From: a virus
DNA length: 50,856 nt
Direction: 5' to 3' (one strand)
Virus record (IMG/VR): IMGVR_UViG_3300033233_000013
Span: 1-50,856 of that record
Part shown: in pieces, positions 1-50,856 of the stretch
How positions within the stretch are numbered: the first letter of the stretch is position 1
Layout: every line of letters begins with the position of its first letter
Notes under the pieces: model-generated
What the model saw: only the letters and a program-made list of their open reading frames with translations
The model's database searches: none
Told to the model about the DNA's origin: nothing
Made by a program: the position numbers and the translations under genes

Positions 1-36
1 CTCGACGGGCTCCGTGGGCGGGATCTTGTCGTCCAT
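1..36 (-). CDS. Truncated CDS, first 12 codons only
   Basis: The minus strand has an ATG at 36-34 that opens a frame running off the window edge (MDDKIPPTEPVE...). A purine-rich AAAGGGGG lies about 7 bases upstream of the ATG, a good ribosome-binding site. The product cannot be identified from 12 residues. It is the next gene downstream of the repeat array on the same strand as the Nop/IS110-like gene. Confidence 0.5.
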   Translation of the reverse strand, partial: MDDKIPPTEPVE

Positions 37-56
37 CGCCTCACCCCCTTTCGTCC

Positions 57-626
57 GATCGCTTCCGCGATACGGGTGCTCTCGTCACCTTCGGCTCGCT
101 CGTGACGCTGCGGTGTGCCAAACTCCTCCATCCCGGCTCGCTGTTGGTGATCGGTGCTCTCGCGTTCTCGGCTCGCTTGCGGTATGCGTCATGCAATTCA
201 CCTCCCCGGCTCGCTGCTGCGCATGGGGTGCTGCTCCTCCTTTTCGGCTCGCTGCTGATGTGGCGGTGCTCGTTGACATCCCGGGCTCGCTTCGGATGAG
301 CGGCGCTCTTCCATCCCTCCGGCTCGCTGTTGAAGTGGTGGTGCCCTGAACGTTCCCGGCTCGCTTCTCTGGGTCGGTGCTCTCGGCATGGACAGGCTCG
401 CTTGGTCTTTCCGGTTCCCTTGCGATGCGCGTGGCTCGCTCGTACGTGGGCGGTGCCCTTCACATCTTCGGCTCGCTGATCCGCGAATGGTGCTCTTCAA
501 CCTCGGGGCTCGCTTGATACAGGCGGTGGCGCCTTCGTCTTTAGTGGCTCGCTTCAGTCCCTCGGTGCCCTTCGATTAACCGGCTCGCTTGAGATTCTTT
601 GGTTCTCTATTTTCCGTTGGCTCGCC
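57..626 (-). repeat. TIGR-like guide array, left (3') half
   Basis: On the plus strand the 8-mer GGCTCGCT recurs at 93, 135, 170, 208, 246, 284, 321, 358, 395, 433, 470, 507, 546 and 582, with GGCTCGCC at 619 and a decayed copy near 57. Spacing is 35-42 bp, mostly 37-38. Midway between most copies is a second motif, GGTGCTCT or GGTGCCCT (75, 153, 376, 452, 489, 564; variants at 227, 265, 302, 340, 413, 601). The two motifs are separated by non-repeated stretches of mostly 10-11 bp. On the minus strand, the coding strand of the adjacent gene, the motifs read AGCGAGCC and AGRGCACC. Alternating edge and loop repeats with two short spacers per unit of about 37 nt match the published TIGR array design. 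The last copy ends one base before the stop codon (plus 627-629) of the Nop/IS110-like gene. Transcription direction is inferred. Confidence 0.8.
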
Positions 627-2027
627 CTAGGCGCGATTCGGCACCGGGACGCGGTGCGTGTCGGCGTGATGTTGGATCGCGATCGGGTACGGGGCGGGCG
701 CCTTCTCGCCGTGGAGCGTCTCGTAGGCGACCTCGAACCAGTGCGCGAGGAAGATCTTGGTCGCCCACCGCATCGCGCGTGCGCGGATCTGGCCGTCGGG
801 GATCCGGCCCTCGCTGTACGCCTTGTAGGCGGCCTTCGATTTGTCGAAGCGCTTCCCGGACGCGAGCTGCTTCTCCGCGTACGGGCGGTTGTAGCCCGCC
901 GCGTTCCGTTGCTGCTCGTAGAGCTTCCGCTGCGCGTAGAGCTTCCCATAGAAGTCGGTCGGCCGGTTTTGACTCTTCTCGAAGCTCGCCCCGATCTTGT
1001 ACGCGAGCACTTTCATCTCGAGGCTATACGGCGGCCGCGAGAGGACCTTGATCAGCGCCGTCGTCGCGACCTCGGGACCGTCCTCGCCGTAGGTGCCGTG
1101 CGCGAGCTCGAGGAGCCGCGCCGCCGGCCGGTGGACCTGCGCGGCGATCGTCGCGAGCTGCTCGCCCGTCACTGTCGCCGCCTTCCCGACGACGTCGCGG
1201 ACGAGCGCGTGCGCTTTGTCTTTTCCGAGCCACTCGACATCGGGATTGAGGCCGCAAAAAGACCAAATGTGCCCCGCACTTCGGATGTCGTGGCCGCCCG
1301 TCATCGCCCGCCAGTCGTGCGCGAGCGGATGCCCCTCGGCATGAAACGTCGCCGTCACCTGGCGCGAGGAGGCGCGCACCGCCGCGCAGAGGGCCGCGAT
1401 CGCGTCCTCGCCTGCGCCGATCGGAAAGACCTCGGCCCCGCTCGCCCCGACGCCGACGGCGAACGTGAGACCGCCCGGCTCGACGAGCACGCTGAGCGCG
1501 TTCCCGGCGATGCCATGGGCGTGCGCGGTAAAGGTCGCGAGCAGCGTGTGCTCGGCATCGCGGAGGTGGAACTGCGCCGGCTTCTGCAAGCGGAGCCGCG
1601 CGAGGAGCCCCGCCGCGAGGATGGGCCCGATGCCGGTGATCGAGCGACTCCACCGGCCGACCGGATGCGCATCGGTGAAGCGCTCCATCGCGCCCTGGAT
1701 CTCCTGCTCGAGTCCGGCGAGCGTCATGTAGATCCACGCGAGGAGCGCGCTCGGCTCGCCGCCCTCACTCGCGAGCCGCACCTGGCTCTGCGAGCGGATG
1801 CGGTACTCCTGGAGCTGGTAGTAGAGGTCGACGACGTAGCGCACCTCGTCGACGGTGAGGACGGCGGCCGACGCCTTTACGTCGGCGGCGAGTTTCGTGA
1901 GCGGCGGCATCCCGCCCTCGGCGGCGACCTTCCGCAGCTCGCGCCGCGATGGTCGTTTCGGTTTGTCTTTCGCCGCGCGCGCCGTCACGGTCGCGTGCGC
2001 GGCGACGGTCTCGGTCGTGGTCTCCAT
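627..2027 (-). CDS. Nop/IS110-C-terminal-like protein, probable Tas protein of a TIGR-Tas system
   Basis: A 466-aa protein. Residues 128-145 (SITGIGPILAAGLLAR) form a helix-hairpin-helix-like segment and residues 248-262 contain GHIWSFCGLNP. Both resemble the C-terminal domain of IS110/IS116/IS902 transposases (Transposase_20), which is structurally related to the Nop domain. A basic, Tyr/Arg-rich tail follows (about 348-435: FYGKLYAQRKLYEQQ, then ARAMRWATKIF). I see no N-terminal DEDD RuvC-like domain of true IS110 recombinases and no HNH or RuvC motifs, so it looks like a nuclease-free Tas protein. In TIGR-Tas systems the Nop domain binds short dual-spacer RNAs made from the neighbouring array and directs them to DNA. 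Repeat arrays abut both ends: the stop is one base from an edge repeat and the ATG is 20 bp from the other half. AAAGGAGC at about 2034-2041 is the ribosome-binding site. Function is inferred from family and context. Confidence 0.75.
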   Translation of the reverse strand: METTTETVAAHATVTARAAKDKPKRPSRRELRKVAAEGGMPPLTKLAADVKASAAVLTVDEVRYVVDLYYQLQEYRIRSQSQVRLASEGGEPSALLAWIYMTLAGLEQEIQGAMERFTDAHPVGRWSRSITGIGPILAAGLLARLRLQKPAQFHLRDAEHTLLATFTAHAHGIAGNALSVLVEPGGLTFAVGVGASGAEVFPIGAGEDAIAALCAAVRASSRQVTATFHAEGHPLAHDWRAMTGGHDIRSAGHIWSFCGLNPDVEWLGKDKAHALVRDVVGKAATVTGEQLATIAAQVHRPAARLLELAHGTYGEDGPEVATTALIKVLSRPPYSLEMKVLAYKIGASFEKSQNRPTDFYGKLYAQRKLYEQQRNAAGYNRPYAEKQLASGKRFDKSKAAYKAYSEGRIPDGQIRARAMRWATKIFLAHWFEVAYETLHGEKAPAPYPIAIQHHADTHRVPVPNRA

Positions 2028-2047
2028 CCCCCCGCTCCTTTCAGCGT

Positions 2048-2283
2048 GGCTCGCTCAGCCTGTCGTCGGGCATATCCTCACCTCGGGCTCGCTCAGGTCT
2101 TGTGGTGCACGGTCATTCCGATGGGCTCGCTGCTTCGATCATGGTGCGGCTCTCAGCTTCTCGGCTCGCTTGCGTCGGACGTGGTGATTCGCTTTCCAAG
2201 GCTCGCTTCCTCACGATGGGTGCCACTGCAGCTTCGGGGCTCGCTTCGACGAAAGGTTCCACGTTTGACTTGATTGGCTCATT
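2048..2283 (-). repeat. TIGR-like guide array, right (5') half
   Basis: GGCTCGCT recurs on the plus strand at 2048, 2086, 2124, 2163, 2200 and 2238, with a decayed terminal copy (GGCTCATT) at 2276. Spacing is 37-39 bp, the same as in the left half. The middle motif is present but more degenerate (GGTGCACG 2104, GGTGCGGCTCT 2143, GGTGATTC 2183, GGTGCCAC 2219, GGTTCCAC 2255). The first copy lies just upstream of the ribosome-binding site of the Nop/IS110-like gene, and the terminal copy overlaps the stop codon of the small gene at 2279-2404. The two halves therefore look like one array interrupted by the protein gene. Confidence 0.75.
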
Positions 2284-2404
2284 CGTTGTCCGACGACTGC
2301 TCGATCGGCGCATCCTCCGGTGTCCACGCCTGCCGCGCCTCGTGCACGATGAGCGCGAGCACGGCGACGAGGAGCACGAGAAACAGGATGTCGCGCGCCC
2401 TCAC
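2279..2404 (-). CDS. Small single-pass membrane peptide
   Basis: A 41-aa product starting at a GTG that overlaps the TGA of the upstream secreted-protein gene (GTGA). Residues 5-20 are hydrophobic (ILFLVLLVAVLALIV), followed by an acidic, Glu/Asp-rich tail. The translational coupling and membrane segment support a real gene. No function is recognised. Its stop codon lies inside the terminal, decayed repeat of the guide array. Confidence 0.6.
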   Translation of the reverse strand: MRARDILFLVLLVAVLALIVHEARQAWTPEDAPIEQSSDNE

Positions 2405-2844
2405 GGCATCACCTCGAGCGGCCACGCATCCAGGTGGAATCGCGCCGCGGGCTCGAGCGCTTCCGCGAAGCATTGCAGCGGGCCCGGCGCCACGAACGAC
2501 ATGCCCGTCATGCCCCCGGGACTGAAGAGCGAGAGCAGATGCGTCTGATCGAGGCCATTGTCCCCGACGACGCCGAGGTAGACGTGGATCTTGCTGTCTC
2601 CGTCGTTCGTCACCTCGCACATCAGCATCTCGCACGGCGTGCCGTCGGCGTACTGCCCGCAGACGACATCGTTCGGGTTGCAGACGCGGGCGCTGTCGTC
2701 GCGGACGCAGCGGTGCGACTGGCAGGTCCCGAGGGTGTACGCCACGTCGGACACGAGCGCGTCCGCGTGGGCGGCGACCGCGGCGCTGAGTACCGCCGCG
2801 GTCGCCAGTCCCACTCCCATCCTCCCCTTCCACGACATTCGCAT
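2401..2844 (-). CDS. Secreted protein of unknown function
   Basis: A 147-aa product with a Sec signal peptide (basic start, hydrophobic core around residues 9-25, then AHADA, a likely cleavage site). The mature part has six or seven cysteines, suggesting disulfides outside the cytoplasm. No known family is recognised. It sits between the helicase-loader gene and the array, on the same strand. It may be a superinfection or envelope factor, but this is speculation. Confidence 0.7.
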   Translation of the reverse strand: MRMSWKGRMGVGLATAAVLSAAVAAHADALVSDVAYTLGTCQSHRCVRDDSARVCNPNDVVCGQYADGTPCEMLMCEVTNDGDSKIHVYLGVVGDNGLDQTHLLSLFSPGGMTGMSFVAPGPLQCFAEALEPAARFHLDAWPLEVMP

Positions 2845-2869
2845 GACCTCCGCCTTCCCCCGCCCCCGT

Positions 2870-3562
2870 TTAGCCGCGTCGACGATCGGGACCGACGAGC
2901 GTGAGCGCGTCCCAGGCCCCGAGCCGACTCGCGACGCTCATCCCGTAGAGGGCCCCGAGCTCCGCCTCGCTCTTGGTCGTGGTCGCGATCGTCGGCCGGT
3001 ACGACCCGTTCCGCACGTCGAGAATCCGGTGAAGCCGCGCGATCACGGGCTCGGTGACCCGGCCCTCGTTCCCGAGGTCCTCGATCACGAGCAGCACGCG
3101 CGTCGTGTAGTAGGCGAGCGCCGACGACGTGGTCTCGCGCGCGCCCTCGCGCATCGTCTCCCAGATCCGATCGAGGAGGGCCCCCATCGAGACGACGGCA
3201 ACGAGCTCGACGCCGGCGTCCAGCATCGCGCGCCAGAGCGTCGCGGCGGCGAGGTGCGATTTCCCGACGCCGGGGTCGCCCTTGATGAGCAGGCCGCGCG
3301 CATCGGCTGGACGCTTCAAGAACGCGAGCGCCTTCGCCTGCACGTCGGCTGGAAAGTCCGTGAGCTCGGCCCGCATGTGTTCCGGGAGGACGCCCGCGCG
3401 CCGCAGCAGGCTCACGCGCTGGAGCTCGCGCCGGCGCCGGTCGCGCGCGCGCTCGGCCGCGCGGTCGGTCGCGTCAGCCGGTGCGGGCATCGCGACGACG
3501 GCGCCGCTCGTCATCGCGGCGGGCTTCGGCGGTCCAGTCGGTGTCGGTGCGGACGGGGGCAT
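2870..3562 (-). CDS. DnaC/IstB-like helicase loader ATPase
   Basis: A 230-aa AAA+ ATPase. Walker A is GDPGVGKSH at about residues 95-103 and Walker B is VLLVIEDLGNE at about 156-166. The region around residues 205-220 (MSVASRL) resembles the sensor-2/arginine area of DnaC-type proteins. Such phage proteins load the replicative helicase on origin DNA. The start at 3562 has AGGAAAGG upstream and overlaps the upstream replication gene by 89 bp; internal Met codons at residues 17 and 25 are alternatives. The pairing with the upstream winged-helix-like protein is the usual phage helicase-loading module. No replicative helicase is visible, so the host one may be used. Confidence 0.85.
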   Translation of the reverse strand: MPPSAPTPTGPPKPAAMTSGAVVAMPAPADATDRAAERARDRRRRELQRVSLLRRAGVLPEHMRAELTDFPADVQAKALAFLKRPADARGLLIKGDPGVGKSHLAAATLWRAMLDAGVELVAVVSMGALLDRIWETMREGARETTSSALAYYTTRVLLVIEDLGNEGRVTEPVIARLHRILDVRNGSYRPTIATTTKSEAELGALYGMSVASRLGAWDALTLVGPDRRRG

Positions 3563-4385
3563 GGGTCGTGCCTTTCCTGGGCGGCATCCTGCCGGGCACC
3601 CAGATGGCGTACGTTTCGCGGAACCGCCGCGGCGTCTTGAACTCGGGCCGGTCGGTGTTCAGGTCGGGGTCGAGGTAGCGGTCGAGGCGCGCGAGGATCT
3701 CGGCATTGGACTCGCCCGCGTTGCGGAGCGGGTCGAGCGCGTCGGCCTGGAGCGCCAGGAGATCGACGAGGCCGAGCGCGCGCTCCCACACGGTGACGAA
3801 CGGCTGATCTTGCTCCGGGACGTGGCCGCGGCGTCGTGGCGTCGCGTTTGCTACGCGCGCGGGTAGATCGGGAGAAGAATCCAAAGACGATGGGATGGGA
3901 GGGGATGAGATACGCGCGAGCGGCGAGCCGCAGCGGTCCGCGGCGGACGGCGGCGAGTCGCCGCGATCCACAGGTGTGGACACATCGGTGGTCGCAAGCG
4001 GATCCGGGTACTTGGGCTTCGTCTCCCGCAAGCGCTGCTCGCTCGCCCAGTTGACGAAGTAGCCGTAGCGCTCCCCACCGACCTCGTAGAGGACGACCAG
4101 GGTCTCGCCCGCGAGCTCGTCGAGCCACGCGTGGATGCGCGCCATCGTGAAGCGCGCCGCGAGCTCCGGGTCGCCGATCACCCGCGGAAAGCAGGCGGCG
4201 ACGACGAGGCCCGGCTCGGCCTGGAAGCGGCCGGCGTTGTCGGCGACGGCGTGGAGACGCCAGTAGAGCCGCTCGGCGTCGCCGCTCACGCGGGTGAGGT
4301 TTCGGTTGGCACAGCACGACTCGCGGATCATCCGATCTGGCACGCACCCTCCCCCACCGGCCGACGCGTCGACGGCCCCCGTCAT
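3474..4385 (-). CDS. Replisome-organizer/replication-initiation-like protein
   Basis: About 303 aa. The N-terminal part (DRMIRESCC, then DAERLYWRLHAVADNAGRF) resembles the winged-helix N-terminal domain of phage replisome organizers and DnaD-like initiators. A low-complexity Ser/Pro linker follows (about residues 145-190), then a basic C-terminal region. I place the start at 4385 because that ATG overlaps the preceding TGA (ATGA); an in-frame ATG at 4394 is possible. Adjacency to the DnaC-like loader supports a role in origin recognition. No iterons were found within the gene by eye. Confidence 0.65.
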   Translation of the reverse strand: MTGAVDASAGGGGCVPDRMIRESCCANRNLTRVSGDAERLYWRLHAVADNAGRFQAEPGLVVAACFPRVIGDPELAARFTMARIHAWLDELAGETLVVLYEVGGERYGYFVNWASEQRLRETKPKYPDPLATTDVSTPVDRGDSPPSAADRCGSPLARISSPPIPSSLDSSPDLPARVANATPRRRGHVPEQDQPFVTVWERALGLVDLLALQADALDPLRNAGESNAEILARLDRYLDPDLNTDRPEFKTPRRFRETYAIWVPGRMPPRKGTTHAPVRTDTDWTAEARRDDERRRRRDARTG

Positions 4386-4666
4386 GATCGCCATCCCCCG
4401 CTTGCGACGAGGGCGAGCGGCGGCGGATCGCCGAAGGGGCGACCGTAGAGAACGAACCGGCCGAGCGGCGACCCGGTGGTCGCGACCTCACGCCGGACGA
4501 ACGGAATCGCCTCCCGCGCCTGCGCGAGCTCGTTCCCGGTGAGCAGCATCGCCGCGAGCTCGAGCCGCGCGCCCATCGTCAGGCGTGCGAAGAGCGGGTG
4601 ATCGAGCGCCTGAAAGTCGAGCGCCGCGAGCCGTGCCGCCAGCTGTGTCGTCGCTCCCGAATCCAT
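4382..4666 (-). CDS. Small conserved-looking protein of unknown function
   Basis: A 94-aa product. I chose the ATG at 4666 because GAGGGG lies 6 bases upstream; the open frame continues to 4792 but that extension is Arg/Pro-rich and unlike a protein. The sequence is helical and leucine/alanine-rich (ALDFQALDHPLFARLTMG). It ends in an ATGA overlap with the replication gene, so it is probably part of the replication operon. No function is recognised. Confidence 0.6.
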   Translation of the reverse strand: MDSGATTQLAARLAALDFQALDHPLFARLTMGARLELAAMLLTGNELAQAREAIPFVRREVATTGSPLGRFVLYGRPFGDPPPLALVASGGWRS

Positions 4667-4870
4667 CAACCGCCCCTCGTTGCCCGCCACCTGTGCTGGC
4701 GTCTGTGCTAGACCGCGCGTCGCCGGCAGCACCGGGGGATCGGCCGCGCACGGTGCCCGCGGGGACTCCCCCCCGCGACCGCGTGACGACACCCCCGATT
4801 CTCGCGTACAACCCCGCGCACCCTCACGGCCACGCTCCTACGCCACGTCTACCAGCGTATCACGAACCCC
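4667..4870. other. Intergenic region, no gene supported
   Basis: About 200 bp between two minus-strand genes. The open frames here are short GC-driven shadows. I saw no convincing promoter, although a transcription start for the replication genes could lie here. Confidence 0.4.
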
Positions 4871-5110
4871 TCACCCGGGCGATGTGCTCCCGGGTGTGCT
4901 ACTTCGATCCGGCTCGTCGAGGCAGACGATCTGATCGATGCGCTCCAGCACGTAGTCCTCAATGGCCAGCGCTCGGCGACCATCGCCGTGATAGAGGGTT
5001 ACGCCGTCCTGCGAATAGACCATCTGTCCGCATTCATCACACGGGCCCAACTCGACCACGCTGTCCCTTGCCGCGCTGTCGGCCATGGCCGTATCCCGCC
5101 CGTCATCCAC
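4871..5110 (-). CDS. Small protein with one CxxC pair
   Basis: A 79-aa acidic product with a CDECG pair at about residues 24-28 followed by QMVYSQDGVTLYHGDG, which looks like half of a zinc ribbon. It lies between the integrase and the replication genes on the same strand. Not recognised. An inverted repeat overlaps its 3' end. Confidence 0.55.
   Translation of the reverse strand: MDDGRDTAMADSAARDSVVELGPCDECGQMVYSQDGVTLYHGDGRRALAIEDYVLERIDQIVCLDEPDRSSTPGSTSPG
4872..4896. terminator. Inverted repeat at the 3' end of the 79-aa gene
   Basis: CACCCGGG and CCCGGGTG form a perfect 8-bp stem with a 9-base loop. It overlaps the last codons and stop of the minus-strand gene. There is no T-run after it, so it is at best an attenuator or RNA 3'-end stabiliser. 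Confidence 0.3.
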
Positions 5111-5168
5111 GTGCTCGCCCGTATCGTCCTTGGCAAAAACAAAGTCAAGGGCATAGTGCGGCCACGGA

Positions 5169-6326
5169 TCAGCGGCGTTGTTTTTTCTGATGACCTGCGC
5201 CGTTTCGGCGCAGCGGGGCGACCTTCGCCGGCTTCCGCGCGCCGTCCTGCACGTACGTCGTGAGCGCCCGCATCGCGTCGCCGATGTCCGTCGTGTCGAC
5301 GATGTTGTAGCGCGTGAACATCGCCCGCGAGAGATGCCCGCTGATTTTCATGATGACGTCCTCGGCGACGCCGGCGCGACGGAGGTTCCGCGTGGAGGAG
5401 CGTCGCATGTCGTGGAATTCCAAGTCGGGGCGGCCGATCGCCGCGCACGCGGCCGCCCACCAGCGATCGCCGTCCATCCGGTGGCCGGTGCGGTGGAAGA
5501 CGTACGGGCAGTCGAGGCGGCGGAGCCGACGGCGCTTCGCCACGATCGCGAGGAGCGGCCCGGCGATCTCGAGCTCGCGCGCCGTCCGGTTCTTGCTGCG
5601 GACCGGCGGGAGCCGGACGAGGGTCACGTCAACCGCCCCCGCCGCCGTTATCCGCCGCGCCTCGCTGATCTCGGTCCAGGGCAGGCCGAGCACCTCTTCG
5701 CGCCGCCACCCCGAGAGGTAGGCGAACGCAACCGCATCGGCGAAGTCGGCGCAGAGGCCGACGAGCGCCGCATGGAGCGGCCAGAACGTCGCGGGCTCGA
5801 TGAAGATCTGCCGCGCGTTCTCGACCCGCAGCCGCGGGAGGTGCGGCACGTGCCCCGGGCGGAGGAGGCCGTCCTGGACGGCGAGCGCGTAGGCGGTGTG
5901 GAGGTAGCCGAGCGCGAGCGCGATCGTGCCGTCCTTGTAGGCGGCGGTGCGCCGCTCGAGGATGAAGCGCCGCGCAAGATCGGGCGTCACGTCGAGTGCG
6001 CGGTAGGGCTCGAAAAACACGAGGTGGCTCCGCCGGAGCGAGTGGACGCTTTGGCGGGTCGCCTCCTTCGCGCCCGCGACCTCGAGGCTCGTCTCATAGC
6101 GCGTGAGGAGATCCCGGACGGTCAGGCGCTCGGCGCGGACGGGCGCGCGCCCCGTCGCGAGCGCCTCGGCGAGCCGTTCGATGAGCAGGCCCTGCGCGAT
6201 CTGCCGATCACGGCTCCGCGTGCTGACCCGGATCTGTTGCCCGCCGACCGAGTAGTCGAGATAGTAGATGCCGCCACGCTGGTAGAGCGTCCCGCTACCG
6301 CGACGACTATTCCGACGACGGGGCAT
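5169..6326 (-). CDS. int: Tyrosine recombinase (phage integrase)
   Basis: A 385-aa tyrosine recombinase. The N-terminal part (YYLDYSVGGQQIRVST) is the AP2-like arm-binding fold, followed by a core-binding helical region (about 65-160). Catalytic residues are visible: Arg208 in SGWRREEVLG, Lys245 in SKNRTAR, His305 and Arg308 in FHDMRRS, His331 in SGHLS, and Tyr340 in TRYNI. All are present, so it should be active. I prefer the ATG at 6326 (MPRRRNSRRGSG); an ATG at 6437 would add 37 residues unlike the family. The gene marks a temperate phage or other integrative element. I could not identify an attachment site. Confidence 0.9.
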   Translation of the reverse strand: MPRRRNSRRGSGTLYQRGGIYYLDYSVGGQQIRVSTRSRDRQIAQGLLIERLAEALATGRAPVRAERLTVRDLLTRYETSLEVAGAKEATRQSVHSLRRSHLVFFEPYRALDVTPDLARRFILERRTAAYKDGTIALALGYLHTAYALAVQDGLLRPGHVPHLPRLRVENARQIFIEPATFWPLHAALVGLCADFADAVAFAYLSGWRREEVLGLPWTEISEARRITAAGAVDVTLVRLPPVRSKNRTARELEIAGPLLAIVAKRRRLRRLDCPYVFHRTGHRMDGDRWWAAACAAIGRPDLEFHDMRRSSTRNLRRAGVAEDVIMKISGHLSRAMFTRYNIVDTTDIGDAMRALTTYVQDGARKPAKVAPLRRNGAGHQKKQRR

Positions 6327-6544
6327 GCGATGGCCGAGGTCGCCGCCAGTGTAGCGAGACGACGCCCTCCCCACATCCCGCGAAGTCTTGAGCGCATCTG
6401 CTGTGGCGTCGATATCCCGTGGCGTTCGGCGGCCCACGCCTCGAGCGCCGGGAGGGTGATGCGGATCGTCGCGCCCTCGCCGCGGGCGGGATCAAGGGGC
6501 CGGGTCAGCCGCGGATCAGCATGGCGCCACGCGCGCCGGCGGCG

Positions 6545-6781
6545 CTAGGAACTCCGGCGGCGGCGGGCGGGACGCGGGGCCGGCGCGACATCCTGCTCCG
6601 CTTCGCGGAGCCCGAGACTCCGCAGCCAGGTCGACGTATCGAGATGGCGGCGCGCCGCGGCGGCGACGAGCGTGCTCTTCTCCTCGTCGTTCACCTGCAC
6701 CTTGATGTTCTTGTCGCGCTTGCCGCCTCGCGAGACCTGTCGTGGGGCCAAGACCCCACCGCGTAGCACTCGCATCGCCAT
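6545..6781 (-). CDS. Ribbon-helix-helix-like DNA-binding protein
   Basis: A 78-aa basic protein with KNIKVQVNDEEKSTLVAAAA followed by TSTWLRSLGL, the strand-helix-helix pattern of ribbon-helix-helix regulators and mobilisation accessory proteins. GGGAAAGG upstream of the ATG at 6781 supports this start; the open frame to 6907 runs through the regulatory region. It is divergent from the plus-strand early operon and next to the integrase. It could be an autoregulated repressor acting on the palindromes at 6807-6893, or a recombination directionality factor. Confidence 0.65.
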   Translation of the reverse strand: MAMRVLRGGVLAPRQVSRGGKRDKNIKVQVNDEEKSTLVAAAARRHLDTSTWLRSLGLREAEQDVAPAPRPARRRRSS

Positions 6782-6806
6782 TCCGCAAACCTTTCCCGTG
6801 GGCCGT

Positions 6807-6893
6807 GGCCTTAATACGGCCGTGCGGCAGGGATTGCAAGACCGAAGTGCAGGCGGCGCGCTTTTCCGCTTGACTCCCTGGCCGTAATACGGC
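6807..6893. promoter_or_regulatory. Divergent regulatory region with two related palindromes
   Basis: Two related sites lie between divergent genes: GGCCTTAATACGGCC at 6807-6821 and the perfect odd palindrome GCCGTAATACGGC at 6881-6893, sharing TAATACGGC. For the minus strand, a TATTAA -10 (6811-6816) and a TTGCAA -35 (6834-6839) with a 17-bp gap overlap the first site. For the plus strand, TTGACT (6870-6875) is a -35 candidate near the second site. The arrangement suggests operators controlling both the ribbon-helix-helix gene and the early operon. Confidence 0.5.
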
Positions 6894-6899
6894 AGTGGT

Positions 6900-7190
6900 A
6901 TGGCCATGCCAAACAGGGGAATTGCACCAACCTCGACGGGCGCCCCCGCCCTCGCCTACTGGCGGGTCGAGGACGACGGCACGCTCTTTTGTGACGTCAC
7001 CGTCTGGACGCCGCTCGCCGAGCCGCGGGACGCGATCGCGATCGCGCGCGACTTGGCCGAGGGCAAGGTCGACCGGCCGGCGCAGTTCGCGTGGCTGCAG
7101 GGTGAGGTGCGCGTGGCCGCCGCCGGGCACTACTTCGTGCGGGTCCGTCCCCGCCACGAGGCGCAGCCGCAGGAGGGAGAGTCGGCATGA
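6900..7190 (+). CDS. Small protein of unknown function, first gene of early operon
   Basis: A 96-aa product (start at 6900, or at the ATG at 6906). The middle contains LAYWRVEDDGTLFCDVTVWTP. Not recognised. It is the first gene of the plus-strand operon and overlaps the next gene by 4 bp (ATGA). Confidence 0.55.
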   Translation: MAMPNRGIAPTSTGAPALAYWRVEDDGTLFCDVTVWTPLAEPRDAIAIARDLAEGKVDRPAQFAWLQGEVRVAAAGHYFVRVRPRHEAQPQEGESA

Positions 7191-7543
7191 GGGAGCACCG
7201 GACACTGCGATACGGGGCGGCTCTCGTGCTCGTATTGCTCGCGATCGGTTGCGCACAAGCTCCACCAGCGCCCGAGCCTTCTCCGACAGAGATCGCCGGG
7301 GCGGACAGCGAGCACTACGTGTTCCAGGTGCCGTCAACACCCGCCACGCCGCTCCCGCGCTGGACGCCGGCGGCGATCGGGACCCTGTACTGCTTCAAGC
7401 TGTTAGGGACATTCGGCTCCTGCCCGGAAGGTGCCCTCACCATGGTGTTCGGCCGGTTCGGTGAGGATCGGGAGCAATACGCGTGTTTCGAGGTGGTGCC
7501 ATGCGGTCCCTACGCGGACGGCGAGGAGGGAGATCGGCCATGA
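7187..7543 (+). CDS. Lipoprotein of unknown function
   Basis: A 118-aa product with a lipoprotein signal: basic MREHRTLR, hydrophobic AALVLVLLAIG, and a lipobox cysteine at about residue 22, followed by a Pro-rich segment. Four more cysteines lie in the C-terminal half. A phage lipoprotein expressed early could act in superinfection exclusion. This is inference from location only. Confidence 0.6.
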   Translation: MREHRTLRYGAALVLVLLAIGCAQAPPAPEPSPTEIAGADSEHYVFQVPSTPATPLPRWTPAAIGTLYCFKLLGTFGSCPEGALTMVFGRFGEDREQYACFEVVPCGPYADGEEGDRP

Positions 7544-7917
7544 GCGACACCGCAGCGAGCTATGGCGCCGTCGGCACCGAGCCGGCGCTCTTTCGCGCGC
7601 AGCGGCTCGCCCGTGAGCTGCTTGCGGAGACCCGTGCGACGCCGATCGAGATCAACGCGTTCGTCGACGCGATCATCGCGGCCACTGTCGAGGTCGCCGT
7701 CGCCTGCAGTGAGCGACGACTCGTCGCAATCGAGGCCCGCCAGCCCGGCGAGGAGCGGCACACGCTCGCGCTCATGGCGGCAACGCTGGGGTCGGCGTTC
7801 TTTGCTGGAACTGCAGCGGAGAGCGTCGCTCAGGCCCGCGTGATCCTCGCCGCTGTCGAGGATGCGCTCGGCATCGTGCGGCTGACCGAGCCGGCGAACG
7901 ACGAGGCCCCGCGATGA
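7540..7917 (+). CDS. Alanine-rich helical protein, unknown
   Basis: A 125-aa protein. Its ATG overlaps the preceding stop (ATGA) and follows GAGGAGGGAG. It is largely alpha-helical and Ala-rich (FVDAIIAATVEVAVACSERR). Not recognised. Confidence 0.6.
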   Translation: MSDTAASYGAVGTEPALFRAQRLARELLAETRATPIEINAFVDAIIAATVEVAVACSERRLVAIEARQPGEERHTLALMAATLGSAFFAGTAAESVAQARVILAAVEDALGIVRLTEPANDEAPR

Positions 7918-7976
7918 CGCTCACCCTCTGCTGCTTGGCGGCGGTCGCGTTCGTCCATTGGATGCTCACGTGCTGA
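7914..7976 (+). CDS. Very short hydrophobic peptide (20 aa)
   Basis: An ATG in an ATGA overlap with the preceding gene opens a 20-codon frame (MTLTLCCLAAVAFVHW...). It ends inside the start region of the next gene. It may be a real membrane peptide or simply a coupling leader. Confidence 0.35.
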   Translation: MTLTLCCLAAVAFVHWMLTC

Positions 7977-8266
7977 CCATTTTCGAGTACCCGCTCGTCG
8001 GGGCGCAGCACTTCACGGAATGGACGGTGGAGCTTCCGGCGGGCGCGGAGCTGCTACATTTCGGCGTCGTCGCTGACGCGCCCCACCTCTGGGCGCGCGT
8101 GGACCTCGCGCTGCCCGTCGTCCGGCGGACGTTCTACGTCTTCACGACCGGCGACACGCTTCCTTCCGAGCGCATCCTCGAGCACCGCGCGACCGTGCAC
8201 ACGCCGCTCTTGCGGAACGCGTGGTGGGACGCGTGGCACATCTTCGAGGAGGTGGCCCGTGGCTGA
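7970..8266 (+). CDS. Small conserved phage protein (DUF7352-like)
   Basis: About 98 aa from a GTG at 7970, giving LTIFEYPLVG at the start; an in-frame ATG at 7958 is the alternative. The pattern (T-I-F-x-Y-P-L near the start, then LPAGAELLHFGV and later FTTGDTLP) matches a widespread family of small phage proteins of unknown function. It overlaps its neighbours on both sides. Confidence 0.6.
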   Translation: MLTIFEYPLVGAQHFTEWTVELPAGAELLHFGVVADAPHLWARVDLALPVVRRTFYVFTTGDTLPSERILEHRATVHTPLLRNAWWDAWHIFEEVARG

Positions 8267-8438
8267 CATCCAGCTCGTCCAGAACGTCGCCCCCCACTCG
8301 ATCGAAATCAGCCGCAACGCCAAGGGCGAAGCGAGCTTTTGCATAAAAATCTACGCCGCGGACGAGAAGGACGCGGCCGAGCGCGCGCTGGCGGTCGCCC
8401 GCCAAGTACGCCGTGCGCTCCAGGAGGAACCGCTGTGA
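8259..8438 (+). CDS. Small phage protein of unknown function
   Basis: A 59-aa product from a GTG at 8259 that overlaps the previous gene by 8 bp. VAPHSIEISRNAKGEASFCIKIY, in part, resembles a small phage family found next to recombination genes. It is followed by a GTG-initiated gene overlapping its stop (GTGA). Confidence 0.6.
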   Translation: MADIQLVQNVAPHSIEISRNAKGEASFCIKIYAADEKDAAERALAVARQVRRALQEEPL

Positions 8439-9397
8439 GTGAACCTGCACGATCCCATGAGGTCGCCATCCCCGAGAACAGCACCCTGCCCGCGCCCGGC
8501 ACCACGGCTGCGCCAGCCGTGCTCGACAACGTCTTCGACATCAAGGGCGCACAGGCCCGCCTCGCGCAGCTGCGGGAGTTCTTCAAGGTCGTGATGGTCG
8601 AGGGCGAAGACTACGGCGTCATCCCGGGCACCGAGAAGAAGTCGCTCTGGAAGCCCGGCGCCGAGAAGCTCTGCGAGTTCTACCGCATCATCCAGCGCCC
8701 GCACGTCACGCATCGCGTGGAGGACTGGACGAAGCCGTTTTTCCACTACGAGTTCTCGATGGATCTCCTCTCGCGCGACACCGGGCAGATCGTCGGCACC
8801 GGCGTCGGGAGCTGCAACTCGATGGAGGCCCGCTATCGCTGGCGGAACGGCCAGCGGCGGTGCCCCGAGTGTGGTCAGGGGTCGATCTTCAAGAGCAAGC
8901 GCGAGGGCGAGGGCTTCTACTGCTGGGCGAAGAAGGGCGGGTGCGGCGCGCAGTTCGACGCCGACGACGAGGGCATCACGAGCCAGGAGTTCGGTCGCGT
9001 CGAGAACGACGACGTGCATTCGCTCGTGAACACGATCTTGAAGATGGGCAAGAAGCGGTCGCTCGTCGACGCGGTCGTGAGCGTCACCCGGAGTGCCGGG
9101 CTCCTCATCGAGGAGGGCGATGACGACGACGATGACGACGAGGGGCGCGGGCGTGGCGGGAACCCGCGCGGCGGTGGCGCGCGGGGCGGCGCCGCCGACA
9201 CGGTGAGCGAGGCCGAGCGCAAGCGCGTCGCCGACGCGTTCGCCAAGGCCGGGCACAAGTGGCCCGAGGTCGTCGCGTGGGCGACCCGCGTCCACAAGAT
9301 TGACCTCTCGACCCAAGGCATCCCGAAGGCGCTCTACGAGGCGATCCTGAAACGCGTCTCCGATCCGACGCCGCTCGCGCAGCAGGATCTCGTGTAG
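8435..9397 (+). CDS. Zinc-ribbon phage protein linked to recombination genes
   Basis: A 320-aa product from the GTG at 8435 in a GTGA overlap. The N-terminal third contains DYGVIPGTEKKSLWKPGAEKL, a pattern shared by phage and plasmid proteins often encoded beside recombination nucleases. A four-cysteine zinc ribbon lies at about residues 143-171 (CPECG and CWAKKGGCG). A run of acidic residues (about 229-236) is followed by Gly/Arg-rich sequence and a helical C-terminus. It probably acts on DNA with the SbcD/SbcC-like pair immediately downstream, for example as a single-strand annealing or mediator protein. The biochemical activity is not established here. Confidence 0.6.
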   Translation: MSEPARSHEVAIPENSTLPAPGTTAAPAVLDNVFDIKGAQARLAQLREFFKVVMVEGEDYGVIPGTEKKSLWKPGAEKLCEFYRIIQRPHVTHRVEDWTKPFFHYEFSMDLLSRDTGQIVGTGVGSCNSMEARYRWRNGQRRCPECGQGSIFKSKREGEGFYCWAKKGGCGAQFDADDEGITSQEFGRVENDDVHSLVNTILKMGKKRSLVDAVVSVTRSAGLLIEEGDDDDDDDEGRGRGGNPRGGGARGGAADTVSEAERKRVADAFAKAGHKWPEVVAWATRVHKIDLSTQGIPKALYEAILKRVSDPTPLAQQDLV

Positions 9398-9401
9398 CGC
9401 C

Positions 9402-10601
9402 GTGCTCCGCGTCTGCCATTCCGGCGACTGGCACGTCCCCGAGACGGGCCGGTTCGTCGACACGCTCCGGTGCCTCGACGCGATGATCGATGACGGCATC
9501 GCGCAGGGCACCGGGCTCTGGCTCGTCGGCGGCGACCTCGGCGGGACGACGGTGCCCTACCGCCATCCGCCGAAGGTCCGCAATGCGATCGCCGATCGGC
9601 TGCAGCGACAAGCGGCGGTGGCGCCGGTTCTCGTGATCGGCGGGAACCACGACGTCGACGAGGACATCGCGATCTACGGTCGTCTGAAGGCGGCGCACCC
9701 GATCGTGGTCGTGACCGACGTGCGGATGGTGGAGATCGCCGGCGCGGCAATCTTGTGCTTCCCGTACCCCTGGAAGAATCGGTGGGTCGCCCCGCACGCG
9801 CATCTCCCGATCGAGGAGCAGGACCGCGCGATCGAGGCTGATCTGCGGAAGCTCCTCGACGGCTGGGCCACCGAGGTCGCGATCGCGCGCGCCGCTGGCA
9901 TCCCGACGGTCTTCCTTGGCCACGTGACGATCGGCGGCTGCGCGATCGCCGGCGGTGAGGTGATGCCGCCGGGCCGAGAGATCAGTCTTGCGACCGCCGA
10001 CTTGGAAGCGCTCGGCTGTGACTTCTCCGCGCTCTCGCACATCCACCTCTGCCAGGAAATGAAGGCCGGCTCCGGCATCTGGTACGCCGGGAGCCCTGAT
10101 CGGTCCAACTTTGGGGAGCACGACGAGAAAGGCTTTCTGATCGCGGACGTCGAATCCGGCCGTCCGCCGCTGGTGCACCGCCGGCTCACGCCCGCACGTC
10201 CCTTCGTCACGATCCGCGCCGCGTGGAAGCAGGACGCCGACGGCGCGTGGGCGTGGGAGTCGGCCAATCCCGCCGTGCATGTGGACGTCAGCACGGCCGA
10301 GGTGCGCCTGCAGATAGAGGTTCCCGAGGAGGCGGCGGGCACCTGCCCCGTCGGCGAGCTCGTCGAGACGCTCAAGGAAGCCGGCGCGCACGAGGTGAAG
10401 ATCGATCGCCGCGTGATCCCGAAGACGCGGATCCGCTCCGAGGCGATCGTCACCGCGAAGACCACGGCCGAGAAGTGCGCGGCCTACTGGTCGACGCTCG
10501 GCCCGGCGGCGCCGACGGACGAGCAGCGCGAACGGGCACTCGTGAAGCTCGCGGAGCTGGAGACGCCGACGCCGGTGCGCGCCGAAGAGGCCGCCGCATG
10601 A
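9402..10601 (+). CDS. sbcD: SbcD/Mre11-like exonuclease subunit
   Basis: A 399-aa calcineurin-like phosphoesterase. Metal-binding motifs appear in order: GDWH near residue 8, GGDLGG near 43, GGNHDVD near 74, GHVT near 168 and SHIH near 207. It starts at a GTG 4 bp after the previous stop. Related proteins (bacterial SbcD, phage T4 gp47) form a nuclease with an SMC-like ATPase that processes DNA ends and is needed in phage recombination. The SbcC-like partner follows directly. Confidence 0.85.
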   Translation: MLRVCHSGDWHVPETGRFVDTLRCLDAMIDDGIAQGTGLWLVGGDLGGTTVPYRHPPKVRNAIADRLQRQAAVAPVLVIGGNHDVDEDIAIYGRLKAAHPIVVVTDVRMVEIAGAAILCFPYPWKNRWVAPHAHLPIEEQDRAIEADLRKLLDGWATEVAIARAAGIPTVFLGHVTIGGCAIAGGEVMPPGREISLATADLEALGCDFSALSHIHLCQEMKAGSGIWYAGSPDRSNFGEHDEKGFLIADVESGRPPLVHRRLTPARPFVTIRAAWKQDADGAWAWESANPAVHVDVSTAEVRLQIEVPEEAAGTCPVGELVETLKEAGAHEVKIDRRVIPKTRIRSEAIVTAKTTAEKCAAYWSTLGPAAPTDEQRERALVKLAELETPTPVRAEEAAA

Positions 10602-10646
10602 CGCCCCGCCTTGACGGTCGGACCGTATAACGCGCATACAAGGCCC

Positions 10647-13280
10647 ATGATCCTCCACGCACTGCGCTTCAAGGGCATCAGCGTCGCGTTCCCCGAACGC
10701 GAGGTCGCGCTCGACTTCGACACCATGCCCGGGCCGTTGGTCGCGATCGTCGGCGAGAATGGGGTCGGCAAGACGCACCTCCTGGAATTGGCAGGCCCAG
10801 GCACCGTCTATCGAGAATTTTCGAGCTATCGCGAGGCGTTCCTCGACCACGTGGCGCCGGGCGTCCGCGACGCGTTTGCCGAGCTCACGTTCACGATCCA
10901 CGACACGCGCTACCAGTTGACGGTCCAGGCCGACCCGGAATCCGCCGGCGGCCGAGGAAAGACGGAGGCCCGCCTCAATCAATGGGCCGAGGCGGGCTCT
11001 CCGTCGTCCTGGACACCAATCGCGGGCCCGCTCGTCGGTGCCGTCGACGAGGCGCTCGCGAGGCTCTTCCCTCCGAAGGAGCTCTTCCTCGCGAGCGTGT
11101 TCGCCTGTCAGGCGACGGCGTTCGGATCGAAGGGCGGCACGCGGAGTTTCTTCGCGCTCGAGAAGGCGGCGCGGAAGGATCTCTTCGCGGCGCTCCTCGG
11201 CTTGGAGCACCTGCAGCACTATGCCGAGGCCTCGGCCGAGCGCGCGAAGCGTGTGCTGGTCGACCTCGAGCGCGTCCGTCAGGACTGCGGGCCGGTCGAG
11301 CGCCGCGCGGCGCGACTCGCCGAGCTCGTGATCCTGATCGGCACCGCGTCCGAGACGCGCGCCGACGCCGAGGAGGCGGAAGCTGCCGCCCGCGCCACGC
11401 ACGACACGGCTACCACCGCGCTCGCGACCGCGCGCGCCGCGCAGACGAGCGTCGGGGCTGAGGTCGCGCGCCTGGAGGCCGAACGGACACGGCTCACGAA
11501 GGCCCGCGACGGCGCGCAGCAGCGGGTCGGCGCGCTCACCGTGACGCGCGACCGGGCCGCGGCGCTCCTCGCCGATCGCGACACGATCGAAGCAGCCGCC
11601 GCGCGCGTCCGCGTGATCGACGGCGAACTCGCGGCGCTCGACACGACCGAGCGCGAGGCCCGTGTCGCCCTGGAGCCGATCGTCGGCTCGGTCGCGATGC
11701 TGACCGCGCAGCGCCAGCAGTTGGTCGAGACGGCGGCACGGCTGCGGACAGCGCACGCGGAGGCCGTCGCGGCCCAGACGCGCGTCGATGCGGCGCGGGA
11801 TCTCGAGGCCGAGGCGACGGCGCAGCGCGCGAAGGCTGAGGAGCTTGCGGCGGCGCTCGCGGCCGCGAGCCGCGAGGTGCTCGTCGAGGCGGAGGCGGCC
11901 GAGGCAACCACGCTCACGCGGCGGCGAGTGCTCACGGCCTCGCGCGACGAACTGGCGCCGCGAACCGGGCTCCTCGCGACCGTGCCCGGCGTCCCGGAAT
12001 GCGCGCTCTGTCCCCTCACCGAAGACGCCCGCGCCGCCGCGGGCCGGCTGGCAATCGTGGATGCCGAGCTCGCGGCGCTCCCGGTGATCGACGGCACCCC
12101 GGCGAAGCGGGCGCTCGCTGAGTACCGGGCGCGCGAGGCCGCCCATGGAGCGATTCAGCGCTGGCTCACGGCGCAGGCTCCTGCCCTCGCGCGCGTCGAG
12201 TTGGATCGCCCCGTGGGGGCGCAGGCGGCGGAGGTCCAGGCCGAGCTCGACCGGGTGATCGCCGACGGGGCGACGATGCGGGCAGCGCTCGACGCCAAGA
12301 CCGCCGAGCAGCGGACGGCGCAAGAGCAGCTCGCACGGATCGGGCTAGAGCGCCGGGACCTCACGGCCGAGCGCACGCGCCTCGTGCCCGACGCCGCGCG
12401 TGCCGAGGGGATCGCGGCCGCGGTTGCCGAGCAGGCGCAGACCGAGACGGCGCTCGCCGAGGCGCAGGCGCAGGTGGTAGACGCCACGACCGCCCTTGCA
12501 GCGCTCCCGCCCGCGCCCGACGTCGCCGGTGCTGCCGCGGCGGTCCAGGCGGCCGACGCCGCGGCCGCCACGGCGGGGCAGACGCTCCGCGTACGCGAGG
12601 CGGCGTGCCAGGCGGCCACCGAGGCGTGGGCGCGGCTCGACGGCGAGCGCGGCGCGCTCGGCGATCCCGCAGCCGAGCTCGCGGCGCTCCGCGCGCGCGA
12701 GGCGGCGCTCGTCACGGCCGCCGCCGACTGGGCGCTCCTCGAGCGGACGCTCGGGCGCGACGGCGTCCAGGCCATTTCCATTGACGCAGCGGGCCCCGCC
12801 GTGACGGCACGCGCCAACGATCTCCTCTATGCCTGCTACGGGCCGCGCTTTCAGATCGCGCTCGAGACGACGGCACCGAAGGCGGATGGCCGCGGGCAGA
12901 AGGAAGTGTTCGAGGTCCGCATCCTCGACAGCGAGGCCGGGCGCGGCGAGGCGACCAAGGGCTCGGGCGGCGAGATGGTGCTCCTCGACGAGGCGCTCCG
13001 CCTCGCCCTCGCGCTGTTCAACGCCGAGCAGTCGGGGTTCGAGCTCAGAACATTGTATCGCGACGAGCCCACCGGGGCGCTCTCGCCGGCGAACGCGGAG
13101 CGCTACCTCGCGATGCTCCGACGCGCGATGGACGTCGGGTCATTCGACAGGTGTCTTTTCATCGCGCACCAGCGCGAGGTCTTCGAGCAGGCCGATCACC
13201 GGCTCTTCCTCCACGGTGGCCAGGTCTACGAGGACGTGCGCGCGTTCAACGCCGCCCTGGAGGCGGCCGACGCCGCGTGA
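10647..13280 (+). CDS. sbcC: SbcC/Rad50-like SMC ATPase subunit
   Basis: An 877-aa protein. Walker A is GENGVGKT at residues 36-43. Long Ala/Glu/Arg-rich coiled coils flank a zinc hook CALC at about 452-455. The ABC signature region KGSGGEM is at about 771 and a Walker B-like YRDEPTGALS at about 803-812. This matches SbcC and phage T4 gp46, which regulate the partner nuclease and tether DNA ends. I chose the ATG at 10647 because the frame then begins MILHALRFKGI, typical for this family. The Walker B strand (LRTLYRDEP) is less hydrophobic than usual. Confidence 0.87.
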   Translation: MILHALRFKGISVAFPEREVALDFDTMPGPLVAIVGENGVGKTHLLELAGPGTVYREFSSYREAFLDHVAPGVRDAFAELTFTIHDTRYQLTVQADPESAGGRGKTEARLNQWAEAGSPSSWTPIAGPLVGAVDEALARLFPPKELFLASVFACQATAFGSKGGTRSFFALEKAARKDLFAALLGLEHLQHYAEASAERAKRVLVDLERVRQDCGPVERRAARLAELVILIGTASETRADAEEAEAAARATHDTATTALATARAAQTSVGAEVARLEAERTRLTKARDGAQQRVGALTVTRDRAAALLADRDTIEAAAARVRVIDGELAALDTTEREARVALEPIVGSVAMLTAQRQQLVETAARLRTAHAEAVAAQTRVDAARDLEAEATAQRAKAEELAAALAAASREVLVEAEAAEATTLTRRRVLTASRDELAPRTGLLATVPGVPECALCPLTEDARAAAGRLAIVDAELAALPVIDGTPAKRALAEYRAREAAHGAIQRWLTAQAPALARVELDRPVGAQAAEVQAELDRVIADGATMRAALDAKTAEQRTAQEQLARIGLERRDLTAERTRLVPDAARAEGIAAAVAEQAQTETALAEAQAQVVDATTALAALPPAPDVAGAAAAVQAADAAAATAGQTLRVREAACQAATEAWARLDGERGALGDPAAELAALRAREAALVTAAADWALLERTLGRDGVQAISIDAAGPAVTARANDLLYACYGPRFQIALETTAPKADGRGQKEVFEVRILDSEAGRGEATKGSGGEMVLLDEALRLALALFNAEQSGFELRTLYRDEPTGALSPANAERYLAMLRRAMDVGSFDRCLFIAHQREVFEQADHRLFLHGGQVYEDVRAFNAALEAADAA

Positions 13281-13954
13281 CGGACAGGGCAGCCACAGCA
13301 AGTCAGCTACCCATGCGGCGTAACGCTCAAATGGTCACCGCCGGTGAGCGGTTCGGTGAATGGACCGTCCTGAACGACATAGATGCCCACGGTCAATATC
13401 GCCGCGCACTCTGCGCGTGTAGCTGCGGCGTGACGGAGCGCGTGCTCATTAACTCGTTGACCGCAGGCACCTCGACACGATGCCAAACCTGTCGCATCCG
13501 GCGTCAAGGCATCCGTGGACTGAAAAGGCGACCGGAGTATGTCGCGTGGGCGACGATGTGTAGTCGCTGCACGAACCCCAAGGCGCGCAGCTATTCGGAG
13601 TACGGCGGTCGCGGAATTACCGTGGTCCAGGAATGGCGTGGCCCGGGCGGGTTCGAGCGCTTCATTGCGCATATCGGCCCGCGCCCGTCTCGACAACATT
13701 CGATTGATCGGCGCGACAATGAGCGCGGGTACGAGCCTGGCAATGTTCGATGGGCCACGGCGTTTGAGCAAAACCGCAACCGTCGCGACAACCGGATGAT
13801 CACCGTCGGTGACCGGACGCTGTGCGTAGCCGATTGGGCACGAGAGACCGGCAAGTCGGTGCAGGTGATCCACGGCCGCATTAAGCACGGTTGGCCCGCG
13901 GACTTGGCAGTGATGACTCCGATCCGGGGGGCGCGCCCTAAGGCGCCGGCCTGA
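13277..13954 (+). CDS. HNH/AP2-type homing-endonuclease-like protein
   Basis: A 225-aa product from a GTG in a GTGA overlap; the ATG at 13313 is the alternative. A zinc-binding N-terminal part (CACSCG and CQTCR) is followed by the typical phage pattern MCSRCTNPKA, YGGRGITV, SIDRRDNERGY and NVRWAT, then EQNRNRR. This family occurs as free-standing homing endonucleases or DNA-binding proteins. Its place directly behind sbcC fits an inserted selfish gene. Confidence 0.75.
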   Translation: MTDRAATASQLPMRRNAQMVTAGERFGEWTVLNDIDAHGQYRRALCACSCGVTERVLINSLTAGTSTRCQTCRIRRQGIRGLKRRPEYVAWATMCSRCTNPKARSYSEYGGRGITVVQEWRGPGGFERFIAHIGPRPSRQHSIDRRDNERGYEPGNVRWATAFEQNRNRRDNRMITVGDRTLCVADWARETGKSVQVIHGRIKHGWPADLAVMTPIRGARPKAPA

Positions 13955-13978
13955 ACGGTCGCGGGCGGCGGGGCGGGC

Positions 13979-14521
13979 ATGGCGAACGTGGCAGACAAAC
14001 GACGGCTCGTGCAAGCGCGGGATGCGCTGAAGGTCGGCGACACTGTCACGGGCCTCCGTCTCGTCTGCGCCGTGCTCCGCTGCGACGTGCCGGAGATCAT
14101 CGCGCCGCTGCCGCGCGGCTTCTCGACGCTCACCCGCGACATCGCGCGACACGCCATGAAGACCGGATCGCAACCCGGCATCGCCCAGCCGAAGCCGCAG
14201 GGTCGGATCATCGACCTGAAAGCCCGCCGCGCCTATCGCGCGCGCGTCAAGATCTGCGAGGTGATCGGCTGCCGTCGTCCCGGCGTCGCGCACCACATCA
14301 AAGAACGGGGACGGCACGGCGACGACGTGGAATCGAATCTCTTGCTCCTCTGTGATTTTCGGGCGACGAGCCATCACATCGGCCGCAAGGGAAAACCCGG
14401 CGCGTGGCACGCGTACGCGACCGATGCCGAGCGCTGGATGGCATTCAGGGACTACCTGCCCCCGGCGGCGCGCGCGAAGGTCGCGGCGGCCTTCGGAATC
14501 GTCGACGAGGCGGCCGCGTGA
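13979..14521 (+). CDS. HNH endonuclease-like protein
   Basis: A 180-aa protein. CEVIGCRRPGVAHHI at about residues 92-106, with GDDVESNLLLLC and SHHIGRKG after it, is the zinc-anchored HNH fold (Cys pair, HH, N, HH). The N-terminal 70 residues are helical and may bind DNA. It is the second of three HNH proteins in this operon. Confidence 0.7.
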   Translation: MANVADKRRLVQARDALKVGDTVTGLRLVCAVLRCDVPEIIAPLPRGFSTLTRDIARHAMKTGSQPGIAQPKPQGRIIDLKARRAYRARVKICEVIGCRRPGVAHHIKERGRHGDDVESNLLLLCDFRATSHHIGRKGKPGAWHAYATDAERWMAFRDYLPPAARAKVAAAFGIVDEAAA

Positions 14522-14724
14522 CGCGCGCGGGGCGGCAGCGGCGTGGCGGTGTTCCGTGGGTGATCGTCGGCGGTGCGCCCGGTGAGGTCGCGCACTGCGC
14601 CCGCTGCGGCGAGGCTCTGAGGCTGCAGCTTCCCGTGCGTCTTGAGGTCTTCCTCGGCGCGAGCCGCGGTTTCGTGGATGCGCACCGCTCCTGCCAACCA
14701 GCGCGCGAGGGGTCGCGTGCGTGA
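14518..14724 (+). CDS. Small protein with CxxC
   Basis: A 68-aa product from a GTG in a GTGA overlap. HCARCGE and a later single Cys suggest a partial metal site. Not recognised. It overlaps the next gene by 4 bp. Confidence 0.5.
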   Translation: MTRAGRQRRGGVPWVIVGGAPGEVAHCARCGEALRLQLPVRLEVFLGASRGFVDAHRSCQPAREGSRA

Positions 14725-15233
14725 GTCGCCTCTTCGATAAGCATTGGCTCATGGAGGGCGTCGCACGAGCGATGCGTGCTCGCGCATGCGGCTATCGAAA
14801 CGATGGCAGGATGACGCCAGTGACGGCAGCGCTCCTCGACGCATGCACGGCGGACCACCTTTCGACCGGCACCCGCCTGATCTTCACGTGGGACATCGGA
14901 CACCATGCGTCGGGATGGTGGAAGAATCCCGAGTACGAGCGCTGCTGGCATCTCTCGCTCAGTTTTCGGGATCCGTTGACAGGTGAACTCGCGCCGAAGG
15001 ACCCGAAAGGAACGGACCGCTGGCTCGAGGCGTTCTACGGAGATGATCGCCGCTTTGTCTGGGCGGAGCCGCCATACTCTGCCGAAGGCAAGACGCACGG
15101 CGTCTGGCACTATCGTGTGTTCTGCGATGCGGGCTGGCGACCGATCGTCCCGCGCGGCGAGGTCTACAACACTGAGCTGACCGAGGCGGGCTGGCTTTCG
15201 TTCTCGGAGCTCCAGTCGGTTCACGAATGCTGA
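14721..15233 (+). CDS. Protein of unknown function
   Basis: A 170-aa product from a GTG at 14721 overlapping the previous stop (GTGA). It is rich in Trp and His (IFTWDIGHHASGWW, CWHLSLSFRDP, GVWHYRVF). The sequence looks like a compact enzyme or binding domain but I cannot place it. Confidence 0.6.
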   Translation: MSRLFDKHWLMEGVARAMRARACGYRNDGRMTPVTAALLDACTADHLSTGTRLIFTWDIGHHASGWWKNPEYERCWHLSLSFRDPLTGELAPKDPKGTDRWLEAFYGDDRRFVWAEPPYSAEGKTHGVWHYRVFCDAGWRPIVPRGEVYNTELTEAGWLSFSELQSVHEC

Positions 15234-15418
15234 GCGACATCCAAGGCCACCAGGCACCGACCACGCCGTGCCGCGGCTGCAACCGGCCGGTCGTCTGGAT
15301 CACGACGCCCGAGGGAAAGAGGATCCCCGTCGACGCGACGGCCGCCTGCTACGAGATCCGGGTCGTTGATCGCGGGACGGGCAGGCGACCGGTGACCGTA
15401 CGACGAGCGTCGGTGTGA
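15227..15418 (+). CDS. Small zinc-ribbon-like phage protein
   Basis: A 63-aa product with CRGCNRPVVWITTPEGKRIP, in the style of small phage proteins with one CxxC and a conserved W-I-T-x-x-G-K. It overlaps the preceding gene by 7 bp. Function unknown. Confidence 0.6.
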   Translation: MLSDIQGHQAPTTPCRGCNRPVVWITTPEGKRIPVDATAACYEIRVVDRGTGRRPVTVRRASV

Positions 15419-15494
15419 ATCATTTCGCACTTTGTACCCAACGCGATCGCGCGATTGGCGCCGCGGCCAACCGACGGCTCGTGACGAGGCGGCT

Positions 15495-17036
15495 ATGAGC
15501 CGCCCGCCTGTCGTCCGCGCCTCGTTCGATGCAACCGACCTGGTAATTGATAATTTTGCGGGGGGCGGAGGGGCGTCGACCGGCATCGAGGCCGCGATCG
15601 GGCGCCCCGTCGATATCGCAATCAACCACTCGCCGCAGGCGATCGCGATGCACCGGGTGAACCATCCCGAGACGCGACACTTCTGCGAGAACATCTGGGA
15701 GGTCGACCCGCGGGAGGCCTGCGGCTCGCGGTCGGTCGGGCTCGCCTGGTTTAGTCCGGATTGTACCCATTTCTCGCGCGCCAAGGGGACGAAGCCGCGG
15801 AGCAAGGACATCCGCGGGCTCGCGTGGGTCGTGATTCGGTGGGCGAAGACGGTCGCGCCGCGCCTCATCGTCCTCGAGAACGTCGAGGAGTTCCAGACCT
15901 GGGGTCCGCTCCGCAAGGACGGGCAGCCCGATCGCCGGCGCGCCGGCGAGACGTTCCGCGCGTGGCTCGCTGAGCTCGACGCGCTCGGCTACACGATCGA
16001 GTACCGCTCGCTCGTCGCCGCGGACTACGGGACGCCGACGACGCGCCGGCGCCTCTTTCTGATCGCGCGCCGGGACGAGGCGACGATCGCGTGGCCCGAG
16101 CCGACGCACGGGAAGCATCGCCCGCACCACTGGCGACCGGCCGCGGACATCATCGACTGGGCACTCCCCTGCCCCTCGATCTTCGACCGCACGCGGCCGC
16201 TCGCCGAGGCCACACAACGGCGGATCGCGGCGGGGATCCGGCGCTACGTCCTCGAGACCGCCCACCCCTTTCTCATTCGCACGGACATGCAATCCGACGG
16301 TCATTTGCGCGGCCTCGGCAGCCTCGACGACCCGCTGCGAACGATCACGTCGAGTGGTGGGCATGCCCTCGTCGCCCCGACCATGATCCAGACCGGCTAC
16401 GGTGAGCGCCGCGGCCAACGCCCGCGGTCGCTGGACCTGCACGAGCCGCTCGGTACGGTCGTCGCCGGCGGCGCGAAGCACGCCCTCGTCGCAGCCTTCA
16501 TCGCCAAGCACTATGGCGGGCCGAACGGCCACTTTGTCGTCGGGCACCCGATGTCCGCCACGCTCGGGACCGTCACGGCGAAGGATCATCACGCGCTCGG
16601 CGCGGCCCTGATCGTCAAACAGAACTTCGGATCGAAGCCGTGCACGGGCATGGACGAACCGCTGCACACGGTGACGACGCAGCACAACCGCTTCGCGCAG
16701 GTGACGGCGTTCCTCACCAAGTTCTACGGCACGTCGATTGGCGCCGACCTGCAGCTGCCGCTGCCGACGGTCACGGCGATCGGCCGACACCTCGGCCGCG
16801 TGATGGTCCACGGCGAGCCGTACGCGATCGCGGACATCGGCATGCGGATGCTGCAGCCGCACGAGCTCTTCGCGGCGCAGGGGTTCCCCCGGGACTACGA
16901 GATCGCGCCCGAGTTCAACGGCAAGCCGCTCACCAAGACGGCGCAGATCGCGCTCGCCGGAAATAGCGTCTGCCCGCAGGTGGCCGAGGCGATCGTAGCC
17001 GCGAATCTCCGCGAGCGCGACGAGGCTGCGGCGTGA
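15495..17036 (+). CDS. dcm: DNA cytosine C5 methyltransferase
   Basis: A 513-aa protein. Motif I (DNFAGGGGASTG) is at about residues 19-30, motif IV with the catalytic cysteine is SPDCTHFS at about 87-94 (Cys90), motif VI is ENVEEF at about 128-133, motif VIII is RRRLFLIA at about 186-193, and motif X (GNSVCP) is near the end. The catalytic loop has SPDC rather than the usual PPC, a variant seen in phage enzymes. The start at 15495 omits an upstream in-frame extension. With no endonuclease partner it is most likely an orphan enzyme protecting phage DNA from host restriction. Confidence 0.88.
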   Translation: MSRPPVVRASFDATDLVIDNFAGGGGASTGIEAAIGRPVDIAINHSPQAIAMHRVNHPETRHFCENIWEVDPREACGSRSVGLAWFSPDCTHFSRAKGTKPRSKDIRGLAWVVIRWAKTVAPRLIVLENVEEFQTWGPLRKDGQPDRRRAGETFRAWLAELDALGYTIEYRSLVAADYGTPTTRRRLFLIARRDEATIAWPEPTHGKHRPHHWRPAADIIDWALPCPSIFDRTRPLAEATQRRIAAGIRRYVLETAHPFLIRTDMQSDGHLRGLGSLDDPLRTITSSGGHALVAPTMIQTGYGERRGQRPRSLDLHEPLGTVVAGGAKHALVAAFIAKHYGGPNGHFVVGHPMSATLGTVTAKDHHALGAALIVKQNFGSKPCTGMDEPLHTVTTQHNRFAQVTAFLTKFYGTSIGADLQLPLPTVTAIGRHLGRVMVHGEPYAIADIGMRMLQPHELFAAQGFPRDYEIAPEFNGKPLTKTAQIALAGNSVCPQVAEAIVAANLRERDEAAA

Positions 17037-17368
17037 CGATCTCCGACGCGCAAGCGGCCGAAGGCATCGCGACGATGCGCGCGCTCATGGCGACGTTTCT
17101 CGATGCCGTGATGCACCGACCGGACTTCTACGGCGAGGCGATGGCGATGGTCGGTGGCGACTCGCCGCTCCGCACGCCGCAGGGGCGGATCGACTGCGTC
17201 GCGACGGCGATCGACGCGCAGATGCGCCACACGATGCCGCGCGTGTCCGTGCCGCCGGAGCGCCTCACGATCCTGGCCGCGACCTACGTCGCCGAGGTGC
17301 TGCTCTGCGAGCCCGAGCGCTACCCGCAGCTCCTCGCGTGGGTGCGGACGGGGGAGGTGCCGCAATGA
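17033..17368 (+). CDS. Helical protein of unknown function
   Basis: A 111-aa product from a GTG in a GTGA overlap with the methyltransferase stop. It is mostly helical. Not recognised. It is coupled to the HNH gene downstream (ATGA). Confidence 0.55.
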   Translation: MTISDAQAAEGIATMRALMATFLDAVMHRPDFYGEAMAMVGGDSPLRTPQGRIDCVATAIDAQMRHTMPRVSVPPERLTILAATYVAEVLLCEPERYPQLLAWVRTGEVPQ

Positions 17369-17964
17369 GCCGTATTGTGCTCGCGGATACGACGAGGGCC
17401 GATACGAAGCCGTGCATTGATTGCGGGCAAAGTTACGAACGCGGCGCGTGCAGTTCGCACGAATGGCGAATGACGAGGCGGTGTCTGCGCTGCGCAGACG
17501 AGCATCTGCGGTGGCGGCTCGTCCTCGCCTGCGCCCTCGACGTGGACACCGACTGTTGGCTCTGGCAGCGCTCAACGCGAAATGGTTACGGCCAACTCTC
17601 CGTTCGCGATGAAACAGAGTACGCCCACCGGCTCTCGTATCGGCTCTTTGTTGGCCCGCTCAACGCGGACGAAGCGCTCCATGACTGCGACGTCCGCCGC
17701 TGCATTCGCCCCGATCATCTCTTCCGTGGCACACAGGCTGAGAACATCGCGGATATGATCGAGAAGGGTCGCGCGCGCCACCGCACACTGAAGGGTGAAG
17801 CGCACCCGAACGCCACACTCTCCGACGACGAGGTCGCCGCGCTCCGCGCTCTCTGGGCGACCGGCCAATACCAGCAGCGCGCTCTCGCCGCCCGCTACGG
17901 CGTTGCGCAGTCGACGGTCTGGCGCCTCGTCCACGGTGTCACACGCGCTCAGGGCGCGGCATGA
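17365..17964 (+). CDS. HNH_3-type homing endonuclease with C-terminal HTH
   Basis: A 199-aa protein. The HNH_3 pattern is clear: CWLWQRSTRNGYGQL, AHRLSYRLFVG, HDCDVRRCIRPDHLFRGT and ENIADMIEKGR. An N-terminal zinc pair (CIDCG, CLRCAD) precedes it. The C-terminal third (TLSDDEVAALRALW, then ALAARYGVAQSTVWRL) is a resolvase-like helix-turn-helix. This combination is typical of phage homing endonucleases. Confidence 0.8.
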   Translation: MSRIVLADTTRADTKPCIDCGQSYERGACSSHEWRMTRRCLRCADEHLRWRLVLACALDVDTDCWLWQRSTRNGYGQLSVRDETEYAHRLSYRLFVGPLNADEALHDCDVRRCIRPDHLFRGTQAENIADMIEKGRARHRTLKGEAHPNATLSDDEVAALRALWATGQYQQRALAARYGVAQSTVWRLVHGVTRAQGAA

Positions 17965-19691
17965 CCAAGCTCCACATCGGAGACCTCGCGCTGCCGCTTG
18001 ACGACTTTGTGGTCGCACGGACGGCAATCCTCGGCATCACGCGATCTGGGAAGACCTATGCCGCGAAGGGTCTCGCAGAGCAGCTGCTCGATCGCGCCAT
18101 TCCAATCGTGGTGTTCGACGCAATCGGGATCTGGCGGTTTCTTCGGACGCCGGGTGACGGTCCTCGGGCGAAAGGGTACCGGCTCGTCGTCGCGGGTGGC
18201 GCGGAGCCCGATCTACCGCTGACCCCTGAGAGCGCGCCGACGATCGTCCGCGCTGCGATCCGCGAAAACATTCCGCTCATCATCGATCTCTACGATCCGA
18301 AGCTCAGCAAGAAACAGTGGCGGCTCATCGTTCAGACGTGCTTTCGGACGCTCCTCTACGAGAACAAGGGCGTCCGCCACATTTTCCTCGAAGAATCCGC
18401 CGAGTACGCCCCGCAGAAGATCTACGACGGCGAGACCTATGCCGAGGTTGAGAAGCTGGCGCGGATGGGCGGGAACGTCGGGCTCGGGATCACATTCATC
18501 AACCAGCGGGCGCAGGAGCTGAACAAGGCCGTGCTGGAACTCTGCGATAACCTGGTGCTGCTCCGCCAACGCGGGAGCCACGCAATCGACGCCCTCGAAA
18601 AATGGCTCGATCGGGTCTCGCCAACCACCGCGAGCGCCGTCGCCAAGGCACTTCCTCACATGACCCAGGGCGATTGCTGGGTCTGGGCCGAGGCGAGCGA
18701 GCAACCGATCCGCACCCACACCCGACCGCTCCGATCGTTCCATCCCGACCGGCGTAAGGGTGGCGAGATTGCGGCCGCAGCAGCCGCCGCAGTCGATACC
18801 AAGGACTTTGTCGAGCGGATGCATGGCGAACTCACGGTCCTGATCGAACGCGCGAAGGCGGACGACCCGAAGGAGCTCCGCCGGCGGATCGGGACGCTTG
18901 AGGCAGAGCTGCGGCAGGCACGTGCGGTGAAACGCGAGGCGGAGCACGTGGAAGTCTCGATCCTGACCGAGGATGATCGCCTCGTGATCGGCGAAGCACG
19001 CGGGCTGGCAGTCGCCGCGACCGAGACGGTCGACCGGCTGCGGACGGAGTTCGCGATCGAGCTCGGCGCCTGGCGGAACGCAGTCGCGGGCGTGACGGCG
19101 AAGCTCGAGGCGCTGGGCGTGAAAGCAGCGGCGCGCCCCGTAGCGGCGCCAGCGCCCGTCCGTCCCGCCGTCGCACGCCCCGCCCTGCCGCGTGCGCCTG
19201 AACGGAATGGCGACGGACCGGCGCTGGCGAAATGTGAGCGCGCCATCCTCGCCGTCCTCGCGCAGTACGCCGACGAGGGATGCACCGCTGGTCGACTGAC
19301 GCTCCTCTCCGGGTATCGCTATAGCGGCGGATTCAAGAACAGTCTCGCCACGCTCCGTACCGGCGGGTACCTGACGGGCGGGAACACCGAGGTGATGCGG
19401 ATCACCGAGGCCGGGCTCGCCTTCATCGGTGGCGCGCCGGCGCCGCTCACCGGGCAGACGCTCCGCGACTACTGGCTGACCCATTCATCGTTCGGGAAGT
19501 GCGAGCGCGCGATCTTGGCAACGCTTCTCACCTCGACAGACGGGGCGAGCGCCGAGAGCCTCTGCCGCGCGACCAATTACGAATATAGCGGCGGGTTCAA
19601 GAACGCTCTCGCCAACCTCCGCACGGCCGGCGTGCTCGTCGGGAAGAACACCGAGACGATGCGCGTGTGCGACGAGCTCCGCGATGCCTAA
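17961..19691 (+). CDS. HerA-like ATPase with duplicated winged helices
   Basis: A 576-aa protein. The N-terminal part is a HerA/FtsK-type motor: Walker A GITRSGKT at residues 25-32, VVFDAIGIWRF, and the LEESAEYAP Walker B-like region at about 138-146. A linker with a coiled coil follows, then two copies of a winged-helix unit (KCERAILA at about 424 and 513, each with YSGGFKN). HerA motors usually pair with the NurA nuclease, but I see no NurA here. It might act in DNA end processing with the SbcCD pair or in phage defence or counter-defence. Confidence 0.75.
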   Translation: MTKLHIGDLALPLDDFVVARTAILGITRSGKTYAAKGLAEQLLDRAIPIVVFDAIGIWRFLRTPGDGPRAKGYRLVVAGGAEPDLPLTPESAPTIVRAAIRENIPLIIDLYDPKLSKKQWRLIVQTCFRTLLYENKGVRHIFLEESAEYAPQKIYDGETYAEVEKLARMGGNVGLGITFINQRAQELNKAVLELCDNLVLLRQRGSHAIDALEKWLDRVSPTTASAVAKALPHMTQGDCWVWAEASEQPIRTHTRPLRSFHPDRRKGGEIAAAAAAAVDTKDFVERMHGELTVLIERAKADDPKELRRRIGTLEAELRQARAVKREAEHVEVSILTEDDRLVIGEARGLAVAATETVDRLRTEFAIELGAWRNAVAGVTAKLEALGVKAAARPVAAPAPVRPAVARPALPRAPERNGDGPALAKCERAILAVLAQYADEGCTAGRLTLLSGYRYSGGFKNSLATLRTGGYLTGGNTEVMRITEAGLAFIGGAPAPLTGQTLRDYWLTHSSFGKCERAILATLLTSTDGASAESLCRATNYEYSGGFKNALANLRTAGVLVGKNTETMRVCDELRDA

Positions 19692-19821
19692 AGCCGTCGC
19701 CACTGCCGCGCGCACGCCGGTCGAGCGTCCCCTACTCTTCTCCGCGCCCATGGTCCGCGCGATTCTCGCGGGGACGAAAACGCAAACGCGCGTGATCCCC
19801 GGCCGTACTGTGGGGGCGTGA
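19684..19821 (+). pseudogene. Truncated ASCH-like phage protein (N-terminal remnant)
   Basis: A 45-aa frame starting within the end of the HerA-like gene. ERPLLFSAPMVRAILAGTK is the characteristic beginning of a common phage family (ASCH-like) whose members are usually over 100 aa, but the frame stops after PGRTVGA. The truncation point coincides with a 23-bp direct repeat that also ends the next gene. It is probably a broken gene, though the short peptide could still be made. Confidence 0.6.
19797..19819 (+). repeat. Direct repeat copy 1 (23 bp)
   Basis: CCCCGGCCGTACTGTGGGGG plus CGT, matching 20030-20052 with one mismatch. It lies at the end of the truncated ASCH-like gene, just before a start codon. 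Confidence 0.8.
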
Positions 19822-20054
19822 CGACGATGAGCGCTTGCGAGAAATGTTGGCGAGGACGCGCATCGTGGCGCACAATTCTCCATCGCCGAGGGTACGAACG
19901 ACCGATGACCGAGCGCGCTGCAGCGCCGTGCTCCCCCGAGGAGCAAGCCGGCCCCGACGCTACGGACTGCGAGAAGTGCGGCCGTCGCGCGCGCCATCAA
20001 ATCGCCGACGAATGCATGAACGCGCAGTGCCCCGGCCGTAGTGTGGGGGCGTAG
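19818..20054 (+). CDS. Small zinc-finger phage protein
   Basis: A 78-aa product from a GTG (GTGA overlap) or from the ATG at 19827. SACEKCWR and later PCSPEEQAG, CEKCG and CMNAQC fit a small phage family with two cysteine pairs. Its C-terminus (PGRSVGA) is encoded by the second copy of the 23-bp repeat and nearly matches the C-terminus of the preceding truncated frame. Confidence 0.6.
   Translation: MTTMSACEKCWRGRASWRTILHRRGYERPMTERAAAPCSPEEQAGPDATDCEKCGRRARHQIADECMNAQCPGRSVGA
20030..20052 (+). repeat. Direct repeat copy 2 (23 bp)
   Basis: Same as 19797-19819 with one mismatch, 233 bp downstream. It lies at the end of the zinc-finger gene and before the start of the next gene. Confidence 0.8.
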
Positions 20055-20060
20055 ACGGGG

Positions 20061-20393
20061 ATGGACATTCAAGACGTAAGCGACCTGGAGATGGCGTTCC
20101 CGGCGAACGTGAAGCACCTGATGCCGCCGATGGAAGCGATCCCGCGTGAGTTCCAGAACGGGCACACGGTGTGGAATCGGCTGATGACGGACTGGTTTTG
20201 TGTGGGCCTCAAAGATCTGAAACTGACCCCGAAAGAAGGCGTCGATACGCAACGCGCACTCCGCCATTTGAAGGCGATCATCGGCTCTTTCGAGCCCTCG
20301 CACGAGCACAAGGAAGCCGCCGTCGCCTATCTACTCTCGCAGTGGTTCACCGACGCGACTTGGAAACGAGCGAAACAGACTGCGCGTGTGTGA
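20061..20393 (+). CDS. Conserved phage protein of unknown function
   Basis: A 110-aa product. PANVKHLMPP, IPREF, DWFCVGLKDL and GSFEPSHEHKEAAVAYLL match a recurrent phage family found among early small genes. Function is unknown. GACGGGG upstream of the ATG serves as the ribosome-binding site. Confidence 0.65.
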   Translation: MDIQDVSDLEMAFPANVKHLMPPMEAIPREFQNGHTVWNRLMTDWFCVGLKDLKLTPKEGVDTQRALRHLKAIIGSFEPSHEHKEAAVAYLLSQWFTDATWKRAKQTARV

Positions 20394-20428
20394 CGACGGC
20401 GCGAGCGCCCGCAGGAAAGGACACGAAC

Positions 20429-20647
20429 ATGAAGAAGCGGCAAATGACTGTTACGCCAAAGAAGATCGCCAGCGCGCAGGCGTGGCCGCTCGGCACGGCG
20501 GTCGTGGTCACTAAGGACAACGGCGAGCGTGTGGAGACATGTACGCGCTCCGAGCCCTGGCTGCTGGGCGGGCATACCTGGGTCATCATGGTTGATGGTA
20601 TCGCAGGCGGGTACGCGCTCGATCGCGTGACAGCGAAAGCCGACTAG
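20429..20647 (+). CDS. Small protein of unknown function
   Basis: A 72-aa product with CAGGAAAGG about 8 bases upstream of the ATG. Predicted beta-rich (LGTAVVVTKDNGERVET). Not recognised. Confidence 0.6.
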   Translation: MKKRQMTVTPKKIASAQAWPLGTAVVVTKDNGERVETCTRSEPWLLGGHTWVIMVDGIAGGYALDRVTAKAD

Positions 20648-20649
20648 TC

Positions 20650-20718
20650 ATGTCCGCTGATCTGATCCCGGTCTCCCTCGCGACGGTGATCCGCGAGCAG
20701 GGCGAGACGGCGGAGTAA
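20650..20718 (+). CDS. Very short peptide (22 aa)
   Basis: The ATG two bases after the preceding stop opens MSADLIPVSLATVIREQGET and stops shortly after. It may be a minigene or the remnant of a longer one. Confidence 0.3.
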   Translation: MSADLIPVSLATVIREQGETAE

Positions 20719-20721
20719 CTG

Positions 20722-21103
20722 ATGCCTTGCGTAAAAGTCACCTTCGGCGGCACACCGGCAACCCTCTGGCGGCGTCGGCAATCCCGAGCATGAAATCGAG
20801 GCAGGCGGGAAGGTCTACCGCTTCGAGATGCACTCGTATTTCGGGCCGGCGCTGCTGACCAAACGCGGGGACGTGCGTGCGAATCAGCAGGCACCGCGCA
20901 TCTTTTGGCACGCCGTTTCGCAGTGGGAGAGACAAGGCAAGCGCGTCGATGACCACGGCCGCTGTATCTGGGAAGAAGAGCCCGAGCCCAAGACGATTCA
21001 CGTTGGCGGCCGGCACTACGTGATCGTCGACGAGAAGGGTGACGCGAGAAATGACCATCGGCGCATGGCTCGAGGCAGTCAGCACCCGACTCGCAACGTA
21101 TGA
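20722..21103 (+). pseudogene. Frameshifted conserved phage protein
   Basis: The ATG at 20722 begins MPCVKVTFGGTPATL, but this frame ends at codon 24. In another frame GNPEHEIEAGG and VYRFEMHSYFGPALLTKRGD continue to 21103 without a plausible start codon; that frame meets a TAA just upstream. Together they match a common phage family whose members have a strand-rich start and a Y-x-F-E-x-H-x-Y-x-G-P core. A single indel at about 20765-20775 would restore one protein of about 125 aa. Either the gene is broken or there is an assembly error or programmed shift. Confidence 0.6.
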
Positions 21104-21320
21104 TGCGATCGAAGTCGGCGGCCCAGCCAACACGCTCGCGGTTGCGGACATTCACGGGCACTCGATCGCTGATCTCCGACGGCTGCTCGCGCTGGTGCAA
21201 GAACTCCGGGATGCGCTGGCACTCGCGGGAGCGCCGACCTGGACAGGCAAATGGGAAGACAATCTCGATACCGAACCCGTCTCCGTCTTAGACGGCGTGG
21301 CGGGCACGCGGGGGGGGTGA
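21051..21320 (+). CDS. Small protein of unknown function
   Basis: An 89-aa product (MTIGAWLEAV...). Helical with an acidic end. It overlaps the end of the previous frame by 53 bp. Not recognised. Confidence 0.5.
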   Translation: MTIGAWLEAVSTRLATYDAIEVGGPANTLAVADIHGHSIADLRRLLALVQELRDALALAGAPTWTGKWEDNLDTEPVSVLDGVAGTRGG

Positions 21321-21523
21321 GCACGATGGCGCCTTTGTTGGCCGCGATTGGAACGTTTTACTGCCTGGTTGTAGTGCCGTGCGCGACCCCAACACCACGG
21401 CCGACGTCCAATCTCGTGATGGATTTTGATTTTAGGCTGTCGCAGCAACATTTGCAGATCCACGACGACGACGTGGGCTGTGTCGAGTGGGCACCGTGCA
21501 TGCAAAAGGAGGCTCCCCGATGA
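21317..21523 (+). CDS. Small exported or membrane-anchored peptide
   Basis: A 68-aa product from a GTG in a GTGA overlap. The first 25 residues are hydrophobic (APLLAAIGTFYCLVVVPC), consistent with a signal or anchor sequence. Not recognised. Confidence 0.5.
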   Translation: MSTMAPLLAAIGTFYCLVVVPCATPTPRPTSNLVMDFDFRLSQQHLQIHDDDVGCVEWAPCMQKEAPR

Positions 21524-22044
21524 CCCCCGCAGGCGCCCGGGCGTGGTGCCGCACAGTCATTCTGGGCGCTGGCGGATTCCGCGATTTCGAGGCCCACGAA
21601 GGGGGCGTGATCTCGTCCGACCCGCGCGACGTGGAGCTCGCGTTGTTCGTGCTCCGGTGCCTGGTGAATCCTGACTGCAAAGGATCGGACACGATGCGGG
21701 CCGCCCTCGCCGTCGTCGCCGAGCCCCAGGAAGAGCCGTGCGCGTGCGCATGCCACAAGGAGCATGGGCGCGCGTTCGATGTTCACGCAGCGGCGCCCTC
21801 CCTCCGTCCAGGCGGGCACGAGGTGTATCGGGAGGCACTGGAACTCCTCACGATGCACGGCAACCTACTCGTTCACGCGCTCGCGAAACAGGCCCTCACC
21901 GCCGCCGATGCCGCCGCGGCCGCGCTGCCGACGTCATCGTGTCCGGGCGTTCCGGTGGATCAGATCGAGCGCTGGCAGAACTTCAAACAGCAAGACATGC
22001 ACTGTCCGGGGTGCCCTCGCTGCCCGGCGGCGGCGGCGCCATGA
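21520..22044 (+). CDS. Cysteine-containing helical protein
   Basis: A 174-aa product with ATGA coupling and a ribosome-binding site AAAGGAGG about 6 bases upstream. Cysteines cluster at CACACH in the middle and CPGCPRC near the end, possibly a metal site. Not recognised. Confidence 0.55.
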   Translation: MTPAGARAWCRTVILGAGGFRDFEAHEGGVISSDPRDVELALFVLRCLVNPDCKGSDTMRAALAVVAEPQEEPCACACHKEHGRAFDVHAAAPSLRPGGHEVYREALELLTMHGNLLVHALAKQALTAADAAAAALPTSSCPGVPVDQIERWQNFKQQDMHCPGCPRCPAAAAP

Positions 22045-22250
22045 AGAGATGCGAGCACTACGAGATGCGCATGTGGGGTCGGAACTCGGGTTTCGTCTGT
22101 GCAACCTGCGAGCGCAAATGGCGGCGCGAAGTCTTCTGGCGCGACGGCACGCGCTACACCCGATACATTGCGCTCGGCGCTGACGGGAACCCCATGCTCG
22201 GCGACATCGAACGCGGCGATTATCGCTGCCCAGTGGCGGGGACACCATGA
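22041..22250 (+). CDS. Small zinc-ribbon-like protein
   Basis: A 69-aa product, ATGA-coupled on both sides. CEHYEMRMWG, CATCERKW and a final Cys suggest a small metal-binding fold. Function unknown. Confidence 0.5.
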   Translation: MKRCEHYEMRMWGRNSGFVCATCERKWRREVFWRDGTRYTRYIALGADGNPMLGDIERGDYRCPVAGTP

Positions 22251-22408
22251 TGCTTGTGTTCTTCTGGCTCGGCACGTTGTTCGGGGTCGCCGTCGAGTAC
22301 ATGGCGCCTTCGGCAAGCTGGTTCGCCGCACTCTCGTGGGCGGTGGTCGGCTTGCTGCTGTGTGGACTGGCACCGCTACTCGCCGGCCGGGCGGCGCGGA
22401 CACCATGA
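22247..22408 (+). CDS. Two-helix membrane protein
   Basis: A 53-aa product, ATGA-coupled. Two hydrophobic stretches (LVFFWLGTLFGVAV and ALSWAVVGLLLCGLAPLLAG) suggest two membrane helices. Not recognised. Confidence 0.5.
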   Translation: MMLVFFWLGTLFGVAVEYMAPSASWFAALSWAVVGLLLCGLAPLLAGRAARTP

Positions 22409-22539
22409 CACGTCTGCTCCGCTGGCTCTTCTGGGGTCGCTGCATCGACTGTGGCGCCGAGGGCTGGCTGCTCACGTGCATTGGTGGACACTGCGACGAG
22501 TGCTGTACGCTCCAGTGTCAAGGGGATAACTGGCCGTGA
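22405..22539 (+). CDS. Cysteine-rich small protein
   Basis: A 44-aa product, ATGA-coupled. Seven cysteines including CIDCG and CDECC suggest a zinc-binding mini-protein. Function unknown. Confidence 0.45.
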   Translation: MTRLLRWLFWGRCIDCGAEGWLLTCIGGHCDECCTLQCQGDNWP

Positions 22540-22567
22540 GGGACCACCCAGCGACGGGGAGGGACTG

Positions 22568-22741
22568 ATGCAAGGGCCGCACAATGGACGAGGAAACTGC
22601 TGGACGCTTCATAAGAAACCGCTGCCGCAGTACGCGAACACCTGCGACGGAGAGCAGTGCGACGTGTGCCACGAACATGACGAACCACGCGGCGAGTGCT
22701 CAATCTGTCCAACATGCCGACAGTGCAACGAGCAGGACTAG
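22568..22741 (+). CDS. Cysteine-rich small protein
   Basis: A 57-aa product with eight cysteines (CDGEQCDVC, CSICPTCRQC). GGGAGGGA precedes the ATG. It probably binds zinc. Function unknown. Confidence 0.5.
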   Translation: MQGPHNGRGNCWTLHKKPLPQYANTCDGEQCDVCHEHDEPRGECSICPTCRQCNEQD

Positions 22742-22743
22742 CG

Positions 22744-23055
22744 ATGCCCCCGACTCCCTCACCCTCGGTTGTGGTGCAACGAGCACGGGACTTCCTCAAG
22801 TCGTTCCGCGGCCTCGATGTGAATGCTGAAACGAACTACGAACTCGTGCGTGATCTCCTCGCCCTGGTGGAAGACACGGCGGCTTTGAAGCAAACGATCA
22901 AGGCCCTGACGATGGTGAACGCCGACGCCGCGCACCGGATTCGCGATCACGGGATGGTGGTGCTCGGCCACGACACGTACCGCGAGTGCCGCTCGGCCTA
23001 TCGTCTCGTCGAGCAGGCCCTCCGTGAGGCCGACGCCCAGGTGAAGGGAGAATGA
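22744..23055 (+). CDS. Helical protein of unknown function
   Basis: A 103-aa all-helical protein (FLKSFRGLDV, LVRDLLALVEDTAALKQTI). The start is 3 bp after the previous stop. Not recognised. Confidence 0.55.
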   Translation: MPPTPSPSVVVQRARDFLKSFRGLDVNAETNYELVRDLLALVEDTAALKQTIKALTMVNADAAHRIRDHGMVVLGHDTYRECRSAYRLVEQALREADAQVKGE

Positions 23056-23228
23056 GACGCCGACAACCGCATCCCGAGCTGAACTTCCGCCGTGGTCGAG
23101 GCCGGCGTACGACCGGCGCAGACTTCATCGCGACGTGTCGAGCGCTTGGGATGACCGACGAGGAGATTCGCCAGGAGTTGCTCGCGCTCAAAGCCAAGCG
23201 CGACGCCCAAGTGGAAAGGAAGGAATAA
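23052..23228 (+). CDS. Small basic protein
   Basis: A 58-aa product, ATGA-coupled. Very basic N-terminus (MRRRQPHPELNFRRGRGRR), then a short helical part (GMTDEEIRQELL). It could bind nucleic acid. Function unknown. Confidence 0.5.
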   Translation: MRRRQPHPELNFRRGRGRRTTGADFIATCRALGMTDEEIRQELLALKAKRDAQVERKE

Positions 23229-23232
23229 ACCC

Positions 23233-23403
23233 ATGGACCAGACCCGACTCGAACTCGCCCAAGGCGCGTTGCTCCGCCTCAAGGAACTCGAAGAGCGCAC
23301 GTCGTTGATGCGGATTCGGCTCGCGCTCCAGGCGGCGCAGGGTGTCCTCCACGAGATCATCTACTACGAGGAACACGAGAAAGAGCCGTGTCATGCCGAC
23401 TGA
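23233..23403 (+). CDS. Small coiled-coil protein
   Basis: A 56-aa product after a GGAAAGGAAGG leader. Heptad-like helix (LRLKELEERTSLMRIRLALQ). It overlaps the nucleotidyltransferase-like gene by 11 bp. Confidence 0.5.
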   Translation: MDQTRLELAQGALLRLKELEERTSLMRIRLALQAAQGVLHEIIYYEEHEKEPCHAD

Positions 23404-23821
23404 GGAGCCACCCACCCCACGGCTGGCGCCGCCGACGGGAGAGATGAAACGCGCGAACTTTATCGGCGTGCCAGCGATGTTCAACTTGCAGGCGGCATGC
23501 GCGATGGTCGTGGACGCCTTCGGGTGGTGCGTGTTTCTCGTCGGCTCGTCGCTGGAACGGCGGGACTATCGCGACGTGGACGTGCGCGCGATTCTCGATG
23601 ACGTGGAGTACGATCGTCTTTTTCCACGCCACGCGCAGCCACAGTGCCTCGATCCGCTCTGGAACCTCATGTGCGTGTCGATCTCGGAGTGGCTCGCGAG
23701 TCGGACGGGACTGCCGATCGACTTTCAGATCCAGCGCCACACCGACGCGAACGCCGAGTATCACGGGCAACGCAGCGCGCTCGGCGTGTTCGTGCGGAAC
23801 TCGACGCGCGGGGAGGACTAG
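23393..23821 (+). CDS. Nucleotidyltransferase-fold protein
   Basis: A 142-aa protein. FLVGSSLERRDYRDVDVRA has the GS...DxD signature of minimal nucleotidyltransferases, and a later Asp in PIDFQIQ could be the third metal ligand. Similar small phage proteins exist; their substrate is unknown. It might modify RNA, protein or nucleotides, as minimal nucleotidyltransferases do in toxin or defence systems. Confidence 0.6.
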   Translation: MPTEEPPTPRLAPPTGEMKRANFIGVPAMFNLQAACAMVVDAFGWCVFLVGSSLERRDYRDVDVRAILDDVEYDRLFPRHAQPQCLDPLWNLMCVSISEWLASRTGLPIDFQIQRHTDANAEYHGQRSALGVFVRNSTRGED

Positions 23822-23823
23822 TC

Positions 23824-24069
23824 GTGACCGATCGTGAACTAGCCGTGGCCTACGATCAGAAACTTGCCGATGCCGAGGCGCGGCTCGTCGTCCTGGAGGC
23901 CGAGCGGGAGCGGATGCGGGAGGCCCTAGCTACCAACGAACTCAACGATGGTCGTTGGGGATCACGAATTCGTCTGTCCGAGTGGCGAGTCGGTGCCGTG
24001 CGCCGCGACCGTGCCCTATCGAGAACCACGGTCGTGATGCCCCCGGGGGATACGGAGACCGGAGGATGA
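23824..24069 (+). CDS. Coiled-coil small protein
   Basis: An 81-aa product from a GTG. Residues 7-40 form an acidic coiled coil (ADAEARLVVLEAERERMREAL). Not recognised. Confidence 0.5.
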   Translation: MTDRELAVAYDQKLADAEARLVVLEAERERMREALATNELNDGRWGSRIRLSEWRVGAVRRDRALSRTTVVMPPGDTETGG

Positions 24070-24113
24070 GCCCCACCGCGCGCAGCCTCGCCTATCTGCG
24101 GGAGCAGGGGTAA
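24066..24113 (+). pseudogene. 15-codon remnant of a nuclease-like gene start
   Basis: An ATGA-coupled frame of 15 codons (MSPTARSLAYLREQG) ends in TAA. The pattern T-x-R-S-L-x-x-L-R-x-x-G is how phage VRR-NUC/Holliday-resolvase-like proteins begin, normally continuing G-Y-x-V. The same frame continues past the TAA into the next gene, whose GTG is 6 bp away. A nonsense change of a Tyr codon could have split the gene. Confidence 0.35.
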
Positions 24114-24127
24114 CACGTGGCCACGTG
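24114..24127. repeat. 14-bp perfect palindrome
   Basis: CACGTGGCCACGTG is a perfect palindrome lying directly after the TAA of the 15-codon frame and covering the GTG start of the next gene. It could be a binding site or a scar. Confidence 0.5.
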
Positions 24128-24335
24128 GGAACCCGCCGGCACGCTCCGTCTCGACCGCTGCGCGCGCTGCTGCGGTCCACACGCGGGCCTCGTCGTCCGC
24201 CCGCTCACCAACCCGACCGACGAGTGGACGCAGTGGACGACCTGCCCAAAGACCGGCGAGCCGATTCTCATCTGCCTCGTGACGACCGTCGTTGTCGAGG
24301 AGCCCACCCGTGACCGCGCGTGCCTTGGCGGCTGA
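24117..24335 (+). CDS. Small protein with Cys motif, unknown
   Basis: A 72-aa product from a GTG. DRCARCCGPH and a C-P pair further on suggest metal binding. It is in frame with the preceding 15-codon remnant. Not recognised. Confidence 0.45.
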   Translation: MATWEPAGTLRLDRCARCCGPHAGLVVRPLTNPTDEWTQWTTCPKTGEPILICLVTTVVVEEPTRDRACLGG

Positions 24336-24634
24336 TCATCACGCGGATGCGGCTCCGCCCGGGGCCGATCGCGCGGACCCGGTGCACGACAATCCTCGAT
24401 CCTACCCGCTGCGCCTGGGCGACGCTCCTGGATCTCTTGCTCGCCGTGGACGCGAAGAACGCGGGTGTGGCAAGCTGTCACCGAGCGCTCGCGCAGGAGC
24501 ATCGGGCGACGTTGAAGCTCGTCGGCGTCGACTGCCGGCTGGAGGAGTACGAGGAGCCGAACGATGGAGACGCCGATCACACGCGGACCGCGGAAGCGGA
24601 GACAGCGCCACGGCGTGACGAGGGCAGGCGATGA
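24320..24634 (+). CDS. Protein of unknown function
   Basis: A 104-aa product from a GTG at 24320. The first half is basic (WRLIITRMRLRPGPIARTR) and the end acidic. It overlaps the previous gene by 16 bp and is ATGA-coupled to the next. Confidence 0.45.
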   Translation: MPWRLIITRMRLRPGPIARTRCTTILDPTRCAWATLLDLLLAVDAKNAGVASCHRALAQEHRATLKLVGVDCRLEEYEEPNDGDADHTRTAEAETAPRRDEGRR

Positions 24635-25791
24635 AACAATCCGACCACACCCGACGCACCATCGACGCGATAACAAACGCGACCCTCGCCGACCGGGCGA
24701 GCGAGGTGCAAGTCTGCTTCGCGGTGCCCGCCGACGACGAGATTTCGGACGGGCTCCGACTGCTCACGTTCGCCGTCGAGAAGTCGGGGCTCGCCAGCGG
24801 CGAACGCGGCGGGCTGTTCGGAGGCGAGTGGGGGTACGGCGCGGACTTCGCGAACGACGCCTTTTCCCTCCACCGCTACTGTTGGTGCGAGGAGGACTCT
24901 TGCCTCTGGTGCGGGGATTGCGACTGCCCGATGGCGCCCTCGGAGCACTATCTCGATGGCGCATTGATCGGGCGCGGCGCGGACGGTTCGTGGGGGGAAG
25001 CCAACGACCGGCTGCTCGGGCCATTCCGAAAGAAGAACCCGGGACGAAGAGAGGAGGCCGCATTTGACCGCGTCATCGAGGAGCGGAACCGTCGCCTCGT
25101 AACGGTCCACGCAGCACGCACCCACGTCTGCCCACCTGCTGGCCTCCGCGCCAATCGCGACGCGGGCCTCGACTGGCGCCCCGATCAGCGGGCCCCGAAC
25201 TTCTGGCACAAGAGCTCGGGGTGGCGCGTCTGGTGGTACAAGTACATCGGCCGAGACATGGAGATCGCGGCGGGGACTGCGCCCTGGGCCGATGTTCTCG
25301 TGGCGTGCTGCGCGTCGCTTGGCGAACCGAGCGTGGAAGCGCTGCGGGTTGAGCGTGACGCCGAGTTGGAGCGCATGATCGCGGAGCAGGAGGCGTTCTA
25401 TGCAAGCCCGAAGGGCGTCGCGCTGATGGAGGCGTTTTCCCACTCGATCCCCATGGAGCCCTCGTTCAAGCTGTTCGACCGCCTCGCCGCTCCGCAGTCC
25501 GCCGATACCGCTCCCGCCCTTCACGAACGACCGCGCCGTCTGCGCGCAGTGCGGCAACGGCCGGAGAGAAGTGACCGGATGACGACCACGCCCTTCTCGG
25601 CGGAGACGACGATGCGGCGCGCCGTGACGCTCGAGGCAAACGCGGCCCCGCCGTCCCGGACGCGAAGGAGAAGGCGGGGTAGTCCGTGGGCGGCCCTGTG
25701 GAGCATGCCGCGGTTCTGGTGGTTCAACGTCGGTTTGCTGACGGGCATCGTGTGGATGGTCTTTGTCGGCTGGATACACGGGCGGTGGTGA
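24631..25791 (+). CDS. Unknown protein, apparently extended by a duplicated segment and a membrane C-terminus
   Basis: A 386-aa frame. Residues 1-290 look like one protein, with WCEEDSCLWCGDCDC at about 89-103 and a Trp/Tyr-rich stretch at about 186-198 (WHKSSGWRVWWYK). From about residue 292 the frame runs out of phase through a copy of the small zinc-ribbon gene found at 25791, then reaches an internal ATG at 25579 and a single membrane helix (FNVGLLTGIVWMVFVGW). The natural gene probably ended near 25505, with a separate 70-aa membrane gene from 25579. The fused frame looks like the result of duplication and a lost stop. Confidence 0.5.
   Translation: MKQSDHTRRTIDAITNATLADRASEVQVCFAVPADDEISDGLRLLTFAVEKSGLASGERGGLFGGEWGYGADFANDAFSLHRYCWCEEDSCLWCGDCDCPMAPSEHYLDGALIGRGADGSWGEANDRLLGPFRKKNPGRREEAAFDRVIEERNRRLVTVHAARTHVCPPAGLRANRDAGLDWRPDQRAPNFWHKSSGWRVWWYKYIGRDMEIAAGTAPWADVLVACCASLGEPSVEALRVERDAELERMIAEQEAFYASPKGVALMEAFSHSIPMEPSFKLFDRLAAPQSADTAPALHERPRRLRAVRQRPERSDRMTTTPFSAETTMRRAVTLEANAAPPSRTRRRRRGSPWAALWSMPRFWWFNVGLLTGIVWMVFVGWIHGRW
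25505..25563 (+). pseudogene. Decayed partial copy of the zinc-ribbon gene at 25791
   Basis: About 59 bp match 25791-25849 with only a handful of mismatches. The start ATG of the intact copy is ATA here. The copy's own frame reads PLPPFTNDRAVCAQCGNGRR and stops at 25580-25582, overlapping the ATG at 25579. It contains only the first half of the zinc ribbon. Confidence 0.6.
25579..25791 (+). CDS. Probable separate small membrane protein
   Basis: An internal ATG in the frame of the previous entry overlaps the stop of the decayed zinc-ribbon copy (ATGA). It gives a 70-aa protein with a basic middle (TRRRRRGSPW) and one membrane helix at its C-terminus. This reading explains the coupling pattern better than a 386-aa fusion. 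Confidence 0.45.
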   Translation: MTTTPFSAETTMRRAVTLEANAAPPSRTRRRRRGSPWAALWSMPRFWWFNVGLLTGIVWMVFVGWIHGRW

Positions 25792-25952
25792 TGCCGCTCC
25801 CGCCCTTCACCAACGACCGCGCCGTCTGCGAGAAGTGCGCCAACCGCCGCGACATCCGCGTCCACTTCGATCGCGGCTGCGAGCACGCCGAGGGCGACCA
25901 CTACCACCGGCTCTGCCCGTGCGGGCACGAGTGGGTGGAGGCGTGCTCGTAA
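25791..25952 (+). CDS. Small zinc-ribbon protein
   Basis: A 53-aa product, TGATG-coupled. CEKCANRR and CPCGHEW with His residues between them form a plausible zinc ribbon. A decayed duplicate of its 5' end lies 286 bp upstream. Confidence 0.55.
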   Translation: MPLPPFTNDRAVCEKCANRRDIRVHFDRGCEHAEGDHYHRLCPCGHEWVEACS

Positions 25953-25955
25953 CCG

Positions 25956-26348
25956 ATGGAACTCACACACGCCGCGCATAGGCTGGGCGGCCCGCTCTGT
26001 GGCGCGCCGTCGGGCTGGATCACGATCGACAAGCAGGCGACGTGCCCGGAGTGCCGCGCACGACTCGCCACACGGACGAAAGGGAGGACGAGGATGGTGA
26101 CACCACGGAAACCGGCAGGGCCACGGAAAGCGCCGCGCCACGTGAAGGCGAACCGCCGGGAGCTGCTGACCAACGCGAGCGGGACGCACTACGCGACCCG
26201 TCGGACGACAGGACCGAAGAAGGGGACCTTCAAGACCGAGGTCGCGAAGGGGAAGTCGCTCCGCGCCGATCGCGCCAAGAAGGCGACGCGTACGGTGAAG
26301 TCCGGCTACGGGCAACTCGGTGATCAGAAGCCGCGGAAGAAGCGGTGA
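25956..26348 (+). CDS. Zinc-binding N-terminus with a strongly basic tail
   Basis: A 130-aa product. The first 40 residues carry CGAPS and CPECR, a possible zinc site. From the internal Met at 26094 the sequence is Lys/Arg-rich (PRKPAGPRKAPRHVKANRR). It may be two genes, since the second part could start at 26094 behind AGGGAGGACGAGG. The tail could bind DNA or RNA. Confidence 0.5.
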   Translation: MELTHAAHRLGGPLCGAPSGWITIDKQATCPECRARLATRTKGRTRMVTPRKPAGPRKAPRHVKANRRELLTNASGTHYATRRTTGPKKGTFKTEVAKGKSLRADRAKKATRTVKSGYGQLGDQKPRKKR

Positions 26349-26605
26349 CGATCCTCACCGGGGATGCTGCGGCTCAAGCCTGGCCTGGCGCCCGGCGAAT
26401 CGCGCTCGGCGTGGACGATGGCGGCGGCGCGTCCTCGCACGCGGGGGTCCGCATCGGCTTCAATCCCACGCGCGGGTTGGTCGTCCTGTCGGCGTGGTAC
26501 GACACCATGTGCGGGACGGGTGAAATCGCCGTGCCGCTCGGGGAGCTTCTCGCCGCGCTCGGCATCACCGAGAAGGACCTCGCGACACGAGGCAAGAGCG
26601 GATGA
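26345..26605 (+). CDS. Small protein of unknown function
   Basis: An 86-aa product from a GTG (GTGA overlap). Beta-rich with GVRIGFNPTRGLVVLSAW. Not recognised. Confidence 0.5.
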   Translation: MTILTGDAAAQAWPGARRIALGVDDGGGASSHAGVRIGFNPTRGLVVLSAWYDTMCGTGEIAVPLGELLAALGITEKDLATRGKSG

Positions 26606-26967
26606 ACGACGTTACCTCCCCAGCGAGTCGGGCGACCCCAGCGACCGAGTTCACGGCACCGGTCTGCCACCGCTGCCAGCGGAGGATAGAAGGCTTCGAG
26701 GCGCATGCGCTCGGCATCGAGACCGTGCACGTGTGGGGTGAGGCCGAGCCGCGCGGCTATCAGCAGACCGACGGGAACCTCTACGTCGCCAAGTGCCACG
26801 GCGAGTGGGAGGAGGTGTACGTCCCGCTGGGCGCAATCACCGAACACGATACGATCCGGTGGAGCTACGCCTTCGATCCCGCGCGCGACCGCGATCCGTA
26901 CGTTACGCGCGGTCGGCTTCCGTACCGCCAATCGCGTCCCACCTGGAAACGCACACGGGGCGGCTGA
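26602..26967 (+). CDS. Protein with CxxC, last gene of the early operon
   Basis: A 121-aa product, ATGA-coupled. CHRCQRRI near the start is a half zinc site. Predicted beta-rich. Its stop codon lies inside the terminator-like hairpin. Confidence 0.55.
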   Translation: MNDVTSPASRATPATEFTAPVCHRCQRRIEGFEAHALGIETVHVWGEAEPRGYQQTDGNLYVAKCHGEWEEVYVPLGAITEHDTIRWSYAFDPARDRDPYVTRGRLPYRQSRPTWKRTRGG

Positions 26968-26984
26968 CTCGCGCCAGCCGCCCC
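26957..26984. terminator. Hairpin between converging transcripts
   Basis: GGGGCGGCTG and CAGCCGCCCC form a perfect 10-bp stem with an 8-base loop. It is placed where the plus-strand early operon meets the minus-strand late operon. No T-run is present, so termination may be Rho-assisted. Confidence 0.65.
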
Positions 26985-27033
26985 GCACTCGCTACAGAGA
27001 CGTTGCTGTTGTGGTGAGTCGTCTTCTGGTTGA

Positions 27034-27384
27034 TCAGACCTCGGGCGGCGGCGGCGGTGCCGGGATCTCCTCGGGCTGCCCGAGCGCGACCCGGAGACCC
27101 GTCGCGGGACCCGACTCCGCCTGCGCGTCGAAGGTGAACGAGAGCGGGGTGCCACCCTCGCCCGGCGTGTCGTCCGCCGTGACGCGGACCTGGACCGGGA
27201 CGCGGATGGCCCCGACGCGCCGCAGGAAGACGCGGCCGTCGTCGCCCTTCTCGGCCGCGATGATCGACGGATCCGAGCTCTCGAGGGCGAGGCCGTCGAT
27301 CGGGGCGCTCTCGCCCGCGTCGTCGACGCCCTCCACGAGGACCGGTGTGCGCCGGTCGAGACGATCGGTGATGCTGAGAATCAT
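27034..27384 (-). CDS. Ig-like-fold phage protein
   Basis: A 116-aa product from the ATG at 27384, with AAAGGAGC upstream. DPSIIAAEKGDDGRVFLRRVG and VQVRVTADDTPG resemble the beta-sandwich pattern of bacterial Ig-like (BIG2) domains in phage surface proteins, with a Pro-rich C-terminus. It is the last gene of the late operon, ATGA-coupled to a small membrane gene. It might decorate virions. Confidence 0.55.
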   Translation of the reverse strand: MILSITDRLDRRTPVLVEGVDDAGESAPIDGLALESSDPSIIAAEKGDDGRVFLRRVGAIRVPVQVRVTADDTPGEGGTPLSFTFDAQAESGPATGLRVALGQPEEIPAPPPPPEV

Positions 27385-27539
27385 GACTGCTCCTTTCGTG
27401 GGATGGGCTCTGGCCGCCCTAAAGAGAGGAGGACGATCCGGGGCCGTCGTGGGTGATGGCACCGACGCTTGCCGCGGCACAGGAGCCACGCGAGCGTCAG
27501 CACGCTACCGAGGAGACTACCGAAGAGGAGACACAGCAT
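27381..27539 (-). CDS. Small membrane peptide, possible spanin-like component
   Basis: The ATG at 27539 opens a 52-codon frame whose TGA overlaps the next ATG (ATGA). The start (LCLLFGSLLGSVLTLAWLLC) is hydrophobic and the rest is basic. The 5' part overlaps the end of the holin-like gene by 23 bp. The last 26 codons come largely from the left arm of the 72-bp inverted repeat. It sits where small lysis proteins are expected, but the identity is only a suggestion. Confidence 0.45.
   Translation of the reverse strand: MLCLLFGSLLGSVLTLAWLLCRGKRRCHHPRRPRIVLLSLGRPEPIPRKEQS
27392..27463. repeat. 72-bp inverted repeat, left arm
   Basis: The sequence from CCTTTCGTGGG to TGATGGCACC is the exact reverse complement of 28573-28644. 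It lies within the small membrane gene at 27381-27539. Confidence 0.9.
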
Positions 27540-27846
27540 CGGCATTGGGGAGCGCGACGCCGTGGTCCCGGAGATGCTTCGTCACCTCCCGGATGACGAT
27601 CGCGAGGAGCGCGGCCGCGGCCGCCGAGACGTTCGGGTCGTTGGCGGTGGTCCAGTCGAGCGGGTTCCCGGAGCAGGTCGCGCCGATCGCCGTGCACGCC
27701 TGTGTGCCGAAGTAGCCGAGCACGAGGGCGAGGACCGGCCAGAGGAAGCCGGGGACGGACTTTTGCGCGATCGGCATGAGGAGCTTGGCGCCGCCGAGGA
27801 TGGCGGCGACGATCGTCGCGAGCACGAGGGAATTGAGGGTCGGCAT
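27517..27846 (-). CDS. Holin-like membrane protein
   Basis: A 109-aa product with AAAGGAG upstream of the ATG at 27846. Two or three hydrophobic helices (LNSLVLATIVAAILGGAKLL, FLWPVLALVLGYFG, AAAAALLAIVIREV) precede a charged C-terminus. The gene is close to an endolysin and lipoprotein, as expected for a holin. The assignment is by topology and context. Confidence 0.55.
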   Translation of the reverse strand: MPTLNSLVLATIVAAILGGAKLLMPIAQKSVPGFLWPVLALVLGYFGTQACTAIGATCSGNPLDWTTANDPNVSAAAAALLAIVIREVTKHLRDHGVALPNADAVSPLR

Positions 27847-27889
27847 GGGAGATTCTCCTTTCCTTCGATGAACGGCCGCGCGGCGGGGC

Positions 27890-28309
27890 TCAGGCGAGCG
27901 ACGCGTCGCAGCTTTCGATGAACGCCCGGACCGCCTTGAACCCGACGCTGTCTTTCGGCAGCACGTCGGCGCCGTCGAGCCGGACCTTGATGCGCGCCAA
28001 GACGGCGCCCGTGATCGCCTGGTACTTCGCCGGCACGCCGGCGGCAGCGACCGCCGCCTCGATCGCGGAGATCGACGGCGTCTCGGAGACGAGGATCGCG
28101 CGCGCGGCCGCCGAGGCGATTTTCGCATTCGCGAGCTGCTTCGGCGCCTGGATGCCGATCACGGCGCAGGCGAGACCGGCATCGCCGGCGTAGAGCTCGA
28201 TCGGGTCGATCCCGGTCGAGGGTGCGGGCTTGAACGCGCCGCAGCCGGCGATGGCGATCGCGAGCACGAGCGCGATGACGCCGCTGACGATGGTGCTGAG
28301 TCGTTGCAT
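27890..28309 (-). CDS. Lipoprotein in the lysis region
   Basis: A 139-aa product. Of the in-frame ATGs I chose 28309 because AGGAGG is 8 bases upstream. The signal VIALVLAIAIAGC ends in a lipobox. The mature part is helical and Ala-rich. It may be an outer-membrane lysis or spanin-type lipoprotein, or another envelope factor. Confidence 0.6.
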   Translation of the reverse strand: MQRLSTIVSGVIALVLAIAIAGCGAFKPAPSTGIDPIELYAGDAGLACAVIGIQAPKQLANAKIASAAARAILVSETPSISAIEAAVAAAGVPAKYQAITGAVLARIKVRLDGADVLPKDSVGFKAVRAFIESCDASLA

Positions 28310-28613
28310 AGACATCTCCTCCTGGGGGTCCGGGCCCCCGGTTGCGATTCCGTGGATGAGTGCCACGCCCGCAGGATGGCCGCGGCGCTCACGCCCGTAG
28401 GGGGCGCGGCGCAAGAGCAAGGCCCCCACCCGAGACACTGAAAAAAGAAAACCCTCCCCGTGCCGCGCGCCATCGCGGGCATGCCCGGCTCTCCCGGCTC
28501 GCCCGGCTGCCCGGGATCGCCGCGATAGCGTCCGCCCGCGCCCCCGCGCCCACCCCTGCCACCACGGCCCCCGGTGCCATCACCCACGACGGCCCCGGAT
28601 CGTCCTCCTCTCT
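28310..28613. other. Intergenic region with T-run and Gly-rich open frame
   Basis: About 300 bp with no confident gene. On the minus strand a T-rich tract (plus 28441-28451, AAAAAAGAAAA) follows GC-rich palindromes (CGGGCATGCCCG at 28476-28487), which may terminate transcription weakly. A minus-strand frame here encodes collagen-like G-x-y triplets (GDPGQPGEPGEPG) but has no good start. Most of the right arm of the 72-bp inverted repeat lies at its upper end. Confidence 0.4.
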
Positions 28614-28644
28614 TTAGGGCGGCCAGAGCCCATCCCACGAAAGG
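28573..28644. repeat. 72-bp inverted repeat, right arm
   Basis: Exact reverse complement of 27392-27463, 1109 bp away. It includes the last 10 codons and the stop of the membrane gene at 28614-29069. Confidence 0.9.
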
Positions 28645-29069
28645 CCGAGCATGCCCTCGCCCCCGCTCCCGCCGACGCCGCCAGATCCACCACGCACGCC
28701 CGGCTCATCCTCGAGCTGCCCCGGATGAAACCCGCGCCAGAACTGAATCCGGCGGACGACAAAGGCGAGGTCCCCGACCTTGTGGGCGAGGAAGAGGAAG
28801 AGCGTGCCGCGCGCCATCACGGTCAACGGCACCGAGCCCGGCGCGGCGAAATCCAGATCCGGGTCGATGAGGAGCGCGAGTGCGATTCCCGCCCACAACG
28901 TGGCGCGCATGCCCATCGCCGTGATGATGTCGGCGTCGAGAAGCCTGAGCGGCTGGTGCGCCGCCGGCTTCAGAGTCCGCCGCTGGACCCGGAGCGCGAG
29001 GCCGGAGAGGATCGCGACACTGGCGCTCAAGAGCGCGAGGAGCAGCGTGCCGGCCTGCTCGACGTTCAT
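28614..29069 (-). CDS. Membrane protein, possible second holin or lysis factor
   Basis: A 151-aa product. Hydrophobic helices at about residues 5-27 (AGTLLLALLSASVAILSGLA), around 55-68 and around 85-97, then a Gly-rich tail. Its final residues (SWDGLWPP) are encoded by the inverted-repeat arm. ATGA-coupled to the upstream membrane gene. Confidence 0.55.
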   Translation of the reverse strand: MNVEQAGTLLLALLSASVAILSGLALRVQRRTLKPAAHQPLRLLDADIITAMGMRATLWAGIALALLIDPDLDFAAPGSVPLTVMARGTLFLFLAHKVGDLAFVVRRIQFWRGFHPGQLEDEPGVRGGSGGVGGSGGEGMLGLSWDGLWPP

Positions 29070-29521
29070 TGCGCGTCCTTCCGCGGATCATCCTCGCCCC
29101 GCGGCGTCACCGCCATGAGCCCCCGTCCGACGAACCGCCAGAGCACCGCATCGAGAATGCCGGGCCCGGCAACGGCGAGCGCCGTGCAGAAGCCCATGAG
29201 CCACAAAGCCCGTGGCGCGACGGTTTCAAAGAGCATCATGGCCACGCTGAGCGCGCCGATGACGGAGAGCAGCACGCGCCCGGCTTGCTGGCGCCACGTG
29301 AGCGACGCCGTCGCGGTGTCGTACATCAGCCGCGCGAGGCCGCCGGCGCACGCGAAGAGGCCGAGCACGAGGAGAAACGGTGCCGGCTCGGGATCGGAAA
29401 AGACGTGCTCGAGGAGCGCCGAACCGACCCCGACGGCGAGGGCTGGCGTCGCATACATGACGACGCCCATCGGCAGCATCGCGGGAAGACCGAGGCGTTG
29501 CGCTCGAGACCATCGCCTCAT
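29066..29521 (-). CDS. Multi-pass membrane protein
   Basis: A 151-aa product with about four hydrophobic helices (MLPMGVVMYATPALAVGVGS, FLLVLGLFACAGGLA, VLLSVIGALSVAMMLF, WLMGFCTALAVAG). It sits directly downstream of the endolysin gene and could be a holin or antiholin. No family is recognised. Confidence 0.55.
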   Translation of the reverse strand: MRRWSRAQRLGLPAMLPMGVVMYATPALAVGVGSALLEHVFSDPEPAPFLLVLGLFACAGGLARLMYDTATASLTWRQQAGRVLLSVIGALSVAMMLFETVAPRALWLMGFCTALAVAGPGILDAVLWRFVGRGLMAVTPRGEDDPRKDAQ

Positions 29522-29548
29522 CGCCCCGCGTGCGCACTCCGCATCGCG

Positions 29549-30328
29549 TCACGCATGGCCGATCAACAAGAAATCCTTGTCGGCGTAGCCGCGCGTCCGC
29601 CGGCAGACTTCGGTGCCGTCACGGCCGCCGCTATCGTCACTATTGCCCTCGATCGTCGTGAAGATCTCGGTGCCGACGGCGATCACGATCCCGCAGTGAT
29701 CCCAGTCGCCGGGCGTCTTCCGGCGGAGGAAGAGATCGCCGGGCCGCACGTGCGCCACGCCGTCATGGATCCCGTCGAGGAAGCACCCCGCCGCCTTCGC
29801 ATGGCGCGCGAGCTCGTCGCAGGAGTCCGAGCCGTCGAAGGGCCGCGGGGCGCCCGTGAGGACGCAGGCGCCGGCGAGGATGAAGCTCGCAAACGCGGCG
29901 CACCACGCGATCGCTTCCCGGCCGCGCCCGTAGACCCGCACCCAGGGGCCGCAGTTCTGGCCACCGACTTCGCGCGGGTGCTCGGCCAGGTGCTGCGCGG
30001 CGAGGGTGAGGACGGCGAGCGGCAGGATGGTGGGGACGGCGCCCTCGGGACGGCGACACGCACGGGCGAGCGGGTCGACGAGGTCGTCCCACGTGCCCTG
30101 GCCGACGATGCCCGTCGGCTGCCGGCCGTGGTCGGCCTGGAAGCGCCGGACCGCCGCCTCGGTTGCCGGTCCGAAGGCGCGATCGACCGCGACGCCCTCG
30201 CCGGCGAGCGTCAACCACTCCTGGACGCGCCCGACGGCGACCCCGTGGGCACCGCGCTGGACGGGTCCGGGAAAGGTGAGTTCCGCCCGCGTGGCAGGCG
30301 TCAGGAGCGCATCCGCCGCAGCCTCCAC
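29549..30328 (-). CDS. Endolysin: peptidoglycan-binding plus CHAP-like amidase/peptidase
   Basis: A 259-aa product from a GTG preceded by GAGGGGG. The N-terminal part (about 20-85: GAHGVAVGRVQEWL, AFGPATEAAVRRFQ) is a PG_binding_1 domain. The C-terminal part (about 120-255) is a CHAP/NlpC-like fold with likely catalytic Cys143 in AIAWCAAF, His211 in WDHCGIV and Glu227 or Asn229 in TIEGNS. It would cut the host cell wall at the end of infection. No signal peptide, so release should need a holin, several of which are candidates nearby. Confidence 0.85.
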   Translation of the reverse strand: MEAAADALLTPATRAELTFPGPVQRGAHGVAVGRVQEWLTLAGEGVAVDRAFGPATEAAVRRFQADHGRQPTGIVGQGTWDDLVDPLARACRRPEGAVPTILPLAVLTLAAQHLAEHPREVGGQNCGPWVRVYGRGREAIAWCAAFASFILAGACVLTGAPRPFDGSDSCDELARHAKAAGCFLDGIHDGVAHVRPGDLFLRRKTPGDWDHCGIVIAVGTEIFTTIEGNSDDSGGRDGTEVCRRTRGYADKDFLLIGHA

Positions 30329-30416
30329 CCAGCCCTATCCCCCTCGCCGTTGCGGGGCGCTCTGTACGCTCTCGGCCGCTCTGGCGGCAATCATGCCAAG
30401 CAGCGGGAGGCGGGGC

Positions 30417-32162
30417 CTACATCACGCCCCAGGCGAACCAGGAGAACACGTAGCGGCGGGCGCCGGCGGTCGAGAACGACCCGGCGCTGGGGGCGGTCGC
30501 GAAGCCGGTGAACCCAGCCACCGCGAGCGAGTGCGCGGCCATCCGGGGCGGGTCCTGGCTCGTCGCCGTGAAGGGGTCCGTGTCGGTGACCGCGACCGGA
30601 TCGGCGCCGTCCTTGAAGCCGACGCAGAGCATGGAGGCGCCGAGCAGCTGCTTGAACGGCGATGGGAACGTGACCGGGATGTTGAAGAAGGTGACCCCGC
30701 TTCCCGGCGGGGGCGTGAACGTCCAGCCCGACTGCAGCTCGACGCTCCCGAGGAGGAGATTCGTCGCCCGGTCCTGGTAGCGGATGGCGCGGACGCGCTC
30801 GTCGTCGGGATGGGCGACGAACATGGCGGCCGGGACGGTCCCGACGACGAGCATGGCGCCGTCGAAGAGGACGGCGGTCGCGCTGTCGGTCGCGTCATTC
30901 AACAGGCGGACGACAATCGACGAGGCGGCAAACGAGACGCCCACGGTGAGGGTCAGGAGCTGCCACGTGCCGTCGCCCGAATGATACGGGCTCGCGCTCG
31001 CCGAGCCGGCGGTGATGATCTGGAGCCGCGCCTTATTCGCCACCGCCGTTTTTACCCAGACGCTCAGGGTGACGGGGAGGCCGAGATAGGCCGCGTTGTT
31101 GACGGCGCTCACCACGAACGAGTGCTGGAGATAGGACGCCACGCTGCCGGCCCGCAGACGCACACTCGCCCCTCCGAAGCGCGGATCGGTCGTGTCGGCG
31201 GTGGCGATGGCGCCGGTGCCCCCACCCGAGAGCGTCCAGCCGTTCGGCGCCGACGCGCCCGGGAGGAACGTCTCGAAGCTGCCGTTGCGGAGCAGGTTGG
31301 CCGTCGCCAGGCGCTCGAGGAGGTCGGCCCCCATCTTCTCGAGGCTCACGGCCTGGTCGGCGAGGACGCGGCCCGAGACGGCCTGGTCGGCGAGCTTCGC
31401 CTCGGTCACGTTCAGGTCGAGGATCGCGCGGGTCGGCACCGCGCCATCGGCGAGATGCTGGCCGAGTACGGCGAGGAGCGCGATCTTGGTGGCGGTCACG
31501 CTGACGTTTGCGAGCTGCGGCGTGCCGACCGCGCCGAGCGCGAGCTTCGGCGCGGTCACCTGGAGATCGGCCAGATGCTGCGTCAAGATCGCGAGGTTCG
31601 CGAGCTCGGACGAGCCCACCGCGCCCGCCGCGATCGCGGCCGTCGTCACGGCATCGGCGAGCAGGTCGAGCGCTGTGACCGCCGGCGCGCTGAACCGAAC
31701 GAGCGCGCGTTCGAGTGCCGCAAGCTGGCCGTTCAGGACGTTCGGAAAGACGGTGAGGAGCGTCGTGTTCGTGCCGCCATCGAAGACGACCGCGGTGAGC
31801 GCGACGATGACCTTGCTCGCGTTCAGCGTTGCCCGCACGCGGTGGCCGACGGCGTAGTCCGCGCGCCGGTCGCCGGCGAGGCGCAGCTGATTCGTCGCGA
31901 TGAAGACCGGTGGGGGTCCCGTATCGGCGACCCACTCGGGGGGGAGCGGGTTCTTCCCGGTCGTCGGGTTGTGATCGGCCGCGAAGAGCGCCTGGATCGC
32001 CGCCAGCATCGCGTCATAGTCGGCGCAGAACGTGCCGAGGAGGAGGAGCGCGTCGCGGAGGACGATCGGATCGCCGTTCCACGTGGCCTCGGGCGGAATT
32101 TCCTGATCGATGAACAGGCGGACGAGCGCCGCTTTGGCCTGGAGTTCACTCTGCTTCGACAT
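30417..32162 (-). CDS. Tail-fibre-like protein with carbohydrate-binding module
   Basis: A 581-aa protein. The middle (about 150-275) has repeated short helices with the pattern V-T-x-x-K-L-A-x-x-A-V, typical of trimeric phage fibre shafts. From residue 291 (LLRNGSFETFLPG, NGWTLSGGG) a jelly-roll carbohydrate-binding domain begins. The C-terminal 130 residues (FFNIPVTFPSPF onward) look like a receptor-binding tip. It follows the DUF4815-like protein, as tail fibres often do. Confidence 0.7.
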   Translation of the reverse strand: MSKQSELQAKAALVRLFIDQEIPPEATWNGDPIVLRDALLLLGTFCADYDAMLAAIQALFAADHNPTTGKNPLPPEWVADTGPPPVFIATNQLRLAGDRRADYAVGHRVRATLNASKVIVALTAVVFDGGTNTTLLTVFPNVLNGQLAALERALVRFSAPAVTALDLLADAVTTAAIAAGAVGSSELANLAILTQHLADLQVTAPKLALGAVGTPQLANVSVTATKIALLAVLGQHLADGAVPTRAILDLNVTEAKLADQAVSGRVLADQAVSLEKMGADLLERLATANLLRNGSFETFLPGASAPNGWTLSGGGTGAIATADTTDPRFGGASVRLRAGSVASYLQHSFVVSAVNNAAYLGLPVTLSVWVKTAVANKARLQIITAGSASASPYHSGDGTWQLLTLTVGVSFAASSIVVRLLNDATDSATAVLFDGAMLVVGTVPAAMFVAHPDDERVRAIRYQDRATNLLLGSVELQSGWTFTPPPGSGVTFFNIPVTFPSPFKQLLGASMLCVGFKDGADPVAVTDTDPFTATSQDPPRMAAHSLAVAGFTGFATAPSAGSFSTAGARRYVFSWFAWGVM

Positions 32163-32177
32163 GCCCCCACCCTCCCC

Positions 32178-35100
32178 TTACGGAATCGGCCACGCGGTGA
32201 GACTCTTGATCCGCGGCCGCCGGGCTTTGTTCCCCGCCGCGAGATCCACCCGCAGCCGCAGGCGCTTCCCCGACGTCAGGCCGGTCGAGAACTTGGCGCG
32301 GACGGTGCCGTCGACGTCGGTGTTCTCGACGGTGAGCGCGCCGACCGTCGTAAAGGTCGCGCCGCCGTCGAGCGAGACGAAGAGCGCCGGATCGGCATCG
32401 CCCGAGGGCTTCACGAATTCGACGACGCCGTCGAGTTGCGTCCGCGCGACCGTCAGGCCGACCTCTTTCGAGATGTACTTCCCGTTGGCCTTGTTCGCCT
32501 GGACGTGGAGCGAGCCATTCGACCGCGCGATCGACGGCAGCACGTAGGGATCGGTCGTCTTCAAGACCGCGCGCACGTCGAGCGTCTGCGTGAAGGCCGC
32601 GAACTCGGTCACGTTGTGCGGGAGGAACGTGATCCAGACCTTGCCCGGCGCGGTGAGCGCCAACCCGTCGACCGCATACTGCCAGTCGATCGAGGTCCCA
32701 TCGGGGACGACCTGGTCGGGGTTCACGAGGAGCGCTGTCAGGTCGGCGGGGACGCCGTTCACGCCCGACGTCAGGCGTGCGAAGTAGAGGTGGGCCTCGC
32801 CCGCCGTCGCTTTCGCGACCCAGACCTTGCAGCGGAGATCCGCGCCCTGGAACGAGGTCCAGTCGGCGTTGTTGACCGAGTCCATCAGGATACCGTCGGG
32901 GATCTGTTGTTGCGTGATGAACCCGCCCGCGACCCGGTCGGGTCCGCCGAGCTCGGCGACGAAGACCTCGTAGTCGGGCGACGGCGTGCGCAGTACGAGC
33001 GCGCGGAATTCGAACGGATCGCACATGACGGGATCGGGCCAGACGAGCACATTCGAGCTCGCGTCCCCGACCTCGCAGTCGCGCTGCTCGAGCGTCCGCG
33101 AGGCCAAGACGTGCGCCGCCGGCGTCGAGGCATCGCCCGAGCGATCGGTCGCGCGCATCTCGCAGATGAGTGGGACGCCTTGCGTGCCCGTCGGCTTCGC
33201 GGCGAGCGGGACGTCTACCTTGGAGATCATGCGCGGGACGCCGAAGAGGAACGACTGCGCCAAGGGATCGAGCATGACGCCGCCGCCGCTTCGGCCATGG
33301 CGCCGCGGGATCGGGAGCGGGAACTCCGTGGTCACGATCTCGACCGCGACCTGGCGCACCGTGCCGACCGACGAGAACGGCACCGACGCGCGGAGGGTGT
33401 AGTCGGCGGGCCAGACCGCATTCGGCACGCCCTGGTCGCCCCAGCACTCGACGGCCACCGTCCCGGCCGGCGTATCGCTCGGGACGACGAAGTGCCCGTT
33501 CACCTCCCCCCCGACAGTATTCGCGATCCCGACATTGTTCGCATAGACGGCGTCCGTCGCCCCGTTCCCGAGCCCGGCCGGCACCTGCACCGAGGGCGCG
33601 TCGGCGAGGAACGGCACGGCTTTCCCCGCGAAGCGGACCCGCACCTTTTCGAGCGGCACGAAGTGGAACCCGGCGACCGCGACCTGCAGCTGGCGCATGC
33701 GGAGCGCCGCAACCTCGGTCGCCTGCGTCATGATGTCGACGCCGCCAACGGTCAAGACCGGCACCCGACGCGCCGGCGTCCGGCTCCGGCGCGTCGCGTT
33801 CTGGATAACGCGCGTCTGCGACGACGTCGTGACCGTCGTGTCGTTGAAGAAGTCCTGGCTCGGCCCCAGGCGAACGAGCGGCGGCGGCACGCGGAAATCC
33901 GTGTACGCGTTCACCGGTCGCGCGCGCGACCACTTGTCGGACGCGATCGCAAGCTCGTCGGCAAAGGGGAGCGTCCAGAACTGCTCACCGACGCGCGCGT
34001 CCGTCTCGCCCGCCGGCGCTGCGATCTTCGTGAGCGCCGGCAACGCCTGGAGAAACGGAAGCGTGAACTCTCCCGCCTCGGTGTCGATCGTGCCCTCGTA
34101 GGCCTGCCCGCCGACGTTGAACGCCTCGTCGGCATAGCGGAGTGTCGAGAAGTCCTCGGCAAAGGTGTCGACGAAGCTCGCGGTCGCGAGCCCGCCGAGT
34201 CGCGCGCGGGCTTGGTTCAGCAACTCTTGCTGCGCGACGTTCCGCTGGAGCTGGAAGACAATGTCCGCGAGCTCGCCGAGCTGCTCGTAGGTCCAGCGCT
34301 CGTTCCCGTGCGCGACGATGACGGCCTGCCCGCTATTCGGCGCGACTTGCACAACCGCGTAGGGCAGCGCGAAGCGCGGGAGCGGCGGCGGCTGCGGATC
34401 CTCGGCCGGGATCCCGCGCAGGACCGCGAGGGTGCTGTTCGGCCGGAGGATGATCAGGTCGTGGCGCGGGAGGTAATAGTTGTAGTCGACCTGCGGCTGC
34501 GTGCCCTCGACGGGGTTGTCGCCGGCCAACGTCGCGAAGGTGATGGCGCCGGCGCCGGTCAACTCGAAGTCCGTCGCCTGCACCATCGTTTTTTGGTACT
34601 GGTAGCAGACGTAGTACGTGGCGCCGCCCGAGGGCGCGCCGGTGATCCAGTGGACTTTCTTCAGGCCGCTCTCGGTTTGCAGATCGTAGTTCGTGCCCTG
34701 GACGTAGACGGTGCCGCCGCCGCCTTGCGCGCTTGAGATCGTGACCAGCGCCGTGACGGGGTTCTTCGAGAGCGCATCGTACGCGCCCGCACCCCGCGTG
34801 ACGGCTTCGTAGCCCGAGCCCGAGCCACCTGTCCCGGTCCCGACCTGCACGGTCGCGGTCAGTTTCGGGATCGTTGCCGCGATCGGGTAGAGGCTCGCCT
34901 TCGTGAGGGGAAAAGGATCCGCCGCCGCCGTGTAGGTGAAGGGCTCGTCATGGATGCTCCCCGTCTCGAGCGCCTGATCGACCTCGAGCTCCGTCGCCGT
35001 CGGGAACGTCACGAGCACGCCCTCGACGCGGGCCCCGATCGGCGGCACCGCGAGGCGGAGCTTCCCGGGCGAGGCGACATTCCCCGAGATCGTCGCGCGC

Positions 35101-36152
35101 GGCTCGGGGCGGAGCGGCCGGAAGACGTAGCTCCCGTGCGCGTCGGTATCGAGCTCCGCCAGCACCCCGCGGAAGGTCTCGTTCTGGTCGACGTTCGCCA
35201 GGCGCTCCGCATCGAGCGCGCCTTCGGTCTTCCCGACGTTGATCGCGTAGACGTTCGGGATGAGGGGTTGCACGAGGTCGCTCGCGCGGTCCCACTGGTA
35301 GACCGCGAAGACGCGGCGCTCGAGCTCGGTCGGCCCGGGCGGGTCGTTCGACGTGTCGGTCGTGCGGAGCGTCGCCGTCCAGGCCTCGCGGTAGGCGGCC
35401 GGGTGGCCGCTCAGGGGATCGATGAGGCCGGGATCCGCCACGTGATCGACGAGCGTCCGCGTGAACTCGACGTAGACCGCCGAGATGCCCGTCGTGAGGT
35501 GGGGGTACGTGAGCGTCGCCCCCGCGACGCGGAGCATCGCCCCCGCCACGGGAATGATGAGGTCGGCGATCGTCAGCGTGTCGCCCGCGACGATGGGCGC
35601 GTTATCGCCGTACGTGACCGAGACGGTCCAGCTGTTCCCACCGGTCACGAACCCGTTGGCGTTCACGAAATAGAGGACGAGGCCGAGAAAGCCGACCGCA
35701 TGGCCGTAGGTCGCGGGATCCGCCTGCGCCGCCGCGAGCGAGGGCGCGATGGCGGTGATCGGGTACGGCGTCTCGCTCACCTCCGGGCGATCCGAGCCGC
35801 TGGAGCGCCACGCGAACGTCGCCGTCCCCGCCGGGCCGCCGGTCGTGATCTTGATCGTATAGACGAGGCTCTCGAGGCCGATGTACTTCCCGGCTGAGCC
35901 GAGGCTGTCGGCGCCGATGTTCACGCCTGGCGTCGGCTGGCCGATCGTGCCGCCCGCCTGGTACAGCACCGCACCTTCGCGGAGGAGCGTCCGGCGGAAG
36001 ATCGCCTCGTCGTATTGCTGGATACGCTGCAGGTCGATGAGATCGTAGTCGGCGAGCACCTCATCGCCGCGCGCGAGGACGGTCTTGTAGCCCTTCCGCG
36101 GATCGAACGATGTCGGCCGCGTCACGCCGGCATTCTCGAGTGCATTCCCCAT
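32178..36152 (-). CDS. DUF4815-like tail/baseplate protein
   Basis: A 1324-aa protein. The N-terminal 350 residues (GYKTVLARGDEVLADYDL, AVYQWDRASDLVQPLIP) match DUF4815-type phage proteins linked to tails or baseplates. A beta-rich middle follows (TYEQLGELADIVFQLQRN near 715), then putative adhesin-like segments to the C-terminus. It is likely a long tail fibre or baseplate spoke. It lies between the tail-collar-like protein and the fibre with the sugar-binding module. Confidence 0.7.
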   Translation of the reverse strand: MGNALENAGVTRPTSFDPRKGYKTVLARGDEVLADYDLIDLQRIQQYDEAIFRRTLLREGAVLYQAGGTIGQPTPGVNIGADSLGSAGKYIGLESLVYTIKITTGGPAGTATFAWRSSGSDRPEVSETPYPITAIAPSLAAAQADPATYGHAVGFLGLVLYFVNANGFVTGGNSWTVSVTYGDNAPIVAGDTLTIADLIIPVAGAMLRVAGATLTYPHLTTGISAVYVEFTRTLVDHVADPGLIDPLSGHPAAYREAWTATLRTTDTSNDPPGPTELERRVFAVYQWDRASDLVQPLIPNVYAINVGKTEGALDAERLANVDQNETFRGVLAELDTDAHGSYVFRPLRPEPRATISGNVASPGKLRLAVPPIGARVEGVLVTFPTATELEVDQALETGSIHDEPFTYTAAADPFPLTKASLYPIAATIPKLTATVQVGTGTGGSGSGYEAVTRGAGAYDALSKNPVTALVTISSAQGGGGTVYVQGTNYDLQTESGLKKVHWITGAPSGGATYYVCYQYQKTMVQATDFELTGAGAITFATLAGDNPVEGTQPQVDYNYYLPRHDLIILRPNSTLAVLRGIPAEDPQPPPLPRFALPYAVVQVAPNSGQAVIVAHGNERWTYEQLGELADIVFQLQRNVAQQELLNQARARLGGLATASFVDTFAEDFSTLRYADEAFNVGGQAYEGTIDTEAGEFTLPFLQALPALTKIAAPAGETDARVGEQFWTLPFADELAIASDKWSRARPVNAYTDFRVPPPLVRLGPSQDFFNDTTVTTSSQTRVIQNATRRSRTPARRVPVLTVGGVDIMTQATEVAALRMRQLQVAVAGFHFVPLEKVRVRFAGKAVPFLADAPSVQVPAGLGNGATDAVYANNVGIANTVGGEVNGHFVVPSDTPAGTVAVECWGDQGVPNAVWPADYTLRASVPFSSVGTVRQVAVEIVTTEFPLPIPRRHGRSGGGVMLDPLAQSFLFGVPRMISKVDVPLAAKPTGTQGVPLICEMRATDRSGDASTPAAHVLASRTLEQRDCEVGDASSNVLVWPDPVMCDPFEFRALVLRTPSPDYEVFVAELGGPDRVAGGFITQQQIPDGILMDSVNNADWTSFQGADLRCKVWVAKATAGEAHLYFARLTSGVNGVPADLTALLVNPDQVVPDGTSIDWQYAVDGLALTAPGKVWITFLPHNVTEFAAFTQTLDVRAVLKTTDPYVLPSIARSNGSLHVQANKANGKYISKEVGLTVARTQLDGVVEFVKPSGDADPALFVSLDGGATFTTVGALTVENTDVDGTVRAKFSTGLTSGKRLRLRVDLAAGNKARRPRIKSLTAWPIP

Positions 36153-36191
36153 CGCCTCGTCCTCCCCGCCCTGCCGCCCCGAGCGTCGCTG

Positions 36192-37055
36192 CTACTGGTT
36201 CAACACTTTGTGCACTAACGGAACGTCTACGACCCCGACATCTTTCACTTGCGGCGCGTCGTCGTGCCAGACACGGAGAATGTCGCCGTTGGTCCGCACC
36301 TGCCCCATCGGATTCGCAACGGGATCGTAGACGCCGCCCGACGCGAACGTCGACGAGTCGGATTCCCGCGTGGCCTGGATCCGCCACTGGTCCCCGAGCG
36401 TCAGCACGCTGTCGCCGCCGCCGGTGAAGGTCAGCGTGAGGCCCGTGCCGGTGAGCGCAACCGGGACGCCGAACGCGACCGTCGCGCTCCCCGAGGGCGC
36501 GCTCCCGTTGGACGCCCAGCCGATGTGCGCCACGCCGCTCCCGCCGGCCGCCGTCACCGTGATGGTGATCGTCTGGCTGTCCGCGCCGGCGTAGCTCCCG
36601 CCGAGCAGAATCTCGACGTTCGCGCGATCGTCGCCGGCGCGGGCACCGTCGACCATGAGCGCGCCGCGGGTGACGAACGTGACGCCGCCGCCGTAGAGTG
36701 CGAGCTCCGACCAGGTGCCGAGCGCGTCGTCTTCCCCGAAGCGGAAGACGAGATAGAGGAAGTTGGAGCGCAGGCGGCGCCCTTGGGCATCGACGGCGGT
36801 CGGCGAGAGCTCGCGCCAGCGCTGGCCATCGGAGGTGCGGACGGCGCCTGCCACATCCGGCACGCAATAGGCGCGGTGGAGAAAGAGCGCGCGCCCGATC
36901 TCGTGCTGCAAGGACCGGGCGGCCGGGTCGATCGGCACCGCGCCGCTCCCGTCGCCGACCGCGAGGTGCGTGAGCGTCTGGCTGACGGCGACGCCCTCGC
37001 AGAGCGCTTGCGCCTGGAGCTCAGTCGCGGCGTCCATCGTCGCTTGGATCTGCAT
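36192..37055 (-). CDS. Tail-fibre/collar-like protein
   Basis: A 287-aa product. I chose the ATG at 37055 (MQIQATMDAATELQAQ) with AGAGGA upstream; the longer open frame overlaps the gpI-like gene. The start (VSQTLTHLAVGDGSG) resembles the N-terminal domain of phage tail fibres that attach to the baseplate. The rest is beta-rich with Gly/Thr repeats. Confidence 0.6.
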   Translation of the reverse strand: MQIQATMDAATELQAQALCEGVAVSQTLTHLAVGDGSGAVPIDPAARSLQHEIGRALFLHRAYCVPDVAGAVRTSDGQRWRELSPTAVDAQGRRLRSNFLYLVFRFGEDDALGTWSELALYGGGVTFVTRGALMVDGARAGDDRANVEILLGGSYAGADSQTITITVTAAGGSGVAHIGWASNGSAPSGSATVAFGVPVALTGTGLTLTFTGGGDSVLTLGDQWRIQATRESDSSTFASGGVYDPVANPMGQVRTNGDILRVWHDDAPQVKDVGVVDVPLVHKVLNQ

Positions 37056-37063
37056 GGGGTCCT

Positions 37064-38044
37064 CTACGGGCCGATCTTGCCGACCCCGATCGGCGTCACA
37101 CCGATCTGCATCGGCGGCGGCGGCGTGATCGAGATCGGCGTGTCGTCGAAATGGATGGTCGTCGTTGCGCCAGCGTCGAGGGGCTCCTGCCCGAGGACGA
37201 AGACCGTGATGCCGCCCGCGACGTTCTGCTGCGCGGCGGTCACCGCGGCGGCGGTCGGAAAGCCGGCGAGGCGGACCTCGCACGTGGCCGCATTGTAGTA
37301 TCGGCCCATCAGGCGATCGCGATTGACGCGGCCGCGGTTGGCGCGGAAGACGTCGGGATAGAGATCCCGCACCTCGAGGACCTGGACGCCCGTGTCCTCT
37401 TCGATCAGCGTGGCGAGCGCGAAGTTGTTCTCGCGCGGCCGCACGAGCTCGCGCCGCTGGCGCGTGGTGTAGGGGTCGTCCGCCTCGGCCGGACGGCGCG
37501 GCGTCACCGTATGGAGGCCCCAGTAGTCGGCGAAGAAGCCGGCGGCGCGGAGGAGGAAGAGCTGCGCGATCGCACGCTCGAGCGTCGTCACATGCGCCTT
37601 CAGCGCGTGGCGGAAGGGCTCGAGGATCCGCCAGAGCGGACTCGTCCAGCGGGCGAACGCGGTCCCCGGCCCGACGACCGCGAACTCGTCGGGCGCGAAG
37701 TCGACGTCGGCGAATTCCGGTCCCGCCGGCGCGATCGCAACGCCCTCCTCCTCGAGGAGCGTGATCGCCTGCACGGCGCCGGCGCCGGGATCGGCGAGGA
37801 CGGCGAGGTAGCCCGGGAGCGCGTTCAGCATCGCGAGGAGCTCGGCGTAGGTGAGCCCCGCCTCGAGGTCGACCGTCGTCCCGACCGCGCCGTCCATGCC
37901 GTGCACCACGAGCGTCCCGTCGTCGATGTCCACGGTGAGCCGTCCCGTCCCACGATAGGCGAGTCGGAGCGTCGGCACGGCCATCGGATCCCGCCGGTAG
38001 ACGAGCGGCAACGCCTCGAGGAGTCGGTCGCGATCGAAACTCAT
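37064..38044 (-). CDS. gpI-like baseplate protein
   Basis: A 326-aa protein. LLEALPLVYRRD at the start, ILEPFRHALKAHVTTLERAI in the middle and YWGLHTVTPRRP fit tail protein I of contractile-tail phages. It immediately follows baseplate J, as in P2- and Mu-like gene order. The C-terminal part is Pro- and Ile-rich. Confidence 0.65.
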   Translation of the reverse strand: MSFDRDRLLEALPLVYRRDPMAVPTLRLAYRGTGRLTVDIDDGTLVVHGMDGAVGTTVDLEAGLTYAELLAMLNALPGYLAVLADPGAGAVQAITLLEEEGVAIAPAGPEFADVDFAPDEFAVVGPGTAFARWTSPLWRILEPFRHALKAHVTTLERAIAQLFLLRAAGFFADYWGLHTVTPRRPAEADDPYTTRQRRELVRPRENNFALATLIEEDTGVQVLEVRDLYPDVFRANRGRVNRDRLMGRYYNAATCEVRLAGFPTAAAVTAAQQNVAGGITVFVLGQEPLDAGATTTIHFDDTPISITPPPPMQIGVTPIGVGKIGP

Positions 38045-39219
38045 GCTTGGGTGATTGTGACCGCGCCGGGCATGATGCGCGCGCCGCGGAGGGTCGAGAG
38101 GTTCGCGGTCGGTGTCGTGAACGTGACGTCTTTCACCCCGCGGACCGATGCCACCGCGCAGATGAGATCGGCGAGCACGAGGTCCTGGAAGACGCCGAGG
38201 CCGAAGAGCTGCTGCTCGACCGCCATCCGCACGAGCGGCGTGACGTCGGGAAAGGTATAGCCCGGATCGAGCGCGATCGTGAGCACGGGGGCGACGATCT
38301 GCGGCACGACGGCTTTCACGAGGACCGTCTCGCCGGCGGCCTTGTATCCCGGGACGCGCGCGCCGGCGGTCGTGAAGCTGCCGTCGATGATCGCTTGGGC
38401 GTCGGCGACAAGCGCCGGCGTGGCCCCCGCGCCGCCGTTGTCGATCACGACGTCGACGAGGCCCCGCTTGTCGGGGACCCGGGTCGCGCGCGCGAAGAGC
38501 GCGCGCTCGGAGACGATCCCGGCGGTCAAGACCTGCGCCCGGAGTGCACCCCGCTCGAGGCCTCCGAGCTGCGCGCGGCCGAGGTTCCGAATGTAGCGCT
38601 GGAAGCGCGCCCGGCGCCCCTCGGCGGTCTCCGCCTCGGCGCCGTTCAGGAACGCTTGGGGATTGGTCGCACTCGCGATCCCGGTAATCGCCTCCAACAG
38701 CAAGCCCGAGGAGCGGAGCACCATGGTGTTGGCCGACGTATTGCCGACGGTGCCGGGCGTCGCCGCCTCCGCGAGCGTCTCGGCAAAGGTCTCGCCGGCG
38801 CGGAGCGTGACGGGGACGATCGTCCGGTAGAGCCGCTCGGGCTGGGCGCCGACGGCCGGTACGCGGAGCTCGGCGCCGAGCTCGATCGGGATGTCCCCCG
38901 CGATGTTCGGGTTCCGCTCGAACCGGACGAGGCCGGTTGCCGCGATCGCGGGGAGTGCCGGGAAGCCGGTGAAGGTCGTGACGCCATCGCCCTCGCCCAA
39001 ATCGTAGAGGACCTCGGGAATCGCCCGGAGCGCCATTTCGAACGCCTTGGCGTCCAAGTGCTCGAAGCGGATTGCCACTGTCTCGAGGAGCGTCTTCACG
39101 ACGGCGCCGTCGTTGAAGTCGGTGACGCGACCGGCCGTGTCGGCGGAAAGACCCAGCAGCCAGGCGATCATCGCGTCCCGGTGGACGCTCGCGTGTACAC
39201 GTTCGAAGGGGACGTTCAT
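38041..39219 (-). CDS. Baseplate J-like wedge protein
   Basis: A 392-aa protein from the ATG at 39219. FNDGAVVKTLLETVAIRFE, GLVRFERNPNIAGDIPIELG and SANTMVLRS with TNPQAFLNGAEAETAEGRR are the hallmarks of the Baseplate_J family. It forms the wedge of contractile-tail baseplates. It overlaps the gpI-like gene by 4 bp. Confidence 0.85.
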   Translation of the reverse strand: MNVPFERVHASVHRDAMIAWLLGLSADTAGRVTDFNDGAVVKTLLETVAIRFEHLDAKAFEMALRAIPEVLYDLGEGDGVTTFTGFPALPAIAATGLVRFERNPNIAGDIPIELGAELRVPAVGAQPERLYRTIVPVTLRAGETFAETLAEAATPGTVGNTSANTMVLRSSGLLLEAITGIASATNPQAFLNGAEAETAEGRRARFQRYIRNLGRAQLGGLERGALRAQVLTAGIVSERALFARATRVPDKRGLVDVVIDNGGAGATPALVADAQAIIDGSFTTAGARVPGYKAAGETVLVKAVVPQIVAPVLTIALDPGYTFPDVTPLVRMAVEQQLFGLGVFQDLVLADLICAVASVRGVKDVTFTTPTANLSTLRGARIMPGAVTITQA

Positions 39220-39223
39220 CGGG

Positions 39224-39610
39224 TCACCCCGTTGCCACAACGGCGTCGTCCGGCGTCGGCACCCTACTTTCGGGTTTTCTTACTTCTGTACTTTCCGATT
39301 TCTCGGATTCTTGATTTCCGGCCGCAACGATCGCACGTGCATCGAGCCGCTCAATGAGCGCTGCGAGCCGGCGCCGCCGCTGCGGGTTCTCACCGTTGAC
39401 GATGAGGAGCGCTTCGATCCGGGCGCGGTGACGGATGAGCGCCCCGGCATGAGGCTCGACCCGCCGGCAGAGACTGGCGATCGTGAGCTCGAGGACGGCG
39501 ACCCGGCGGCGCGCGGCGGCGAGCTCCTCGCGCCGCCACGCTAGGCGCGCGCGGAGGTGCCACCACGGTGGCCGCGGCGCGCCCGACCAGGTTGGCACGG
39601 ACGCGGTCAT
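39224..39610 (-). CDS. Small helical protein in the baseplate operon
   Basis: A 128-aa product. Two basic coiled-coil helices ([38 protein letters not shown]) with a charged tail. It lies just before baseplate J and is ATGA-coupled to the giant secreted protein. Function unknown. Confidence 0.5.
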
Positions 39611-42600
39611 GCGTGGTCTCCCGCGCTCGGCCAGTCGGTGAGGAACATCCGCCGGCGCGTCCGCGGGAGCGGCGTCGGCGCGATCGTCGGCGTGGGCGTC
39701 CGGGTGACGGTCGGCGTCGGGGTCGGGGTCACGGTCGGCGTTGGCGACTCCGTCGGCGTCGGGGTCGCCGTCTTGGTCGCGGTCGGTGTCGCCGTGAGCG
39801 TCGGCGTTGCCGTTTTCGTCGGCGTCGGCGTGGCCGTCGCCGTCGGCGTCGCGGAGAGGGTCGGCGTCGGCGTCTTCGTCACCGTCGGCGTCGGCGTTGC
39901 GACCGCGCCGAAGTCTTCGAAGGGTCCGACGTTGGCCGAGGCGTCCGCCCAGAGCTCGCCGACGTCCGCCCCCGCCGACCAGGTGCAGGGCGCGCCGTTG
40001 AACGTGATGTCCGTCGCCGTCATGGAGACGATCTGGCGCACGCCGCAGGCGCCCTCGATCTGGATCTCGAAGCAGCCGGGGTTCACGCTTGAGGCGGCGC
40101 GGACGCCCTTCCCTTTGCAGTCGGTGTTCTTCAGCTGCCAGTATTTGCCGGGGTAGACGAAGTAGCGCCGCGGGTCGTTCGTATGGCCGCCGCCGATCCC
40201 GGCGCCGGGATTCGACTTGCAGGTGACGGCGATCGTGTTCGCCCCGCCGCCGCCCTGCGTGCTCGTCGCCTTGCAGACCGCCTCGCCATGGTCGACATAG
40301 CTCGCGCTCGTCGGGACGAGGTTTTGGAGTTGCGCCATACTCGCATCCGAGCTCCGCGTGCCGGGATAGCCGGGATCGGCGCGGAAGTTGCCGCTGTTGA
40401 AGGTCGGGTGATCGCTATTGAACGTCGATGCGACTTGGCCGCATGTGTACTGGAAGACGGTCGGATTCCCGCCGGTGCCGCGCGCCCACTTGATGCAGTC
40501 CGCCCCGCTGCTCCGCTCGGTATAGCCGAAGCCGTTCCCCACGAGCGGGCATCCCTCGTTGTTGTCGCACGCGTGGACGGTCGTGCCGTCGGTCTCCGCA
40601 ACCGCAATGCGCTCGGTGCCGGTCGTCGCGCGCCCATCGAAGACGTTGTCGAGGAAGTGCACGTTCTGGATGTCGGCGAAGGTGGCGCCGAAAGCGGCGA
40701 GCGCCCACGCGGCCGAGGAGTTGCCGGTGAGGCCGGCTTCCCAGAAGAGGTTATGGTCCGCCGTGACGTCGTGCGAGTCCTCGGTCACCTCGAGGCCGTT
40801 GCCGACGTGCCCCGCGCTGTCGACGGTGCAAACGTTGTAGCTGATCGCGGTCTCGCCGCAGATCGTCGTCGGCGCCTCGGCCTGGCACGAGTGCTTGATG
40901 CAGTGGTCGCCGTTCGGGTTCCCATAGATGCCGGCAACGACGTTGTAGCGGATGTTGGTGCGGAAGAGCGGATGGCCTGCGTCATTCTGCATCCCGATGT
41001 CGATGCCGTCGGCCATCCCGCTGCAGAGGTTGCCGTCGATGAGGCCGTCCTGGGTGCCCTGGAACGTCACGCAGTCGAGGTTGTTCGGGCTTTGCGGGCA
41101 CGTGCTCGACGGACACTCGCTGTCGTTCGAGCAGAGTGCGCCGCTGTTGGCCCCCGCCGCGCAGCGCGCGACCCGCGGGCCGAGCGTGCTGCCGACGACG
41201 GACGGCGTATCGACCTCCTGGAGCCAGATGCAGCCCGAGGGCACGCCATCGACGGGGCACGGGCCGATCCGGCTGTTCGTGATCGTGATCCCGCTCCCGC
41301 CGCCGGCGCCGAACTGGATCAAATCGCGCTGCGAGCTCGTGACGTTCGCGCCGTCGGCCCAACAGTCATCGATCTGAATGTCGTGCGAGCCCATGGCGCC
41401 CATGACGGCGCCCGCGTTGGCCCCCGAGCCGCTTGGCCGGATCGTGAAGCCGCGGAGGATGCCGAACGAGGCTTGATCGTTGCCGTTGCACGCGACCGAC
41501 GAGACGCCTGAACACCCCATGCAGACGACCGCGCAGTCGGCGCTCGCGACGTTCAGATTCGTGCCGGTCAGGATGCAGGAGCGATTCGAGCCGTCGCACT
41601 GGATCGTCCACGGCACGCTCGCCGTACCGTCGAAGGGGGCGGCGATCTTCTCGGCGTAGGTGCCGGCCGCGAAGTGGACGATCGCCTGGCTGCCGACGTT
41701 CAGCGCTGCCTGGATGTTGTTCGCGCACCCGTCGCCGTCGCAGCCGGTCGAGAGCATGTACGGCCACGTCCGGCAAGCGGTGCCGGCCGTCGGCCCGCAA
41801 TTCGCGACGTTCGTCTTCGCGGCGTCGACGTAGAAGTCGACGACCGGCGGCGGCGCGGTCGGCGTGGCCGAGGTCGTCGGCGTCGGGGTCGGTGTCGGCG
41901 TCAGGCCGGTGCCAACCGGCGCCGGCGCCTCGAGCGCGCCGGGATCGGGCGCGGCGCCGTTCCAGGGATACGACACCATGGCGCTGTTCGACCACGCGCA
42001 CGCGGCGCCGCTGAAGGTGATGTCGGTCGTCGTGAGCGCGGTGATCTGCCGCACGCCCGCACAGCCTTCGATCTGCACGTCGTAGCAGCCGGGGTCGGTC
42101 GCATCCGCGAGGCGGACGGCGTTGTTCGACTTACAGTCGTCGTTCGCGAGATCGTAGAAGTCCGACGGTTGGACGAACCACGCCTTCGCGCCCCGTCCCG
42201 CGGGATTGGCGCCGAGACACGTCACCGAGACGGTGTTACCGCTGCCGCCCGACGACGCGCGGCAGAGCGGCTCTCCCTGGTCGATGAGCGTGCTCGACGG
42301 CTGCAGTCGGAGATTCGCGACCACGTCCGAGTTCCGGCTCACGAACTTAGGATCGGTCCGCACGTTCAGACTGTGCTCGGTCTTCGCGTTGAAGCTGCCC
42401 GTGTCGCTCCCGATCGCCGTGCCGAAGTCGCTGCACGGATAGGTCTGGTTTCCCTGGTCGGTCGGCTCCCAGCGGATACAGGTGCCGCCGAGGCCGTTCG
42501 GGAAGTCGAAGATGTTGTTCACGAACGGGCACGGGTTGCCGGCCGGGCAGGCAGCGACCGTGCCCGCGTCATGCTCGACGGTCACGGCGCCCGCGCCGGT

Positions 42601-45600
42601 AAAGGCCGCATCGCTGCTGAGGATGTTATCGCGGAAGTGGAGATCGAGGTTCTGATTCGGCCCGAAGCCCGTGCCCTCCGAGTACATCCAGAAGTGCGTG
42701 CCTTGGCCGGCATGGTTCGAGAAGGTCGTGTTGGCGAACGAGTTGCCGAGGTGGCTGAGCTCGTTCCAGGTGATGCCGTTCGTGTTGACGACCGTGGTAC
42801 AGGCGCCGCCCGGACACTGCGAGTTGACGCTGCAGAGGGCGCCGCGGTTCGCGCCGGCGACGCACATGGTGCGGGTGTGCAGCACGTTGCGGAGCACCGA
42901 GAGGTCGTGGTTGAACCCGAAGGACGGCGAGACGGCCGCCGAGGCGATATCGCCGCTGATCTTGATGAGCTGCGAGCCGTTGCCGCCGCCGCCGCTCGAT
43001 GCCGCGACGTCGTTGAACCGGACGATCCCGGGGCCGAGCGGCGTGCTGTTGAGCTGCCCGATGTCGATCACGTCCGAGCAGCCGAAGGCCGTGACGCCGT
43101 CGATCAGGAACGTGTCGATGTCCTGGAACGTCAGGCAGTCGACGTTCGCCGTCGACGGGAAGTCGTTCAGCGGGCCGTCCTGCCCGCCGACGTAGGCGAT
43201 ATGGCTCGTCGCCTGCCCGAACGTGCAGCCCGTCGATGACCCGTTGCCGACACAGTTCTTGGTCGTCAGACGGAGATTCGTGATGTAGCTCGCGCCCGGG
43301 ATGTAGCCGACCCCATAGCTTCCCGTGGTGTTGCCGAACTGATCGACGATGACGTCCTTGAGGAGGATTTTGTCATCGCCGCCCGCCCCATCGTGCAGGA
43401 TGGCGACCGAGCCGTTCGCCGTCGGGCCGATCTGGAAACCGACGAAGTGGATGTAATGCGCGGCGCCGCCGCCGCAGGATGTGAGCGCGCGCCCGAAGGC
43501 GACCGCGCCGCAGGTGCTACTGAGGCCCACGCCAAGCTTGCAACTGGCGATCGCGCCGTCACACTGAATCGTGACCGGATGGCCCGCCGTTCCGGTGAAC
43601 GAGACGCCCATGTACTGGGGATAGTTGCCCGGCAGGACGTGCACGATCGTGTCGGACGTGACGAAGCTCGCGCAGCCGCTGCCGCCGCAGGCGTTGTTGC
43701 TGGTCATGAGATAGGCCCACGTCTGGCAGGGCTGCGTTGGGAGCTTCCCGCACGCGTTGGTGTTCAAGCCGAGACCATCGCCTGTGAGGCCGCTCGCGTT
43801 GTCGATGCCGTCGTCGAGGTAGAGCGCGAGGCCGCTCGGCGTGCCCGTCGCGGTCGGTGTCGGGGTCTTGGTGAGCGTCGGCGTCGCCGTGACGGTCGGC
43901 GTCCCTGGCGTGCCCGTGAATGTCGGCGTCGGTGTCGGCGTCACCGTCGGCGTCGGGGAGAGGGTCGGAGTCGGGGTCTTCGTGACCGTCGGCGTCGGCG
44001 TCTCAGTCGGCACGCCGCCGACGTCGGTATAGATCGTGAAATAAAAGTCCGCGTTTAGGTCGCCCGGCAGTCCGTCCTGGTGCGTGCCGTCGTAGTTCGT
44101 ATCCTCGTAGGCGTCGGGCACGTTCCGATCGTCCCACCGGATCAGGTTCGTGAGGTCGCCATCCGACTGCAGGACGATCCAGAAGTCGCCCGACGGCGCC
44201 GGCTTGTTCGACGACCACGTGATCGCGGTGATCGTCGCCGGTGCGGGCGTTGTCGGGAGCGTCGCGACGTCGACCGAGACGGAGTCGCCGCCGAGCTGCA
44301 CGTCGGGACAAGACACCGCGCCGCCCGGACAGCCCGTCGTCTTGTCGCTCCAGACCTCGAAATGCAGATGGCCGGTCGCGGCCGTGTTGTTGAAGATCGA
44401 TGCGTCGACCCGGCAGACGGTGACCAGCGTCGCGTTCTTGATCCGCTGGCGCGGCGCGTTCGTGACGGACATCGTGTTGTCGACGCGCCAGTAGTCGTTC
44501 CGCGTGCCGACCTGGGTCATGGTGCCCGAGGCTGAGCACGAAGCCGGCGTCGACGTGACCGTCGGCGTCGGTGTCGCGGTCTTCGTCGGCGTGGCGGTGA
44601 GGGTCGGCGTCGGCGTGGGCGTCGTGGTCGGCGTCGGCGTCGCCGTCGGCGTCGGCGAGAGGGTCGGCGTTGGCGTCTTGGTGACCGTCGGGGTGGGGGT
44701 GACATCTGGGGTGAACGTCGGCGTCGGCGTGGCGGTCACCGTCGGGGTCGCGGTCACGGTCGGCGTCGGCGTCGGGGTCTTCGTGATCGTCGGCGTCGGC
44801 GTGGCGCTGAGCGTGGGGGTTACGGTCGGACCGCTCCCGGGATCGCAGCCGCCGCACGCGGTCCCGCCGTGGCTCCCGTTCCCGTCGGGGTCGTGCTGGC
44901 AGAGGTCGCAGGTCTCCGTCGTCGAGAGGCCGCGCGAGAAACCGACCAGCGCGTCGATCTTGCCGTTCCAGAAGTCTTTGGTCGCGCCCGCCGCGCTCAC
45001 CCAGGCGCCGATGTGCGCGTCCTCGGCGGAGTTGCAGAGGCCGCTCGTCCACGCCATCGACGTCGACTCGTTCACCCCGTTGCCATAGATGTCGAGCCGG
45101 AGATTGACGTTGTCGTCGGCGAAGCAGACGTAGTAGTCGGTGTTCGTGACCGGGACGAGCGTCGAGGTGAGGGTCGTCGCGACGCCGCTACAGGCCGAAC
45201 CCGTGATCAACACCTGGAAGTGTCCGGTCGCGTTCTCACGCCGGAGATTGATGCTGCGGTTCGAGCTGTCGTTTCCCTTGGCGTAGATCGTCTTCCACGA
45301 GCCCGAGGTCGTATCGAGCCGGACCCAGGCGCAGACGCTCATCTTCGCCGTCGCGCCGCCGACGTCCCAGCGCGTGCAGGTCGCATCGGTGCACGACGCC
45401 GTATCCGACTCCGCACTGTTGAATTGTCCGCTCTGGCTCCCCCACCAGAAGTTCGTGGTGTTCCCCGTGATGCCGCTATTCGTGAAGTTCTGCGCCGGGC
45501 TGCCGCACGTGTCGTTCGTCAACGCCCCCGCCTCGAAACTGAACGCGCCGAGGAGCGCACTGTCGGCGCAGTAGTTCGTCGCGCCCGCCGGTGCGGCCAG

Positions 45601-45657
45601 CGCGAGCAGGCCGAGGACCGTGGCGATGGCGAGGCGAACGCGGCGCGCGCGCGTCAT
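39607..45657 (-). CDS. Giant Sec-secreted protein with beta-helix repeats and Thr-Pro linkers
   Basis: A 2016-aa protein from the ATG at 45657, in ATGA overlap with the upstream gene. It begins with a signal peptide ([21 protein letters not shown]). Domains in order: a LamG/concanavalin-like domain (about 28-245), a Thr-Pro linker (about 276-372), a beta-sandwich, a second linker (about 549-605), a right-handed beta-helix (about 610-1245), a short linker (about 1246-1269), a second beta-helix that resembles the first, and a last linker (about 1919-2002). Cys-rich motifs such as [11 protein letters not shown] recur. Such extracellular architectures are common in bacterial surface proteins. A Sec signal is unusual for a virion component, so it may be a cargo gene that changes the host surface, or a tail protein misleadingly fitted with a signal-like start. 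Confidence 0.75.
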
Positions 45658-46373
45658 TGCTTGGCCACCACGAAGCAGAAGGAGAGACTCTTGACCGTGC
45701 AAATGGAGCTCGGGCACTCGGAGTTGGTGGTGCAGGTCGCGGCCGCATTCGTCCCGGCGAGGCAGTTCCCCGCGACGGCGCCGATGGCGACGTTCACGAG
45801 ATCGCTCGCCGCCATCGTCGTGTCGCCGTTCATCGTCGTCGTGACGGTGCCCGCCGGCGTGCAGGCGAGATTCGACCCGTTCACCCCATCGGGCGTGCCG
45901 TCATCGACCTGGAGGTCGGCAGCGACCGAAGAGGTGCCCGACGCGACACACGTGCTCGAGGGGCAGATCGAATCATCGAAGCAGGATGTGGCGGCGTTCG
46001 GTCCGGCGGCGCAGCGTTTGAAGGGCGCGACCTTGCAGAAGAGCTTCTGGATCGTGAGGTCGCTCGGCGCCTGCCAGACGGTCGCGAGGATCTCGCCGGC
46101 GACCGGATTCTCGACCGGCACGCAGTGCTCTTGCTGCGCGAGGTTCGTGCCGTTCACGCCGAGGAAGGCTTCGATCGCCTGCACCTCGCGGCCGAGCGCC
46201 GAGAAGTCGCTCTTGTGGATGAGGCCGTCGGGCTCGACGTAGACGAAGAGCTGCGAGGGGAACTTGGCCGCCTGCGCCCACGCGAGGGTCGCGCAGATGA
46301 TCCCCGCGCACGCGGCGCTCCCGCAAAACCATGCGACCGCCCGACACCCCTTCGCTACCGTCTGGAACCGCAT
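45654..46373 (-). CDS. Secreted Cys-rich protein
   Basis: A 239-aa protein with an N-terminal hydrophobic signal ([24 protein letters not shown]). The mature part carries two copies of the motif C-x-x-G-x-N-A-A-x-x-C ([12 protein letters not shown] and [12 protein letters not shown], each followed by CPSS), which also occurs in the giant protein next door. The two genes are ATGA-coupled and probably act together outside the cell. Confidence 0.65.
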
Positions 46374-46407
46374 CCCCTGCCCCCTTCCCCACCGCCGTAA
46401 GGCGGCT

Positions 46408-47484
46408 TCAGCCTGGTCCGCCGACTGTCTCCGGCAACACGAGGTTCATGGCCAGATCTCGCCCGCCCGCGCCGATCAGGCGCACCGTCATGTCCGCCGC
46501 GTTGATGGTGTTCGAAAACCGCTGGTGGCCGTCGCGAACCGCACTCACCCGCGGGTCCTGCATGACCGTCCGCGCGACGCCGATCCCCGCGAGGCTGACG
46601 TTCGCAAATGTCCCCTCGATGCCGACCGCGAGAAGCGTCTCCATCCCGTAGGCGGGGTGGAGCACGAGCTCACCGCGGCGCGTGCCGATCCTGAGACGCA
46701 GCGCCTGCTGCATGTTGGCGATGCCCTCGACCGTCCCGAGCTCGCCCGAGGCGGCAAAGTGCGGCACGCCATCGGTGAGATCGAGGTCGCGACCGTAGAG
46801 CTCGACGTCACGGACCGTCGCCGGCTGGAAGGCGTCCGGGACGCGCGCATCCGACGGCAACCAGAGGAGATCCCCCGGCACCTTCACATCCGCCGGCACG
46901 TTCTCTCGGTCTGCCTGTCCCGCCTGCAAGAACTCACCGCCCTCGAATTCCGAAGAGAACTCGCCGTGCGAGAAGTCGCGATCGGTCAGGAAGAACGGGT
47001 ACGCGAGATGGTTGATGTCGAGGATCTCCCAGGCGCGCTCGACGTCGCCGAGGCACGCGAGCGCGATCCGTTCCAGCGTGTCGTGTTGCCGCACGCGGTA
47101 CGGCACGAAGGGATTCGCATCCGGGACGAAGACGTTGTCGATCGTGCCGGTCGCGCTCGCCTGCGAGGCGAACGCGCGGCGGAGCGCCTGCAGCGAGAAG
47201 AGCCCGGCCGCCGCCGACCGCAGATCCACGAAGAGCGTCGGCGGGTAGTCGAGGTCGGCGAATCGCTCTTCGAGGAACGCGTCGATGAGCGCCGTCGTCG
47301 CGAGGACCTCGGCGAAGGGCACGGCCACCATGCGGGTCCGCTGCGCCTCGTACGCGGCGACGGCGTCGGCGATCGCCTGCCCCCGCGCGATGATCGTCTC
47401 GAGCGCGGCGAGTGCATCCTCCGCCGTCGGCTTCCCGCGCCGGCGGAGGTCCTCGAGGGTGGCGAGGTGATCCGAGAGCGCCAT
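46408..47484 (-). CDS. LysM plus gp25/gpW-like baseplate wedge protein
   Basis: A 358-aa protein from the ATG at 47484. Residues 128-160 (YRVRQHDTLERIA to WEILDINHL), completed by VPGDLLWLP at about 202-210, form a LysM motif with an insertion. Residues 235-345 (LRIGTRRGELVLHPAYGMETLL, in part) match the gp25/gpW wedge family. The combination joins a tail LysM protein and a wedge protein in one chain. It is ATGA-coupled to the upstream tail gene. Confidence 0.7.
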   Translation of the reverse strand: MALSDHLATLEDLRRRGKPTAEDALAALETIIARGQAIADAVAAYEAQRTRMVAVPFAEVLATTALIDAFLEERFADLDYPPTLFVDLRSAAAGLFSLQALRRAFASQASATGTIDNVFVPDANPFVPYRVRQHDTLERIALACLGDVERAWEILDINHLAYPFFLTDRDFSHGEFSSEFEGGEFLQAGQADRENVPADVKVPGDLLWLPSDARVPDAFQPATVRDVELYGRDLDLTDGVPHFAASGELGTVEGIANMQQALRLRIGTRRGELVLHPAYGMETLLAVGIEGTFANVSLAGIGVARTVMQDPRVSAVRDGHQRFSNTINAADMTVRLIGAGGRDLAMNLVLPETVGGPG

Positions 47485-48044
47485 CAGAGAAGCGCTCCGA
47501 GTTTGGCCCCGAGCGATGCGACGCTCGGAAGACCTGGTGGTAGGGACGGCCCGACGGGGGAGAGGTAATCCTGTAACCTGACCAGGGCGAGCTGATAGTA
47601 AAAAATCAGGGGCTCGGTGCTGCGCATCTCGTAGCTGAATTCCTTGATCCACACTCTCCAGGCATGCAGGCGACCTATGCCGAGGAACTCCTGCACGGCG
47701 CCGGCGTCTTTCTTCAGCTGGCGATCGAGCGCGTTGAAGGTCTCGAAGATCATCTCGAGCGCCTTGAGGTGCACGGACCCGTGGAGCGCGACGCCGAACA
47801 CGCCGCCGGCGCGCGGGTCGTAGCCGAACGTTCCCTGGAGATGGAGTTGTGCGAGGACCGCACGCGGCCCCGAGAAGTCGTCGAGGTAGTTCGACGTCAT
47901 GGTCTGGTGGATTTGCCCGCGCGCGGGGAAGGTCCACCGTGCGCGCTGCGGCAAGAGGGGGAAGACAAAGACAGCCGGTACCGGCCCGACCCGGTGGATG
48001 ATGACAAAGGGCAGATTGAGCGTGGGATCGGTGAGCTTTCCCAT
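47484..48044 (-). CDS. Tail/baseplate protein of unknown detail
   Basis: A 186-aa protein. RARWTFPARGQIHQTMTSNY and GTFGYDPRAGG resemble proteins next to the LysM/gp25 genes in contractile-tail phages. Its stop overlaps the LysM/gp25 gene start. The exact role is not known to me. Confidence 0.5.
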   Translation of the reverse strand: MGKLTDPTLNLPFVIIHRVGPVPAVFVFPLLPQRARWTFPARGQIHQTMTSNYLDDFSGPRAVLAQLHLQGTFGYDPRAGGVFGVALHGSVHLKALEMIFETFNALDRQLKKDAGAVQEFLGIGRLHAWRVWIKEFSYEMRSTEPLIFYYQLALVRLQDYLSPVGPSLPPGLPSVASLGAKLGALL

Positions 48045-49273
48045 CAGCCGCCGCCCTCGCCATTCGGGTCATCCTGGGGCGACGGCGTCGCGCCCTGGTC
48101 CTTCACCGACTTCACGTGGTCGGCCTTGCACTCGTCCCCGCGCGCCATCCAAATCGCATTCTGGAACGCATCGGGCGGTCCGCTGACGCTGCTCCCGGAT
48201 GTCACCTCGGTGTGCCCGTGCGCATCGAAGATCTGCGTCAGGAGATCCATCAGCTCGTTGAGCTGCGGCCAGAGGACGATCTCGTAGGGCGCGCTCGCGT
48301 TCCCGAGGCGGACATCGTCGGCGTCGATGACGCCCTTCCCGTCCCCGTGCATCTCGGCGGCGCCGCCCTTCAGCGCGAGGTAGCTCCGGTCGTCGTTCTC
48401 GAGGTAGACGCGCGCGTCCCCGGAGCCGCGCGTCGAGACGTAGTAGCGTCCGACCTTGGAGCGGAGGCGGGCGATCAGGTTCCCGATCTTCGCGTTCGCG
48501 GTTTCATCACGGATCGAGCCGTCGCTATTCGTCTCGCCGGTCGTCGGATGCTCCCCGGTGATGCGGCCCTGAATCCCGCGCCGTGCGCCGCGGGTGGAGA
48601 AGCCGATGTTCCCTTCGGGCTTCGGCGCCGCCGGGATGCCGTTGTCGCCGGGGAAGACGGACTCCTGATCGTTGGTCGTCTGGACGTGCAGGTTGCCGCG
48701 GTTGTCGCGCTCGAGGCGCGTGCCGTTGTACGTATCGACCGCGCGCGGGTACTCGCTCATCAGCGCGTGGGCGGAGGACACCTCGGTCATCGCGAGGAGC
48801 TTGCCGTCGTCATCGAACCGATCGACGGCTTGACGCGCGACGGGGAATGCACCGGCATCCTGGAGGTTGAACGGCAGCGCGCACACGACGACCGGCGCAC
48901 GGAGGTTCGCATTCACGAAGCCAACGAGCACCTTGGTGCCCGCTCGCAGATCGCGGACGCAGCCCTCGATGCGATTCCGCGCTTTCGGCGTATAGGGCTG
49001 GCGGTCACTCGACCGCGGTGTCGCGATCGCGGTCTCCTGATGCACGTAGAACGTCCCGACGGGCACCCGCTGCAGAAGCGGGAGCCCGTGGTTGAGCTGC
49101 ACGTCCACGAGCATCTGGCCCATCGGATTCGCCGGGTGGTCGACCGGGTAGACGGCGATCACAACGCCCGCACTGAGCTCCGAGATCTCCGCGCGCGTGT
49201 CGTACTGCGGCGCCTCGTACCCGAGCGCTGCTTGGCGCACGCTGCGCGCCGGAATGAGGGGTCGCGCGCTCAT
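48044..49273 (-). CDS. gpV-like baseplate spike protein
   Basis: A 409-aa protein. The N-terminal part (about 35-135) is the OB-fold region with GQMLVDVQLNHGLPLL and VLVGFVNANLRAPVV. The C-terminal half has short beta-repeats (IGNLIARLRSKVGRYYVSTRG, DARVYLENDDRSYLALK, DADDVRLG) like the spike helix of gpV/gp5 proteins. It follows the hub gene, the usual order. Confidence 0.7.
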   Translation of the reverse strand: MSARPLIPARSVRQAALGYEAPQYDTRAEISELSAGVVIAVYPVDHPANPMGQMLVDVQLNHGLPLLQRVPVGTFYVHQETAIATPRSSDRQPYTPKARNRIEGCVRDLRAGTKVLVGFVNANLRAPVVVCALPFNLQDAGAFPVARQAVDRFDDDGKLLAMTEVSSAHALMSEYPRAVDTYNGTRLERDNRGNLHVQTTNDQESVFPGDNGIPAAPKPEGNIGFSTRGARRGIQGRITGEHPTTGETNSDGSIRDETANAKIGNLIARLRSKVGRYYVSTRGSGDARVYLENDDRSYLALKGGAAEMHGDGKGVIDADDVRLGNASAPYEIVLWPQLNELMDLLTQIFDAHGHTEVTSGSSVSGPPDAFQNAIWMARGDECKADHVKSVKDQGATPSPQDDPNGEGGG

Positions 49274-50739
49274 GAGGCGGTCGCCGCAACCTCGCGGCCC
49301 GCGAGGCCGTCGACGGCTGGAAGGATGAACTCGTCGAGTGGCATCCCGCGCGTGAGGGCAAGATGCGTGAAGAAATGATGGCCCTCCACGTAGTCGTGAA
49401 TGACCTTCTCGACGTAGTAGGTGCGGCGCGCGTCTTCGGTGTTGACGAACGACGCGGACGGCTCACGCTGGTTGGCCACGCGCTCGCCGATGTGGATGTC
49501 CGGTCGCCCGGAGCAGACCCATGTTCCGCAGCGGAGCCGGTGATTGATGGCGAACCAATCCCAGAGCTGGCGGACGCGGCGATCGAGATTCGTAAAGACA
49601 CGCCCGGACCCGCCCGCGAGCCGTGCTTGCTCCTCGGGGTCGTTGAGCAGCGTCGCGCCGTTTCTACCGCCGGGGTAGTCCACGAACGCGGACTGTCGCT
49701 TGAGGAGCCGTGCGCCATGCGCCTCGGCATCCTCGCGATCGAAGCGGCGCACGAGAAAGGTCAGGAAATCGAGGCTCTGATCGGTCGTCGAGTGGATGAG
49801 GCCGCTCGGGACGACGAGCACCCAGTTGACGCGCTCGTGGTCGGTGAGCGTCGTCTCGACGTAGAGGAGCTCGTCGTCGGTCACCGTGCGGACCGGGAGC
49901 GCCTCCCACAGGTCGGGCTCGAAGGGTCGCCGGCGGAGCCGGATCACGAACTTCCGAATGAGATCGTCCCAGTCCGCGTAGAGCTCGTTCCACGGCTCGT
50001 CGGCGAGTCCGCGGAGGGCGTTCCAGAACTTCCCTTGGCGCATCCAGACCCCGTCGGCGTAGATGTAGCCGCGGGCTTGATCGAAGAGCTCCGGCTCGAT
50101 GTCGATCGCATAGAGATCGCGGAGGCCGAGCGTGAAGGTGGGAATGTCGCCGAGTTGGTCGCGGAAGACCGACGTGAAGAGGTCCTCGCAGACGCGGCCG
50201 ACCGCGCCGATGACGCTCAGCTTCTTCAGCGCACGCTCGACGGGCTCACGGCCGCCTTGGATGAACGTGGTGAACAGATGGACGGGGAGATCGTGCTCGA
50301 CGAGGAGCTTCCCCCAGTCTTCACCGGTTACGATGATCTCGCGCCGCGGACGGCCGCTCGCATCGATCGTCGTCTTGGCGAACACCTTGGTGATGGTGCC
50401 CTGCATGACGGTCGTGATCTCCGAGCCGGGAATGCCCTGATCGAAAGCGACCTGAACCATGTTCTCTGGCACGAGCACTTCGCTGAGCGCCCGCCGGTCG
50501 ATCGTGACACCGCCGAACGGCATGCTCGCCGTGTCGAGGCCGGCGAACGTGAACACGAGCTCGAATGTGCCGTTCGGTCCCTCGAGCGATTTCATCGTGC
50601 GCGCCCGCAGGAGATGGGAGCTCAGGTCGACGGGCTGCTGCGGGAGCTGATTCTCTTGGCCGGGCTCCGCCCCGCGGACGAGGCCGGGGACCACGAGCAC
50701 GTTGCAGCGCGGGCGATGCTCGATCGGGAAGGGCATCAC
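49270..50739 (-). CDS. Baseplate hub protein (gpD/gp27-like)
   Basis: A 489-aa protein starting at GTG 50739 or ATG 50736. The sequence (RCNVLVVPGL, then TFAGLDTASMPFGGVTIDRR and TGEDWGKLLVEHD) fits tail hub proteins that hold the gpV spike. It is ATGA-coupled to the gpV-like gene. The assignment is by context and general pattern. Confidence 0.6.
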   Translation of the reverse strand: MMPFPIEHRPRCNVLVVPGLVRGAEPGQENQLPQQPVDLSSHLLRARTMKSLEGPNGTFELVFTFAGLDTASMPFGGVTIDRRALSEVLVPENMVQVAFDQGIPGSEITTVMQGTITKVFAKTTIDASGRPRREIIVTGEDWGKLLVEHDLPVHLFTTFIQGGREPVERALKKLSVIGAVGRVCEDLFTSVFRDQLGDIPTFTLGLRDLYAIDIEPELFDQARGYIYADGVWMRQGKFWNALRGLADEPWNELYADWDDLIRKFVIRLRRRPFEPDLWEALPVRTVTDDELLYVETTLTDHERVNWVLVVPSGLIHSTTDQSLDFLTFLVRRFDREDAEAHGARLLKRQSAFVDYPGGRNGATLLNDPEEQARLAGGSGRVFTNLDRRVRQLWDWFAINHRLRCGTWVCSGRPDIHIGERVANQREPSASFVNTEDARRTYYVEKVIHDYVEGHHFFTHLALTRGMPLDEFILPAVDGLAGREVAATAS

Positions 50740-50856
50740 CCGCCCGGAATCCGTTGGCGGACGCCCGGCTGATCAGCGCGCGGCGCGATGAGGCCCTGGA
50801 GCTCGGGGTCGACTTCGAGGATCACGCGGATATCGCGGGGATCGTGGCCCCCGTGA
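50736..50856 (-). CDS. Partial CDS, 3' end (about 39 codons)
   Basis: The minus strand carries the end of a gene reading GGHDPRDIRVILEVDPELQG and ending IPGG before a TGA at 50738-50736 that overlaps the start of the hub gene. It is probably another tail or baseplate protein. The family cannot be decided. Confidence 0.5.
   Translation of the reverse strand, partial: HGGHDPRDIRVILEVDPELQGLIAPRADQPGVRQRIPGG

What the first reader, a model, noticed from the sequence alone, without database searches (positions are those of the whole stretch)
57..2283. TIGR-Tas-like RNA-guided locus in a phage: dual-spacer repeat array around a Nop/IS110-like gene
Seen: 8-bp motifs GGCTCGCT and GGTGCYCT alternate with variable 10-11-bp spacers, period 37-38 bp, about 15 units on one side and 6 on the other side of a 466-aa gene. 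The protein has the ITGIGP...LAAGLLA and GHIWSFCGLNP segments of the IS110 C-terminal/Nop-like fold. Known: TIGR-Tas systems (tandem interspaced guide RNA arrays processed to about 36-nt RNAs with two short spacers, plus a Nop-domain Tas protein) occur in phages and parasitic bacteria and are structurally related to box C/D snoRNPs and IS110. Inference: this is a TIGR-Tas system with roughly 20 guides.
Basis: partly seen in the sequence, partly recalled or inferred. Interest (0 to 1): 0.95.

Follow-up and report, generated by a model that had tools for sequence, protein, structure and literature searches.

The report
Phage RNA-guided TIGR-Tas system variant
A phage known only from sequence carries a recently described kind of RNA-guided DNA-binding system (TIGR-Tas), with about 20 paired guide sequences around one protein gene; the system is of a known kind, but this protein has an unusual extra piece that resembles part of the phage's own tail sheath.

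Summary
On the minus strand, 20 complete units (edge AGCGAGCC, variable stretch, loop mostly ending in CACC, variable stretch) flank an intact 466-aa gene, 14 downstream and 6 upstream. The protein passes NCBI's TIGR-Tas model (127 bits, cut-off 100); a profile of it and its relatives hits the solved TasR and TasH structures, and its predicted fold matches TasH. At least 571 viral-contig stretches encode relatives, many beside arrays with these same repeats. It has no recognisable nuclease (TasA type): most likely a guide-RNA-directed DNA binder that blocks rather than cuts. No spacer target was found above chance. What is new is the architecture: a ~100-aa domain, absent from 173 relatives covering the region, interrupts the Nop domain and is homologous to part of the same phage's tail sheath protein (39 bits; best of 5000 shuffles 9). 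Other lineages carry Cys-rich inserts in the same loop, an insertion hot spot. The array is atypical too: longest mean unit of 106 arrays compared (37.7 against a usual 36 nt) and loose loop repeats, which may reflect adaptation or early decay.

The parts
627..2027 (-). tas gene (TasA-type, 466 aa): coiled coil plus Nop/IS110-C-terminal-like RNA-binding domain, no recognisable nuclease domain
   Evidence: NCBIfam NF052498 127.1 bits, cut-off 100; PDB profile hits 9mty, 21kl; AF2 model pLDDT 77, core above 90, Foldseek top TasH; codon-position GC about 0.6-0.8/0.44-0.6/0.9 through most of the frame
1287..1589 (-). Insert 1 (aa ~147-247): domain homologous to residues ~123-240 of the same phage's tail sheath protein (L122:4955-6490 minus = G000:55811-57346)
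   Evidence: phmmer domain i-E 4.5e-9; 39 bits vs best 9.3 bits in 5000 shuffles; GIGP-to-GHIW stretch is 120 aa here vs 22 aa in 160 of 180 relatives
1041..1226 (-). Insert 2 (aa ~268-329): ~60-aa mostly helical insertion shared by a subset of longer Tas proteins
   Evidence: 71-113 vs 23 residues between GHIW and the conserved K..L segment in about 47 of 180 relatives (alignment A2)
75..626 (-). Downstream TIGR array: 15 edge repeats, 14 complete dual-spacer units plus a terminal edge-spacer A-loop
2048..2283 (-). Upstream TIGR array: 7 edge repeats, 6 complete units; the last edge ends about 20 nt before the tas start codon; loop repeats degenerate
58..71 (-). ATCGC-GGAA-GCGAT hairpin just after the last loop repeat; no T tract, so not a canonical terminator
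   Evidence: sequence; folding of 40-100 not better than shuffles, z -0.65

Best explanation
A phage-borne TIGR-Tas system with a nuclease-less (TasA-type) effector. Shown here: the dual-repeat array, the Tas identity, the phage context, the absence of a recognisable nuclease, and a tail-sheath-like domain inserted in the Nop domain. Inferred from the studied systems (PMC12045711): the arrays are transcribed with tas, cut within edge repeats into ~37-nt guide RNAs, a Tas dimer binds one guide through the box C/D-like AG...CC motifs of edge and loop, and spacers A and B pair with opposite strands of one ~18-20-bp DNA site, bending it. Without a nuclease the complex most likely acts by occupancy: blocking transcription or replication of competing mobile elements or of a host locus. 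The sheath-like insert most likely works as an accessory DNA-, RNA- or protein-contact module at a loop that tolerates insertions in several lineages.
For: NCBIfam TIGR_Tas above cut-off in P0001, and a match at E<=0.001 in all 42 Tas rows scanned; profile hits to TasR, TasH and more weakly IS621; fold match to TasH; array counts far above shuffles; 1895 units of the same repeat family in related loci with a strict G-AGCGAGCC-R-8nt-G-AGAGNACC-R-8nt plan, control on reversed sequence 71; Tas homologs next to the arrays; no self-targets in the 115-kb phage, as expected if the target is foreign; insert homology to the sheath; recurrent Cys-rich inserts at the same loop.
Against: No small-RNA data. 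The array is irregular (mean 37.72, sd 1.41, 6% of intervals at 36 nt, against a median of 89% in 106 arrays), and only 45% of its units hold a canonical AGRGNRCC loop. P0001 departs from 11 of 62 strongly conserved positions and sits on a long branch. No spacer target was found. The structure of the insert could not be predicted (pLDDT 39).
Confidence: 0.85

Rival explanations
1. A decaying TIGR-Tas remnant: the gene took in a foreign domain, lost function, and the array is drifting.
For: Irregular unit lengths and loose loops, worst in the upstream array; long branch; 11 of 62 conserved residues changed.
Against: 466 codons without a stop; codon-position GC signature kept through the insert; 20 of 22 edges letter-perfect; the 16 columns that are invariant in the 45-row alignment include P0001; other apparently intact relatives depart as often (L017 14 of 67, L023 11 of 63).
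Confidence: 0.2
2. An IS110-family RNA-guided transposase with a bridge RNA rather than a Tas system.
For: Pfam Transposase_20 below cut-off (18.6 vs 21.3 bits); NCBIfam transpos_IS110 16.4 bits vs cut-off 140; weak profile match to IS621.
Against: No DEDD/RuvC N-terminal domain found (about 45 aa of basic sequence before the coiled coil); a dual-repeat array is present; the Tas model is passed and the IS110 model failed by far.
Confidence: 0.02
3. The sheath resemblance of insert 1 is an assembly chimera or chance.
For: Only one contig carries it; Pfam and PHROGs do not recognise the insert alone; the low-confidence model gives no structural match.
Against: In frame and 31% identical over ~110 aa, so not a recent chimera; 39 bits vs 9.3 in 5000 shuffles; the only hit among more than 10,000 ORFs lies in the same phage genome; part of the domain lines up in register in another sheath, weakly (L224).
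Confidence: 0.07
4. The effector regulates or assists the phage itself (integration aid, self-gene regulation) rather than acting on other elements.
For: TasA-induced DNA bending has been suggested to aid integrases (PMC12045711); an integrase gene lies 3 kb away (5169-6437).
Against: No spacer pair matches its own 115-kb genome better than shuffled pairs; about 20 different guides are more than one att site would need.
Confidence: 0.12

Closest known systems
TIGR-TasA systems with dual-repeat arrays (Faure et al. 2025, PMC12045711)
   Same: Single Nop-domain protein without nuclease; edge/loop dual-repeat array up- and downstream of the gene; phage location; paired edge and loop motifs.
   Different: Tail-sheath-like domain inserted in the Nop domain; second ~60-aa insertion; unit length 35-42 nt (mean 37.7) instead of ~36; loops looser than edges; no canonical terminator found.
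TaTasR (PDB 9mty) and TasH (PDB 21kl, 9w04)
   Same: Coiled coil and Nop domain; profile and fold match.
   Different: No RuvC or HNH domain at the N-terminus of P0001.
IS110-family recombinases (IS621, ISCro4)
   Same: Homologous C-terminal RNA-binding region.
   Different: No DEDD domain; guide array instead of one bridge RNA.
Phage tail sheath proteins (phrog_279)
   Same: Insert 1 is homologous to an internal domain of the sheath of the same phage.
   Different: Only that domain is present, diverged to 31% identity, inside an RNA-guided protein.

Membership tests
TIGR-Tas (dual-repeat type) | Nop-domain Tas protein | tested here: met
   NF052498 127.1 bits vs cut-off 100; PDB 9mty 5.7e-25, 21kl 3.8e-13; Foldseek TasH probability 1.00
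TIGR-Tas (dual-repeat type) | Array of two alternating 8-12-nt repeats with short (about 9-12-nt) spacers next to tas | tested here: met
   20 complete units; 17 exact pattern matches vs 0.01 expected
TIGR-Tas (dual-repeat type) | Edge and loop carry matching box D / box C motifs | tested here: met
   AG...CC in edges and most loops; same plan in 1443 unique related units. Several loops, mainly upstream, deviate
TIGR-Tas (dual-repeat type) | Constant unit length of about 36 nt (usual, not strictly defining: the paper notes spacers up to 12 nt) | tested here: not met
   Mean 37.72, sd 1.41; the longest mean of 106 arrays
TIGR-Tas (dual-repeat type) | Array processed to ~36-nt tigRNAs bound by Tas | not testable with these tools
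   Needs small-RNA sequencing
TIGR-Tas (dual-repeat type) | Spacers A and B jointly target opposite strands of one DNA site | tested here: inconclusive
   No spacer-pair target above chance in own genome, 1.17 Mb of related loci, or phage records
TIGR-Tas (dual-repeat type) | Array ends in truncated edge and rho-independent terminator (typical) | tested here: inconclusive
   A hairpin at 58-71 follows the last loop, no T tract, fold z -0.65
TasR or TasH nuclease subtypes | N-terminal RuvC or HNH nuclease | tested here: not met
   Only ~45 aa before the coiled coil; no nuclease family in Pfam or NCBIfam
IS110 transposase | IS110 family model and DEDD domain | tested here: not met
   NF033542 16.4 bits vs cut-off 140

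The most novel reading that the evidence does not exclude
The sheath-derived domain lets the Tas-guide complex dock onto the phage's own sheath or tail, so that guide-loaded effectors are carried in the virion and delivered at infection to silence host or resident-prophage DNA.
Probability: 0.05. Interest if true: 0.9.

Novelty: new variant of a known kind. Interest (0 to 1): 0.5.

Why it matters
TIGR-Tas was described only in 2025, and neither the job of its nuclease-less members nor their natural targets are known. This case shows that one loop of the Nop domain accepts whole extra domains: a virion-protein domain here, Cys-rich zinc-finger-like inserts in other lineages. That points to a place where effectors gain new functions. 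The large set of related arrays sharing one repeat (1895 units found with one pattern) also makes target finding and guide rules directly testable.

Tried and rejected
Insert 1 as a degenerate PolA-type 3'-5' exonuclease (my first reading by eye): no Pfam or PDB support, replaced by the sheath homology. One search was run in a wrong frame and is discarded. Spacer targets: all pair orders and gaps over 1702 unique pairs and 1.17 Mb of loci, no excess over shuffled pairs (a slight excess for A.rcB with a 2-nt gap and one mismatch, 38 vs 24 with sd 5.5, one of many orientation and gap tests, not taken as significant). One 20/20 match in a faecal phage, MT835513, E = 5, is chance level. Own genome: none. 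Rfam: nothing in 1-12000. Close relatives of P0001 or of the sheath in phage records, viral contigs and genomes: none by tblastn or exact peptide patterns. A second structure job on the insert with a two-sequence alignment gave no usable model, so its Foldseek result is ignored.

Full report
What is there. The window is the first 50.9 kb of a 114.9-kb virus record with 68.7% G+C. It is a phage: terminase large subunit (phrog_675, 6.5e-66), portal, tail sheath (phrog_279, 1.5e-30), integrase (phrog_1, 1.5e-40), DnaC-like helicase loader and DNA helicase. At its left end, on the minus strand, lies a 466-aa gene (627-2027) with arrays of alternating short repeats on both sides.

The array. The edge repeat AGCGAGCC occurs 20 times exactly inside 93-2245 and twice elsewhere in the window. 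With two edges bearing mismatches there are 15 edges downstream and 7 upstream, giving 14 + 6 complete units and one terminal partial unit. The dual-repeat pattern occurs 17 times against 0.01 expected. In detail the loop repeat is less strict than stated: downstream mostly AGRGCACC, upstream only CACC, ACC or CC after variable letters, and one downstream unit lacks the CC at the expected place.

The protein. Curated NCBIfam model TIGR_Tas_endo: 127.1 bits, cut-off 100. A profile of 45 relatives matches TaTasR (9mty, 5.7e-25), TasH (21kl, 3.8e-13) and more weakly IS621. The AlphaFold2 model has a confident core (pLDDT of at least 90 for 218 residues), and its best structural matches are TasH complexes with probability 1.00, though with E-values of 0.004-0.02 and modest TM-scores, in part because the insert is not modelled. 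No nuclease domain was found, so despite the model's name ('endonuclease') this is a TasA-type protein.

Relatives. Across 1443 unique units of the commonest length the plan is G-AGCGAGCC-R, 8 variable nt, G-AGAGNACC-R, 8 variable nt.

What differs. (1) Insert 1, aa ~147-247. In 160 of 180 relatives the stretch from GIGP to GHIW is 22 residues; here it is 120, and no other relative exceeds 62. The insert is homologous to residues ~123-240 of the tail sheath protein of the same phage (i-E 4.5e-9; 39 bits against at most 9.3 in 5000 shuffles; 31% identity). It keeps the codon-position GC pattern of a coding region. At the same place, relatives L006, L023, L061 and L084 and, separately, L064, L126, L176 and L190 carry Cys-rich inserts of about 27-40 aa, which look like zinc fingers (inference). 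(2) Insert 2, aa ~268-329, is shared with a patchily distributed set of about 47 longer Tas proteins. (3) The array has the longest mean unit of 106 arrays with this edge repeat (37.72; 6% of intervals equal 36 against a median of 89%).

How it most likely works. By analogy with the studied systems (PMC12045711), the arrays are transcribed, cut inside edge repeats, and a Tas dimer binds one guide whose two spacers pair with opposite strands of a single site. Having no nuclease, the complex most likely acts by occupancy and bending, as a roadblock against competing elements or a host locus. Only the anatomy is shown here; processing, binding and target are inferred. The spacers do not match the phage's own genome better than shuffled pairs, and no targets above chance appeared in related loci or phage records. 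The insert is probably an accessory contact module; what it contacts is open.

Functional or decaying? Against decay: intact frame, coding signature, near-perfect edges, key residues kept. For decay: irregular units, loose loops, long branch, 11 of 62 conserved positions changed. I put early decay at about 0.2.

Verdict. As a TIGR-Tas locus this is a new member of a known family; the virion-domain insertion makes it a new variant. That feature rests on one contig and on sequence homology alone.

Noticed in passing
L084/L005/L054 (IMGVR_UViG_3300036834_000189), L003/L021 (3300036791_000379), L008/L018/L022 (3300041409_000460): In several phages arrays with the same repeats lie about 5-50 kb away from tas, sometimes on the other strand (for example clusters at 78-82 kb with tas at 30-31 kb). 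Scattered arrays are not described in the parts of the TIGR-Tas paper I read.
   Followed up: partly
L006:6007-7107 -, L023:642-1667 -, L061:2864-3826 +, L064:8379-9320 +, L126:5977-6894 +, L176:5986-6921 +, L190:5827-6921 +: Cys-rich, zinc-finger-like inserts in the same Nop-domain loop that holds the sheath-like insert here; at least two sequence types in separate branches.
   Followed up: partly
L097:4817-5965 +, L013:761-2242 -, L006:6007-7107 -: The 36-nt unit equals 12 codons, so arrays read through in frame as repetitive ERA/ERT-rich peptides upstream of tas; such long open frames could be mistaken for genes.
   Followed up: no
window 39607-45717 -: A 2036-aa frame with long tracts of a 6-bp CGGCGT-type repeat (39670-39897, 43922-44002, 44545-44806).
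   Followed up: no
window 32178-36152 -: 1324-aa protein matching phrog_877 over almost its whole length (2.6e-128), function unknown.
   Followed up: no
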